A stretch of 64,000 nucleotides of DNA. Source: Pyropia yezoensis (Eukaryota > Rhodophyta > Bangiophyceae > Bangiales > Bangiaceae). Where the stretch lies: positions 38,912,894-38,976,893 of the forward strand of contig CM020618.1 in assembly GCA_009829735.1 (NCBI GenBank), read 5' to 3'. The notes below the pieces were generated by a model that was not told where the DNA came from, did no database searches, and was given only the letters and a program-made list of their open reading frames with translations. A program made the position numbers and the translations under genes. The first letter of the stretch is position 1. Each line of letters begins with the position of its first letter. This document shows positions 1-64,000 of the stretch, in pieces.

Positions 1-48
1 GTCACCAAGCCCTGCAGCGTTTTTTTTTGTTTTTTTTTCTTGGCCCCA

Positions 49-984
49 ATGGCTTCCCTTTGCCGCGGCGTAAGGGCAGCCGCTGTTGCGACAGTCGCCG
101 TGCTGCTGTTGCTGCCCCTCACCCCGTCCGCGGCGTCGGTCGCCCCGTTGACGGCGGCGCGCGGCCCCGCGGCGCCCACCTCGGATGTGCTGACGGGTGC
201 GCAGGCGCCCGGCGGGGCGGCGGCCGCCCGCCTCGGCCCCACCGCCCTGTCCGCCACCTACACGCGGGTGGTGGGCGCGACGGGCGCCAAGTGCCCGCCC
301 TCCCTCGTGCTGGGCCCCGCGGTGGCCGTCGGGGAGGTCCCCCCCGTAGTGGGCACCCTCACCCCCGGCGTTGCCATTGCCGAGCGCCCCGCCCCCGCCG
401 GCGGCACCGCCCCCGCCCCGTGTACCGGCGGCGGGCTGGTCGCCATTGATGCGGTGGCGCTCTTTTCCCCCGTCGTGCAGGACGCACTGGGCGTGCCTGC
501 CGCGCTGCAGCGCGTCCTCCAGACGGTGCTGGCGGTGCGGCAGCTGGTGTGGTCTGACGTGGTCGGCCTCAACCTGAGCTCCTGGTCGTGCGGGGGGGGG
601 GGGGGGCGCCCCGGCTGGCCGCCCAACGTGCACGCCCTGTTTGGGGACAAGCCGGCGGTGTTTGGGTGGCCGGGCAACGGCACCGTCCGGCTGGCCGCGG
701 GCGACCGCAACTTCATTGTCGTCAATGGCACTCACGTGACGTGCCTGATGCGCGCGCCGCCAATGGCGGTGGGCCCGCCGCCAGTGGGCGCCGCGGCGTC
801 CCACCTCGCCGCGCGGAGGGGACAGATGGCGCCGGCGGTGATGCCCGTGCGGACGTTGCCCTCGACGGACTCGCAGGCCGCGGCGTCGACGTTGGCGTGC
901 GGGGACCCGGTGCCGCAATCAAAGACGCTGGCGCCACAGCCCGAGTATACGGTGCAGATGCCAGGGCCGCCTTTGTTTCTATGA
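49..984 (+). CDS. Secreted or surface protein of unknown function
   Basis: One open frame of 311 residues. I start at the ATG at 49, because the open frame further upstream relies on a TTG. The first 30 residues form a classic signal peptide: a short basic start, a Val/Leu-rich core (about residues 10-24) and an Ala/Ser cleavage region. The mature part is rich in Ala, Pro and Gly and has several Cys. It has three N-glycosylation sequons (NLSS, NGTV, NGTH), which fits a secreted or cell-wall location. A run of about 14 G at 593-606 lies inside the frame, so a one-base length error there would change the C-terminal half. I recognise no family. The reading is supported by signal peptide, sequons and length only. 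Confidence 0.6.
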   Translation: MASLCRGVRAAAVATVAVLLLLPLTPSAASVAPLTAARGPAAPTSDVLTGAQAPGGAAAARLGPTALSATYTRVVGATGAKCPPSLVLGPAVAVGEVPPVVGTLTPGVAIAERPAPAGGTAPAPCTGGGLVAIDAVALFSPVVQDALGVPAALQRVLQTVLAVRQLVWSDVVGLNLSSWSCGGGGGRPGWPPNVHALFGDKPAVFGWPGNGTVRLAAGDRNFIVVNGTHVTCLMRAPPMAVGPPPVGAAASHLAARRGQMAPAVMPVRTLPSTDSQAAASTLACGDPVPQSKTLAPQPEYTVQMPGPPLFL

Positions 985-1521
985 CCAACGCCGCCGCCCC
1001 CTCTCGCGCCGCCGCTGCACGCTCTACCCGTTCCGCTATGTCCTGCGCGGCGCACCTCCACATTGGCTGTTCTTTCGCAGGCTCTACATATGACAATAGC
1101 CCCCTTTTTGGAGCAACATAGAAGTGTACGGGCACCGGCGTGATTGTGGCTTTAAGAGCCTCTTCGACTCGGTGATGAGACGATGGAGGATAGACAGTCG
1201 GGCTGTTGAACGGGCGCAGTCCTTCTCTTTGTGAATGACTACGTACGCATCATCGTGCGCTCGTCGCTGTACAAGAGAAGCTGATGCTGGCAGCACACGC
1301 ACGCTGGCTTGCCCTAGCACCCCCCCCCCCCCCCCCCCCTTGTTGGCAACCCCGGCACCAACTTCGCAAAATGGCAGCGGTAAGAAAATGCTATGCCAGC
1401 AGGCGTGCTCTTTGGCAGTAGACAAGCCCCAGAGACACGTGCATCAGCCAGCGCGCACGGAAAACCCGTCAGCAGGCGGCGTGCTCCCCCCCCCCCCCCC
1501 CTCCCCCCCACTCTTGCATTA

Positions 1522-2411
1522 TCAACTCACCAGGGACGCTTCCCTTGCTCGCCGAACCTCTGCAGCAAGCACCGCCAGCGCCCGGTGCACCCCGGGGTGC
1601 TCATCCGACCCAGAGTCTATGGCGACCGCGTGGAGCGCCCGCACTGGCAGGTCATCGACGCGCAGTCGCCTCACATACTCGCCAGTCGCCTGCGGTGGTG
1701 CGCCGTCGGGGATCCGGTTGATGGCCAGCACCAGCGGCACGTCGGGAAAGATGGTCGTCTTGGCTGCCCGGTCGCCGATGAAAAGACGGCGCAGGTCGGT
1801 GGCCGCGGCCGCAAAGGAGGAGGGAGACGATGCATCGAGTGTGTAAATGCTGCACCACCAAACATGGAAAGGGGCAGACAGCTCAGCGATGCACAAGTGC
1901 CCAAGCATCAGAACCGTCAGTGGCCGGGCGGAGGCACGTTGCCATCACAAACACGAGCTTATAAACGAACAAAGCGACGATCACTGCCATGTCACTCGCC
2001 AGCGAGACGCTGCACGCAGAGAGAAACGACACGCAGAACAGCATGCCAGGCGCACCCAACGTACACAGCAGTGGCAGATAGCCCGTTTTTCCTAAAAACC
2101 GCGTGCATCTGGTCCAGCGCACCGACGTCCATCATGTCAAGCAGCAGCCCCCGAACGGTCAGCCGCCGAATCGTGACGCCGCTCCCGTCAACGGCAGCGC
2201 TGGCCTTTACGCCGTGTCCCTTCCCAGTCCTCGGTGGTGCACCCCCGTTCCCGCCACCGCCGCCGGCGCCACCTTTGCCGCTCTCCTCTGCAGCGACTGC
2301 CAGCGCGTGCAAGAGAGACGTGCACCCCGCGCCCGGACGGCCAAGAAGCACAACCGACGAGGCAACGGGAGGGGCCGGGCGCTTGCCCATGGTCGGCATG
2401 CACGCGCCCAT
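1522..2411 (-). CDS. ARF/ARL-like small GTPase with degenerate P-loop, two exons
   Basis: Exon 1 is 2411-2065 and exon 2 is 1849-1522; the 215-bp intron (2064-1850) starts GTACGT and ends GCAG. The join gives 224 residues with the ARF layout: P-loop GRPGAGCTS (residues 24-32), a DVG motif at 95-97 followed by an FRKNG stretch, then IYTLDAS as in the ARF strand before helix 3, and NRIPD (160-164) in place of NKxD. Known ARF/ARL proteins and SR-beta need the P-loop lysine for nucleotide binding; here it is Cys30, and the NKxD lysine is Arg161. A Gly-rich insertion sits at about 46-60. The annotated stop lies just after a strong donor (CTG|GTGAGT near 1530), so a further 3' exon is possible. SR-beta is the main alternative identity. 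Confidence 0.6.
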
Positions 2412-3766
2412 GACTGGAAATTGCCGGCGAGCACGAGCCGACGACGACGCGCGTGGATGACGGGGAAGCGACCGATTCAGTCAGTAGCGCCGTGCTCACC
2501 CGAGGCGCGGAACCCGGTGCTCCCACGACGGGAAACGAGCAGGATGATGCCTGCGTCACCTCTCTGCCACTCTAATGGCCTCAGCGGCACGGGCAGCCCA
2601 CCCCTCCGCACGACGCACGTTCAGCAAGAGAGAAGATCCCCGACAGGATCCGGTACACGTACGACGGCAGGGGAACAGGATCGTCCGCCCGTCCAGCGGG
2701 AATCGCGCCGCGGCGGACGAGTGCGCCCCCCCGGCCTCGGAAGCTCTCGCCGCATCGAACCACAGCAGAGCGCGCCCACTGCAGAGGCACCACCTTCACC
2801 GGATGAGCCGCGACGTGGGGCACGCGCGGGCAGCAGCCGCTGCGCGGCACCCTCACAGGGGGTGACACGGCACCAGCCACACGCGGGTCCAGGGTGGGTG
2901 GGAGGGGTGGGCGCAGCTTGCAGGAGGCCGGACGACGGCGCCGCCAGAGTTGCTGCACCCGCACGGTGCGAAGGCCGCCAAACCCACAGTGATGCCAGCC
3001 TGCAACACGAGCGAGAGGGGGGGCTGGGCAGGATGTCGTCGCCAGCCTGCCACGCCAGCCGCGGGGGGGGGGTCGTGCCTATGTACCGGGCGAGCAGTTC
3101 CTCCTCGGCAGGACTGCCAGTGTCCCAGTGGGAGGAAAGGCGATCGCTGCCGGGCCTTCGGCGGCCGTCCGCACACCAGGCGGCACCAGCGATTGGGCCC
3201 CACAGCTGGTCCCTCCTGCAGCAATCCTGCTCGGCGGGCCCGGGCCTGTGGGCGCCCAGAGGCCGGCCCCGAGGGTGCACAGTGAGGTCGGAGGTGACAG
3301 GCCAGGCACGGGAGGTGTCGTGTTCTTTGCAGCGCGTCCCTTCCGGTAGTGCAACGCGATGCTTGGAGAGACCTCGACCAACTCGGTTGGTTGAGTGAGG
3401 GAGCGGTCGCGCAGGTGCCTGGCGCGAGCATCTCGTTTTCGTCCGCGCTGCACAGGTGGCGGGTGGGCTCTACGACTGGTGGCTGTCGGTCAGAAAGTAT
3501 CCGGAGCTGCCACGTGGGTCGCTGCGGTGCGACCAGCGGTGGGTGCTTGCGAGAGAGGGAGTTTCGCTGTCGAATATGCAACCTGCGGAGGAGGTCGTCC
3601 ACTCACTCTCCCGCCGCCCGGGCCAGCACATCCAAACGACACAAAAGCCAGACAGGAGACAGCGGACTCTATTTTTACGCAGGGACTCGCACCACAAAAC
3701 CAAAATTGCTATCAGTGAGCAAGTACAGTTTCCACATGCGTCTTCTCTTCACAGCGCTCAAACGCG
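2412..3766. other. Stretch without a recognisable gene
   Basis: Upstream flank of the minus-strand GTPase. The sequence is GC-rich and therefore open in several frames on both strands, but no frame shows domain-like composition and they contradict each other. A promoter for the GTPase and a 5' exon could lie here; neither can be pointed to. Confidence 0.3.
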
Positions 3767-3861
3767 GCTCCCTGCAGAGCACAAGCTGGTGCTATATTAT
3801 TGGTAGCACCAGCTTGTGCTCTGCAAAATAATGTAGCACCAGCTTGTGCTCTGCAGGGAGC
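3767..3861. repeat. Compact foldback element with three copies of one arm
   Basis: A 28-bp left arm (3767-3794) is the exact reverse complement of the right arm (3834-3861). Between them a third copy (3804-3824) repeats 21 bp of the right arm in direct orientation. The spacers are A/T-rich and about 9 bp each. It can fold into a perfect long hairpin or a shorter alternative one. It resembles a miniature inverted-repeat element, but no target duplication is evident. Confidence 0.8.
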
Positions 3862-6508
3862 TATATTGTGTACTATTCCTGGTGGAGGTAGCGATGCCGT
3901 TGCAGCTCGCCTGTGCAGTACGCACTGTAAATAGTTCTGTGTGCCTCATTGCACCTTGGTGCGTGCGTCGGTGCATGAGCGCTAGACCTGGCTTAACGGT
4001 TGGCACATGTATTGGAATCTCACACGCACATCCATCAGCTTTGCTTCTTGGCGTGCGTGTAGGCTTGACATTTTCTCACCCTTTCGCGTTCAGAAGTATG
4101 GGGAGACTTTACGTGGGGGCTCGCCTGTTGAGTGGGGGTAAGTCGGTGTAGTAAAGATGGTGTGTATTGCTGCCCCAACCACCGCTGCAGGCGCTCCACC
4201 CTCCTCATATACTCACTGGGGCTCACCACCAGCCCCCTCAAACAATGCATCCCTCCCGGAGCCAACAGCCCCTCCAGACGGTCCCTCGCGCTCACGGACG
4301 TCCCCACTCCCGGCGTCTCCCCCCACGCCGGTATCCCCTTTGTCCCTGGGCCAGCGTCGCCCGGGGCAGTTCGCCCGCTGCACGGCCTCGCCCCAGTTCC
4401 CCGCGGGCCCCCTCCCCCTCCACGGTCACCACAACGGCACCGTCACCGGCGCTCCCCCGTCAACCACGCTGCGTCGCTGCCGCGGGCGCGCCGTTCGTCC
4501 CGGCCGCCCCGCGACCACCTTCGCCTTGCCCCGCTCACCGGGGCGGCCCAGCTTGTCCTTCCCCCGTAGTCCCGCTGCGGGCAGGGACGCGCTGTTCGTC
4601 TTGGGCGCCCCCACGGCCGCCTCCCCCCCTTGACCTTCCGCGGCCGTGCGGTCGGGGTGTTGCCTGAGGCGCCCCGACCGCGCGTGGCCAGCGACGGCCG
4701 CCAGCCACCTGTTGTCGCGCCTGCCGCCGGCGCCCCCTCGCCCAGCAGCAATGGTGCCCCCTCACCGCAGCCCAGGCGCCACGATCAGTGGGTGTCGGCC
4801 CCCGCCCCGTTGGACACATTAGGCCAACCATTGCCGCCGGCACTGCCCGCCCTGCCGTGGGCCGACCGCCAGCGCCAGTGCCGCCCGTCGCGGGACGGGC
4901 TAACCGCCAACGCCAGTGTTGGCGCGCCCCCCCGACTCCCTCCCGGGGGCCGCCTCCCCCGTGGCCAGCCGGCCACGGCTGCAGCACCCCCCCCTCCCCG
5001 TGCTGCCCCCCGGTGGCCCTGTTAGGCAGCCGTGCAATTGCACGGCGCCTTCCCAGACACCAGGGGACAATCACAGCGGGGGCATGAACCCTTGTTCGGT
5101 AGGGAATCCCGGTCGGCTTCCCGCTCAACATCGCCCACCTGGCAGCGCAGCAGACGTCACACCAACGCTGGCGCGTCACTGACCTCGACCAGCCAGTGGC
5201 CTATCCCTGGAAAATCAGCAGTTTGTGCCCACGCGCGCGCGCTGCGCATACTGCGCGCCTGTGTTCGATGAGTCGTCCGACTCGGAAAGGGGATGCAAGT
5301 GCTCGAGCAGCACGACTCCTGTGCTCCGCGGGGGAAAAACTCGCTCGGACGGGCCGTGGTAGGACGCTGATAAGAAAGGAAATAGGGCACACGGCGCAGG
5401 TATGCTGAAGGCGTGCGCACCAGCCACCGTTAGGCCGCAAAGATCCCTGTGTGGGCGTTACCGCCAATTGGGTCGGAGTGTGGGTGGGCAAGCTGCGCAG
5501 AGCGCCCGTCCTTCGCTCCACCCTTCTGCCGTCCTCCTATCCGTCTTTGATCCCCCTCGGACGTGGTGACCCGCCAGCCGCCATTGACACGGCAGAGTAA
5601 AAGAAAAAAAGAGGCAGGCGGTCGAGGCGGCGGGCCCATCAGACGGCAACAAACGCGGCGCGTTCCATTACACATCAATATAGTCACAGCGCGCGCTGGA
5701 TTCCGCAATCGCCGTGTCAGCTGGCGGCCCGCCCCCCAAGGAAGAAAAACCCAACAGCCGGGGTGAGCGCGCTTCCTCCTCGCTCGGGGGCCCATGTTTG
5801 TCTTCGGGACCCGCTCTGAGAGCCGCCGGAGGAGGGAAGCGGCGCACCAGCGAGTCCAAGATCGAGAAAAGTGGCCTCCCTTTACGCTTCCTCTCCTGGG
5901 CCCGTCAAATCGAGCCCAACACCCACCTGCTACAAAGAAAGCAAAAGAGCATGCTCTCGGCGACGGCGCTTTGGCCCATAATAATCCGAACATCACCATC
6001 GCCTTTCCTTCCCCCCCCCCCACGCCATCTGCGCCGTTCCTCCCCCTCCCACCACACTCCGGTCGGCCCTCCCTGCCAGCATGGCACACCTCGTACCCCA
6101 ACCGACAATCATTGGCGCGCCGTGATGATTGCGAGCGCCCGTGTCAGCGGTTTGGCAGCAGCTCGGCTCGGCCGACCGTCGTGCCGGGGCGAGTCCTCGT
6201 CGGTGGCGGCAACGGCAACTGCCTGACGCAGTAGTCCGTGGCGTTGCGACGGCTGCGTCGATTGGCAGTGCCGGCGGGCGCTGCGTGTGGGGCAGCCCTA
6301 CGGCGGCCGACCCCGCAGCCGCTACGTCTGCGCTGTGCCCCGTCATGTGCCCCGACGGAGAAACCGCAGGGCGGGTCATCCGCAGCGGTGACGTCTGGGT
6401 GCCACCGTCCTGCCCACCTCTGCCCGAGGCGTCGTGACGACCAGCCTGTTTTGGTGGACGCCACCTCCGTTGTGCCCGCGCGCTCCCACCCCCCCCGTCG
6501 TGTGCGGA
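3862..6508. other. Intergenic stretch, no gene recognised
   Basis: Long GC-rich sequence with many overlapping open frames of Pro/Arg/Gly-rich composition. The only piece that looks protein-like is a minus-strand frame at about 4307-4035 with a charged segment (PSEYMRRVERLQRWLG); it could be an exon, but I cannot place it in a family or join it to neighbours. Nothing else is supported before the transporter start. Confidence 0.3.
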
Positions 6509-9500
6509 ATGCGTATGCCCTGGACCTGGGCCGCGCCCTTGGCGTCGCCGTTAGTGGTGATAGTGGTGATCGTCATGTCGGTGGCGGCGGCGGCCGCCAC
6601 GATGCCCCCAGCCGCTGCGGCCGTTGGTGGTTCACTGTTGGTGCCACGCGTTGGGATGGAGACCATTGACGCTGATGCGCTGGTGGCCATACTGCAGCAG
6701 TTGCGGAACCATGAACAGGCCCTGGACGCGTCGTTTTTGGGGCTCTGTGGCATCCTGGTCTTTCTGATGCAAACAGGATTCGCGATGCTGACGGCAGGGT
6801 GCGTGCGGGGAAGTTTCATCGCGTCGACCGGTGGGCTGGCGGTGAGAGTGGGGAGGCTCGGAAGCGGGGGCGTGGGCGGGAGCGAGGGAGGGTGCGAGTG
6901 GAAGAGAGTGCATGCGATGGGGTGTCTGTAGGTTGGCGCGTGTTATCCGGGGGCTGGCGTGCGTTCAGCCATGCGAGGGGTCGTGGTGTTATACTAACCT
7001 GTTGGGCCCATCGTCATCCACTGCGGGTATCTATTGGCTGGTTGCGCGCTCTGCCGTGGCTGACGCGCAGGTCTGTGCGCTCCAAGAATGTCCAATCCTT
7101 GCTTTTCAAGAACCTCATCGATTGCTGTACTGGCGCCGTGGCTTTCTACCTGTTCGGGTACGCCACATGTGCTTCTACCCTTGCTTCGTCTGTGATGTCG
7201 TCATCTTTGTCTTTTGTCTGCTGTTTCTTTGGTCTTCTCTTTTTTCCACCGTCCAAGCGCTCTCCCATTAGTTGTAGTCTGCGGTAGCGCGCTCGAGCTT
7301 TGTGGCACCGTGGAGCGCGGCTTGGGACGCAATTTTCCATGGGACTGCGTGCGTTGGTTACTTGCTTGTTTCTTGTTGTCATCCTGCTGGTTGCGCTCGT
7401 GTCGTTGTCGAGGTACCATGTGGCTTACTTCCTCGCTGGTTGCTTGTTCTCATCTTATTGTTTACGCCCTGGTCGTTATCACGGCTGTCCTGTGCTTCCC
7501 ACGTATCTCTGTGCCGTAGGTTTGGCTTGGCATATGGAGCAAGCGGGAACGGCTTTTTGAGCTACTCCCAATTCGCGCTGTCGAACGTGGACGTCGCTAC
7601 TTCCAGAGACTTCTTCTTCCAATGGGCCGTTTCAGCGGCGGCCAGCACCATTGTGAGCGGTGCTATTGCTGAGCGTGCTGCAGTACACGCTTATCTGCTG
7701 TACTCGTTGGTCATCACAGGGTTCTTGTACCCAGTTGTGGCGCATGCTGTATGTTTTCTCTCAGCTTGATCATGCCTGGCTCCTCAGTGACGCTATTGGG
7801 CTGCGTCCCAAGCAAGACTTGGCCTGTGACCCGCAGGTTGTACTATCACTGCATGTGAGGTGTAGGGGAGGAGAGAGAGCGTGCACCAGGGGTCTGCTGA
7901 CTGAAGACCAACTCGTGCGTCCCTACTGCTTCTGTGTGTCCTTGGCTGTTGACTGCTGCTTGTGCTGCTTTTGGGCTCTACCAACAGGTGTGGGACACCA
8001 AAGGCTGGCTGTCTGCCCACAACGTGAGCCCTCTACTTGGTAGTGGCATGATTGACTTTGCCGGCAGCTCGATTGTGCACGTAGTGGGCGGTCTCAGCGG
8101 CTTGTGGGGCGCGCTGATCGTGGGCCCAAGAACTGGGCGTTTCGTGAACGGCGTAGCAACGCCTTTTCCCGGTCACAATGTGGCGCTGATTGTGCTTGGA
8201 TGGTACGAGTTACGCATATGTGTCTGTCTCGATTCGGAGGACCTTCCATCATTTCCTAGGCTCGTCATGGATGTATCATTCGTTGGGTTTCGATACAGTG
8301 TGCTAATGAACTGGACCGTCGCTCGCGCCACTGGTTGCCAAGCATGTTTTTTGTTGCTCTCCTCCTGGACAGTCTTCTGTTGTGGACAGGATGGTTCGGG
8401 TTTGTACGTTGGGCAGTCTATTGGATTCGCTGTTGTTGGCGGCCGTCTTGGAGTGGCCGGACTGGTGATGTTTTGCCTTGTCAGCCGCTGTGATGTGACC
8501 CCTCGCTGGATGTACCCCTGACCTTCCTCTTCATTTGAGCTTGGATGCGTTTCTGTTTGACTGAACCGACCGTCGTTCCGCTCATTCCTTGGGGATCCTT
8601 TTCCTCTATCTTCAGAACGCTGGCGCCATGCTCAGGGTATCAACACCGGTGCCGCATGAGCTCTTTGGCGGCACCGTCGCCGTCCTTTCGACAGGCGAAT
8701 CCGTGCTGTTCTCACCCACGCTCGCCGTCAAGCATACCTTAGTGTCTACGACACTGGGAGCCACCGGCGCTGCGCTTTCAGGTCTGGTTCTTTCGAAGGT
8801 CATGATCAAGGTCTTTGATGTGTGCTTCATTGTCAACTGCCTGCTTGGGTACGTCATCTATTGCGCGGTTGTATTGTGCGTCGACCTCTGTATGGAGTGC
8901 CGCAAGCTATCTATCATGAGCACCAAGCCCGCTGCTTTGTAGCGTGACCTTTCTGCTTATTGGTCTGCACGAGTTTGATTGCTTGTTCTGGCACTGACTG
9001 CGGCTCCCGTGCTCCTATAATTGGTGGCGACGGCTTCCCCATCTCCTTCTGTCGTTCCATTGTTCCTCATGTCAGTGGTCTGGTATCCATCACGGCAGGC
9101 GCTGCCACCATGGAACCCTACGCGGCTCTTCTTGTCGGGGCATTCGGTGCCCTGGTGTACACGGGTACCTCCCGCGCGATGACGTACTTCGAAGTAGATG
9201 ACCCCGTGGATGGCACTGGGGTTCACTTGGGCTGTGGTCTGTGGGGCACCCTGTCCGTCGGCTTCTTCAGCACAGAACGGCTGCAAGCCATCGCGGGCTT
9301 CAACCACACCCATTATGGTCTCGCCTACGGCGGTGGCGGCAGGCTGCTCCTCTGCCAGGTCATTGGGATCGCTGTCATTGGTGCCATGGTGACCGTGACA
9401 ATCGCCCCCTTGTTCCTCCTCCTCCGCGCGTTTGGCATCTTGCGCGTGACGGCTGATCAGGAGGAAGCGGGCATTGACGAGATCTGTCATGGCGGCGCGG

Positions 9501-9967
9501 CCTATCCCGAAGATGTGCGGCCGTGGGACACCATCGTCCGGGAGAACTCCCTTGAGTCGCCCACCTCGCCGTCCACGGTGGTGTTGCCCGGCCAAGGGTC
9601 TCTTGACCCCGACGCCATCGATTCACTAATGGGTTCGGACAAGTCGCACACCGGGTCGTTCAGGCCCGCCGGGCGAGCGCAGGGCCCCCGCTTCGCGACG
9701 ACCGGCTCACGGAGCATGCAGCCCACCGGGGGTGATGGCCCGTTGGCGTCCTCTGCCGCGCGCCCCCTCGCAGCAGTGGTCGACGCAGATGCGACGGAGG
9801 CGCCCGCCCTGCGGTTGTCCCGGTCTGCCGACCCGTCGCGGTGGCGGAGCGAGTCAGGGCGGCAGCACGGGCGGGCGGTGGCGGAGTTGCCGCGGCGGAG
9901 CAGCGAGGGCGCGCGCTCCACCGTGTCGGTGCTCGCCACCGTGCCCGATGCGGAGCTCCCGTGGTGA
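6509..9967 (+). CDS. AMT: Ammonium transporter, AMT family, seven exons
   Basis: Exons: 6509-6798, 7071-7157, 7520-7748, 7988-8202, 8373-8403, 8616-8848, 9076-9967. All junctions keep phase and give 658 residues. AMT proteins move ammonium across the plasma membrane through 11 helices. Joined exons restore family motifs: AGSVRSKN across intron 1, GAIAER, the signature DFAGSSIVHVVGG carrying the first pore histidine, GWFGFNAG across intron 5, GLVSITAG across intron 6, and GVHLGCGLWG with the second pore histidine. The start ATG gives a hydrophobic N-terminus like a signal sequence. The cytosolic C-tail is long (over 170 residues) and rich in Ser, Arg and Pro, unlike the short tails of most AMT1 proteins. 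Exon 5 is only 31 nt. Donors are mostly GTACG or GTGCG. Confidence 0.93.
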
Positions 9968-10590
9968 TGGCTGCCGATTAAGGGGGGCGGAGTGGCTGCA
10001 GGGGGGGGGGGTGGGGAGGTGCTGGGAGAGATGCGGTGGGTAGCGTGGGCGCTGGCCAGGCTCACAGGTGTGTATGTTGAAACCGCACCTGACCAGCGTT
10101 TTCCCTCTCGCGGCGACCGCCGCTTGCACGCGGGCATCCCGGCGGCGGGGTAGCAGCCCCACACCCCGCGCTGCCTCCCCCGCCATGACAGTGGCGAAAA
10201 TCCCCTTGCTGTGACAACGACGCCGCCTGCTGCGCGCCGGCGGGACATCGCGCCCCCGGAGTGGCACCTGCCAGACGACTCGCCGCCACGCCCTCCGCGG
10301 TCGCTCTGCGCGAGAGCTAGCTGGCGGGGGGCAGCCGCGTTGCGGCAGAGCAATGTCAATGGGACAGAGATCAGCCGTCCCGCTCTCGCGACCCGTGTGC
10401 CGACCTCCCCTCAGCACCCCCCGTGGAATACAATGCAGCAACCCATTGCTGGCAGTCGTTCCACCACTTCCCCCCCACCTCTCCACCTTCCCCCCCACAC
10501 CGCCGCCCACCTGTCCCCCCCCGTTCTCCCCACCCCACCCCACCCACGCCTCTCTCCCCCGTCCTGTCCACCCCCCGCCCCCCCCCAAGC
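9968..10590. other. Intergenic, promoter side of the next gene
   Basis: 3' flank of the transporter followed by a strongly C-rich, pyrimidine-biased stretch (about 10460-10590) just before the next ATG. No TATA element or gene is evident. Confidence 0.4.
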
Positions 10591-11577
10591 ATGTCTGGCT
10601 ACACCAACGGCAGCATTATCCCGCTGGCGTCGCCGGCGGGCCAGGCCCTCCTCACCGCCGCCACCGCCGCGGGCACCTGCACGTACGGGCGGCTGGCGCC
10701 AGTGTGGGCGTCCCAGACGGGGCGCCGCCGCTGCGCGCTCCGCTCCGCGGCGGTGGTTCTCAACGCGCTGGCGGGGGTGGCCGCCTTTTCGGAAGACGCC
10801 TGGTTTAGTGGGGGTGGGGGGGGGGAAGACGAGGGCAACGGCCATGGTGGCAGTGACGGTGGTGGCGGCGGCGGCGGCGGGAACAGTGGCGCCAGCGGTG
10901 GCGGCGTCGGCGACGGCGGCGGTGACGGGAGTGGCACCGCTGGTAGCGGCGGTGGGGGGGGCGGCAGCGGTGAAGAGGGGGGCGGTAGCGTGCCACCGCG
11001 GCCAGCAGCAGCGGCCATGGCCGCCGCCGTGGCCGCGTCGGTCGGCCTCTCCGCCGACGCGGTCGACGCGGCGGGCATGACGCTGGCACAGCTGGGCGCC
11101 CTGCTGACGGCCGTGGCGGCGGCGGCCGGCGGCGGCGCGGCGCGCCCCGCGGGTGCCCCCCCCCCCTCCCCCACACCCCCCCCGACCTCCCGCGGTGGGT
11201 GCTGGCCCTTCCCTGCCCCCCTCTCCGTGACCGTCACCCCCGCCCGGGCAGCAGCAGTTGCAGGGGACGACAGGGACGACGAGGACGACGGCGGGTGGGC
11301 CGACTGGCCCGCCACCCTCCGCACCGCCGTCTGCGACGCGGACGCGGTGGTGGTCAACTACTGCATGCGGGCGGCCGGCCAGGGGGACCACCTGGGCGGC
11401 CACGTTGCGCCGGTGGGCGGCTGGGAGCCCGCGTCGGACCGGCTGCTGCTGCTCGACGTGTGGCCCGAAACCGGGCCGTGCTGGGTGACCACCCCGGCGC
11501 TGGCCGCCGCCGCGGCAACGGTGGACGGGCGGTCGGGGCGGGTGCGGGGGATGGTCGAGCTGCGGCTGGGGGGGTGA
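10591..11577 (+). CDS. Phytochelatin-synthase-like cysteine enzyme with Gly-rich insertion
   Basis: A single exon of 328 residues from the ATG at 10591. The N-terminal part has the phytochelatin synthase order PLASPAGQAL, then SQTGRRRC, then VVLNAL, which matches the Gln-to-Cys catalytic strand of the family. The C-terminal part has GQGDHLGGHVAPVGGW and LLLLDVW. The predicted triad is Cys48, His271 and Asp289; the His-Asp spacing of 18 equals that of plant enzymes (His162/Asp180 in Arabidopsis). Between Cys and His about 115 extra residues of Gly/Ser and Ala runs are inserted, encoded by GGC/GGT repeats. Known members make metal-binding phytochelatins from glutathione or cleave glutathione conjugates. 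The usual YCG around the nucleophile is RRC here, so substrate may differ. Plain peptidase activity is an alternative. Confidence 0.7.
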   Translation: MSGYTNGSIIPLASPAGQALLTAATAAGTCTYGRLAPVWASQTGRRRCALRSAAVVLNALAGVAAFSEDAWFSGGGGGEDEGNGHGGSDGGGGGGGGNSGASGGGVGDGGGDGSGTAGSGGGGGGSGEEGGGSVPPRPAAAAMAAAVAASVGLSADAVDAAGMTLAQLGALLTAVAAAAGGGAARPAGAPPPSPTPPPTSRGGCWPFPAPLSVTVTPARAAAVAGDDRDDEDDGGWADWPATLRTAVCDADAVVVNYCMRAAGQGDHLGGHVAPVGGWEPASDRLLLLDVWPETGPCWVTTPALAAAAATVDGRSGRVRGMVELRLGG

Positions 11578-11875
11578 GCGCACACCGCCGAGGGCGCGGT
11601 GTCAGCGGTGAGGTGGGGGGGGGGAGGCGAGAGGCTGGCCGGCAGGCTGCGGGGAAAGGGCACCCCGATGAGCGCGGGGCGGCGGCGCTGGGAGCGAAGG
11701 GGTCGGGCGGCGGCCGCACAGGTAGTACGTACGCGCAAAAAAAAAAGAGACGGAGGAAAAACGCACGGCCGACGAGGCGGGCGCCGGCCGCCTAGGTCGG
11801 AAGCGTGCCCCCCGCTAGTGGGGTCCGCGTGTCACGCCCCTCTCCCTCCCCACCCCCCCACTCCGCTCCACTGGC

Positions 11876-12280
11876 TCATACGCGGGGCACCACGCTCGCG
11901 TCGTGGGGCATGCCCAGCAGCCGCCGCAGGTCGACCACCTTTTCCCGCAAGGAAAGCAGGGGCACCCCCCCCCGCCCCCCCCCCCCGGTGGGGCGGCCGC
12001 CCCCCCCCCCCCCGCCCCGGAGGAGGTCCTCGAGCCACCCGAGAACCGCTACCGCCCGGTCGCGCCCCCGCGGGTCGGCCCCCCCCACCCCCCAGCCAGA
12101 CCGCCCCGCCGCGAGGACCGCCCCCCCCAGCGCCGTCACCGCCCGCCCATCGTCATAGCCGCGGCCGTGCGCGGCGACCATGGCGCGGTACACAATCACC
12201 GCCCGCCGCGGCTGGCCCCCCACCCCACACGCCGTAATGAGCGAAGCGTACGCGCGGGGGGAGGGGGGGCGCCCGCCGCC

Positions 12281-12311
<31 letters not shown>

Positions 12312-14113
12312 CCACCGCCGCCACCGCCGCAACCGCCGCCACCGCCGGGAGGCGGCCACCTAGGGTCGCGGTGGAGGCGAAAGGCGGCGTCAACGTCGCC
12401 GACGGCGGCAACCGCGGCGAGCGCCGACTCGAGGGGGGCGACCGCCGCCCGCCCGCGGAGGTGGGGTAGAGGACGGGGTGGCCGCCGCCCAGACCGTGCT
12501 GCTGCCGCCGCCGCAGGGGGGGGCACCCCCCCCGCCAGCGGTGGTGATGAGGGTGAGGGTGGTGGGGGCGGCGGCGGCGGCGGTGGAGGCATCCCCACAA
12601 ACGTGTCGAGCACGCCCAGCGCCACGGCCGGCGCGCGGCACCGCCCCGCCGCGTCAATAACCGCCGCGACCGCCGACGGCGGTAGCGGCACGCCGTCCGC
12701 GGCCGCCCGGTCGGCGGCCGCCACGGCGGACTGCAGCTCGTTGAGCGCCGCCCAGCACACCACCACCGCTACGCGGGATGGCGCGTCGGCCGCCGCGGCG
12801 GCCGCAACGCCCGCCGCCACGGGGAGACGGGGCGGCCGACCGTCGCCTCCCCCCACCCACGCCCCCTCGCCCGCATCCGCCGTCTGCCGATCGGACGTGC
12901 GTGTCCACGGGCGGCGGCCGTAGCTGCCATAATCTCCTCCCCTCCCGCCGCCGCCGCCGCCGCCACCCGCCGCCCCGTCGGTGGACCGCAAGCCGAGGGC
13001 GGTCTCGGCATCGCCGGGTCGCCGGGCACGGCAGAGGAGGGTGACCAGCGCAGCGGCGACGCGTGGCGAGAGCGGTCGCGGCGGCGCACCGCCGACGCCC
13101 GCTGTCGCGACGGCCAAGACGGCCGCGTCAGCGGCGACCGCCGGCGACAGCCGTCCGTCGGCGCCCCCCCCGCGCGTGGCGGCGGCGGCGATGACAAACG
13201 CGCCGCGCGCGGGGTGGGCGCCGCCGGAGGGGAGACCGCCTGCCAGTGCAGCCGCCGCCCGCAGGCGGCCGACGGTGACAAAGGCGCCCAGCAGCGCCCC
13301 AGCCTGGGCCGCAGACGGCGGCGGCAGCCGCCCACGGCCGCCGCCGCCGCCGCCGCTCCCACTGCCGCTGCCGCTGCCGCCGCCACCCACACCGCCGCCA
13401 CAGTCGTCACGGTCGGTCACCTGGGCGGCGTACAGGGCTGTCGCCGCGTCGACGGCGGCAGGGGCCACCGCCGCCACCGTCTCCGGCGCGCCACCGCGGG
13501 CCGCCGCGACCGCGTCGGCGGCGGCGGCGGCAAGGACCACCGTCACTGCTTCGGCCACCGCCGCCGCTCCCACCGTCGGCGGCCCCGACGGGCGACGGCG
13601 AAGCGCATCACCGCCGCCGCCGCCATCGCCGCCACGGGTATCACCGCCGCTGCCGTCGCCACGCCCAGCGCGGTGGGCATGGGGCAGCACTGCCAGGCGG
13701 CCCACCGCCGCTGCCACATCCGCCACCGACAGTGGCGGGCGACGTTGGCGGACGCCGGCGGCGCCCCGCGGCGACAACGTCGGCGGCGGCTGCGGCGGCG
13801 GTGGCTCATAGCGGGTGCCCCGCGGGGCGGCGCGGAGGGTCGCCACCACCGCGCGGACGGCGGCGGCGATGGGACAGGGTGACCGGGTCGGCGCCGAGCT
13901 GGAACCACCACCGGTGGGGGGGGGGGGGGGGGGGACGGTGTCCTGAAGGGGGGGCTGGACGTGTCGCCCGCCGCGAGCGGCGGCGCCGGCCGCCGGCGTC
14001 GCGCGTGCCGCGGCGGGGGCGCTGCCGCTCCCGCCGCCGCCGCTGCTGCCGCCGATGGGCGTGCCGTGTGCCCAAAGTGGCGGCCTGGGGTGGCCGGGGT
14101 GGCGGCTGGGCAT
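11876..14113 (-). CDS. PPR-like repeat protein, probably organellar RNA binding
   Basis: A very long minus-strand frame; the first ATG in frame is at 14113 (about 745 residues), although the frame stays open further upstream. Helical-hairpin segments of PPR type are visible near the C-terminus: PRAYASLITACGVGGQPRRA, and before it a PSAVAAVIDAAGRCRAPAVA segment. Others are spread over Ala-rich helical stretches in the middle. PPR proteins bind organellar RNA and act in processing, editing or translation. Poly-Gly and poly-Pro blocks from CCG/GGC repeats interrupt the helices. A G-run at about 13918-13933 separates this frame from another that has a more transit-peptide-like start (MRQPPPSPVSA, about 14239), so the true N-terminus may be in the other frame. 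Family call rests on helix pattern only. Confidence 0.5.
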
Positions 14114-14451
14114 CGGCGGCGGTGGCGGGGGGGGGCACCAGTGGTGATGACGCCGCCGCCGCCCCCAGCCGCGGGCGGCGGTGCGACAAACGTCGCGGCG
14201 GCAGAGGCAGAGACGGGGGAGGGGGGTGGCTGCCGCATGGCGGCGGGGAAAGGGGTCAAGAGGGGAAGGGGGGGATGAGGGGGGACCAAGACGCCGCCAG
14301 CGGCAGCCGCGTCGGGGACAGGCGTCGACGGTGTCGCCGTTGACGTGTCTGGTGGACAGGGCGGGAGACGGAGGGTGACGCTGCAACAGAGGCTAGCTAG
14401 GTCGTAGCTCGTCGTGCAGCGGCATCTTCGTCGGAGAGGGACCGCCAGTGA

Positions 14452-15974
14452 GAGCATGTCTATCGGTGGAGCGAAAACCCAAACCCATCCAGCTACTTCT
14501 TAAGCGATAGCTCAGAGCATGTCTATCGGGCTGAGCCGTATTCTGACCGTCCCCAGACTTGCTTGGGACATTGCAGTCCATGTTTTGTCTGACTGGATAT
14601 TGTCACGTCCATGACAATACTCAGTCTCGATCGATCGACTACCCTGGTCTTACACATGGATCTACACTGCGAAAATCGCCGATCGTTGCTAAAAGTAGCA
14701 GAGGCCGCGGCAAGTCATACAGTTCTGTCAGCCGTGCCACAGCCCAGGACACTGCCCAATACTGCCTGTATAGCTCAGATCATGTCTATCGGTGCACCTA
14801 TAACCCATAAAAAATAGCCCTGAGCTCTCCGCGGGGCCAAATCCGGGCTCGGATAGCGCAGAGGATAGCTCGGAGCTATCCTCTGAGCTACTATAGCCAA
14901 GTCAATCAGATGGGTCATCCCAGGAATGAGCGGCGGTGGCACAATTTCTGTTCAGAAGTGAAGAAGAAGTGGCACAAATATGGTGAGAGTGACCAGTACA
15001 ACACTCGCAACTGCAAGGCCCGCCTGTCCCTCCGTCCAACCCATGGCACTACCCGCCGTCTTCGTTGGACCGCACGGCACGGAGGACGGCTAAAAAAGCT
15101 TGTCGTTGAGCCTCCACCGACATGCGGGAGTGGTCGTCGAGATCTCGAAAAGATCGACCGGTGCCCAGACGCCGTAGCGAGTTCAGAATCTTGACGTGGA
15201 AGGGATGGCCACGCCTGCTCGTGCAGTCGGTCCGCTGCAGCAGCGTCGGGTCCACGAGGGGCAGCTAGCGCTCCAGGACATGGTACAACCGGAGAGGAAC
15301 TCGGAACACTCCGCGAACGTGGGAGGAGGTCTACCGCGGAGAGAATGACAGGTAGTCGGCAAACCAGAAACACGCACCTCGGTGTAAGTTCGAAGCCGAC
15401 CCAACCTGCCGCCCGCCCCACGCTGCTGGTACTGGCTCGAGCACAGGCCCGCCGGCCGTTGCAGCAGCTAAGCATACTTCGATAACAGCCTCCTCCTCGT
15501 CATCGTCGCTCAACAGGTGCGTAAATAGGTCGTCCATTGGAAAAAAAACGGGGGGGGGGCGGGGGGATGGAAGGTCGGAGGGTGAGACGGGTCACGCAAT
15601 GACAGGCAGGGAGGGATGTCGGCAGCGATTCACGAGCGCGTGGGTTGTCTCGCCACTCTTCAAACCCTTCAGACTTAGCAAATTAAATAGAATTCCACAT
15701 CAAGTGGCTCTCATTTCGACATGCAAGTCTGCTGAAGAAGCCAGGATGGCTCAGGACCGATAGACATGCTCGGAGCTATCGCTATAAAAAGTAGCTGAAT
15801 AGGTATGGGTTTTAGCTCCACCGATAGACATGCTCTGAGCTATCCTCTGAGCTACATTTGGCTCAGCGGATAGCTCAGAGCTATTCTATATGGGTTTTAG
15901 GTGCACCGATAGACATGCTCTGAGCTAAAAACTCATATAGTATGGGTTTTAGGTCACACCGATAGACATGCTCT
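14452..15974. mobile_element. Decayed PIF/Harbinger-like DNA transposon with hairpin-rich ends
   Basis: This A/T-richer island is flanked by inverted copies of a motif containing GATAGACATGCTCT. The left copy is 14452-14469; right copies stand at about 15820-15836, 15905-15921 and 15957-15974. Most are followed by a piece that can self-pair (GAGCTATC with GATAGCTC). Between the ends lies a broken minus-strand transposase-like frame. The multiple nested ends suggest several deletions or insertions of the same family. The exact boundary and target duplication cannot be fixed. Confidence 0.5.
15052..15537 (-). pseudogene. Broken Harbinger-type transposase fragment
   Basis: The frame starts MDDLFTHLLSDDDEEEAVIE and reads through an internal TAG into a segment with VFRVPLRLYHVLERQL, then RRGHPFHVKILNSLRRLG, then DHSRMSVEAQRQAFLAVL. 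The order matches the N-terminal helical part of plant/PIF-type transposases (an FRM/FRV helix, the K-x-L-x-x-LR-x-L-x-G block and the SRMS helix). The catalytic DDE region is missing. One in-frame stop and truncation at both sides make it non-functional. The family assignment is by pattern memory and moderate. Confidence 0.45.
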
Positions 15975-15995
15975 GAGGCTGCCTCCTCGCACTTT

Positions 15996-16117
15996 ATTGT
16001 GCGTCCCGTAAAAAGTGGACGTGCACGGGTCGTGCAGTGTGGGTTTGATTGACCCAGTGGCCGATTTTTGACATGATCACGACACGACTACTTCCACTTT
16101 TTACGGGGCGCACTATA
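15996..16117. repeat. Imperfect inverted repeat, arms about 35 bp
   Basis: The left arm (about 15996-16032) reads GTGCGTCCCGTAAAAAGTGG. The right arm (about 16083-16117) is its imperfect reverse complement and contains CCACTTTTTACGGGGCGCAC. The loop is about 50 bp. This is MITE-like and directly abuts the hairpin-rich transposon remnant on its left. Confidence 0.7.
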
Positions 16118-16124
16118 CTGCAGC

Positions 16125-16300
16125 AACGGCGAGAAGCTGAGAGGTGCCGAGAAGTACCAAGAAGTGGCGAGAAGCCACGAGGAGCGCCGAGAGGTGCCGA
16201 GAAGTGACGAGAAGTGTCGAGAACAGCCGAGAAGTGGTGAGAAGCTGAGAGGTGCCGAGAAGTGCCGAGAGGTGCCGAGAAGAGCCGAGAAGTGGCAGCG
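16125..16300. repeat. Degenerate 10-11 bp minisatellite
   Basis: Tandem variants of a unit close to GCCGAGAAGTG (also GCCGAGAGGTG and GGCGAGAAGCC) run for about 175 bp. It keeps open frames on the minus strand, which read as repetitive Ser/Leu/His peptides and are not evidence for a gene. Confidence 0.8.
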
Positions 16301-16657
16301 CTTGGCAAGCGGTGAGCATGGTGGAGGTCGACGACGAAGACACTCACTTTCATCGTTTGAGCCCCTCTTCATGAATTCACTGAGCACACTCGCGCCCAAT
16401 CCATCACAGCGTAGCACGTACTTCGTCAATATAAATACTCTCGTTCTAGCACTACTTCACGCTGGCCTCTCCTTCCGCAGCCCTCGCAGCGTTCTCTTTG
16501 TCCTTGGTCTCTACACCGGCTTCCGCTCGCGCTCCGGTGTTTCTGTTTGCCTCTCGCATCTGCCGAAGCCCCTGTCCTTCATCCACCCTCTCATCGCTCT
16601 CCCTCCCTCGCATCCTACTTGATTGTTGTCTTCTTTTGTTGGCGGGGGACGGTTGCC

Positions 16658-17572
16658 ATGGACCTCGTTGGCACCACCGCCCGACGGACGGGCAGCCGCG
16701 GCGGGCGTGACCAATTTTCCTGGTCGACTGTCGCGGCTGCCGACGCGGCCGACCGCTCCCACTACCTGGGCGCGTCGGTCAAGGCGCCGCCGCGGCGGCG
16801 GGGCGACGCGGCCGACGCGGACCCCAGCTGGTACACCCGCCCGCCACCAGCACCGGGGACGGCGGCGGCGGCCGGCCCCGCAGGGGAGGGGGGGAAGGGG
16901 GGAGGGGATGCCCCGGCAGGAATAGCCCCCGCAGCGGAGACGGTGGTGCCAGCGCCGGCGGCAACGACGGCAGGTGCAGAGGCGGTGACCGCCGCTGCCG
17001 CTGCCGGCCATGACGCGGCGGCGGCCGAGATGGTGGCCGTCCGGGCGGCCGAGGCGGCCATGGTCGCGGCCGCCCTCAGGGGGGAGACCCCCGCCGACGC
17101 TGCAGCGGCGGGGGTGGTGGCCGCAGAGCGCGCGCGCGAGGAGGCAGCGGCGGCGGCAACGGCGGCCGCGGCCAAAGCAGCGGCCGCCCCGGTGGGGGAG
17201 GTAGTGGGAGGCGGCAATTGCGGCGGCCGGGGCGCTAGGGGAGGGGGCGGCGGCGGCGCGCCCGCCGCGGCCCGACGACCCCCCGCGGACCCGACGGCAG
17301 TGGCGGCGGCCGCGGCGGCCACGGCGTCTGAGAGCCATCGTCGTGAGGAAAAGCGGCGTCGAAAGGAGCAGCGCGCGGCGGTGCGTGCCGCGCGTGCCGA
17401 CCGCCGCGCGCGGGCGGTGGCGGCGGCGTCGGGCGGGCCTGCGGTCGACGGTCCCACCTCGCGGGGGGGGGCTGCGTCTCTCGAGGCACCCGCGGGTGCC
17501 TCTAATGACGCCGCCCCATCGCTGCCGCGTAGCCGGCGCCGCAGCCGCTGGGATGATGGCCCGGTAGCGTAA
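16658..17572 (+). CDS. MMTAG2-family (multiple myeloma tumour-associated protein 2-like) protein
   Basis: A single exon of 304 residues from the ATG at 16658. Residues about 13-60 carry the family signature: SRGGRDQFSW, then RSHYLGASVKAP, a short spacer, and DPSWYTR, matching the animal and plant pattern RGG-QDQF-W, ENYLG-S-KAP and WY. A second conserved helix (AEMVAVRAAEAAMVAAAL) follows further on. The middle is Ala/Gly-rich low complexity. The C-terminal part has a basic helix (REEKRRRKEQRAAVRAARAD) and an RSRRRSRW tail, in keeping with nuclear, RNA-processing-associated proteins. The molecular function is poorly known even in animals. The family call is firm; function is not. Confidence 0.75.
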   Translation: MDLVGTTARRTGSRGGRDQFSWSTVAAADAADRSHYLGASVKAPPRRRGDAADADPSWYTRPPPAPGTAAAAGPAGEGGKGGGDAPAGIAPAAETVVPAPAATTAGAEAVTAAAAAGHDAAAAEMVAVRAAEAAMVAAALRGETPADAAAAGVVAAERAREEAAAAATAAAAKAAAAPVGEVVGGGNCGGRGARGGGGGGAPAAARRPPADPTAVAAAAAATASESHRREEKRRRKEQRAAVRAARADRRARAVAAASGGPAVDGPTSRGGAASLEAPAGASNDAAPSLPRSRRRSRWDDGPVA

Positions 17573-19811
17573 AATTGGGGTGGCGGAGAGAGGGACGGAG
17601 AGGACAGGCACACGCACGTGACGGCGGGGCGGTTGGAGCGGGCGGTGGTGGCGGCCGACGGGGGCTTGGCGGCCTGTATCGTGCAGGTGGAGGGGTGATC
17701 GAGACGAGCGGGGGACGGAGGGGGCGGGGGGGTTGCGGGGTTGCCGATTGGGGGGTGCCGTGTACGTGTGGCTGTGTGCGTTGTGGGGGGTGCATTCCCG
17801 ACGCTACGGGAACTGCGAGGCGGTCACGGTGTCTGGCGTAGCCGGTCAGATCGTGGGCGACTGTCATGGCTTGGTGCCATGCTCGCTCTGAGCTTGAGGC
17901 TCTGCGTGCCTGGCACCCCTGATGGGGCGAGCTGCCCTTCCCCTCCACTGGACCACCTGGTGGCGGGCCGCTATGGGCAACGGCGACGGTGGCTGCGGCG
18001 TTTTACCCAACCTCCCATAGTGGTGCCGACGGCGGCGATGGTGTGGTACGGCGGTGATGGCGCCGACGGAAGTGGAGGTGCCGATGACGGCGCGAGGGTG
18101 CGGACGGTGGTGGAGGTGCCGCCGGCGGTGGTGGTTGCACTGGGCTCGGCGACGTCGCAGGTCGATCGTAGTGCCGGCTTGGCACCGCATCACTGCAGCG
18201 GACCACGGGGTGGGCGGGGTGGACGTCGGTGGTGGGGCGGCGGCGGGAGCATAGTGGCCAGGGGGCGGTCGCCGTCGGCCGGCGGGCCCGCGGGGCGGAC
18301 CGGTCCCCCTTTCCACCTTCTCCGCCCACGGGCGGGCGGGGTAACGGCCCTGCCGAATCTTGTTCCCGTCGCGGCTATACCGCGGCGCCCCAGAGGTTTT
18401 CCAACTCAGATTGGGGAGGGCGACCTTGCCGCCCGTTGGGCGAGAGGGACGTCTGGGCGCCGCATCGTATGTCCTTCTCATCAAAGCGACGCGCGTCGAC
18501 ACCAGCCGTTTTCTTAACCAATGCCGGTCGCGTCGGGACCAATGCCGGCAGCGTCGGGACCAATGCCGGTACAGTACATACAGTACAGTAGCGTCGAGGG
18601 GCTGTCGCCGTGGCGGTTGGACGGCAGCCGCGGTGGCGGTTTGGCGACGGCCAGACGCCGCCGCCCACTCGCCAACGGCCACGCCTCGGCCGCCAAAGCG
18701 GGTGGGGGGCCACACCCAACGGGAAAATCTGCCCCCTTCCCGAGTGATTTGCACCCAACGGCCCCCTCCCGCTCGCGCGCCGGTCTGCTGTCCACTGTCC
18801 CGTCCACAGCAGCAGAGAAGAAGGCCAGAAATGCAAGGCGCTGGGAGCCCTCTCAGATCGCGGCTGCTGTGACGTCCGCGCAGGAAGGCCAGACAGCGTG
18901 GCCCCCCGCCATAGCTGCTCTGCCTGTCCACCACCACCCCCGCCCCCCCGGGGACACCTCCGCGGCCCCCCTCGGTACGCTTGCCGCCAGCTCATGCCGT
19001 GAGTGTCGGTGGCCGACCCGTCGCCAAGCCGCGGCGGCTGACAAGCCGCCGCCCCGCCAGCCATCCCATCCCGCCCCCCCCCCCCCCCCTGTGTGTGTGC
19101 CGTCAGCAGGGAGGCGCGCCTCGGCAGATGTGGCCCTCAGGACCGTCCGCGGGCTGGCGCTGCGGGTCTGCGTTTTATTGCTCACCCCCCCCCCCCCCCC
19201 CCCTCCATAGCCCCTTCCTGCGTCCCCGTACCCCGGAACCCCTCTACCACGCGCGTCGCCCTGCCCATGCCCTGTCGCCGCGTGTGTGTGCCGGCGTTGA
19301 GCCCGCCCCCCTCCGGCCCTTCCCCTACCCCCCCCCCTACCCCCGCCCCTAGCTTTGCCTCTAGACCTGCTGCCTGCCTGCCTGCTGGGGAGTGGTCGGT
19401 GGCGGCGGAGTTGGGGCTAGGGGCGGGACACGCACCGGGGCAGCCCCCTCCTCTCTCCCTCCCTCCCTCTCTTTCTTTTCCGCTCTCTCTCTCCACAGCA
19501 GAGCGGGGGGGTTGGCCACACCCGTCGCGGTGTGGTGGGCGGGTGGGGGCTCTCCCGTTGGCAGTGGGGGGGAGGGCGGGGGGGGGGGGAGCGCCGAGTC
19601 GACAGGGACCGCTGGCCCGCGGCTGGCGTTGCGGTTGCCGCGGGTGGCGAGCGTCGGGGCGGCCGACGTCGGGGGGGGGCGGGCGGGGGGAGGGAAGGGT
19701 GGGAGACGCTCGCCCTCCCTCATCCCCCCCCTCCCCCCCCCCCCCCCCACGCGACGCGACAACGGGTGGTGGTGGTACGCGGAGAGGGGGTGTGCTCTGC
19801 CGCGGCGTCAA

Positions 19812-19848
<37 letters not shown>

Positions 19849-20231
19849 GGTGGGGCGAGAGGCCAGAGCGGCGGCTGATCCGTCACGCCGGCGCCGCCTA
19901 GCCGAGGACGGGCCTGCGTCTCGGTGGCCGCGGCCCGCCCGCCGCTGCTGCTGCCGCTGCGGGTGTCCCGTCGCCGCCGCGTCGTGCTCGCCGCTCCGAG
20001 TAGTGTCGTCAAGGGGCGTGGCGGGCGAGAGCGGCGGCCTCGCTCTTACCCCCCCCTCACCCACTCCCCACCTCAGACACCACCCAATCCGCCATCCCCC
20101 ACCGTCCATCCCGCTCTACCCCCCACCGCCTATCCTCTGCCTACTCTACCCCCTACCCCTCGTCCCCTTCCACCCCTCATCCCCCGCTCCCCCCCCCCCC
20201 CTTCCCGTTATCCTACCCTTTGCACTCTCCC
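17573..20231. other. Long intergenic stretch, low-complexity, no gene recognised
   Basis: Downstream of the MMTAG2-like gene the sequence is rich in GGT/CGG repeats, C-runs and G-runs. Large overlapping frames on both strands are compositional. A short tandem array of an approximately 18-bp unit containing GTCGGGACCAATGCCG lies at about 18520-18570. I find no conserved protein. Confidence 0.35.
19812..19847 (+). repeat. Uninterrupted run of 36 G
   Basis: Longest homopolymer in the window, in a G-rich strand section preceded by many shorter G-runs (about 19500-19700). It could form G-quadruplexes, and its length in the assembly is uncertain by nature. Confidence 0.9.
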
Positions 20232-22383
20232 ATGGTTGGCGCGGTGCGGCGTTTGTTCCTCCGCACCCCCCCCGACCCGGTGTTGCCCACCGGCGGTCGC
20301 GCCGTCCCTTCCCCCGCCCCCCCCGCCGGTGGCGGCGGTAGCGGCGGCGGCGGCGGCAGCACCATGCCGAGGTCGCCGCCCAAGCGGCACCTCCGCGCGA
20401 CCCCCGGTGGGGGGCTGCCGCTGGTGCCACGACGGGCGTTCGCGGCTGCGACTAGCGGCGCCGCCCCCCCGCGATGGTGGGTGGTGCTGATGCTGGTGGT
20501 GGTGGTGGCGGCGCTGCTGGGCGGCTCCGCCCTCAACGTGTCGTACGTGGTGTTGCTGCTGCAGCGGGCATCGGCTGACGTGGCAGCCGGGGAGAAGGAG
20601 GGGGGGGGCGGCGCCGCCGGCGCTCTAGACGGGGGACCCGGGGGGGGCGGGGGGGGGGGGGGGGGGGGACGCCGCCCCTACCGGTCATGGGGGGGTGCTG
20701 GGCGCGAGCGTTGCGGACAGCCTCACCGACGTGCTGTCACCGGCGGGGGGGGCGGCGGCGGCTGCCGCCGCCGCGGCCACCGACGCGGCACAACCCCGCG
20801 GGGCGGTAGGCGGGGAGGCCGACGACGACAGCGGCGACCACCCGGCCGGGGATTCCGACGGCGGGCGTGCCAAAGAACGGACCGTCGGCGGCACGGCAGA
20901 GGCGGGGGTGGCCGCGCCAACGCCCCTGCCGCCCCGCATGGCACCCACCGGGCGGCACCTGTACATGTCCAAGTCGGGCGAGTCGGTGACGGTCATGGAC
21001 AACCTGTGCGTCGCGGCCAATGGCAGCAGCTACACCCTCCGGCAGCCGCTGTCGTGTGGGTGGACGTTTGGCCAGTCGGGCGCCCTGCGCATGCCGGCAG
21101 TGGCAGACTGTGTCAAAAAGGAGGACGACTCGTTTCGGTACATGAAGCTCCCGCCGCCCGTCGTGGTGAGCCGCCTCGACGAGGCGGTCGCGCCAGCGTT
21201 GCTGCATCGGGTGAACCTGGGCGGCGAGACGCTCTTCCTCACCCTCGCGCAGGCGGCCACCAACCTGGCCCACTACACGGGCTCCATGACCCACATGTAT
21301 CACGTCCTCCGCAACGCGGGGCACTATGGTCTGACGAGCACCCCCACCCGCATTGTGATTGCGGCGGAGGGGATCACGTCGCCGTCGTTCAAAGACCCCC
21401 ACGGCTTCCACTCTATCCTGCTGCGTGCCGCCGCTGGGGGCGGGCCCATCCACCACGTGAATGTGGGGCCTGCCTTCCCATTGCGAGAGGAGCCGCCGGC
21501 AGGGGACCCTGCCCTCGGGGGCGTCCCCGGCGGCGGGCCCGTCGTGACGGTCGTGCTCAACAACGCAGTGGTCAGCGCGCTGGTGCGGCCCGTCGACTCG
21601 GCGCTGTGCATGCGGCGGGTGGTGATACCCAACTTTCCCCGCGGCCGGTGGTTCATCCCTGCGTCGGACTTGCCCGTGCCGTCGGGGCTGCTGCCGCCGC
21701 ACGGGGCGCCCCCAGAGGTGGTGCAGCAGGCCGTTGCGGACGCGGCGCTGTGGCGGCGGCAGCAGATGGAGGCGGAGGGTGATGCACCCGCCGATGCCAC
21801 CCCCTGGAGGGCAGCCGTGTTTGCGGCGCTGGTACCGCCGCTGACCGGGGGGCGGCCGGCCATGGCGCGCCGGCTCACGTACCTCGTCCGCGCCCGCAGG
21901 CGCGCGTTTGATGAGCCCTCCGAGGCGCGTGTGCAGGAACTGTTTCGGCGGGTGGCGACGCGGCACCGGCTCGTTCTGGATGTGGTCAACTTTGGGAACA
22001 TGTCCTTCAGCGAGCAGCTCCGATCGGTTGTGCACTCGGCGGTGCTGGTAGGCATCCACGGGGCCAACCTGGTTAACACGCTGTACGCGCCAAGGGGGGC
22101 CCATCTGATTGAGATATTCCCTCGCAAGTTCTCGCACAACATGTACGTGCGGGGGGGCGACGCGGGCCTCGGCTACACAGCGGTGGCGCTGGAGGAGCCA
22201 GGACAGACCGACTATAAGGGCCTGTCCGCGTTTGACAGCATTCCAACGTGCATGAGCAAGGATCCCGATTGCAAGCTATGGTACCGCGCCGACGCGCGTG
22301 CGCTGGAGCTGTCCAAGCGGGACGCGGCGGTGTTGGAAGCGGCGCTCAATGAGGCGGTGGCTCAGGCGCGTCTGCCCCCGTAG
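20232..22383 (+). CDS. GT61-family glycosyltransferase, type II membrane protein (frame broken at poly-G)
   Basis: The N-terminal frame starts at the ATG at 20232 and holds a basic stretch followed by a strong membrane anchor (WWVVLMLVVVVAALLGG, about residues 80-96), the layout of a Golgi type II enzyme. At the G-run at about 20640-20668 the frame ends. The rest continues in the next frame to the stop at 22381 and carries the catalytic domain. GT61 (DUF563) features are an HGFHS region, then LTYLVRARR, a conserved stretch ending HSAVLVGIHGANLVN, and HLIEIFP. Family members add xylose, arabinose or GlcNAc to glycans or proteins. The shift is best explained by a wrong homopolymer length in the assembly; a true frameshift mutation or an unrecognised intron is less likely. 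Donor sugar cannot be told. Confidence 0.75.
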
Positions 22384-22788
22384 CCCGTGCCTGTATCGTT
22401 GGACGCCTGCTCCGTGGGATGACTGGGGGTTTGCAATCTACACTGACGAAAAGAGAAAAACACTTAGGTCGAGTAATTTTTCGGATCAAGTTTCCGGTGT
22501 GTCCTGCCAGCTGGTCTGTCAACCGACATGTCGGAGTCAAAGAGCCCCCCGCCATGCTCGACTACCAGCAACTCCGACGGGTGTGTCCAACACGACAAGG
22601 GCCAGCAGCTGCAGGACAGACAGGCGGTCTCACGTGGCTCGCCTTGCACCCCAGCCTCAAGGGCCTTTATTCCCGATCGATTGTCTGTCTCCCGCCGGCT
22701 GCGCTCGTGGACCCGTTGGGGGTGCCGCAGGTGCCTGTCGCGGCGCTGCGCCGCCCCGGCCCGCCGGCCCCTCCCGCGTCTCCCGACT
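22384..22788. other. Gap between GT61 gene and XPD, promoter region
   Basis: About 400 bp with no coding signal. It holds the GT61 3' flank and the presumed XPD promoter and leader. No clear TATA box. Confidence 0.5.
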
Positions 22789-25671
22789 ATGCGCATCAAT
22801 GTCGATGGCATCACCGTGTACTTTCCTTATGAGTTTGTCTACCCGGAGCAATATGCCTACATGGTTGACCTGAAGCGGACGCTGGATGCTCGGGGCCACT
22901 CCATCCTGGAAATGCCCACTGGCACTGGCAAGACCGTCACGCTCCTGTCCCTCATCCTCTCGTACCAGCTGTATCGGCCAGAGCTGGCCAAGCTGGTCTA
23001 CTGCACCCGCACGGTGGGTGAGATGGATAAGGTCCTTTACGAGCTCCGGAGGGTGCTGGCCCATCGTGACAAGTGCTTTGCCGAGGACGCGCCCGCGCGA
23101 GCGGCGGCGTCACGAAAGACGCTGGCCGTGGGGCTGACGACGCGGCGGAACCTGTGCCTTCACCCGGCCGTGTCGTCGGCATCGTCGCGCGAGGAGGCGG
23201 ATGCGCTGTGCCGCTCCATGACGGCCTCGTGGGCGCGTGGTGACCCAGAAGACATTGAGGACGTGGGCGGCCGCGCCCCGCGGCGGGGTACCGCTACCAA
23301 TGGCTCTGTGGTGCGCATGACCGGAGCCGATGAGGAGGAGGAGGGGGGTGCCCCCCGTGCCTTGACTGCCGCGGCGGCCGCCGAGAAAGGCCTGTGCGAA
23401 TACTTTGAGGGCTACGATTCGGAAGGTTCCGACGCCATCCTCCCCGCTGGTGTGTATGGCATAGATGAGCTAATGGCGGTTGGCAAGGAGCGTGGCTGGT
23501 GCCCCTACTATACCGCACGCCACGCCCTGTCGTTTGCCAACGTCATCGTGTACAATTACCAGTACCTGCTTGACCCCAAGGTCGCGGGTCTCATCTCCCG
23601 CGACCTTGCTCGGGAGTGTGTGGTGGTGTTTGACGAGGTGCGTTTGTTGTTATTCTGTTGGCTTCCTCTCTTCTCCTATTGGCGGTGCGCTTCAGCCTGT
23701 GGACCTCATCAGCAGCCGCACCGCTGGCCTCGCTAAGCAGTGGGCGGCGTAGCTGTTTGGGTGACGCGCTTGCTCCATTGTTTCTTTGCACGCGGTCGGC
23801 TGCTCTGTTCGTCTCACACTGTGTCGCCATTGCTCGGTTTTGTTCCTATCTTGCCTGGTCTGCGTTACCTGTATTTGCGTGTCGCCCAGGCTCACAACAT
23901 CGACAATGTGTGTATCGATGCCCTGTCTGTGGCTATCCGCGGGGACACTCTGACGCGGAGCCTGCGCAACCTGGCGACCCTGAACGCCCGCGTAGGGTCC
24001 ATCAAGACGACGAATGCGGACCGGCTGGCCGATGAGTACGCGCGGCTGGTGCAGGGGATGTCCATCCAGGGCATCCTGCCTGCCAACCAGGATGACGTCG
24101 GACGGCGGCGTAATGCCGCGGACGTTGTTCAGGCGAGCCCAGTTATCCCTGCGGATGCTATTGCAGAAACGGTGCCTGGCAACATTCGCAAGGCCGAGCA
24201 CTTTCTCCGCTTTCTCCGCCGCGTCATTGACTTTTTGAGCAAACGCATGAAGCTGCCGCATGTGCAGCAGGAGTCGGCGCCCAAATTTGTACATGCCCTG
24301 CTCGTTGACGTGCAGAGCGACGCCAAGCCCCTGCGGTTCTGCTCGGAGCGGCTGAAGAGCCTGCTGACCACACTGGAAGTAGCCGACGCGGCTGCCTTCG
24401 CACCGCTGCAGCTGGTGGCGGACATGGCGACATTGCTGGGCACTTATGGCAAAGGCCAGTCCTTCGCACTGATCTTCGAGCCGTTTGATGAACGCCTGCC
24501 GAGCATCCCCGACCCGGTCCTCCAGCTATGCTGCTTGGACGCAAGTTTAGCCATGAAGCCAATTTTTGACCGCTTCCAGTCGGTGGTGCTGACGTCGGGG
24601 ACTATCTCTCCTCGTGACATGTACGCTAAGGTGCTCAGCTTCACCCCCGTCGTCTCTCGCTCCTACTCAATGTCGCTCCAGCGCAACTGCATCTGCCCGC
24701 TGATTGTGTCACGTGGGCCCGACCAGGTGGCGATTTCCTCCAAGTTCGACTGTCGCGGTGACAAGGCCGTCGTTCGCAATTATGGCATGCTGCTAGTGCA
24801 ACTGGCCGAGGCCGTGCCAGACGGCATCGTTGCTTTTTTCACGTCCTACACCTACATGGAGAGCATCCTCGCCATGTGGGACGACATGGCCATCATCAAG
24901 CTGCTCTTGGAGCGAAAGCTGGTCTTTATCGAGACGCCCGACACCATCGAGTCTTCCCTTGCCCTGGACAATTACCGGCGGTCCTGTGACGCAGGACGGG
25001 GCGCCATCTTTCTCTGCGTGGCCCGAGGCAAAGTTGCCGAGGGCATTGACTTCGACCGCCACTACGGTCGAGCCGTCGTCATGTTGGGTGTTCCGTTCCA
25101 GTACACCGAGTCGCGCGTCCTTCGGGCGCGACTCGAGTACATGCGGGACAATTGTGGCATCCGGGAGGGTGACTTTTTGTCCTTTGACGCGCTGCGACAG
25201 GCGTCGCAGTGTCTAGGGCGGGTGGTGCGGAGTAAGGCGGACTATGGGATCATGGTGCTGGCGGATAAGCGATACGTGCGGGCGGACAAGCGAAACAAGC
25301 TTCCACAGTGGATTCTTGAGCTAATGCCCGAGGCCAATGTGGACCTCGACACGGACGCTGCAGTGAGCGTTTCCAAGGCCTTCCTGCGCGCCATGGCGCA
25401 GCCGCTGGACCAATCAGCACAGTTGGGCACCGCGCTGCTCTCCGAGGCGGACGTGCGGAGGCTGGCAGAGAAAGACAAGGTTCGGACGGCGGCATTGGCA
25501 GAGCAACGCCAGAATGCCAAGCCGGTGGCCGATGCTGCACCAGAGCCCGTGCAGATGCAGATGGATGACGACGACGACCTGGCCGACTACCTCGACACCG
25601 TCGCGCCCGACTATGATGACGAGGAAATGCAAGTACTGGAGGAAACTGAGGCGCAGCTGAGAGACTCTTGA
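22789..25671 (+). CDS. XPD: XPD/ERCC2/Rad3-type TFIIH helicase, two exons
   Basis: Exon 1 is 22789-23637 and exon 2 is 23890-25671; the 252-bp intron (GTGCGT to CCCAG) splits the DEAH box between Glu and Ala. The protein has 876 residues against about 760 in human XPD. Visible are Walker A MPTGTGKT with Lys48 (same number as in human), motif Ia YCTRTVGEMDK, four Fe-S cysteines (Cys123, 141, 203, 238), DEAHN (282-286), motif V FLCVARGKVAEGIDF and motif VI QCLGRVVRSKADYG. XPD unwinds DNA 5' to 3' in TFIIH during nucleotide excision repair and also supports transcription initiation. The extra length is mostly an acidic insertion between Fe-S Cys 2 and 3 and an acidic C-tail. The gene ends tail to tail with DDB1. 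Confidence 0.96.
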
Positions 25672-26198
25672 ATCAAGGCGCCTCGTGCAGTTTGAATGTC
25701 TCTCTGTGGTGCGTGCAGACAGCACAGCTATCCGTCTTTTGAGGTTGTGGCCTGCTCATGTAGAGCAGTGCAGGCCCAAAGGACTGCCGAATTAGCGCCC
25801 ACGCGAGCGCCCGTGGTGGGCAAGACCTGCTTGGAAGGTTGTGCAAGCCTTCAACTTGCAAGAAACGCAGGGACCGAAGTGCGGCGCTGGCCTCGCTCGA
25901 GCAAACACACCTGCTCTGTCTACGTACATGGCTTGTCTACAAGGCTTCACGAATTACGAAGACCTCCCTGGCCAACGTGACAGGACGCTCGAGCCTCACC
26001 CACGCTCTTGCCTTTTTGAAGTAAACAGGACGGTTGTCCCCGAACAGGCACATTCATTTCAATACTCGTACTCCCCTCCCCCCACTGGTGAGGATATGGT
26101 GCCAGCCTTAGCAACACCAACACGCAACAGAGTAACAAGAGGGGCTAACCGTCCGTCTCAGTGCTCACGCCCCGCCCCCCCGGCGTTCACAGACGACC
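25672..26198. other. Shared 3' intergenic region between convergent XPD and DDB1
   Basis: 527 bp between two stop codons pointing at each other. It must hold both 3' ends; no canonical AATAAA arrangement could be picked out with confidence and no further gene is seen. Confidence 0.6.
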
Positions 26199-29100
26199 TC
26201 AATGCAGCCGCGCGAGCTCCTCGACACGATTGGCAAGGTCCTCCACGGAGAGGTCCACCGCCTCCGCAACCACAGCCGCCTTGTTGCGGTCCAGGTCCAA
26301 AAAGCGTTCAATGAGGTCACCGTCAATGTACCCTCGAGCCTGGTTGGTTGCCCCGTTGCCAAGGGCGGTGGTCCCAAAGCCGCTGCTTGGACCGGCTGCC
26401 TCGGTGGCAAAGGCGCGCCACTCGGCGTGCTGCAGGCCGCCAATGCCCTTGACAACGTCGTTGAGGGCCGCTTCCACTCGCCGGAGCAACTGGAAGTCGT
26501 CGGGGGCGAGACGCACGAGGACACCCACGGCGCCGCTCACCGAACCGTACAGCAGCGTCTGCGGGGCAACCGAGGCCGTCGCGGGGCCGCTCTTGGGTGA
26601 GCCTGAACCGTCCACAGGGCTGTCCTCCCGCATCACGAGGGAACCTGGCAACAGCCGGTTAATGAAGTCGCCAGTATGGAATGTACCCACCAGATCCAGC
26701 TGCGCCCGCTCATCCTCGTTGACGGCACCGCTGCGGCGGCGCAGGGTGATCAGGTTGAAGCCGTTCTCCCCGCCCAGAGACACCTCGTCATCCACTGCAG
26801 CCACCGCCGTCATCCAATGGCAGCCATAGTCACGAGCCACCTCCTCCAGGCGCTCTGTCCCGTCGCCGCTGGTGCTAAACCTCAAAACTGTCACCGATTT
26901 GATCATGTCGCCGACAATCACAAAGTCGCCACGGGTCGCCAGTAGCAGCGCCACGGTGCTGCCGTCGCATGTGTCCTGAATGGCTAGGGCCCGGTTGCTG
27001 CCACTCGCACCGCCGCGAACAGTCCAGGCCAGCAGCAAAACTCGGTGGTTCACGCCCGCCACAAGCATTCCGCGGATGTGGTTGAGGCAATACACCGCAC
27101 CTTGAACAGGCAGCTCCGCGCGCAGACGCAGCTGGCCGCCCTCCACAGTAAAAGCCAGTAGTCTGCCCTTCGTTGGTTCATCCTCGTCAGGCAACGTATA
27201 GGCAGTGCCCAGCACAAAGCACTCCTCTCCGGCACTACTCCCACCCGGGACGTCACCGTCGCCCACATTCATGTCCAAGCCTCGGCCGGCCGCATCGAGC
27301 GGAGAGGACAATGACGGTAATGTTGTGGCTAGCAGGGAGCAGCCCATCTCGTTAATGTCGAGCTTGAACGAGTCTCGCGTCTCGAACGTCGTGTCATCCA
27401 GCAACCTCAGGTAGTGGTCCTCCGTCTCGTCCCCAGACTCATCCACCGCAAGGGCAGTGGTGAGCACGGCAAACATGTGCGCCATGGGCGCGTGGGCGAT
27501 ACGGCGAGGCCCCTCCCCGAGGGGAACGGTTCGAATGTGGAGCTTCTGGATGTCGTCCACTGCACCCAGCAGCAAGCTAGTGGGGGTCGCCACCGCAAGG
27601 CAGTCGGGGAAGGCTGCTGAGTGGAAGCCAACGACACGCGTCACGGCGCGCAGATTGACATGAGAGAACAACAGCTTAGTGCCACCGGCAGAGGCGTGGA
27701 CAACGGTTGGCCGGTCGCAAGCAGCAAACACGTGGGTGGCACCACGAGTAGTAAACGCACTTAACGACGCCGGTTGGGAACCGACTGTCACCCGCTTACG
27801 GTCGCTCAAAAGCGACTCCTTCGCCGCTGCGCTCAGGACCGGTTGCACCTCTGGTACAGCGCCGCTCGCCTCAGGTAATGGGCCGTTCGTGGGAACGACC
27901 GAAGTGTCCACTCTGAAAGTGAAGAGATGACCGTCACCAAGGGCCACGAGGAGGTAGTCCACGTTCTCGAGGGTCGCCAAGAGCACTGAACGAGCAATGA
28001 CCTGCCCATCCAATGGCTCCGTCCGAAGCGGCTGCAAGGCAGGAAGCGTCAGCAGACGCACGCTCACCTCTGTCCACATGCCTACCGCCGCCATAGTCGG
28101 GCTCTCTCGAAGAGATGACGATGGCGTGACGTCGACGTCCGCCATTGCGTCATCATCATCGAGGCTTGACGACGAAGCATTCGCAGACAGAAGCGAGCAG
28201 TCCACACAAGAGACTTCATTCGGGAGCGTCACAGACGCGGCAACAACGAATTCCTTGGCAGACACGTCGACAAGAAGCGACACCAGCTGGCCCCCTGTCA
28301 CGGCGACAAGCACCTGGCGACCGGCACTGGATGCGGCAACGACGCGAGTACCCGCCGGTGGGGTCCACTCGTGAGCACGAACGAACTCGGCCGACGCATC
28401 CAGCAAGGCCACCACCGACGGACAAGCCTGAACCACCAGGTCTCCAGAGAGGTTGCCCGCGTGGAGCGTGGGGGCAGAGGCCTCCAGGCCCGGTGGAGAC
28501 GCCTCTGCCATTTCCTCGCCGTCCACGAGCTCCAGCACCCGCGTCTCGGCGGTAAAGGACATGAGAAGCAGAGAATGGAAGGCCGTCGCCGTCGAGCTCC
28601 GCAGCGAAAACATCGCCTTGATGCCTGGCAAGTTCTCCGACGCCTGCTCCGTAATGCCAATCCCATTGCGGAGAACGCGCAATGACCCATCCTTGAAGGC
28701 ACCCGAGCAGGTGACAACCTGGCCCTGGCCCTGCCGCTCCAAGTCAACCACGCAGAAGTCCACAATCGGTCCCAGGTTCTGAAAGTGCTCAACCACCTCG
28801 ACGTACGCGTTGTCCGCCGCTTGACTGCGCAGCCGCACCAGTTGAGAGTCGCCAAAGTGGGAGCCAACAAACACAAACCCATTGTCCAGGTAGGACAGTG
28901 TTGAAGGGATGCTCGTCTCCCCCAGCGGCTCCATAGACAGCCGGGTTACAATGCCTGGGGCCGCTGGGCTGGACTCAAGGATGAGCATGGACAGCTGCCC
29001 TTTATGGTCGCCAAGTAGGTAGCGCGCCCCAGACGCGTCCATCCGACCAACCGCCTTGATAATAGTGGCCGCGATGGGAATGCTGACCAGCGCCGCTACA

Positions 29101-30202
29101 AAGCCGGCCCCCCCAGCACGGCTGGGAGCCGTAGGAACAGCACTGATTTCGTCCACATCCGAGGACGCCACAGGAGCTGCCGTCGCTGCTTGCCGCGCTG
29201 CAGACACATCTTCCCCGCTCGACGGCGGGAAGTACGAAATAGTCTGCTCCCCAATGACCAAGCAGCCAAAGAATGGCGGCGGCACCGCAATCAGCGTCGA
29301 AGCCGTCTGTTCCAGGTTGGTCTGCCCCCCGGGTGCGTCTGTGAAGTCCTTGTAGTCCAGCTTGACGCCAAGCATTTTGAGGTGCACCGCGTCATCACCA
29401 TCCGAGTACAGGACGGCCAGAACAGGGATAGCAGCGGCGCCATACAGAAACGCAATATCACGCACCGTCTCACCAAGACGAACGTTAAAAGCCTCTGCCG
29501 TCCAGCCGCGAGGGATGATTCTAAACAGGTTCTCGTACAGGTGCATGCCGACACACCGGCCGTCGGGGTCCGCTACCGACATGAAAGGTCGGTCCATGGC
29601 ACGGCCAAGGTTGTCCCGCGCCTCACCGCCAGCAATGGTCATGACCTCCCGCGTCGTCGGATTCCACCGCAGGACGCAGAACTGCAGCTTGGCTGTGAGG
29701 ACGAGCAGGTCCTCCGTGGCGGGGGGCACGGAATCGGCAGCAGGCTGGACCCGGCGCTTCTGCTGCCCCTTCTCGCCTGCATCCCCCAGACCAGCAAACC
29801 GCTCACTCGCGGCGGCGGCGCCAGTCGCCGGTGGAAGCAGCAGCAACGACACGATGCGACCATACATGGGCAGCTCCAGGAGCGGTACGAGGCCACTGGG
29901 CGCGAGAGCGTAAATCTCAATACGCGGGCCTTTGGCAAGCAGCAGGTTCCGCTCGCCGGGGCGTCCCATAAAGTTTCCAACCTGCATACAGCAGCAACGT
30001 GGAAAGCACAGAGAATGAAAACATACCGAACGTCAGCCCCCCGCACAAGTCACAGCGGAGGCACGGAAACCAGACAGACAGCAGATGAGCAGCAAACACA
30101 CGGGAACATAGAACAGAAGACGAAGAGATGCGGACATAAACGCACGACTGCAGCTGTTACGCTGGAGGCCTTGTGGGCCGTCACGACATAGTGATCCGAC
30201 AT
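26199..30202 (-). CDS. DDB1: DDB1, damage-specific DNA-binding protein 1, two exons
   Basis: Exon 1 is 30202-30146 (19 codons, MSDHYVVTAHKASSVTAAVV across the junction); exon 2 is 29981-26199. The 164-bp intron has GTGCGT and TGCAG borders. Total 1279 residues, against about 1140 in human. Start and junction agree with the DDB1 N-terminus (MSxxYVVTAxK...). Further matches include LLLAKGPRIEIY, SRYLLGDHKGQL-type blade motifs (here ARYLLGDHKGQL), NLGPIVDFCVVDLERQGQGQ, VTCSGAFKDGSLRVLRNGIG, and the C-terminal ARGYIDGDLIERFLDL. DDB1 is the three-propeller adaptor of CUL4 ubiquitin ligases and recognises UV damage with DDB2. Insertions are mainly acidic loops between blades. The unusually tiny first exon would be missed by simple ORF calling. 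Confidence 0.95.
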
Positions 30203-31719
30203 GATGGGAGTCGCGAGGATGCACCGTGGGACGCGAACAGCACAGACGCGACGATACGATCACCGCAATAAGATGCCCAGGCCTCCGTGGCCTGATCCGA
30301 GATGCCAATGCCGGGCGTTGTCGGCCTTGTCGCCCCAGCATCGACGCGGAAGGGGCGAAGGGGCAGCGTATTCGGCATCGGCTGCCACAAGCGCGAGGAC
30401 TGGCGCGGGTCTGGCGGGTGCATCGCTTCCATCCTGCAGAGAGGACTTCAGTTTTCCGTGAATTAAACTATACTGTATCAGTGCTAATTGACGAGAGGTT
30501 CGACACGTCTCTCAGTACGTGGCTGTTCCCAGCGCTGCCCCAGGGTTGAGAGGTCATAATTATAGTGTAAAAATTATTGAGTAAATTATCGCAGAAAGAA
30601 ACGATCACGAGGCTGTGTGTTCATCATTATCAAACGGTCGACTACGTGTCCCTGGATCCGTGTGAGCCCTCCATTGGGCCATCGTGCTCGACGGGAAAGA
30701 CGCGATGGCCATGCACGCGACCACCGTGGCGGCGACAGTCACCTGTGGCAGGTATCCTGTCCCCCACTCGAAGGCACTTCGCAGCGAAGGCGAGGAGATG
30801 CCTCTCAGCTACATGGTCGCCACCGATGTTGGCGTCCTTTCCACCGCCGACGTTGTCCCGCGCATCGACGGCAACATCGGCGAACAGGCTGCACTCCGCG
30901 CGAGGGCGGCGAGGCCCGACGCCGTGCGCGTGGCAACCTCCCTGAAGGCGATGCGCCCGTCATCGGCTGGGAAAAAGGGCGGTACGTTGCTGGGAAAAAG
31001 GGCAGTACTTTGGTGTGAATGTCGGGAGGGCGGTGGCAGTCACCATCAGGCGGCTCATCCTCGTGCTTCCATTTGAGACACGTGTCAGAAAACGTGGCAA
31101 TAGTTATCATTTGATACTTTTGATCATTTTCGCATAAGTTTACTAACGATCGATGGTTTCTTGAAATACAACAACCCTGCGCTGCCCACACCTCAGTTCT
31201 GCACTGCACCGATGCAAAGAGCGCGCAGCGACTTCTGCGACCTTGACTGTGGCACCCGTCACACGCTCCTATGTAGCCTTCTGGCAAGCTGTACTGCGTC
31301 TGTGCAAGCATGACACACTCGGAACAGCAGAAGAGCAAAAACCGCCGCAGAAAACGTGAACAAGCAATGCCACACTGCCACTCGCTTCCGAAGAGCGAAC
31401 TAAATACTGCTGGTATCAGATGCCTCCGCATGCTCTGGCGCACCAGGTCACTACTAGCACTATCCAACCAAGTCTTCCAAAAAAAAGGGGGTGCAAGAAC
31501 GGACGGAGAAGGCTACCAACATCATCTATTCATACACTGGTTGATGCAATGGTGGTCGAGTGCGCGGGCACTGATAGGGTTGGATGCACCCCATGAGCTC
31601 CGGCCGCGTTCCCAGGACACGCCCCATGCGTCCCGGCCGCGTCGAGGACGCGCACCACACACCCCGGCCGCTCACAGTATTCCCCCAGAGCTGCAATGCC
31701 AAACAGGTGCCTCGCCCAC
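30203..31719. other. Upstream region of DDB1 with one unassigned ORF
   Basis: About 1.5 kb. The best reading frame is on the plus strand at 30684-31076, with fairly balanced composition (MPLSYMVATDVGVLSTADVV, then RIDGNIGEQAALRARAARPD), ending in a repeat of GKKGGTLLGK type. I recognise no family. It may be a gene fragment. The rest shows no coding signal. Confidence 0.3.
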
Positions 31720-32314
31720 TCACTCCTTCACAACCACCACCTCGTCCGCCGCGACGGCCGTCGTGTTTGCTCCTTGGCTCTTGGTGGCCGACGTAGGCGC
31801 AGCAGAGGTCGCAGAAAGCTGCTCAAAAGCGCGCTTGGTGTCCGCGTACGTGGATCCAAACCCAACGCCGGCGCCAAAGCCAATTGTCGTCGCCCTCGAC
31901 GCGCCGCCGCCTGTCAATCGATGCACGGACATGACCAAAGCAACAATTGAATACCAAAAGAAGACGCACGGCACACGATACACACTGTCAGCAAGAGCCC
32001 GTGCAGGCGGAGAAGCTGGGGAGAAAGCAATAGTAGGAACCAACAAAAGGGCAGATGAGACGGCGAGGGCAGAGCAGCTCTGTACGCGCAGAACCCGCAT
32101 CCCCGGTGCCGTCCGGGCTGCCGCATCGAACGAAGCCACCTTCAGCGACGAATAACCCTCACGGTAAGCCATCAGTGACAGCCGCCAACATTCACGTACG
32201 GAAAAGCACCAGCGCTGCGACCGCACCGCCAGCGAGGCCGTAGGCCATCCGCTTGATCCCAGTCTCAATGGCCTCGTCCCATTGCTCGCTAATCTTGTGC
32301 TCGCTGGCCACCAT
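31720..32314 (-). CDS. MIC10: MICOS subunit MIC10, two exons
   Basis: Exon 1 is 32314-32200 and exon 2 is 31910-31720; the 289-bp intron (GTACGT to GACAG) interrupts an Arg codon. The product is 101 residues. Exon 1 gives an amphipathic start with SEQWDEAIETG and the first Gly-rich membrane segment GLAGGAVAALVLF. Exon 2 opens RGGASRATTIGFGAGVGFGS, the second membrane segment with the GxGxGxG pattern typical of MIC10, then YADTKRAFEQL and a polar tail. MIC10 bends the inner mitochondrial membrane at crista junctions. The order, spacing of the two hairpin segments and length fit the family. The tail after residue 70 is longer than in animals. Confidence 0.88.
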
Positions 32315-32604
32315 CGTGAACACCGCCACAAATGGAAAACCGACACGGAGCGGGAGGGAGGGTTCGCCAACCTCTGGGCGTCGTCGTGGCGAAAGAGAAC
32401 ACGGCGACAGGTAGGTGAGAGATGAGGGGGGTGAAGAGGGTTGTCCAACGTGCGGGCAACGTGACGATGAGGGCTCGGGTCGCCAACAACTACGTGGCAT
32501 GACAACGGCCACGGAATTGAAGGTGGCCGAAGAACATATCTGTGATTCAAGTAGCCCTCCCTCTGCTGCCTGCCAAGATGAGAGATGTATGTACCAGGGG
32601 TTGT

Positions 32605-32727
32605 CAAGCGTACTTTTCTCAAGCGTAGTTGCGCGTAGTTTTCAAGCGTATATACGCGGTTGCTTGACTTTCTTCGAGCCGAGAGAACTACGCTTGTCCG
32701 CCGACAGACCGGAAGATTGTACGCTTG
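32605..32727. promoter_or_regulatory. Cluster of five CAAGCGTA motifs in a divergent promoter
   Basis: CAAGCGTA occurs forward at 32605, 32620 and 32643 and reversed (TACGCTTG) at 32689-32696 and 32720-32727. The cluster lies between the minus-strand MIC10 start and the plus-strand gene at 33423. Five copies of an 8-mer in 123 bp are far above chance. A transcription-factor site cluster or a decayed small repeat are both possible. Confidence 0.5.
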
Positions 32728-33266
32728 AGGTTGAGTCTGGCGCGTAGATTTTTAATTACGCAATTGGCTCGCCAAAGCGCTCGACCCGAGAGAAGTACGC
32801 CCTCCGCCACCAGCACTCGCCACGCAGAAGTCGGGGTTGCGGGGTGTTCCCCCTCCGACCTCCCCCCGGTGGCGTTGGCGGAGGTCGCGGAGGCGGCGAC
32901 AACTGCGGTGGCGGCTCGAAGATGGCGTGGAGTGTTCCTTTTCCCCGATCTATCGAAGCGCCCTCCCCCTAGCCCTCCCCTTCACCCCTCTGATGTTTCC
33001 CGCGCCAGCCCCAGCTCCGCCGCAGGTGCCGTCCCGGTGCTTCCTTGGCCACTGCCGGGGGCGGCGCCAGTTCCCTTGAAGCGCCATTTGGGCTGCCACA
33101 GTCGGTGGGGCCGACCACCCGGCTGGGCGTACTTACGGTGCTGCTTTGGGAGCTGCTGTGGCGCCTTTCTCCCGGGAGCCGCTGAGGGAGCCGCGGCGCG
33201 AGCCGGCTGCGACGTCGCCACTGCCGCTGTCACCGTCGGGGGTGAGCTCGAGTTGGGCGCAGCGTG

Positions 33267-33299
<33 letters not shown>

Positions 33300-33422
33300 G
33301 CTGGGGCGGCGGCGGCTGTGGCGACGGCGGCGGCAGCGGCGGCGGCGGTGGCGGCTGGACCTTTGGCTTGAGGCCGTTTTTCGCCGGCCAACTTTGCGCC
33401 GGCGGTTTGTCTGGAGCGGACC

Positions 33423-34844
33423 ATGACGACCACCGCCATCGGCGACCCCTTCCTCGTTCTTGCCGGAGTGACGCTGTTCCTGCCGCACGCGGTCACGGCG
33501 GATAGCGGCGCGCTGCTCGACACCCGCCGGCGCGGGGTGCTCGCGGACAGGGTGCGCGGGATAGCGTGCTCCACCGAGCTGGGGGGGGGGACGTACGTGC
33601 TGATGGAGTTTTTCCGGCCGGCGGCCCAGCGTGGCGGCGGCGACGGCGGCGGCGTCGAGGGCGGCGATGGTGACGATAGCGGCGGTGGACATGGCGGCGA
33701 CGTCCTTGGCGGGCTGTCCATCGAGATTGATATTGTGGTCACCCGCCGACCGCGAGTGGCGGAGAAGGCGGCGGCGGTAGTGCTGCACAAGCGCGGCCGG
33801 TGCGGAGCGGCGCGGCGGCGTCGACGACCGTCGATTTGGTGGCCGTGGATGCGCCACTCCGGGCGCTCTGTGCTGACGGCCAGCACGTAGGGGCGCTGGT
33901 GGACCTGGTGGAGCCGCCGCCGCCGCCGCCGCGGTTGGTCGGGGAGGTGGTGGTCGGCCCGTCGCCGCCGCCGGTGTTACCCTACACCGTCACCAGCTGC
34001 CGCTGCAGCGTCTGTGCGACGGTGCGGCTGCGGTCGCTCGCGTTGCGGCTGGTGCCGTTGGCGGTGCCGTCCGCTCGGCCGCTGTGGGTGGGCGCGGGGG
34101 GCACGCCGCCAGCCTGCCACCGCCGGCTGCTGCCCATTGCGCCGGCCACCACCTCCCCCACGGCTGCCTCCTCGTCGGGGGGCGACACACGCATGGCCGT
34201 CAGCAGTGACGACAGCGGCGGCGACAAGGGCAGCGGCAGCGGCGGCAGCGGCAGTGGCGGCGGCAATGGCTTTGGTGGCGACCGTGGTGGCGGCCGTCGG
34301 CAGCGGCCACAGCGCGTTACGGAGCGCCCATCACTGCCGCACCCCGCCACGGCGGTGGCGATTCCCCCGCTGTCGACGCTGTGGGACTGGCGGCGGCGGT
34401 GGCTGCCGCCGCCGAGGCAGCTATCGAAGCTGCGCCTGCTAGGGAGGCGGCGTCTGCCAGGAAATTGGCGGCGGCGACGACTCTGTCGTCAGCGCAAGTT
34501 TGGCAAAAGCTCGGCCGCCTTTCGCCGCTCGTGCGGGACCTGGGCGCGCCGCCCCGGTGGCGGCAGCGCAGGGGCACCGCGATGGCGCTGTGGTGGTGGC
34601 GCTGTCGCAGCGGCGCTGCGACGGCGGCGACGCTGGTGCGGGGGGTGGACGCGTCACCGACTTATTGGCCGGTTTGCGGTCGGGTGTGGGAGCTGGGCGT
34701 GCGGGATGCATGGCCGGTACCGGGTTAGGGGCAGCCGGCGAAGGCGGAACGCCGGGTGGTGACGCGCCGGGCGCGCGATGGGTGGTAGGGGCGGTGGCGT
34801 CTGCGGCGGCAAGCTGGCGCCCCGCTGCTGCCGGTGGTGTTTTN
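33423..34844 (+). CDS. Unidentified gene running into the assembly gap, possibly BAH-like N-terminus
   Basis: The ATG at 33423 opens a frame to 33890 with a structured-looking start (GDPFLVLAGVTLFLPHAV, then RRRGVLADRVRGI, then GGTYVLMEFFRPAAQ). After the frame closes, protein-like sequence continues in a second frame from about 33815 (TTVDLVAVDAPLRALCADGQ) and in a third one near 34380-34600 (a long Ala-rich helix ending AQVWQKLGRLSPLVRDLG). Either introns or homopolymer errors connect them; I could not settle the junctions. The layout of a beta-rich segment ending in FFRP recalls a BAH domain, but this is weak. The 3' end is lost in the gap. Simple GGC repeats precede the ATG. Confidence 0.35.
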
Positions 34845-35343
34845 NNNNNNNNNNNNNNNNNNNNNNNNNNNNNNNNNNNNNNNNNNNNNNNNNNNNNNNN
34901 NNNNNNNNNNNNNNNNNNNNNNNNNNNNNNNNNNNNNNNNNNNNNNNNNNNNNNNNNNNNNNNNNNNNNNNNNNNNNNNNNNNNNNNNNNNNNNNNNNNN
35001 NNNNNNNNNNNNNNNNNNNNNNNNNNNNNNNNNNNNNNNNNNNNNNNNNNNNNNNNNNNNNNNNNNNNNNNNNNNNNNNNNNNNNNNNNNNNNNNNNNNN
35101 NNNNNNNNNNNNNNNNNNNNNNNNNNNNNNNNNNNNNNNNNNNNNNNNNNNNNNNNNNNNNNNNNNNNNNNNNNNNNNNNNNNNNNNNNNNNNNNNNNNN
35201 NNNNNNNNNNNNNNNNNNNNNNNNNNNNNNNNNNNNNNNNNNNNNNNNNNNNNNNNNNNNNNNNNNNNNNNNNNNNNNNNNNNNNNNNNNNNNNNNNNNN
35301 NNNNNNNNNNNNNNNNNNNNNNNNNNNNNNNNNNNNNNNNNNN
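34845..35343. other. Assembly gap of 499 N
   Basis: A run of N joins host-like GC-rich sequence on the left with retrotransposon Z on the right. Real size is unknown; the Z integrase, its 3' LTR and the end of the unidentified gene would all have to lie here. Confidence 0.99.
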
Positions 35344-37665
35344 CCACAGTTCCCTGGCGCCTCAGGGTCCAACGCCTGACCCGAGCGCGTGACTACCCCC
35401 ACGATGGGGATGCCCTCATCGACTGAGTTAGTGTCCAGCCCCTCGGTAGGTACCCGAGAAGGGCCGTCGGCAAGGGCATGTTGCCTGCCAGGTCGGTACT
35501 CAATATCAAGTTGAAGGGTGCCAGTCGCACCCTCCACCTGTTGAGGCGTGTGTTCGTGCAATCCATTTTGAAGATGAACTGCAACGCACTGTGGTCGCAG
35601 CGGATGAGGGACCTTCTCACCCTCTAGGTAGTGACGAAGTGACGTCACCGCCCACACCACTGCGGGTCCTTCTAACTCGGTGACTCCATAGTTCTTCTCA
35701 GCCGAGTTCAGCCCCTTGCAGAAGTACTCCACCGGCCAGTACTCCTTCTCCGGCTGCTGCTGAAGCAAACACACAACCAAGTTGGTCGTAGCTAGCATCC
35801 CCTTCCAGGATGTAGTGGCCTCCCAACCTGGGAATAGCCAGATTGGGGGCTCAGCAGTAGGTCCCGAAGAATCTCAAAGGATTCCTGCTCCACCGGACTT
35901 GGGGGAGGCAGGTTCTTTGGTAGCGTCGAGCTCACTAGCTCATTCAGCGGCTTTGCCAACTTGGCGAAGCCCTTGTTGAAACGTCGGTACAAGTTACACA
36001 TCCCGAGGAAGCTCCTCATCTGGGTCTGGGTCCGGGGGTACTGAGCCTTACGGATGGCCCTCAAGTTCTTCTCGTTGACACTGAGGCGCCCCGGACGGAC
36101 AACATGTCCCAAGTACTCCACCTCCTGACTGAAGAGGTGGCACTTGCTCGCCTTCAGAAACACACCGGCGTCAGCAAGAAGCTTGAACACCTGGCCAAGA
36201 TGGCCAATGTGCTCCTCCGGACTTTGGGAGAACACAATGAATATCGTCTAGGTACACAAGGACAGATCTGCCACCGTACTCCCGGCCAGAATCATGTCCA
36301 TGGCGCGCTGGAAAGTTGCCGACGCGTTACACAGCCCAAACGGTAGTCGTTTGCACTGGTAGGTACCACAGTGACAGGTAAAGGTAGTTTTATGCCTGTC
36401 TTCCGGGGCAATGGGGATTTGCCATACCCCGCGTTACAGTCTAGGGTAGAGAACACGTTTGCCTCCCCCAGAGAGTCCAGACAGTCGTCCAGCCTAGGTA
36501 GGGGATAACTGTCCTTCACCGTGCTCTCGTTGAGCTTACGGTAGTCGTAGAGGACCGTGGGGTCCCATCAACTTGGGGGACAATAACCACCGGACTCGCC
36601 CCACTCGGCGTTGCTGGCCTCGATCACATCGAGGGCCTCCATGCGAGCGACTTGCTCCCTAACGAGGGCCCTTGCACCAGGCCCTCCCCTGTACGGTTGT
36701 TGGCGTATAGAGGGTGCACCGGGCTTCAACTTGATCCGGTGTTGGGTGGCTCTCATGAGTCCCAATTGACCATCCCACAACTTGTGCTATTGGTCCAAGA
36801 GGGCGTTCAACTTAAACCCTCAGCCTGGGTGGAACATTCTCCATGTTCACATGGAGTCGAGGAGAGGCGGCCGGCTTGGCTTGGTGCTTCTCCTTTCCGG
36901 ACTTCGGGTCGCTACTCGCGCCCGCATTGAGGGTGACCGCTACTACCGGTCCCTCGTGTTGGTCGATATAGCCGAACTTGGTTCCCGACTTGAAGTACTT
37001 GGGCGAAGAGCTCAGGTTCATCACCTGAATCCTTAACGGGACTCCGGCTTTGGAGTCCATCGTGCCAAGGGCAACATGCACTTGGTGCTTGCGAGCAAGA
37101 CGGGGTGAGGGTGCACCAACCCATTCCCCGTATAATCAGTTACAACGTCAACGTGCGCCACCGAGTTGGGGGGCAACGTGACCTTACGGGCTAAACGCAG
37201 AGTAGCAGTAAACCCTTCTCTCACGGAGCAAAACAGGCTCCGACTGCGAAACTGTCACAGGAGCCACAGACTTTGCCTTACCAAGAATGGGGATGGTCTC
37301 CCCATTCACCAACTTGACCCAATATTCCGGGCCACAAACCAGCGGCACTTGTGTTACAACATAAGGATAACCAGAAGCAAGGGTACCGATATATTCTCGA
37401 CTACTCCATAGGTCACGTCGACCTCATGGGTTCCCAACCTAGTTGGTAGGGTCACGGCACCAACAATGGGAAGTACCCCACCATTGATGTCGATCATATG
37501 GTCGGCTTTAGACCTCCAGCGTTGGAGCTTCATCTCCATTGGTAATAGCGACTTGCGTATCAAGGAGGCTCCTGACCCGGTATCAAGTACGATACGGGCA
37601 CAACAGGCAAGGCCGAGGGCTAGTTGCATCCGTCCAGCCACCTGGAAGTTCTCACCCGTCAGCAC
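35344..37665 (-). pseudogene. Element Z protease, reverse transcriptase and RNase H, frameshifted
   Basis: The aspartic protease is at 37665-37354 with LDTGSGASLI. Reverse transcriptase pieces run from about 36780 to 35800: YPLPRLDDCLDSLGEANVFS, a VYLDD box near 36250, VEYLGHVVRPGRL and FLGMCNLYRRF. RNase H starts near 35798 (EKEYWPVEYFCKGLNSAEKN, then RHYLEGEK) and ends with HALADGPSRV before the gap. At least four frame changes are needed to connect the pieces. The same YLGH and SFLGM blocks in A and C show that Z, A and C belong to one lineage. Confidence 0.75.
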
Positions 37666-37820
37666 CGCGATGACCCGACGTGGGTTTACGTTCTTGGGGA
37701 GTCCTACCCGAGGTGGGCGGACTCCCTTAGGCCGCCGCAGTATCCGGCAGGGTTGGTTCGTCCTCTTGACCCATTAGGCCGAGGCTGCCGTTGTGAGCTT
37801 AGGACGGCCAGCTCCAACGG

Positions 37821-39774
37821 TCATTCGTTTCCCGCCGACTTGGCGTCAGAATCCGAGGGAGAAGGGGAAGACGACGAGTCCGAGGACGACGTGTCCGCCC
37901 CCTCCGCCGAGGTTGTGGGGACCGCTACTACCGTTCGAGGTCCACCCTCGCGGCGTGAACGTACTTTGTTCGTAGACGACTTCTTACTAGCATGCTTAAA
38001 AAGTTGTTGAATGCGTTTACTCAACATAGGGCAATCATATGCCCAGTGTCCATCGGAGTCGGAGTTCCAACACCGATTGTCAGTTCCCGGAGGGGTCTTT
38101 CCGACTTGGGAAGCCGCTGGGGTGCCCTGGGAAATTCCCACGGCAGCTGCTACCCTTTCTTTGCGGATTCGGCGTGCCTCTCGTAGCTCTCTGGCCTGGC
38201 GCGCCTCCTCTCGTTCCTTGGCCAATTCGGCCTGACGCTCCTGGCGTAGTTCCTCCCGAAACTTGCAGTAGGCCTCACCTCTGCGGTAGGCGAACCTAGC
38301 CAACTCGGCCAGTGCCGCCCGGGCAGTGTTATGCTCCCGGGTCTCCAAGCGGACTGACCAATGGAGTCCCTCCACAAACTGACTCTTCACCACAGCTTGT
38401 GGATGACGGAAGCCACAAAGATTGTTGAGCTTACGGACCCGCTCCGCAAAGGACAACTCGTTCTCAGTCTCTTCCTGATGAGCGTGCGTAAACTCCTCGA
38501 CCTGAGAAGCCAACGCTGCTTCATCCACCATGGCTCTCAACAACCAGTTGACGAGCTCCAAATAGGACGTCACCTCACCAGCGCCTCCACTTGAGGAACT
38601 CGGCATGATGGACATAAGTTCTGTCCGGTGGTCGCCCTTGGTAAACTCCTGTAGCATACAGAAATCCATGCCTTCACTTATGGCATTGTCGTCACAGGCT
38701 TTTGTGAAACGACGTAGAAACTCGAAGACACGGAGGGGGGGAGTTCCATCCCCCTCCGCTTTGTGCCCAAAAGAGTGAAGTGAAGTGCATTCTTCTTGGC
38801 ACGGCCCATAGCTCGGGCCTGAATAGGACCGTGCGCCACCGACTTGTTGTGGGGGGCGTAGGTCTCACAGTCAAAGATCCTCTGGTAGACCGGGTTGGCT
38901 ACCTGGATCTTGGGCGGCACCTCACGTTGAGGGAAAAACAGCTGGGGCAATGGGGTGAGTTGACACGCAATGCCTGTTGTCTGCCGCGGCGAGCTTGGTA
39001 AAGCCACCGGCGTTTCCGAGGGGAACTCCCCCGTGAAGGGCGTACGCCCCACCGAGAATGGTGTGGCTCCCTCTTTGGGAGTCACAGGGGTCGCTCCCGG
39101 CTCGGGGCGACCCGAGACAGGCGTAGGGAGGGTTACCCCCTGCGTCAGAGGGTTCGAAAGCCCCGATCTGGTCTGGACATTGAGACCGTCTGGCAAACTC
39201 GCCACAATCTGATTCAAAATAGTATTTGTCATCGTGACCACCAGGTCTGGCAAAGTCTGCCGCAACACATTGGTCGCCTCCCGACAGACAGTTTCCGCGA
39301 GGAGTGGATTATCGACTCCATTTGAGTCTCGGTCCGCCTCCGGGAGTCCACCTGAGGGGTATCCGCGATCCTCAGGGGTCTCAACCGGGGGCATGGGCGC
39401 AAGCCCATCGCCGGCCAACGGAGGTCCGCCGTCCTCCGAAAGCCTAGTTGGCGGCGGCTCCAACCCAAAGTTGGCTCCAACCTGAGTGGAACCCGCGGTG
39501 ACAGTCCTCTCACCTTGGGACGTTCCCGTTCAGTGTGCCACACGGTGGCCAGACTTCGGACCACAAACATCAGAAGTGTCACCCGAATGAACTCCCGACT
39601 GAGTCGTGGTGGCCTGTTGCCCGCCCGTACTGCCAGTCCTGCCGGCTTGAGGGACCTCTAGTCCCTCTACGACCCCAGCTACACCTACCTGTGTCTCACC
39701 AGTATTCAAAGGCACTGAAGCACGTGCGTCACCCGTGTACTCGCCAGACGACAGGGGGGTCCGAACCGGCCATG
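37821..39774 (-). pseudogene. Element Z gag, with one zinc-knuckle Cys lost
   Basis: The frame pieces are 39774-39530, 39463-38678 and 38669-37821, linked only through frameshifts. The N-terminal part is Pro/Gly-rich. The central part has the helical capsid-like gag pattern (SYLELVNWLLRAM, then SFAERVRKLNNLCGF, then QFVEGLHWSVRLE). A basic coiled stretch follows (EELRQERQAELAKEREEARQ). The zinc knuckle reads CWNSDSDGHWAYDC, so the second cysteine of CCHC is Ser. A Ser/Asp-rich acidic tail ends it. It cannot make one protein as it stands. Confidence 0.65.
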
Positions 39775-40136
39775 TGTAGCAATATGGATGACCGTATTGT
39801 GACCCTAATATAGGGGGACTACTTCTAACTTTTAACTTTCAAGTTGGGAGTCCGCATTGGTCACGGTATCTATAAGTTACGCTTGACCAGAGGGACTTGC
39901 ATCTTGGGGTGGACGGTAGTTAGTAGTGTCTCCGAGGGTTTATAACGAGGGGGCCGGCGGCGAATCCACCGCCGGCCATGGCAGAACAACAAACCCCTCC
40001 CATTTGGGCTCCCATCTTGGTCCCGTGGCTTGCGCTCCAAGGACAGCAACCTTGGCCTCCCGGTGACGTTGGTGCCGATGCCCCTTGGAGAGTGTTCCCT
40101 GAGAGTGGACTTGCAGCGGATACCTATTGTGCTACA
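39775..40136 (+). repeat. LTR1 of element A (362 bp)
   Basis: Starts TGTAGCAATATGG and ends TATTGTGCTACA; near-identical copies occur at 57211 and 58164. A TATA-like TTTATAAC stands at about 39940, followed by a hairpin GGCCGGCGG/CCGCCGGCC and a small ORF (MAEQQTPPIWAPILVPW) at 39978. Termini are mutually inverted (TGTAGCA / TGCTACA). Confidence 0.9.
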
Positions 40137-40137
40137 T

Positions 40138-40160
40138 TGGTGGAGCAGCAGGGGACGGGT
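40138..40160 (+). promoter_or_regulatory. Putative primer-binding site of element A
   Basis: Directly after LTR1 stands TGGTGGAGCAGCAGGGG. TGG complements a tRNA 3' CCA. The segment after LTR2 (TGGTGGATCCGGGGTAGCAG) is alike except for about 8 extra bases. The priming tRNA is not identified. Confidence 0.5.
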
Positions 40161-40361
40161 TTCCGTCATCCTTGTGGTGACGCCGTCTTCGGCCCTGGCA
40201 CACGCATAGGGATTTACTCCTTCTCTTGTACTCGTGGTGCTGCGATCTGGTTGATTGTGTTGAGTGGTTGCGTTTGACTTCGATCTACTGTTACTCTCCT
40301 CCAACTCCCCCCTCGCTCTCTTATTCTTGGTGACTGTTACGTCGGTTAACTGATTGTGACT

Positions 40362-42539
40362 ATGTCTACCCAAGCGACGGGGAACGTTCAAGATGACGGA
40401 TCGGCGTCGACGCCGACCCCGGAGCTGCACCCGGGAACCGGGATCGGTTACCCGATCGACAACACCGAGACGCCCATGCTCTCCGGTGCGGGATCGACGT
40501 TTGGTACGGCACGGACGGCCGAAGGCGGCGGACCGCCTCAACCGTCCTCTGCCGACCTTACTCCGCCGCCACCTTCACCAGGGGACTCCCTGATGGCATC
40601 ATTGGCTCGCATCGAGGCCCACTTCACGGGACTCGACGACCGTCAAGAGCGTACGGAGGACGCCATGGCTGTGCTGATGTCAACACTCCACACGACGGTA
40701 CCCCGTCGTGTACCTCCCACACCGGTGCGGTTCGAACCGGCTGAACTACTTTCGGAGTCCACCAGGGTCGACCCCGGTGTTGCTACTCCTGGACAACCCC
40801 CGGACACCGCTGGCTTTGGATCCGACTCGTCAGCCGAGTTGGAACGTAGCCATACGGAGCGCTACGCTCGGAGCACCCAGAGTGGGCTCCGCGGACATGG
40901 TCCGGCGGATCCTTATGCCGGAACAGAGTCGGCGATGGGGGGAGGCGGTACCGTATCGCAGTACCCCCTTGACGACGGAAGCCAAGCAACTCGGGTACCC
41001 GAGGCGCAGACGCCGGAAGTTCCAGCGTCACTGGTGCAAGCGATGACAGCGCAGGTTACTGCAAGCTTACTGAAGCGGATGGAGTCCGATGAGTTTACTC
41101 ATCAACTGGCCAAGCGACTGGATATCCAGGACGCGGACACGGAGATTGTCAACAAAGTCTTCAGGTCGGTACTGACTCCTGAACGTTATCTTTTGGTAGA
41201 CCGATCCACTACTGTGTCGGAATCGATGCGTACTACCTCGCACCGAGCGATCCGCTCGATGCAGACCCTTACAAAGGGAGTCCCAATGTTCGGGGGCCCG
41301 AACGGACGCCCGTTGGCAGTCATTGGCCTCCTGACTAGCTTCAAGGCAGCCGCAGACAAGGCACTCGTTAACGAGGCGCAGGCTCTGGAGATCCTCCCAC
41401 TCTTGGTTGATGAACGGGTACGAGGCATCCTCCGCCAGGCATCCCCGATGCTGAGAATGAGGGTCGCAGCCACCCCCATGGACTACCGTGGTATACTGAA
41501 GGAGCTGCTCAGCAGCTACCTCAGTGAGGACAAGTGCGAAGACCACTATCGGGCCCTTCGCACCGCTACCGCCCAGTCCTGGGAGGATGATGAGATTTTC
41601 GGACGCCGGATCCAAGAGCTCGACTACGAGTTGGTAAAGCTCCTCTTCGAAGGGGAGCTACGGGACATCCTGTTCGCAGGAGTACCCAACCGTGTGCGGA
41701 TGTCCGCACGGGGAGCCCACACGGCTCGAACGAGCTTCAATCGACTGATGCATATGTGCAAGTCCCTGGGGGACACCTACCGGGTACTACACCCGGAATG
41801 TGCCTTGGCCCCGAAGCCCAAGGGTGAGGGAGGCAAACGCAGTCTTACCCCCGTACCGAGGCAAGAGAAGGTGAACCGTAAGGCCGCACCAGTACTGGTG
41901 GCGACCGAGTATGCCCCCACGGGTGAGGATGAACCTCTAGTCGACCAACGGGGCCACCTGTTGCTTCCGGCGACGCCGGTGATTGATGAGCAAGGTACGG
42001 TAGCGTACATCGCCCCGGCTGGGACCCAGTTCCAGGTCAACGAGGGAGCGGGTCGGCGCGTCCCGTAGGTACGGACTACGAAGTATGCCCCGGTTACGGG
42101 TAACCCGCACCGACCCCTGCCGACATGGGCGGTGCGTACGGAGGCACCTCCGCACATAGTTGGTAGAGCCAACCGGCTGGGGAAGTCCATGTTCCGTTTG
42201 GCACCGGGACCCAAGGCCTACCAAGGGGCAGGCACTCGGGCGCCCGAGGCAGGCAACCGGACCTATGGAGCCAACCCGACGCGGACGCCCGGGACGGCCG
42301 GCACTTCCGGATGTATGTTGTGCGGAGACCCCCAACACTGGGTAACCTCATGCCCGCTCATCCTGGAGGAGTCTCGACGGGCAGCGGCGCAACGCAAGGC
42401 ATCCATTGGGGGGTATCCCGCCAGAGCCCCGGCACCGGGTAGGCAGCAAGCTCCAGGAGGAGTACTGGCAGTCGAGGAGGCACCTCCTCCCCCGGATATC
42501 CCGGAAGACAGTACCCGGCCGAGCACGGGAAACGAGTAA
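40362..42539 (+). pseudogene. Element A gag, with one in-frame stop before the zinc knuckle
   Basis: The ATG at 40362 opens 568 codons up to a TAG at 42066-42068. The same frame then runs on to a TGA at 42537-42539. The first part is Pro/Thr-rich, with a helical gag core after about residue 230 (SLVQAMTAQVTASLLKRMES, then PLAVIGLLTSFKAAADKAL, then LLSSYLSEDKCEDHYRALR). The part after the TAG contains a perfect CCHC knuckle CMLCGDPQHWVTSC at 42313. Either the stop is a decay mutation or it is read through to make a longer gag. Gag forms the particle and binds the element RNA. The 3' neighbour was protease before element B inserted. Confidence 0.8.
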
Positions 42540-42759
42540 GAGGAAGGACGACACGGGTTCGCTGGGGCAACCCTAGCAAGCCACCCCGGACTGCCGCGGG
42601 GAAAGCCCCTCGGAGAGCGCGGTTGAGCCGACGCCGCATCAATCCCCGGGTACACCTTCCGGCCCCGACGACACAGCGTCAGGGGATTGATGACCACCCT
42701 CGAAGGTTGGGAGGAGAGGACGGGAAGCCCCGTCACGTTGAACCAGACAAGGGCCCTGT

Positions 42760-43709
42760 TCTAGGGTCCACGGCGGGCACGCACGCGCACTCGCGGGCGC
42801 ACGCCGCACGCACCCCACACCCACAACACACCACACACACTCTCGACGGCGGTGACGCAGTCGGGGGAGGTGGTGTGGAAGCCGGGGAAGAAGAAGGGTG
42901 TCGGGGGGTGGGTGTGTGAAGTGGGGGTGAGCTTGACGTCGGTGGAAAGGGGTTCTCAGGTACAGTGGTTCTTTGCTTGCGTTCTTCGGTCTACCCTCCC
43001 CAGGTCTCCCCCTCTCGCCCTCGGTCACTCCGTATATATACCCCGGGGGGGGGTCCCTCAGAAGGCCCTCCGTGTGGTCCTCTCGCGGTTGGGCACAAGT
43101 TTCCATAGAATCGCCGGTGTGCGGCGACCCCCCTCTCACAGAGCTCGTCTGAGGGGGTCCACGCCCCCCCTCGGGGTCGGTGTGCCCGTGGACGGCCGTA
43201 GACATGATGGTTAGAGGATGGAAGCTTCGGATGTCATGGATGGCAGGCTCTCGTTGGTCGGGATGGCTGATGGCAGCCAGCCGCCTTGACACTCGGAGGC
43301 CGGGTGCGCTGTCCGCGCTCGGCCGCCTCGGCGATGTCTCGCTTGAATTGACACTGGCGCTACGTTGCGCTGTCGGCGCCAGTTCTTGGTCAGCGGGTGG
43401 ATGCCTTGCTCGAATTGACACTGGTGCTACGTTGCGGTGTCGGCGCCAGTTCATGGTCACCAGGTGGATACCGTGTCAGCATTTACGGTGTGCGGCCACG
43501 TAGCATTGACAGCCATCGTCCGGTTGCATCGTCATCACGGGGGCAGGCGGGATTGAACCGTGAACCTTGCAGATTCGAAATGTGAATGAAGACCAATCGT
43601 CCAGGGAACGCTCGTGCAAGTCATGACATCCGGTACGATTTGAGATCCGGCCTCTGGGGGAATTCCAAGTTGCGACTTGGAATTGCAATGTAAGGATTTA
43701 GTCGTTACA
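42760..43709 (-). repeat. 3' LTR of element B (950 bp)
   Basis: In element orientation it starts TGTAACGACTAAATCC at 43709 and ends near CCCTAGA at 42760. The terminal dinucleotide is mutated (GA instead of CA). A TATATATA box lies at about 43033-43040. U3 contains two copies of a 67-bp unit (43341-43407 and 43408-43474). Confidence 0.92.
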
Positions 43710-43722
43710 CCTCCCTCCTCTT
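43710..43722 (-). promoter_or_regulatory. Polypurine tract of element B
   Basis: In element orientation AAGAGGAGGGAGG directly precedes the 3' LTR and overlaps the pol stop codon. This is the expected primer for plus-strand DNA synthesis. Confidence 0.75.
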
Positions 43723-46700
43723 AAACCCGTCGGGAGGAGTTAAAAGCCGTGATCAGCTCGGCCGCGTCGATGTCTTGTTCACGAACCCAGCTGTTTTCCG
43801 TGTCATGATAGCCTTTCCACTTCACCAAGTACTGCGAGCGACCTCGACGCGTACGGTGTTGCAGCACGCGTTCGACTTCGTGCGCTTCAGTGTCGTCGGA
43901 GAGCACAATGGCAGGCGGCGGATTCGGGGAACGGCCAAATCTGGTGTCAGCATGATACGGCTTCACCAGGCTTGCATGAAACGCATTGTGGACCTTCCGA
44001 TCGAGCACTGCTTGAGGGAGATCCAGCCGGAAAGTCATAGGAGTAACCACTTCGGTAATCTTGTAGGGGCCAGAGTACTTCGGCATTAGCTTTCGAGCTC
44101 CTTGGAAGGACTCGGGCATTAGGTTCATGGTGCTTAGCATGACGAGATCGCCGACTGATAAGTGACAGTCTCTTCTTGATTTGTTGACGTATTGAGCTCG
44201 ATAAGCGTTGGCCTTGCGGATGGCGTCGGCAGCCGTTTTGTGGGACTGCCGCAATGTCGCCAACCACTCTGCTAAAGGCGGGACCTTGTTGCTCGGGCTT
44301 CGTAGGGTGTCGAAAGGTACGACATTGGGCTCGTACCCGTACGTCATGTAGAATGGAGAGTACGTGGTTACAGAGTTGATCGAGTGGTTGTACGCGACCT
44401 CCACGTTCGTCAAATACAGGTCCCAGTCGCGTTGGTTGTGATCCACGAAGCACCTGAGGACTTCTTCGACTTTCTTGTTCATGACTTCGGTTTGCCCGTC
44501 CGTTTGCGGGTGGTAAGATGAGGATGGGCGAATCTTGACGTTAATCTTGTCCAACAGTCCGCGCCAGAACTGGGACATAAAAATCCGGTCTCTGTCGCAG
44601 ACGATATCAATTGGAAGTCCAAAGGTTCGGTAGACGTGGTCGTGGAAGAGCTGCGCTACGTGCTTGGCACTTGTCTCAGGTTCTGTCGGAGCCAAACGAA
44701 TCATCTTCGAATGCCGGTCAACAACAACCAAGAGGCCGTTGTGGCCACGTGCCGTTAATGGCAGTGGAGTGATGAAGCCCATGGATATACTTTGCCACGG
44801 TCGGGTTGGCGGTTCCAGGGGTTGTAAAAGCCCCAATGGGGCTTGCGTCGTGCTCGTGAATCGTTGGCAGGCGTCGCAGCTCTGTACGTAATCCTTGATG
44901 TCTTGTCTAATTGTCTTCCAGTAGAACCGGGTGACAAGGTCTTTGGTTGTCTTACGTAGGCTTATGTGACCTTTGCTTGAGATATCGTGGTAGTCGTGGA
45001 GGACTTCATCACGAAAGCGGCCTTTCGGTATGCACACGTGGTCGTATCTAATGATGAAGCAGCCGTCCATCTTGAAGGGCGTCGTTGGTTTCTTGAGGAT
45101 TTCTTTAAACTCAGGGTCTTCCGCATAGGCTGCTAGAAGGCTTTCCTGGTCTTCTTTGTTCAGCTCCAGATGAAACACAGTGCTGATAGGTTGCGCTTCA
45201 TTCTCGGGTTTCATTGGTTCTCGGGTTTTCGTTGGATTCTTGGGATTGTTCAGGGGTTCCCTTGTGGGATAATTGCTCTTGGGGTCTTCGGTGGCGTTCG
45301 TGGCGTCTTCAGGTTCCTTGTGTCTTGTGGTAGTCGTAGCAGTCCCACTATTCGTGGTCGCTTTACGCTTGGGTTGCTTTGGTTTTTCATTGTCCTTGTG
45401 ATTCTTGGGTACACCCCCGGCAATTGTTGGGGGTAGTGCTTTGTCAATGACGCAAGTGAGTAGTTCCAAGTTGGCTTCGATGCGGGACTCCGCAAGTTCT
45501 GTGTTTCGGGAGAGTGCATCAGCCACAGGATTCCTTGTCCCTGGTACTGGTATGATCTTGAAGTCGTATTGCTCCAACATCTCCAACCAACGCACTTGGC
45601 GGTCGTTCAATTTGTCTTGGGTTCTTAGGTAACGTAGCGACTCGTGATCAGTGTGCACGATGAATTGTCGTCCATGCAAGTAGCACCGCCAGTGGCGAAT
45701 GGCTTGTACGATGGCCAAAAGTTCGCGCTCCCTGATGGTATACCGCTGTTCGTGAATTCTTAGTGTTTGGGAGAAGAAGGCCACAGGGCGACGTCCCATT
45801 CCGTCGTCCTGCTCGAGTACTGCACCGACTGCGCAGCCACTTGCATCAGTAGATAACACCACAGGGAGCTCAGGGTTGAATGCCCGAAGTATCGGGGCAC
45901 TCATGACTTTGTCCTTGAGGGAATTGAAGGAGTCCTCTTGGCGTGCGGTCCCCTCGAAGTCGACAATGCTCGTCAGCTCAGTCAGGGGCTTAGCCCCGGT
46001 GGCCATCTTCTCAATGAAGCGACGGTAGAAGTTCAACATCCCGAGGAAGGACTGGACATCGCGCTTAGTCTTAGGCTTTGGCCACTTCTTGATAGCTTCG
46101 ACTTTGACACGTTCCATCTCGAATCCATTGGCTGAGACGACATGGCCAAGGAAGTCTACGGACCTCTGAGCGAACTTGCACCTAGACACCTTGGCGTACA
46201 GCTTGTGCTCGCGGAGTTTGTCTAGGACTTGCCGCAGGTGTCGTATGTGCTCTGCCCTTGTTTTGCTGAAGATCAGTATGTCGTCCAAGTAGGCCGACAC
46301 AAAGTTGTCGATGTAGGGTCTTAAGATGTCGTTGACGAGGTTCATAAAAGTCGCGGGAGCGTTGGTTAGGCTGAATGGTACGACGAGGAACTCAAACAGG
46401 CCGTTTCTCGTTCGAGAAGCCGTCAAGGGGATCGACTCCGGATCAAGTCGGATTTGGTGGTAGCCGGAGCGGAGGTCCAACGTTGTGAATAGGGTTGCTT
46501 GGCGGAGGCTGTCGAAGATCTCGTCGATGCGTGGTAGAGGGTAGCATTTCTTAACCGTCTGCTTATTCAGCGCTCGATAATCGATGCACAGTCGCAAGCC
46601 GCCGTCTTTCTTGGCCGCGAACAGAACCGGTGCTCCCCATGGTGACGTACTCGGTTGAATGAATCCTCTCTCGATTAAGTCTCGTATCTGACGAAGGAGT

Positions 46701-47389
46701 TCCTGGCTTTCAGGCTCAGAAAGCCTGTATATGCCCTTCTTGTGTGGTTCAGCTTCCTCAGTCAGCTCGATCTTGAAAGGCGGTCGGCCGCGGTCAGGAG
46801 GGAGCCCTTTGGGTAGGTCATCCGGGAAGACGTCTTGATACTCGGCTAGTACGTCTTGAATGTCTTTGTCAGTAGACGCTGACGCGGTCTGGATGGAGTT
46901 GAGGCCGATGGATTCATGGAGAACTTGGGGTCTAAGGAAGATTGCGAAAACTGGGTTCCGTCTCTTGATGTGCTGGGCCAGTTTGTGCTTGCTCTAGATG
47001 GTCTTCGATAGTTCTAAGGCAGCGTTGATTCTCAGTCTGCGTCCGTCTTTTAGAAAAGTGATGACATTGGTTTGGTATTTCTTGCGTACATTGTAGTCTT
47101 CGTGCCACTTCTTACCGAGGATGACATCGTAGGCTGCTAACGGGCACACGGCGAAGTAAATGTTGTCGGTGTATTCTTGGGTAGAAATTTCTAATGGATC
47201 TTTGATAGACGTGAGGTTGTGCACATTGCCGTCCGGCATCAGGGCGGCTTCAGTCGAGACTTCCGTTGGTATTCCGAGACGCTTGGCGAATGTGGACGAA
47301 GTGAAATTCGCCAGGGCGCCGTCATCGAAGAGGATTTTAGCGGGCTCACCATTAAGCGTGCCAGCGGAGCTTAGGAGGCGCAAGTGGGG
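43721..47389 (-). pseudogene. Element B protease-RT-RNase H-integrase-chromodomain polyprotein
   Basis: The protease is at 47383-46994 (LFDDGALANF, where DSGA is usual). A TAG at 46994-46996 interrupts it, and the same frame then stays open to 43721 (over 1,080 codons). Reverse transcriptase: FIQPSTSPWGAPVLF, RLCIDYRALNK and SAYLDDILIF. RNase H: LSTDASGCAVGAVL and TDHESLRYL. Integrase: the HHCC zinc finger ending CDACQ, then SMGFITPLP, CDRDRIFMSQFW and YHPQTDGQTEVMNKKVEE. The first catalytic Asp of DDE is Gly (codon 44779-44777). The C-terminus is a chromodomain (VERVLQHRTRRGRSQYLVKW, then ENSWVREQDI), which targets insertion to marked chromatin in chromoviruses. The stop and the lost Asp suggest this copy cannot move itself. 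Confidence 0.88.
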
Positions 47390-47448
47390 TCTATGGAAGG
47401 CGGGCGAGATGTCGGGAACTGAGGCCAGCTTCGGTGGTTTTGGCCTCA

Positions 47449-48267
47449 GCTCCCACGGCCTTTTGGGCAGTCTTTAGCCATGTGCCCCTTGGCGCGGCAG
47501 CGTAGGCACAGGCCTTCGCGCATACAGCGCTAACGCTCTTCTGGTGTATGCTTCACGATCCGGACGTTGGCAATGTCCATGGGGGCAGGCCCGCGGTCCG
47601 CGGCTGTCGCGCCTTCGGTGTTTGAGATGCGTCGAACGCCACGCTTGGCAGCTTCAACTTTCATGGCATCGAGCATCACTTCGTCCAGAGTGTCGTAGCG
47701 CTTGAGGCAGAGCGCTTTCCAGATGTAGCTCTTCAGACCGCGGCTGTAGCGGTCAACCTGCTCGGTCATGGTGATGTCGGGGATGTCAAGGACGATTGAC
47801 TGGAACGACTTATTGTAGCTCGCCACGTCCTTCATCTACTCTCACTTGTGAAGAAGGTCGCGGGCAGCCTGGACCTTGTTCAGAGGGTTAAACCGCACCT
47901 TGAGTGCTTCACGAAGCGTTGGCCAATCCGAGATGTCGGCTTTCCCGGCGTGCGTCTGCCACCACGAGAACGCTTCACCTTGCAGGTACGAGGTGGCGAT
48001 GAGTAGTGCTTCGCCAGTGGTAGCCTTTGCAACAAACGTGTCCATGTGGGACGCCCAGGCATCAATCGCGCCGGCTCGACCGAAAAAGGCCGTTGGCTTA
48101 CTAAGCTTAGGTTTGTCGAAACTGGGTAGGGTTGCCGTGGTTGCCAAATCGAGACGGAGTTGCTCCGTCTCCTGACCCAGTTTTTTCACGTACGAAGTAA
48201 TTTCCGCCCAGTTTTCCGCACTAATTGCAGCAGGGGTACTCGCCCCACTAGTACTGCCAGAAGCCAT
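47449..48267 (-). pseudogene. Element B gag with several in-frame stops
   Basis: The ATG at 48267 (MASGSTSGASTPAAISAENW) opens the gag frame. It is stopped by TGA and TAG near 47836-47844, one codon apart, and by a TAG near 47530, while the frame otherwise continues. Retrotransposon gag features are GRAGAIDAWASHMDTFVA, YLQGEAFSWWQTH and LREALKVRFNPLNK. A CCHC knuckle CLRCRAKGHMAKDC is at about 47509-47468. The protease lies in another frame, so a programmed or mutational shift joins them. The copy is clearly decayed despite the young LTRs. Confidence 0.8.
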
Positions 48268-48317
48268 TGTTGAAAACTAAGCTAACTTTTCAAGAATGCT
48301 ACTGGCAATATGTTCGA

Positions 48318-48808
48318 CTACTTACGCACCACGCGCAGGTGCGACTTGCTGCGGGTGTGGCGGTCGTAGTGCTTGGAGGACTCGAAGACGCGGTCGCAGT
48401 CCCGGCACTTGGGCAGCTTGGGGGGGTTGACCTTGTGGCGGTGGCGACGCGACAGGCGGTGATCGCGCCACACCGCTTCGCCGTAGCACGTCACGTCGCA
48501 AGCCTTGCACGTGAAGCGCTTCTTGTTGATCCGCCCGTGGGCGTTTCGGTACTCCTCGCGGACCGCCCGGCGCTCCACCGTCTGCGCTGTATGCGGGCGG
48601 ATAGCCGCCACTTGACGGGGCGCCGGGGGAGTCACGCGAGGCGCCGGCGGGAGAAGAAGGCGGCGGCCGTGCCGGTCGCGGGGAGGAAGCGCCGGAGCAC
48701 GTTTCGAAGAGGTAGTCGAGGAAGAAGAGCCAGCGGTAGGCGTCGGCACCGGCAGTGAAGCGCTCGCCGAGGAAGACGCCGCCGTCGTTGTCGTCTGGTT
48801 CGGAGCCA
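48318..48808 (-). CDS. C2H2 zinc-finger ORF in the leader of element B
   Basis: On the element's coding strand, between PBS and gag, a frame encodes about 163 residues. It has a Ser/Thr/Pro-rich front, then two zinc fingers: CKACDVTCYGEAVWRDH with RLSRRH (C-x2-C-x12-H-x5-H), and CRDCDRVFESSKHYDRH with SKSH. The long His-His spacing and shape resemble U1/matrin-type or BED-like RNA/DNA-binding fingers. There is no ATG at the front (GTG at 48809), but a pyrimidine-rich CCTTAG acceptor-like site stands there, and a perfect GTAAGT donor-like site overlaps the end. It may therefore be an internal exon. Ty3/gypsy elements normally have no such gene; capture from the host or an accessory role are both open. 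Confidence 0.55.
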
Positions 48809-49437
48809 CTAAGGAATCGAGGACAGGACCAAGAACGGGATAAGTACAAAAGCACCAACACTTCGTCAGATCCTCGCTCCTGCTCCTTGCACCTCAGTGG
48901 AGAGCTGCCGCCGCCCGGGCACGAGGCCACCGGGCGTACGGGAGTCTGCGCCGAGGTGCGCTGGCCAAGCTCGCTGTGCGCCCGTGTAAACACGAAAGTG
49001 GTGGAGTGGGTCGTGACCAGGCTAGAAGCCGGCGACAACCGCAGTCCAAACACTCGCGACCCTGTGGAGGACTGACACGATCCACTTAAGAAGCACGAAG
49101 CTCCCGGACCGGGCAAGCCTGCACAGAGTCGCGCGCAGAGGAGCTCAACCAAAGGTCCAACACTCTCAGTCGTCACCCGACCCGCGCGCGCGACGGTACG
49201 CCCCGTTGGTACCGGACCGACCTCCCCCGCCAGTTGCGCTAGGCAGACTGGGGTGACGGAACGAAGGGGGCCCGGCGAGGGCCGACTCGACCCCGAATGG
49301 CACTATGGCCCGGTGTTGTAAGGGCCGGCCCGAGCACAGTGGGGCACCACGACGAATCGGGGAGAGGCCGGCGAGCCCGAAGGCCACGTTACGGCGCAGA
49401 AGCGCTCGGTGTCGGGGGCGACGCACGCGCACGGAGC

Positions 49438-49458
49438 GGTAACTATCTGAAGCTACCA
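49438..49458 (-). promoter_or_regulatory. Putative primer-binding site of element B
   Basis: Two bases inside the 5' LTR, in element orientation, stands TGGTAGCTTCAGATAG. TGGTAGC is complementary to the 3' end of initiator Met tRNAs (GCTACCA), but the following bases do not obviously fit the usual acceptor stem. A partial-tRNA or different-tRNA primer is possible. Confidence 0.5.
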
Positions 49459-49460
49459 CA

Positions 49461-50410
49461 TGTAGGGTCCACGGCGGGCACGCACGCGCACTCGCGGGCG
49501 CACGCCGCACGCACCCCACACCCACAACACACCACACACACTCTCGACGGCGGTGACGCAGTCGGGGGAGGTGGTGTGGAAGCCGGGGAAGAAGAAGGGT
49601 GTCGGGGGGTGGGTGTGTGAAGTGGGGGTGAGCTTGACGTCGGTGGAAAGGGGTTCTCAGGTACAGTGGTTCTTTGCTTGCGTTCTTCGGTCTACCCTCC
49701 CCAGGTCTCCCCCTCTCGCCCTCGGTCACTCCGTATATATACCCCGGGGGGGGGTCCCTCAGAAGGCCCTCCGTGTGGTCCTCTCGCGGTTGGGCACAAG
49801 TTTCCATAGAATCGCCGGTGTGCGGCGACCCCCCTCTCACAGAGCTCGTCTGAGGGGGTCCACGCCCCCCCTCGGGGTCGGTGTGCCCGTGGACGGCCGT
49901 AGACATGATGGTTAGAGGATGGAAGCTTCGGATGTCATGGATGGCAGGCTCTCGTTGGTCGGGATGGCTGATGGCAGCCAGCCGCCTTGACACTCGGAGG
50001 CCGGGTGCGCTGTCCGCGCTCGGCCGCCTCGGCGATGTCTCGCTTGAATTGACACTGGCGCTACGTTGCGCTGTCGGCGCCAGTTCTTGGTCAGCGGGTG
50101 GATGCCTTGCTCGAATTGACACTGGTGCTACGTTGCGGTGTCGGCGCCAGTTCATGGTCACCAGGTGGATACCGTGTCAGCATTTACGGTGTGCGGCCAC
50201 GTAGCATTGACAGCCATCGTCCGGTTGCATCGTCATCACGGGGGCAGGCGGGATTGAACCGTGAACCTTGCAGATTCGAAATGTGAATGAAGACCAATCG
50301 TCCAGGGAACGCTCGTGCAAGTCATGACATCCGGTACGATTTGAGATCCGGCCTCTGGGGGAATTCCAAGTTGCGACTTGGAATTGCAATGTAAGGATTT
50401 AGTCCTTACA
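49461..50410 (-). repeat. 5' LTR of element B (950 bp)
   Basis: Same sequence as 42760-43709 except two visible differences (TG terminus intact here; C for G at 50405). In element orientation it starts TGTAAGGACTAAATCC at 50410 and ends CCCTACA at 49461. The TATATATA box lies at about 49734-49741. The 67-bp tandem unit is present here too. Confidence 0.92.
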
Positions 50411-50415
50411 CCTGT

Positions 50416-53400
50416 CCAGGATGCCCGAGCTACACCGGATATCGGTGTTGGCCACGTACTGTTTACCTTGGAGAACTTCAAGGTATGAGCCACACTGGGG
50501 GTTGACCCCCGGTCGACCCGATCGTATTACCCTGTACTGGATACAGGGGCTGGACCGAACCTGATCCGGAAGGATAACCTCCCGGACAAGTGGCTCCCGC
50601 GAGTCAGAGTCACTCGGGGACCTACGATCAAGGATGCGAACGGTCGTCTCATTCGTACGACCGCAGCGATGTCGCTGCGGGTCACCATCGCGGAATTCAC
50701 TACGGAAGTCGACTTCCTCGTGTGTGAGACTCTATCTGTGCCCTGCATACTGGGGTGCACCTTCATCAACGTTCACGTTGATGCAATCCAGCCGGGCCGG
50801 AGGACCGTCGAGCTGCAAGAGGCAGACGGGACGAAGAGAGGACAGACAGCTATCGTCAGGGACGTGACGCTACAAGGGAGCCACGTTAACGTGGCTGAGG
50901 TATACGCCAGCGTAGAACCGAAGACACTCCGGCTGGCCAAGCGGACCCGCTTTGAACCGTTATCAGAGACCGTCCTCCCGGTTAACTGTGACCTCGCAGG
51001 CATCTGCAGAGTCCAGTCCAACCTACGAACCTACAAGCGCCATGGGTTGACCATGGCCAACGGTATCGTGGGCCTCCCAGCGGGGGGTTCATCACTGCTC
51101 GTGATGGCGAACTATCGCCGTGAGGCAGTCACCCGTCCGAAAGGAACTATCCTCGGGATCGCCGAGCTCTACGAAGGAGACATCCTTACCCCTGACAAGG
51201 AAGGTCAAGTGGAACCACTTGAGGTACTGGCGGTCACCGAGACCACCGAGCTGAAGGAACCCGACGACGGGAAGCCTAACCCATCAACAGCTCCGGCGGA
51301 CATTCCGCCAAAGGACCAAGAAGCCTTGAAGGCACTGGCCGAGGCTCACCTCGACCACCTTCCCCCTTCAGTAGCCGAAGGGGTACGACGGATGCTAAGA
51401 AAGCATGACGTCATGTGAACCGGCGGGGCGCTGGGTACCATTGGGGCATCCCAACACCGTATAGACCTGGTACCAGATGCACGACCAGCGCGGTCTCAAC
51501 TGCATCGCGCGGGACCTATGCAACGAGAGATTGTTGATTGAGAACTGAAGAGGATGAGCGAAGCCAAGGTGATCCGACCTTTGATGTCGGAATGGGGCGC
51601 CCCAGTAGTGATCGTACCGAAGAAGGATCAAACCTCTCGGTTCTGTATCGATTATCGACGCCTCAACTTGGTTACCAAGAAAGACTCATACCCTTTACCA
51701 AGGATGGACGAGTGTATTGAATCCCTGGGGGAAGCCACAGTGTTTACCACCATCGACTGCAATGCAGGTTACTGGCAGATCCCAGTTGCAGAGGAGGATA
51801 TCCCCAAGACGGCGTTCGTCTGTCACAGTGGAGTGCACGAGCTCCTAAGGATGCCCTTCGGATTGTCTAACGCCCCCGCCACATTCCAGCGGGCCATCGA
51901 CATTATACTGTCGGGAGTGAAGTGGCGTAACTGCCTGGTGTACCTGGACGATGTCATGGTCTTCTCGCGTAACATGGATGACCATGTGCAACATGTCGAC
52001 GAGGTACTCACCCTCTTGCGGAACGCCGGGGTGACCCTGCACCTCAAGAAGTGCGCCTTCTTTCAGCAGACCGTCGAGTATCTGGGTCACTAGATCACAC
52101 CAGGTAAACTGGGAGTGCTCGAAGCTAAAACCCGGGCACTCCGGGATGCGCGATACCCAACCACCCAGACACAGCTGAAGAGCTTCCTGGGGATGCGCAA
52201 CGTATACCGACGGTTCGTCAAGGACTTTGCTCGTATAGCCAAACAGTTAACGGTTCTGACGAGCAGCGCCTTGCCAAAGGTACTCCAACCTCCCTCCCCT
52301 AGCGAGAGAGAGGCGTTCGAGCTGCTCAAGCAAGCTCTGCTAGCCCCACCCGTGCTTGCGGTGCCGCATAGACGCGGGACCTTCGTCATCAACGTCGATG
52401 CCTGCGATACCCACGTGGAATGCACCCTGTTACAGGGAGAGACAATCATCGGTATCGAAAATGCTCTCCCGGACCTGCAATCGGTAGGATACTTCAGCCG
52501 GACACTCAAACCGGCTGAGCGTAACTACAGTGCTACCGAGCGCGAGTGCCTCGGAGTCATATGGGCAGTGCAACTGCTCCGGCCATACCTGGAAGGATCC
52601 AGGTTCATCGTGAGGTCCGACCACGAACCTCTACGATGGCTCCTCAACCTTGTTGACAAGGATTGCGACAGCCATGGACGGCTAGCCCGGTGGAGGCTGA
52701 AGATGGCCGAACACGACTACCGGACCATATATATGGCCGGCTCCACCCATCATCTGGGAGACGCGCTGTCGCGACTCGACCCACCGAGCGGGGATACCCG
52801 ACAGGTGGACAAAGACATCCCGGTTGTACCGGTTTGCATGGTGGGTAACGCCACCCTGGGTATGGTTGACCATACCATGGCACACCTTGCGTGCCCATAT
52901 ACCTTGCGTGCCCAATAAGCCTCACGGACTTCCGCGAGGCACAGGCCAATGACGATAACTGTGAACGCCATCGCGCTAACCCCCTGGCCGGCAGGGCCGG
53001 CATCTCCTCCGAGAACGAGGACGGACTCATATACCGGCGGGCACCCGCCGATGGACGGCACCAGGTCGTGGCTCCCGTGTCCTTACGACAAGCCGTCATG
53101 GAACGAGAACACGAGAACCCCACAGCCGGACACCCAGGGGGTTCGCGCTTGTTCGCAGCAATGCGAAGGTTCTTCTACTGACCAGCAATGGCCGTCGACG
53201 TAGTCGACCACGTGCGGGGATGCCACCCGTGTGCACGGAATCGTATGAGTCTTCATAGGCGGACATCCGCTATGAAACTGTTCCCCCCGGATGGGCCCAA
53301 CGAGCAAGTCGCTATCGACATACTCGGGCCGCTTCGTAACGGAAGAAGGGAACAGGTACATCCTGGTCATGTCGGACCGCTTTACTAAGCTGCCACGAGC

Positions 53401-54376
53401 AGTAGCGATCCCGAACGACACGGCCTACATGATCATCAACGCAGTGGTTGACCACTGGATCAGTGCTTACGGAGTAATGAAGCAACTCCTCTCCGACAAC
53501 AGAGCAAACCTTACGTCAGCATTCAGCACTAAGGTCATGGGCATGTTCGGTATCGAACCACGTCGGGCATCCGACTACCACCCGGTCGCGGCGTCGGTCG
53601 GTGACCACCCGCAATCCAATGGGCAGGTGGAACGGTTCAACCGCACCATCGTCAAGATGCTCCAATGCTATGTGGCGGAACACACGAACACGTAGGACAG
53701 GCTTCTATCCGTACTGACCCTGGCATACAATGCCAGGCCCCACCGGAGTACCAGCATTGCTCCATTGGAATGGGTCATGCCAATGGGCGTCGGTAATCTG
53801 ACGCTGCCACCGGGCAGATGCACTCGGTATGACATACCGAAGGGCCGACCGGCCGAACGGATCCACTTAGCTTGGTAGGCCAAGCTATCGTGGATGATAC
53901 CTAAGCTCAAGGGTGCCCTTGACCGTACACAACTTCGATACAAGAAGAACTTCGACGCCCGACTACGGGTACGCAACGCGACCCTGGTAACAGATGACTG
54001 GGTCTACATCAGACACCAGAAGCTCCGAGGGAACAAGCTTACGCATCCGGTCAAGGGACCGTACCAGATCCTATACAGAGATGATCACTCTGTAATCCTG
54101 CACTCCGATACGGAGATACAACGCATCAATCTCAATGATGTGACATCTGCTCCAAAGCCGGAACAGCCTCAGCCGGTACCGGCTGGGTTGTTACATGAAG
54201 CTCTTACAACCCACCGGTCAGATGACCCGGTGGGGCCGGATGGGATTCCATACCAGGTCGAGAGCGTGGTCGGACACACCGACCCGGACCTACCAGGACC
54301 CTGGTACGTCAAGGTGACTCACCCACCTGGGAACAGGCGGCGAATATACCCCGCCAACTTCTCATGCCTCACATGA
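50416..54376 (+). pseudogene. Element A protease-RT-RNase H-integrase, several stops and shifts
   Basis: The protease has LDTGAGPNLI (Asp codon at 50540). The frame goes on past stops at 51416, 51539 and 52091 through reverse transcriptase: EWGAPVVIVPKKDQ, FCIDYRRLN, VYLDDVMVF, YLGH* and SFLGMRNVYRRF. RNase H follows (ERNYSATEREC, then RSDHEPLRWLL, then HLGDALSRL). Integrase starts near 52900 in another frame: HENPTAGHPGG, GCHPCARNR, VAIDILGPL, a further shift, then LLSDNRANLTSAF and SNGQVERFNRTI. TGA at 53179 and TAG at 53693 stand where C has Trp. No autonomous product is possible. The C-terminal part (53894-54376) is basic and chromodomain-like only in position. Confidence 0.85.
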
Positions 54377-54845
54377 GGCGACGACGCCTACTGTAAATAC
54401 CCAACCGACACCGACTTCGGCTGTTGGGGGGTGAGGCTTATACCTACTAAGTAGGGTGTCACATGGATTCGGCAAAACTTAGGTTCACTAAGTTGGAGCG
54501 GACTTAGGCAAACTAAGTAAGCTACTGACTTTTACAAGTTTACTTGAAGGAGATTACTAACTCCGATAATTTCAAAGTAACATGAGGCTTACACCAAGGT
54601 AAACCTTCATCCATGGGGCAAGTGACGGACCGAGGAAGGTTGACCTTCACGAGTATTAACCAACCAGGATGGGTTGGGGGCGCGAGAAAAACCGAGGCAG
54701 GCCACTGCTAAGGCAGACGGGGTACTCCCCAAAAGGCAGCCATTGGTATCATGCAAACGCCCCAGCGGCGGATGAGTTTATACTCACTACGTCCCGGCGA
54801 CCATAAGGGTCACCGGGTCCCTCTCCCCCACAACAACAGCACTCC
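54377..54845 (+). other. Non-coding stretch between element A pol and the antisense ORF
   Basis: A/T-richer than its surroundings, with repeated short motifs such as AACTTAGGTTCACTAAGTTGG and GGTTGACCTTCA. Both neighbouring genes point at it, so it should contain their 3' ends. No ORF is supported. Confidence 0.5.
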
Positions 54846-57209
54846 TCAGGGGGTACCGCTGCTGCCTGAAGGAGGCCACTCACGCGTAGTCGCGCACACT
54901 TCCATGCTCCACCGGTCGGCAATCTCGCGACGGTCAATCGCCTGAGCTACCTCAGTGCAAAGCTGCAATAGGGTGCTGCGGCCAGCCTCCACTTCCTCCA
55001 GAGCTATCTGGAGGCGGTCCTGCACACCACCGAAGCAACGCGCGGAACCAACCAGCGCAGCACCTGGGGGCATATCCCCCCAGCTAACAGAGAGACCCTC
55101 CCGCAGCTCGCGGGAAACGAGGACATGAACGCCCTCATACCATAGACGGGGACCGCCATCTTGCATGACAGGGGCGGGAGGTGACACTGGCGCAGCCAGA
55201 GGAGCCACAGGAGCCGACACGGCTAGCACCGGAGCCGGTGCCACCCGATACGAGGCCCGGTGGGACCCCATGGAAGGGGCTCCCCCGTAAAACCGGCGGG
55301 ACTCCGCCCGGCGACGGGACACCTCACGCTCCCCACCCGTAGAGTCCCACTCTCGGGGACGACGGCCATTACTCACCGGTATCGTGTTAGAGAACCGCGG
55401 AGCCAAGACCTGGAGAGGGTCATGGATAACCATGGGAATACCCAGGTCAGGAACAGCCTCGGTGGATGCCCACACACGGTAACTGGGCGCACCCAGCTGA
55501 GTACGCCGGATGCGCAACGAGTGACGAGGCAAGGGGGCAGCCCCAGCCTGTGGATCCCGGTACGGGGGAAGGGTCAACACCCCAGCCCAGTTCACGGCAT
55601 CGTGAACGGCCAGGAGGGCCTCGAACTCCCGGGCCAACCCGGTCTTGGCAGCTATCATGTCGACGCCCAGCTGCCCGATATGCCGACGGACACCCGTCGG
55701 AAGATGAAACAACCGCCCCTGTCGACGGACGGACAGCAAGAAGGAGGAAGCCTGCCCGAGGGTAACCTCGAGGGTGAAGGTCCCCTGCAACGGGTGCACA
55801 GGCCGGGAGGCCAACACACTACCGATGTATCAGAGACAGGAGCCGGTGTCAAACCGGAAAGCAGGGGCGGGCTCCCACCCCTCCTGCCACAGAGGCGGGC
55901 GCACGGGCGTGTACACCGGCGCGCGACCGTTACCGGTCTGCAACGCACACGTTATATCGGTGCGGAACGCATCCGCCATGACACCATGGTTACGTCGCCA
56001 GCTCGACGCCGACTTCAGCCCCGCCATGGGCGGGTACGGAGCCGTCAACGTCAGATACGGGGATACCCCCGGGAAGTACTCAAACCCGGGATACCGGCCG
56101 GTATCGCCCACCGTCTGCCCGAACGCCACAGGATCCACCTCAGACGCAACCCCCCGAGCACTAGCCGGGTATTCAACCTCCCGCGGCAACGCGGGGGCAT
56201 TCAAGTCGCATATCCCGAAGGCGGGGTCGAGAAAGACTTCACCCCGTCCCACCCGAGTGCGCCAGAGCTGCGCATGCCGGTCGTCCGGCTGACTCAGAAT
56301 CCAATGGTGCTCCACCCGGACCGCATTCGGCTGATTGACCAGCCGCGCGAACTCCCGGTCCCAACTCGGGTCCAACTTGACGCGCCGGGAGGACCCTCCG
56401 CGGTGGCTCGGTGGGTGGAAGTCCACCCGCATCCGCCCAGCGGAGTCCATGGACTCTTGCACGGTGAGGCCTCGGACCCGAGCCACCAAGTCGGTCACCG
56501 ACATAGAGGGGTGACCCGCCACCAAGGCGACGCCGCAACCCAGCGGGCCAATCCGGTCGGGCGCAGGAAGAATAGGCGGCGCCGGGGGAAGCCCCACCGG
56601 CAGAGAGCCGGCGCCGCAGGCGCACGAGGGCGAGGAGGAAGAAGAAGGGCGGGCGCCCGCCCGGAGTAGCTCCCGGTGTCCACCGCCATCGGGGCAGACA
56701 CGTCTTGACCACCTGTCGCCCGCGGCACCGCGGGAAGAGCGCCGGCACCATCCGGGCCCGACGAAGGCACGATGGGGGCGGAGGGGGTCGACCCGTCAAC
56801 CACCCCCGAGGACGGACCACCAACCGGGCGGGAACCCGCACCGTCTTGACCCGCCGTCCCGGCCGGGGTGCCGCCACGACCGTCAGAAGCACCAGCTGCA
56901 CCTTCTTGAGGTTGAGCCACGCCGGCACCGGCGACAGGAGCCATCCGGGCCGCCGGAGGAGTAGGGGTAGAAGCCGCCACACGCGGTTGACTGCCCCCCG
57001 ACGGAGCCGTCGTGCCGCTGCAGACGGACGACAACCCGCCCGGCGCGCCTTCGGCAGCCGCACGAACGGTCACCCGATCGTCGTCGTCCGACGAGCTCGC
57101 CAGTAAGCACTCGGCGGCGGTGGCGGAGACGGGAACGTCGTCCTGCATCACCTCCTCCTCCTCAAGCAGGAGGTCGTCCTCGCCCCCGGGCACCTGGGGG
57201 TCCGCCATG
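54846..57209 (-). pseudogene. Antisense accessory ORF of element A (conserved with element C)
   Basis: An ORF on the strand opposite to gag-pol. Its ATG at 57209 touches the inner edge of LTR2 (MADPQVPGGEDDLLLEEEE...). The N-terminal part is acidic and then Pro/Ala/Gly-rich. After a frame change near 56600 a structured region follows (SVTDLVARVRGL, then DREFARLVNQ, then VEHHWILSQPDDRHAQLW). A TGA at 55828-55830 interrupts once. The same frame then runs to 54846: TLEVTLGQASSFLL, then RLFHLP, then HIGQLGVDMI. A C-terminal block has LWYEGVHVLV and IADRWSMEVCA. The antisense ORF of element C aligns in the same order. No known domain is recognised; it is neither gag nor integrase. It may be driven by antisense transcription from LTR2. 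Confidence 0.65.
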
Positions 57210-57210
57210 G

Positions 57211-57573
57211 TGTAGCAATATGGTTGGCCGTATTGTGACCCTAACACTAAGGGGGCTACTTCTAATCCTTAACTTTCAATTTGAGAGTTCGTATTGGTCA
57301 CGGTATCTATAAGTTACGTATGACCAGAGGGACTTGCATCTTGGGGTGGAGGGTGGTTAGTAGTGTCTCCGAGGGTTTATAACGAGGGGGCCGGCGGCGA
57401 ATCCACCGCCGGCCATGGTCGAACAACAAACCCCTCCCATTTGGGCTCCCATCTTGGTCCCGTGGCTTGTGCTCCAAGGACAGCAACCTTGGCCTCCCGG
57501 TGACCTTGGTGCCGATCCCCCTTGGTGAGTGTTCCCTGAGAGTGGACGTGCAGCGGATACCTATTGTGCTACA
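57211..57573 (+). repeat. LTR2 of element A (363 bp), internal copy
   Basis: Third copy of the A-type LTR, slightly more divergent than the other two (for example CTAACACTAAGGG where they have CTAATATAGGG). It is followed by a primer-binding-like TGGTGGATCCGGGGTAGC. It is not preceded by a purine tract, so it looks like a 5' LTR and not like the 3' LTR of the A body. Confidence 0.9.
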
Positions 57574-58163
57574 CATGGTGGATCCGGGGTAGCAGGGGCG
57601 CCCCGTGCCAAGAAAGCCGCAGCCGGCTCGACCCGGTACAAGGAAAACTCGCGGACGAGCCAGGGAAGCGCGGGCACCCGCGCTTATAACCACACAGCTC
57701 AGCACGAGCGATACGGCAGCGCGGGACGACCCGCGCCAGCCGAGCTACGAGGTCGCTCCACCCAGGCACCTGGGTCGGGCCACGCCCCCCCCACACGGGG
57801 TAATCAAGGGGGGTCACCCCACAACCACCCCCACGCAACGCGGGCAGCCCCCGCCCCCACTCACTTTTCCACACGAGAGGGGCCCCCCTACCGCCAGACG
57901 CCTGGTGGCGGATCCACGTGCACCACCCCTCGGAAAGGGGGGTCGTGAACAAAAACCCGCATCGGGAATTCAACGGTCCGGAAAACGGATCGTGTGTGTA
58001 CCACACAAAGGGGGGCACCCCGCTCAGACAACCCCGAAAAGGAGTGTCTGTCGCGACAGGGCGCAAATCCCCACCCGTCTGGTAAACGGTCGCGCGACCC
58101 ACTTACATTCGGAAAGCCGAATGCAACTCGACCCAAGGATGGGCCGAATCTAGGGGGGGGATA
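57574..58163 (+). other. 590-bp non-coding unit between LTR2 and LTR3
   Basis: It begins with a primer-binding-like site and ends with a purine tract (AGGGGGGGGA, about 58152-58161) just before LTR3. It therefore has the ends of a complete LTR element without genes, like a short non-autonomous element. Open frames on both strands are Pro/Arg-rich and not convincing. Confidence 0.6.
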
Positions 58164-58525
58164 TGTAGCAATATGGATGACCGTATTGTGACCCTAATAT
58201 AGGGGGACTACTTCTAACCCTTAACTTTCAAGTTGGGAGTCCGCATTGGTCACGGTATCTATAAGTTACGTATGACCAGAGGGACTTGCATCTTGGGGTG
58301 GTGGGTAGTTAGTAGTGTCTCCGAGGGTTTATAACGAGGGGGCCGGCGGCGAATCCACCGCCGGCCATGGCAGAACAACAAACCCCTCCCATTTGGGCTC
58401 CCATCTTGGTCCCGTGGCTTGCGCTCCAAGGACAGCAACCTTGGCCTCCCGGTGACGTTGGTGCCGATCCCCCTTGGTGAGTGTTCCCTGAGAGTGGACG
58501 TGCAGCGGATACCTATTGTGCTACA
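58164..58525 (+). repeat. LTR3 of element A (362 bp), right end
   Basis: Very similar to LTR1, including the small ORF start at 58368 (MAEQQTPPIW...), which here stops after 37 codons because of TGG TGA. It is followed by the target duplication CCATG at 58526. Confidence 0.92.
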
Positions 58526-59692
58526 CCATGTTGGCTAGCGATCCGTATGACACGGTCCAAGTCCACCGGTCCTCTGAGGCAGAGGGCCCCCTACACCCGG
58601 GTGCACCTGGAGGTAAAGTTTAATTCTATCCCCTGCTGCTCCACCGAATGTGGCAAAAACCACTCGCACACGCGACACCCAAGTTGGGGCGGTGCGCAAG
58701 GGCTGCCTCCCGTGTCGGGGGAACCGGAAGAAGTGCAAGTCGCACACACTCTGTCCCTGTTGTGGGGCAATCCGCCCACTAACAAACAAGAAGATGGTGT
58801 GTGGGCCAACAGTTTCTTGGTCGGGACGAGGAAGCAAGGCCAAACCCCGCTGTCCCTCCCCTTATCCCCCCAGGGTCCCCTCAGGATCTCACCACTCAGA
58901 ATCTCCCACCCGCTGGGGTGGTGCTGACCTGCCCACCGGGCCACACGAAAATTGAAGACGATAAATGCAGAAAACCCTCAAATCCAAGTTGGATTTACTA
59001 CTAAGCTAACTATCCCAAACTCAGGGAATATGGACCCAAATGCAGGGGGAGGAACGGGTCAGGCTAGTGGCCTGCCGCCCCTTGCATGGCACGTGTTGCC
59101 CCCCTACCTGGGGGTCAATACTGCCACAGCGGCTGCTCTTGTCGCGGAAGCGCGCGTCGTATGCGGTCTTTCCGCGTCTCGTACCCGACCTCTGTCGCTA
59201 CGCGCACGTCACCCCGACGCTGCTGCGGCGGGCGATGGAACGGGCTGAACGCGTCGCACACCCGGGGCTCGGTAAGGTGCACCCCCTGTTGGCGGTGGGT
59301 CGCGGTACGAATGGGAGTGCCGGTGTCGCCAAGCTGGCCACCATGGTCGGGGTGCGCACAAGACGGTCCCGCTTTTTCCCGTAAGTCGTTACTGACGGGA
59401 CAGGTATCGTCTTTACGCTGTAGCGGCCCGCCGATGCGGCCGAGGTCATGGACGCGCAAGCGCGCCAGGCCCGACGACTGCAGGGCGGCAACAGGACCAC
59501 GTCGGGCGGCGGGGTGACGAGCCTGGAACACCAGGCGGCCGTCATGGGGCTACCCCTTGACGGGAAGGTCAAGAAGTGTGTGGTGGGCGTGGACCCGGGG
59601 GTCAATGACATCTACGCGGTCTACTCGCTGGGCCTGGATCCTGACCTTGTGCTCTTTCCGTCGCCGCACGTGTTTGCGTACCGGTCGGAGCG
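58526..59692 (+). other. Chimeric stretch: Z leader, Cys-cluster ORF and RuvC-like fragment
   Basis: The first part is the continuation of Z (its leader on the minus strand). On the plus strand a frame at about 58650-58955 has a dense Cys cluster, GCLPCRGNRKKCKSHTLCPC, spaced like the first part of a fungal-type Zn2Cys6 finger. From about 59090 to 59692 protein-like plus-strand sequence appears: a region near 59170-59380 with LLRRAMERAERVAHPGLG, a short intron-like interruption (GTAAGT...TGTAG, 59381-59423), and a frame from 59448 with CVVGVDPGVNDIYAVYS, which resembles the RuvC-I motif of TnpB/Fanzor-type nucleases. All pieces are partial. The frame across the intron-like part does not close, so this is a broken gene at best. 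Confidence 0.35.
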
Positions 59693-62050
59693 GAGTATCT
59701 GGGGCATGTGCTGAGTCCGGGGGAGCTCCGAGTCAATGAGAAGAACATCAAGGCCCTCCGGCATGCACGGCAACCCAAAACCCAGACGGAACTCAAGAGC
59801 TTCCTGGGTATGTGCAACGTCTATCGTCGGTTCGTACGGGACTATGCTCTGATTGCCCGGCCACTGACCAAGCTGACCAGCAAGAAGCTTCCCGCACAAC
59901 TCCCGGTGTTCGACGAGAAGCAGACCGCGGCCTTCGAAGAGCTCAAGAAGCGCCTGACCACCACTCCAGTACTGGCGTTACCCAAGCGGGAGGGCCAGTT
60001 TGTTCTGGAGACGGATGCCTGTGGCGTCCAGGTGGGGTGCTCACTACTCCAGCAGCAACCTGATGGGCACTTCCTCCCGATAGGCTACTACAGTCGCGTC
60101 TTGACTCCAGCTGAGAAGAACTATTCCACGACCGAGCGCGAGTGCTTGGCAGTCGTCTGGGCTTGCTTCCTGTTACGGCCATATCTTGAAGGACAAGAGT
60201 TCCTCATCCGGACGGACCACGCTAGCCTAAGGTGGCTGCTATGTATGGACAGCAGTCAAAGAAGGGTCGCCCGGTGGCGCCTACGCCTTTCGGAGTTCAA
60301 GTACAAGGTGTGCACCAGAGCAGGGAGGGAGCACCACTGCGCCGACACCATGTCCCGGCTGGAGACTCCTGCAGCCGATACCGGTCCTATCCCGGAGGAA
60401 ATACCTTGCTTCATCCTCCCGAATGTCGGACGTGGCTGGCACGCTCCCCTGTATGAGACACCTGAAGCTCATCAACCGGTGACCATTCACCGGATGCTGG
60501 AGGCACAACTGACGGACCCTCAATGCTTGGAGCTTCGCCACCAAATGGACCTGAACCGGAACAGTCGTTTCTCCGAGTCTACGGACGGACTCCTAGTACG
60601 GGTGTCACCCTTCGATGGGGCCACTCAAGTCTACGTACCCCGGGGCCTACGAGCTGACATCCTACGCCTGGAGCACTCGTCTCCCCAGGCCGGACATCCT
60701 GGTATCAATCGGATGTATGCTTCCATGAGACGACACTATTACTGGGAAACCATGGCCAGTGACGTCCACAAGTACCTGGAGGCTTGTGTTTCTTGTGCAA
60801 GGAACCGGTTGTCCCAGAGGAAGAAGACTTCTAAGCTACGCCTATTCCCTGCGGCGGAGCCCTTTGCAAGCTTAAGCATGGACATCCTGGGGCCCCTACC
60901 TGAAACATCCAGTGGCAACATATACCTGCTCATCTTTTGTGACCGGTTCTCCAAGTTCACTCGAGCAATCCCGCTGAGGACCATCACGGCTCTGGATGTC
61001 ACGTCAGTCTTCTGCGAGTACTGGATAGCTGCCTACGGCCCTCCAGACTCCGTCTTAACCGACAATGGTCCCCAGTTTGCATCCCTGTTCTTCCAAGGAG
61101 TCTGTGACCTGATGGGCATCAAGAACTTGTACACTACGACGTACCATCCTCAAACGAACGGCCAGGTGGAACGATTCAACCGGACCCTAGTAGACATGCT
61201 ACGGCACTACCTGGAGGAGCACCAAGAAGACTGGGACGAGCTCCTGGCTGTCCTCACCCTAGCCTACAACTCCCGAGTTCACCGGACAACGGGGGTCGCT
61301 CCACTCGACTTTGTCACCCCAAGGCGGCTGACCAACTTCTCCCTGGAAAGAATACCAGACGGTCTCCAGCCTGCACTGAAGTCAGGTCCCAAGGCAAAGG
61401 ATGAGTTCCTGGAACAACTGAAGCTCCTGCTCCCAAGAGTCAAGGAGTCAATCTCGAAGACCCAGGAGCGATACAAGCGGGGCTATGACAAGGGCATTCG
61501 GGAAAAGAACAAGGAACTGGGTGGTGGCGACTGGGTTTTTGTGGACAACCATAGCAAGACCCGGGGGAAGCTGGACTCGAAGACGGATGGACCTTATGAG
61601 ATCCTGAATACGGACGGTTGGACCTTTCTTCTAGACGTGGATGGCTCCCCGTACCGCGTGAGCAGCGACCATGTCACCCGAGCTCCACCGCCAAGCCAAC
61701 GGGACTTGACCCGGCGCAAGCGGGCCGCAGTACCCTGGCTATCCCAAGAAGAAGGTCGGGAATATGTCTACGTCAAGTTTGTGGACCATGCCTGGAGAGA
61801 CGGACGCCTGTACCTGCGAGTACGCTGGTTCGGTTTTAACCCGGCAGATGATACCTGGGAACCCTCAAACCGGCTACCCATCGCGGATGTCTGTGCCTAC
61901 ACGCGACGGAACGGGATAGAGGGCACTCCAGTGGCCAGAGCCGGCAAGATTCTGGAGTCGGACTCGGAGGAGGACCAAGAGGATGGGGCCAACCAAGACC
62001 CTCGGGACGAGCCGAGTTCATCCACAACGGATGCGGAACAAGAGGATTGA
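59693..62050 (+). CDS. Element C RT thumb, RNase H and integrase polyprotein, 5'-truncated
   Basis: The retroelement reading begins with EYLGHVLSPGELRVNEKN at 59693. It lacks the fingers, palm and YxDD box of reverse transcriptase. RNase H is intact in appearance (LETDACGVQVGCSLL, then TERECLAVVWA, then RTDHASLRWLL, then HHCADTMSRL). Integrase has the zinc finger (HSSPQAGHPG, then CVSCARNR) and a full DDE set: SMDILGPLP, LTDNGPQFASLF and NGQVERFNRTL. A chromodomain-like segment follows (YVYVKFVDHAWRDGRLYLRV, then DDTWEPSNRL) and an acidic tail. The frame is open for 785 codons without a stop, in contrast to A and Z. Because RT is headless, this copy could only be moved in trans. It is the best reference for the lineage. 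Confidence 0.85.
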   Translation, partial: EYLGHVLSPGELRVNEKNIKALRHARQPKTQTELKSFLGMCNVYRRFVRDYALIARPLTKLTSKKLPAQLPVFDEKQTAAFEELKKRLTTTPVLALPKREGQFVLETDACGVQVGCSLLQQQPDGHFLPIGYYSRVLTPAEKNYSTTERECLAVVWACFLLRPYLEGQEFLIRTDHASLRWLLCMDSSQRRVARWRLRLSEFKYKVCTRAGREHHCADTMSRLETPAADTGPIPEEIPCFILPNVGRGWHAPLYETPEAHQPVTIHRMLEAQLTDPQCLELRHQMDLNRNSRFSESTDGLLVRVSPFDGATQVYVPRGLRADILRLEHSSPQAGHPGINRMYASMRRHYYWETMASDVHKYLEACVSCARNRLSQRKKTSKLRLFPAAEPFASLSMDILGPLPETSSGNIYLLIFCDRFSKFTRAIPLRTITALDVTSVFCEYWIAAYGPPDSVLTDNGPQFASLFFQGVCDLMGIKNLYTTTYHPQTNGQVERFNRTLVDMLRHYLEEHQEDWDELLAVLTLAYNSRVHRTTGVAPLDFVTPRRLTNFSLERIPDGLQPALKSGPKAKDEFLEQLKLLLPRVKESISKTQERYKRGYDKGIREKNKELGGGDWVFVDNHSKTRGKLDSKTDGPYEILNTDGWTFLLDVDGSPYRVSSDHVTRAPPPSQRDLTRRKRAAVPWLSQEEGREYVYVKFVDHAWRDGRLYLRVRWFGFNPADDTWEPSNRLPIADVCAYTRRNGIEGTPVARAGKILESDSEEDQEDGANQDPRDEPSSSTTDAEQED

Positions 62051-62195
62051 GAAGAAGGGAACGGGTATATCAAGGAGAACACGCAATACAAGCATGGAAC
62101 AATCAAGGAAAACAAGCACCCGCTCGGGCAACTCTTCTCTCCGCCTCTTCCCTCCTCGCTTCTCCCAAGACCTTCACCCTCCTTGCCTCCAACTA

Positions 62196-63980
62196 CTACT
62201 CCCGGCGCGGACGCTGAGCCGCGGGAGTGTCCTCCAGCGCTGCCTCCGCGGCACGACGGGAACCGGAGGAAGACGGGATGACGTAGTGCGGTGGACGCGG
62301 TGCATCCCGGTATGACGCCATCGGAGTAGTACCGGTAGTTGCCGGGGGCTCCCGCTCATCCAGATATGCCCGTCGGCGCCCCTGGAAGCCAGTGAAGGTT
62401 TCTGACCACTGCTGGGCCAAGCCATGCCGCGTCAAGGTCGCCAGAAGTTCGCCAACCACCGGGCTGTTCGACATCTGGCCGCTGTCCGCGCAAGCAAACA
62501 CCCAGTCGACCACGTTGTTCAAGACGCTGGCGTAAGTACCCAGCACCAGGGAGGACCCAACGCCTTCGACCTGCACCGGAAGACGACCCAGCTGGTCTTC
62601 AATCATACCGACGTCGTACTGGTCGCATGTCGGACCACCATGGATCAGGTACCAGTCAGGCACCCGGAAGCGGGTAAGGCGCAGAGTCGGCGCCGGAATC
62701 TCGAACCGCCCCGAGGATGACACCACCGGACGGTCCACAACGGCCCCCGAAACCGGAGTACCCAACTCCAGCGGAGGCACAGCGCCGCCGGCGTTGGAAG
62801 AAGGCGTCCGAGGCGGAGCGGCCGGAGTGGTAGGCGACCGCACGGTCACCCCCAGACTCGCCGCAGACAGGCGCGGTGCCGGAGGAGCTTGAAGTGCCGG
62901 CACAGCCGGAACAGGGCGTGAATGCGCCGGCGACGGTTCAGGCGAGGCCACCGGGGCGACAGGTGCAACAGAAGGAAGCGGAGCCGCCGCAGACGCCCGA
63001 CCGACCGCCGCGGCCCATCCCGACTCCTGCATCGGCGGCCCAACTGGCAGAAGATCAAGGGCGGCCGGGACAGGAAAGCTACCTAGCTGCGGCCACGCCG
63101 GAAGCGGCGTCGCCAGCTGCACCTTGGCCGGAGAAGACTGGTAGACCACCTGCGCCCAACCGAAGCCATCCCGACGCGGGCGGTTCTGGTCGGCAATCGC
63201 GTTCAAGAAGTTCCGGTCATGCACCGGCACCAGACGCCGGAAGTCAATCATCGCCCGGAAGAGCCCCTTGTACTCTTCGTCCTGGCTGCACAGGAAGTCG
63301 ACGGTCAACTTGTCGACAATCCAGACCATCAGGAGGTCAGGGAGAAACCAAAGCCGGTTGGACACCAAGACCTCGTGAAGCCAGTGGTTGGCCGCCAAGA
63401 CTGTCATCTCGGACGTGTACATCATGTACGGGATCGAGTGGAAGAAGCCCTTGATCGACGCCTGAGTCAAGGCGTCCAAGAAGTACCAGGTGAAGGGGAT
63501 GCTGGAAGGAGCAAACCCGACCGGGATCTCGACTTCCTCCTGCTGCGGGATGACCTTGGGGTAGTACGCCGCCCGGTTAGCCTTATCCAGCTTCCAGAAC
63601 TCCTGATGGTTGCAGCTCACGAGGAAGTCACGCTGGCGGCCGCGTCGCTCGCCTTGCTCCCGTGCCGGTGACAACTTGGAGTACTTCCGGGTCGGGAAAG
63701 GCGGCTCCAGAGCGACCATGCTCGGACGGGGGTCGCAGTTCAGGCTCCCCGACCCCTTGAGCGCCTCTTCCCAGACCTTGAGCGCCCGGTGGACGTACCC
63801 TTCCTCCTCCGGCCACCGGAGAACGGACGCGGACACGCGACGCTCGGGCAAGGGTAGATCCAGCACCAGCGCGAAGGGGAGATCCTCCAGACGAGCAACC
63901 CAAGAGGAACCCGAGAAGCTCTGGGAGCGGTATTGTGCCAGGCGCATCTGGTCCGCCGTGTGAAGACGAGCCTTATCCAT
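62196..63980 (-). CDS. Antisense accessory ORF of element C, intact
   Basis: A minus-strand frame of about 594 residues from the ATG at 63980 (MDKARLHTADQMRLAQYRSQ); it stays open to the window edge, so a longer N-terminus is possible. It converges on pol with only 145 bp between stops. Region 1 (about residues 1-300) is well structured: WVARLEDLPFALVL, then NHQEFWKLDKANRAAYYPKV, then IPFTWYFLDALTQASIKGFF, then MTVLAANHWLHEVLVSNRLW and FLPDLLMVWIVDKLTVDFL. A Pro/Ala-rich linker follows (about 310-420). Region 2 has PDWYLIHGG, IEDQLGRLPVQ and GLAQQWSETFTGFQGRRR. The equivalent ORF of element A shares these blocks in order. I recognise no domain. Hydrophobic helices in region 1 could be membrane-associated or simply a helical core. 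Confidence 0.7.
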   Translation of the reverse strand: MDKARLHTADQMRLAQYRSQSFSGSSWVARLEDLPFALVLDLPLPERRVSASVLRWPEEEGYVHRALKVWEEALKGSGSLNCDPRPSMVALEPPFPTRKYSKLSPAREQGERRGRQRDFLVSCNHQEFWKLDKANRAAYYPKVIPQQEEVEIPVGFAPSSIPFTWYFLDALTQASIKGFFHSIPYMMYTSEMTVLAANHWLHEVLVSNRLWFLPDLLMVWIVDKLTVDFLCSQDEEYKGLFRAMIDFRRLVPVHDRNFLNAIADQNRPRRDGFGWAQVVYQSSPAKVQLATPLPAWPQLGSFPVPAALDLLPVGPPMQESGWAAAVGRASAAAPLPSVAPVAPVASPEPSPAHSRPVPAVPALQAPPAPRLSAASLGVTVRSPTTPAAPPRTPSSNAGGAVPPLELGTPVSGAVVDRPVVSSSGRFEIPAPTLRLTRFRVPDWYLIHGGPTCDQYDVGMIEDQLGRLPVQVEGVGSSLVLGTYASVLNNVVDWVFACADSGQMSNSPVVGELLATLTRHGLAQQWSETFTGFQGRRRAYLDEREPPATTGTTPMASYRDAPRPPHYVIPSSSGSRRAAEAALEDTPAAQRPRRE

Positions 63981-64000
63981 CTCTGTCAAGACCCCGCGCT

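Follow-up and report, generated by a model that had tools for sequence, protein, structure and literature searches.

The window, the 64,000-nt stretch of the Pyropia yezoensis genome that was analysed, contains two large ORFs on the strand opposite gag-pol, directly after pol, in elements A and C, just as the original prediction had it. We consider it probable (about 0.78) that they are copies of an antisense accessory gene of a Ty3/gypsy retrotransposon lineage in Bangiales, with a nuclear helper as the most likely product. In our reading, this is an old accessory gene of a chromovirus-like red-algal lineage, encoded opposite to gag-pol in the interval from pol to the 3′ LTR, and tail-to-tail with pol. 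We propose that it is expressed from a separate antisense mRNA, which would start upstream of the ATG, either within the leader or within the 3′ LTR, and the translated protein may act in trans in the nucleus, tuning transcription of the element, resisting silencing or assisting integration. The helper role is suggested by likeness to the proposals made for the plant proteins Grande GENE23 and Retand TRP28; a nuclear regulatory role, argued by analogy, is put forward tentatively, at somewhat less than even odds.

Antisense ORFs and their position in the elements

The features of the two window copies are listed below. ORF C is without stops and ORF A carries one stop and one shift, as had been noted from the sequence. 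The stop-to-stop frame of ORF C, 779 residues long, extends beyond the window edge to L019:4535. The 5′ part of element C is missing, with the break at ~59.6–59.7 kb. The insert in element A contains an element on the minus strand (ORF 43724–46993) that belongs to a different pol clade; its RT is ~40% identical to polA.

Features of elements A and C in the window (64,000 nt)
Feature	Position	Strand	Basis or remark
5′ LTR of element A	39775..40136	+	92.9% match over 364 nt to LTR of intact family-A copy
Gag-like ORF of element A, open to 42065	40350..42536	+	85.5% aa identity over 731 residues to P0006
Insertion inside element A	42762..50410	.	Gap between L021 matches 39769–42761 and 50411–55962
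Remaining element A pol (protease part, RT, RNase H, integrase), broken frames	50411..54316	+	tblastn with polA, 82% over 1311 columns; domains assigned on intact family-A copy
Antisense accessory ORF, family A	54849..57208	-	ATG 57208–57206; one stop (55830–55832), one frame shift (between ~56660 and 56504); dN/dS
Common 26-residue block in A (TLEV...FHLP)	55698..55775	-	Sequence and profile alignments
Nested solo LTR on antisense start codon	57211..57573	+	CATGG target duplication 57206–57210 and 57574–57578
Leader, antisense start codon to 3′ LTR	57574..58162	.	Length 586 nt in one intact copy, 592 nt in another
3′ LTR of element A	58163..58525	+	94.8% match over 365 nt
Element C pol, 5′-truncated: RNase H, integrase, chromodomain-like tail	59609..62047	+	95% identity to polC of L050; Pfam on 59708–62047
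Antisense accessory ORF, family C	62199..64000	-	Runs on to ~64535 outside window
Common 26-residue block in C (TSEM...WFLP)	63339..63416	-	Sequence and profile alignments

Two antisense genes are represented by ORFs A and C. Each gene was scored at more than 120 places in the genome, by a procedure that favours intact copies. Further copies had been expected next to pol. Of the loci fetched, all 20 of family C and nine of the ten of family A indeed have a pol tail on the opposite strand; among those counted are both window copies (L026 and L010) and L009, in which the window A stretch is duplicated (99.98%). An antisense gene directly after pol is also present in at least three other Ty3/gypsy families (D, E and F); all six D hits, and 12 of the 23 E hits typed, were paired with an opposite-strand RT hit, on the basis of 27 such RT hits from a list of 150. 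Placement between pol and the 3′ LTR, with both LTRs identified, was established on A and C copies (L020/L021 and L022/L023 for A, L050 for C). This location, the orientation opposite to gag-pol and the conservation of the protein across copies agree with the aORF-3R type (antisense additional ORF).

Elements A and C have the LTRs, gag and pol order (protease, RT, RNase H, integrase) of Ty3/gypsy elements; the protease match of A lies below the cut-off (25.1 against 28.2 bits), and the assignment of C rests on domains other than protease. Both have gag-like frames of their own with weak zinc-knuckle matches (the CCHC-like knuckle of P0006 scores below the Pfam cut-off). At the integrase C-terminus, the chromodomain exceeds the cut-off of 25.1 bits in E (38.7) and F (26.0) and falls below it in C (20.2–20.5) and D (20.9); the Pfam scan of element A pol reported none.

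The contact between the ATG of ORF A and an LTR had been taken to suggest antisense transcription from the LTR. This argument fails, because the contact is due only to a solo LTR that inserted at the start codon; two intact family-A copies have a leader of ~590 nt between ATG and LTR. Conservation between L020 and L023 is lower in the leader than in the coding core (86.8% versus 96.1%), so that the leader gives no promoter signal.

Kinship of the antisense proteins

The ungapped block of 26 residues contains 10 identities between A and C, matching the earlier count of about 10. The A–C comparison on its own is marginal (blastp E 0.026 in a two-sequence search, over a stretch including this block), and the profiles of A and C alone do not match (P 0.76). 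The kinship nevertheless reaches significance when intermediate families are included, which bears out the proposal of an accessory gene common to both elements: significant sequence matches form a chain C–F–E–D, and A is joined to the other families by profile comparison (P 5e-5). The original prediction would have been undermined by alignments no better than those of shuffled sequences; none of 100 shuffles joined A as well. Comparison of the E profile with C on its own gave a weak result (P 0.043, one of 100 shuffles scoring as high). Matches to E in the P. yezoensis genome range from about 26 to 100% identity, and the suggested search of related algal genomes recovered homologues in Pyropia vietnamensis. 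The A, C, D, E and F versions are of common descent and, judged by these comparisons, their proteins very probably constitute one superfamily. In two distant members, G and H, the ~2 kb read beyond the 3′ end contains no pol.

Selection, protein properties and alternative explanations

Selection on the ORFs had been called plausible. In all eight diverged pairs tested, dN/dS in the ORF frame was 0.11–0.38, well below 1, whereas omega exceeded 1 in the off-frames other than the mirrored one, with a single exception (0.89, one of 32). This pattern indicates a selected protein gene rather than a chance ORF, and we regard the coding status as almost certain. Copies resembling window A (L010, L011, L013 and L014) gave omega values of 0.56–1.10, as in decaying copies. 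It is exceedingly improbable that the frames are accidents of GC-rich DNA, opened by codon bias on the other strand and yielding no product. Long spurious frames do exist, as illustrated by open frames of up to 821 aa in shuffles of the D stretch and by the 480-aa longest frame of the window-A stretch, which lies on the mirrored plus strand because the antisense ORF is broken there. However, in each of six stretches the longest observed frame was longer than that of any of 300 dinucleotide shuffles, and protein-level similarity extends to a second species. Nor is there a conserved coding sense frame that the ORFs could mirror: omega in the mirrored plus-strand frame (0.23–0.54) was higher than in the ORF frame in eight of eight pairs, and 10–17 codons per pair contained stops, versus 0–1 in the ORF frame (in two of three E pairs, one codon column is a stop). 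The same selection on codons makes it highly unlikely that the useful product is the antisense RNA, regulating gag-pol through double-stranded RNA. The gene converges on pol, so the transcripts could pair, and such a role is discussed for plant elements in the available parts of PMC7264820; an RNA effect could nonetheless be additional, but not the sole function.

Since selection has kept the protein sequence, the gene probably encodes a working helper protein of the element. The proteins are ~600–1000 aa long, with linkers rich in proline/alanine or arginine/serine (an arginine/serine-rich stretch was sought in A and C and is absent), and yielded no Pfam match over the cut-off and no PDB sequence match. 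A structure model of the E protein is of low confidence (mean pLDDT 46.5, residues about 21–170 mostly >70) and gave no match in a fold search; its N-terminal part is helical, and the C-terminal part of the protein is predicted, at low confidence, to be helical as well. Size, the helical N-terminal part and evolution faster than that of pol, like gag (28.6% over 255 aa between A and C), would suit a structural protein, a second Gag or Env-like protein moved to the other strand. We consider this unlikely: in hhalign comparisons of the gag cores of A and C with six antisense profiles, no similarity was detected (P 0.28–0.6; remote fold identity is possible), and both elements already have gag-like frames. 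An Env-like protein was rejected on its antisense orientation and a maximum 19-residue hydropathy of 0.89–1.54 in five proteins, in keeping with the earlier remark that no gag or env signature is seen. Repeated capture of a host gene, with G and H as its stand-alone relatives, would account for their lack of an adjacent pol, but is rather improbable, as H-like and G-like sequences occur at several genome places and position and orientation are common to A, C, D, E and F. This common arrangement, together with the relatedness of the RTs of A, C, D and E, fits one gain followed by descent. A broader view of the accessory gene, which we hold to be doubtful, is that this Ty3 lineage is stably ambisense, with a lineage-old antisense third gene that has diverged faster than gag and pol, perhaps has a new fold, and has stand-alone relatives in G and H; element–host gene exchange would then be possible in either direction.

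Comparison with known antisense genes

LTR retrotransposons of plants and fungi also carry antisense accessory genes, for which no function is known according to the available parts of PMC7264820. The arrangement is therefore not new, where the original prediction had spoken of a possible new gene, but the protein superfamily and its host lineage appear to be so in the searches made. Genes of this kind would have been missed in the P. yezoensis genome paper, in which, as far as its accessible text indicates, genes were predicted on repeat-masked sequence (PMC7423979).

A close parallel is provided by the plant aORF-3R elements (maize Grande gene23, rice RIRE2 and PvRetro13), with antisense ORFs between pol and the 3′ LTR. 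The host here is a red alga, and the likeness is one of arrangement; an own promoter and nuclear localisation have been reported for gene23. Boty, from Botrytis cinerea and Sclerotinia sclerotiorum, has by description the same arrangement outside plants (PMC7264820, in part). Retand TRP28 (PF04195), a proposed DNA-binding regulator, is likewise an antisense protein conserved throughout its lineage, according to the parts of PMC11963269 available. However, PF04195 was matched neither in 20 proteins of the red-algal superfamily (E up to 5) nor in seven (E up to 10), in scans whose HMMER filters discard most matches above E ~0.1, and Retand is described as a non-chromovirus, whereas red-algal E and F have a chromodomain over the cut-off. 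HBZ of HTLV, an antisense retroviral nuclear protein (PMC11963269, in part), offers an analogy for which no homology is claimed. The diversity of the superfamily within one genome offers varied material for predicting structures, localising the proteins and studying promoters. The occurrence of a superfamily under selection in red algae, a group remote from plants and fungi, suggests that an antisense third gene is recurrent or ancient.

Copies of the antisense ORF adjoining pol

The assembly searched comprised 11 contigs with 107,475,971 bases, three of which measured 43.6, 34.3 and 29.4 Mb; the first of these three contains the window. According to the main text of the genome paper, which does not contain the word "antisense", repeats make up 48% of the genome, with LTR retrotransposons in the majority, and genes were predicted on the repeat-masked sequence (PMC7423979). 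The top results of our literature search, which covered mostly open-licence papers, included none on antisense ORFs in the retrotransposons of red algae, so priority cannot be claimed.

A 323-residue query from the A antisense protein scored in at least 124 places in the genome (in-frame stop within the query stretch in six), and a 299-residue C query in at least 131 (nine with a stop). These counts are lower bounds biased towards intact copies, because the best of 2165 and 1861 candidates, respectively, were scored. As anticipated in the original prediction, the further copies adjoin pol: a pol tail was found on the opposite strand at 20 of 20 C loci and nine of 10 A loci, sets that contain the window's own copies (L026 and L010) and a near-identical duplicate of the latter, L009. 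No pol was found within the stretch fetched for the tenth A locus, L011. L009 (C1:38862757-38866722) is an inverted copy of window positions 53349-57315 and lies at a distance of about 100 kb in that contig. It is 99.98% identical to this A stretch across all 3966 bases fetched, and stems either from a recent duplication of the segment or from an error in the assembly.

Features of elements A and C in the window, and loci of distant relatives of the antisense protein
Feature	Position	Remark
Element A 5' LTR	39775-40136	
Element A gag-like ORF	40350-42536	
Interruption of element A	~42762-50410	
Element A pol, after interruption	to ~54316	
Element A antisense ORF	57208-54849	
Solo LTR in element A	57211-57573	CATGG on each side
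Leader in element A		between solo LTR and 3' LTR
True 3' LTR of element A	58163-58525	
Element C left truncation	~59.6-59.7 kb	
Distant relative H (L059/L069)	C1:15606300-15610900	
Distant relative G (L061/L068)	C1:30710300-30714800	

In an intact A copy (L021/L020), the 365-nt LTRs are 99.5% identical. This copy has a gag-like frame of 731 aa, a pol frame of 1423 aa that gave protease-like, RT, RNase H and integrase domain matches, and an antisense frame of 909 aa; the antisense frame of a second copy (L022/L023) has 825 aa. Neither antisense ORF gave a Pfam match above the cut-off. The leader measures 586 nt (L020) and 592 nt (L023) in these copies. The contact between ATG and LTR in window element A, previously read as a sign of antisense LTR transcription, is real, but the meaning given to it does not hold: the CATGG repeat around the solo LTR includes the antisense start codon, and the contact is therefore a chance product of this LTR. 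The interrupting element belongs to a pol clade without the antisense gene; the same minus-strand frame (HGIHLVTMNWRRHRN...) occurs twice (42642-43475 and 49169-50176), which suggests that these are its two LTRs. On the minus strand at 35.8-38.9 kb lie the remains of another Ty3 element (RT 51-56% identical to that of A), including a weakly gag-like frame, with neighbouring sequence partly masked.

The element C antisense ORF extends past the window edge. In another C copy, L050, the LTRs (512 nt, 98.8% identical) lie ~9.08 kb apart, and five other LTR pairs are spaced by 9077-9081. The first ATG of its antisense ORF is ~52 nt from the LTR; the ATG at L050:854, ~245 nt from the LTR, resembles other family starts (MSSSEIQ). 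Just outside the window, a gag-pol element in opposite orientation adjoins the C antisense ORF (L019:4807-8614, minus strand); it is a separate insertion, since it is missing beside the C copy in L046.

Selection on the antisense frame

The expectation of selection was upheld in eight pairs, with ORF-frame dN/dS of 0.35, 0.38, 0.27 and 0.34 (four A pairs), 0.20 (L020/L023) and 0.17, 0.11 and 0.15 (three pairs of family E, described below). Off-frame values (n = 32) ranged from 0.89 to 5.70, exceeding 1 in 31 cases. The mirrored plus-strand frame, which shares its codon phase with the antisense ORF frame, is interrupted by stops and gave 0.23-0.54, exceeding the ORF-frame value for every one of the eight pairs. 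Third positions carried most differences (41:20:131 for E pair L054/L063). A point against selection is that one codon column was a stop in the ORF frame in two E pairs. Variants common to at least three of 22 C loci (L019 and L026 being the same copy and L030 the reference) comprised 31 synonymous and 23 non-synonymous changes and no stops, from 1843, 4970 and 198 possible changes, respectively (omega ~0.28). Values of 0.56-1.10 for pairs among the window-A-like copies L010, L011, L013 and L014 also count against it, and this subfamily thus looks decayed.

Further families, common origin and pol lineage

The post-pol region was read at six loci, each taken from a separate open-frame class in the RT list. 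In two of them pol is immediately followed by an antisense ORF, of 995 aa in L053 (family D) and of 608 aa in L054 (family E). L051, L052, L055 and L056 had no comparable ORF there; their minus-strand frames (256-406 aa) start farther away, and nine superfamily proteins gave a single weak match in these loci. The E query yielded 97 matches (identity 100% down to ~26%), many open across more than 600 residues, and the D query 54. An opposite-strand RT match lay 4.2-5.8 kb away from all 6 of the D matches compared and from 12 of 23 E matches taken from the 97. An unpaired match does not imply that RT is absent, because the RT side was limited to the 27 matches starting at profile position 1 among the 150 that were scored out of 3927 candidates. 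In another family, F (L060/L067), the antisense ORF is again tail-to-tail with pol, which here shares 51% identity with that of C. The distant relatives G and H have long open frames present at several places; no pol was found in the ~2 kb read past their 3' ends, and they are either stand-alone genes or components of another element type.

Pairwise phmmer searches (Z set to 20000) linked D with E (2.4e-21), C with F (1.1e-8), E with F (2.8e-7), E with H (3.3e-8) and D with G (5.5e-9); A-F was not significant (1.1), yet fell on the same stretch. Profile comparisons gave P values of 2.6e-4 for E against A, 0.0011 for E plus A against C, and 5e-5 for F plus C against A, and in all three, none of 100 targets with shuffled columns reached the real score; a comparison of just E with C gave a weak result (P 0.043; 1/100 shuffles as high). 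Family A joins the C/D/E/F superfamily through profile comparison, and the best-matching stretch contains the A/C block originally proposed. In the protein database, Pyropia vietnamensis hypothetical proteins were of A type (P0009, E 6e-60) and E type (P0011 and P0012, 47-48% identity, 92% query coverage). Sequence pieces were matched alongside these, and the C query returned a single entry (96% identical).

RT identity was 60-76% among A, C, D and E and 37-41% against seven rows of another clade (misread rows L005 and L006 left out). The antisense gene was absent from the post-pol region read for three of these seven (L001, L002 and L066), and the remaining four are near-copies; in this small sample, the gene therefore follows one pol lineage. 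A chromodomain match exceeded the cut-off in E and F, and was below it or absent in C, D and A. A and C are 45.9% identical in pol (1000 columns) and 28.6% in gag (255). Judging from these alignments, the antisense proteins change faster than gag and pol, because the A-C link requires profiles, unlike that for pol and gag. The C-terminal tail of family D pol (L053:558-1469, plus strand) has a chromodomain-like stretch followed by a Dam-type DNA N6-adenine methyltransferase match (PF05869: E 2.1e-7, 31.2 bits, cut-off 28.1; PHROG DNA methyltransferase: E 1.2e-5), with an NPPP stretch. Dam-type methyltransferase domains occur in DIRS elements.

Protein properties and possible role

The antisense ORF is a selected protein gene common to several families. 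The AlphaFold model of P0012 (20 rows) had a mean pLDDT of 46.5, with residues ~21-170 largely helical and mostly above 70; no match stood out in a fold search with this model. Arginine/serine-rich stretches are present in E and D, and none was seen in A and C. The top 19-residue hydropathy of the antisense proteins was 1.54. The protein would be made from a separate antisense mRNA, and effects of the antisense RNA may add to its role. Plant GENE23 of maize Grande is described as nuclear, with its own promoter (PMC7264820). By analogy, the algal protein may be a nuclear helper of its element, a role like that proposed for GENE23 (PMC7264820) and the TRP28 proteins of Retand (PMC11963269).
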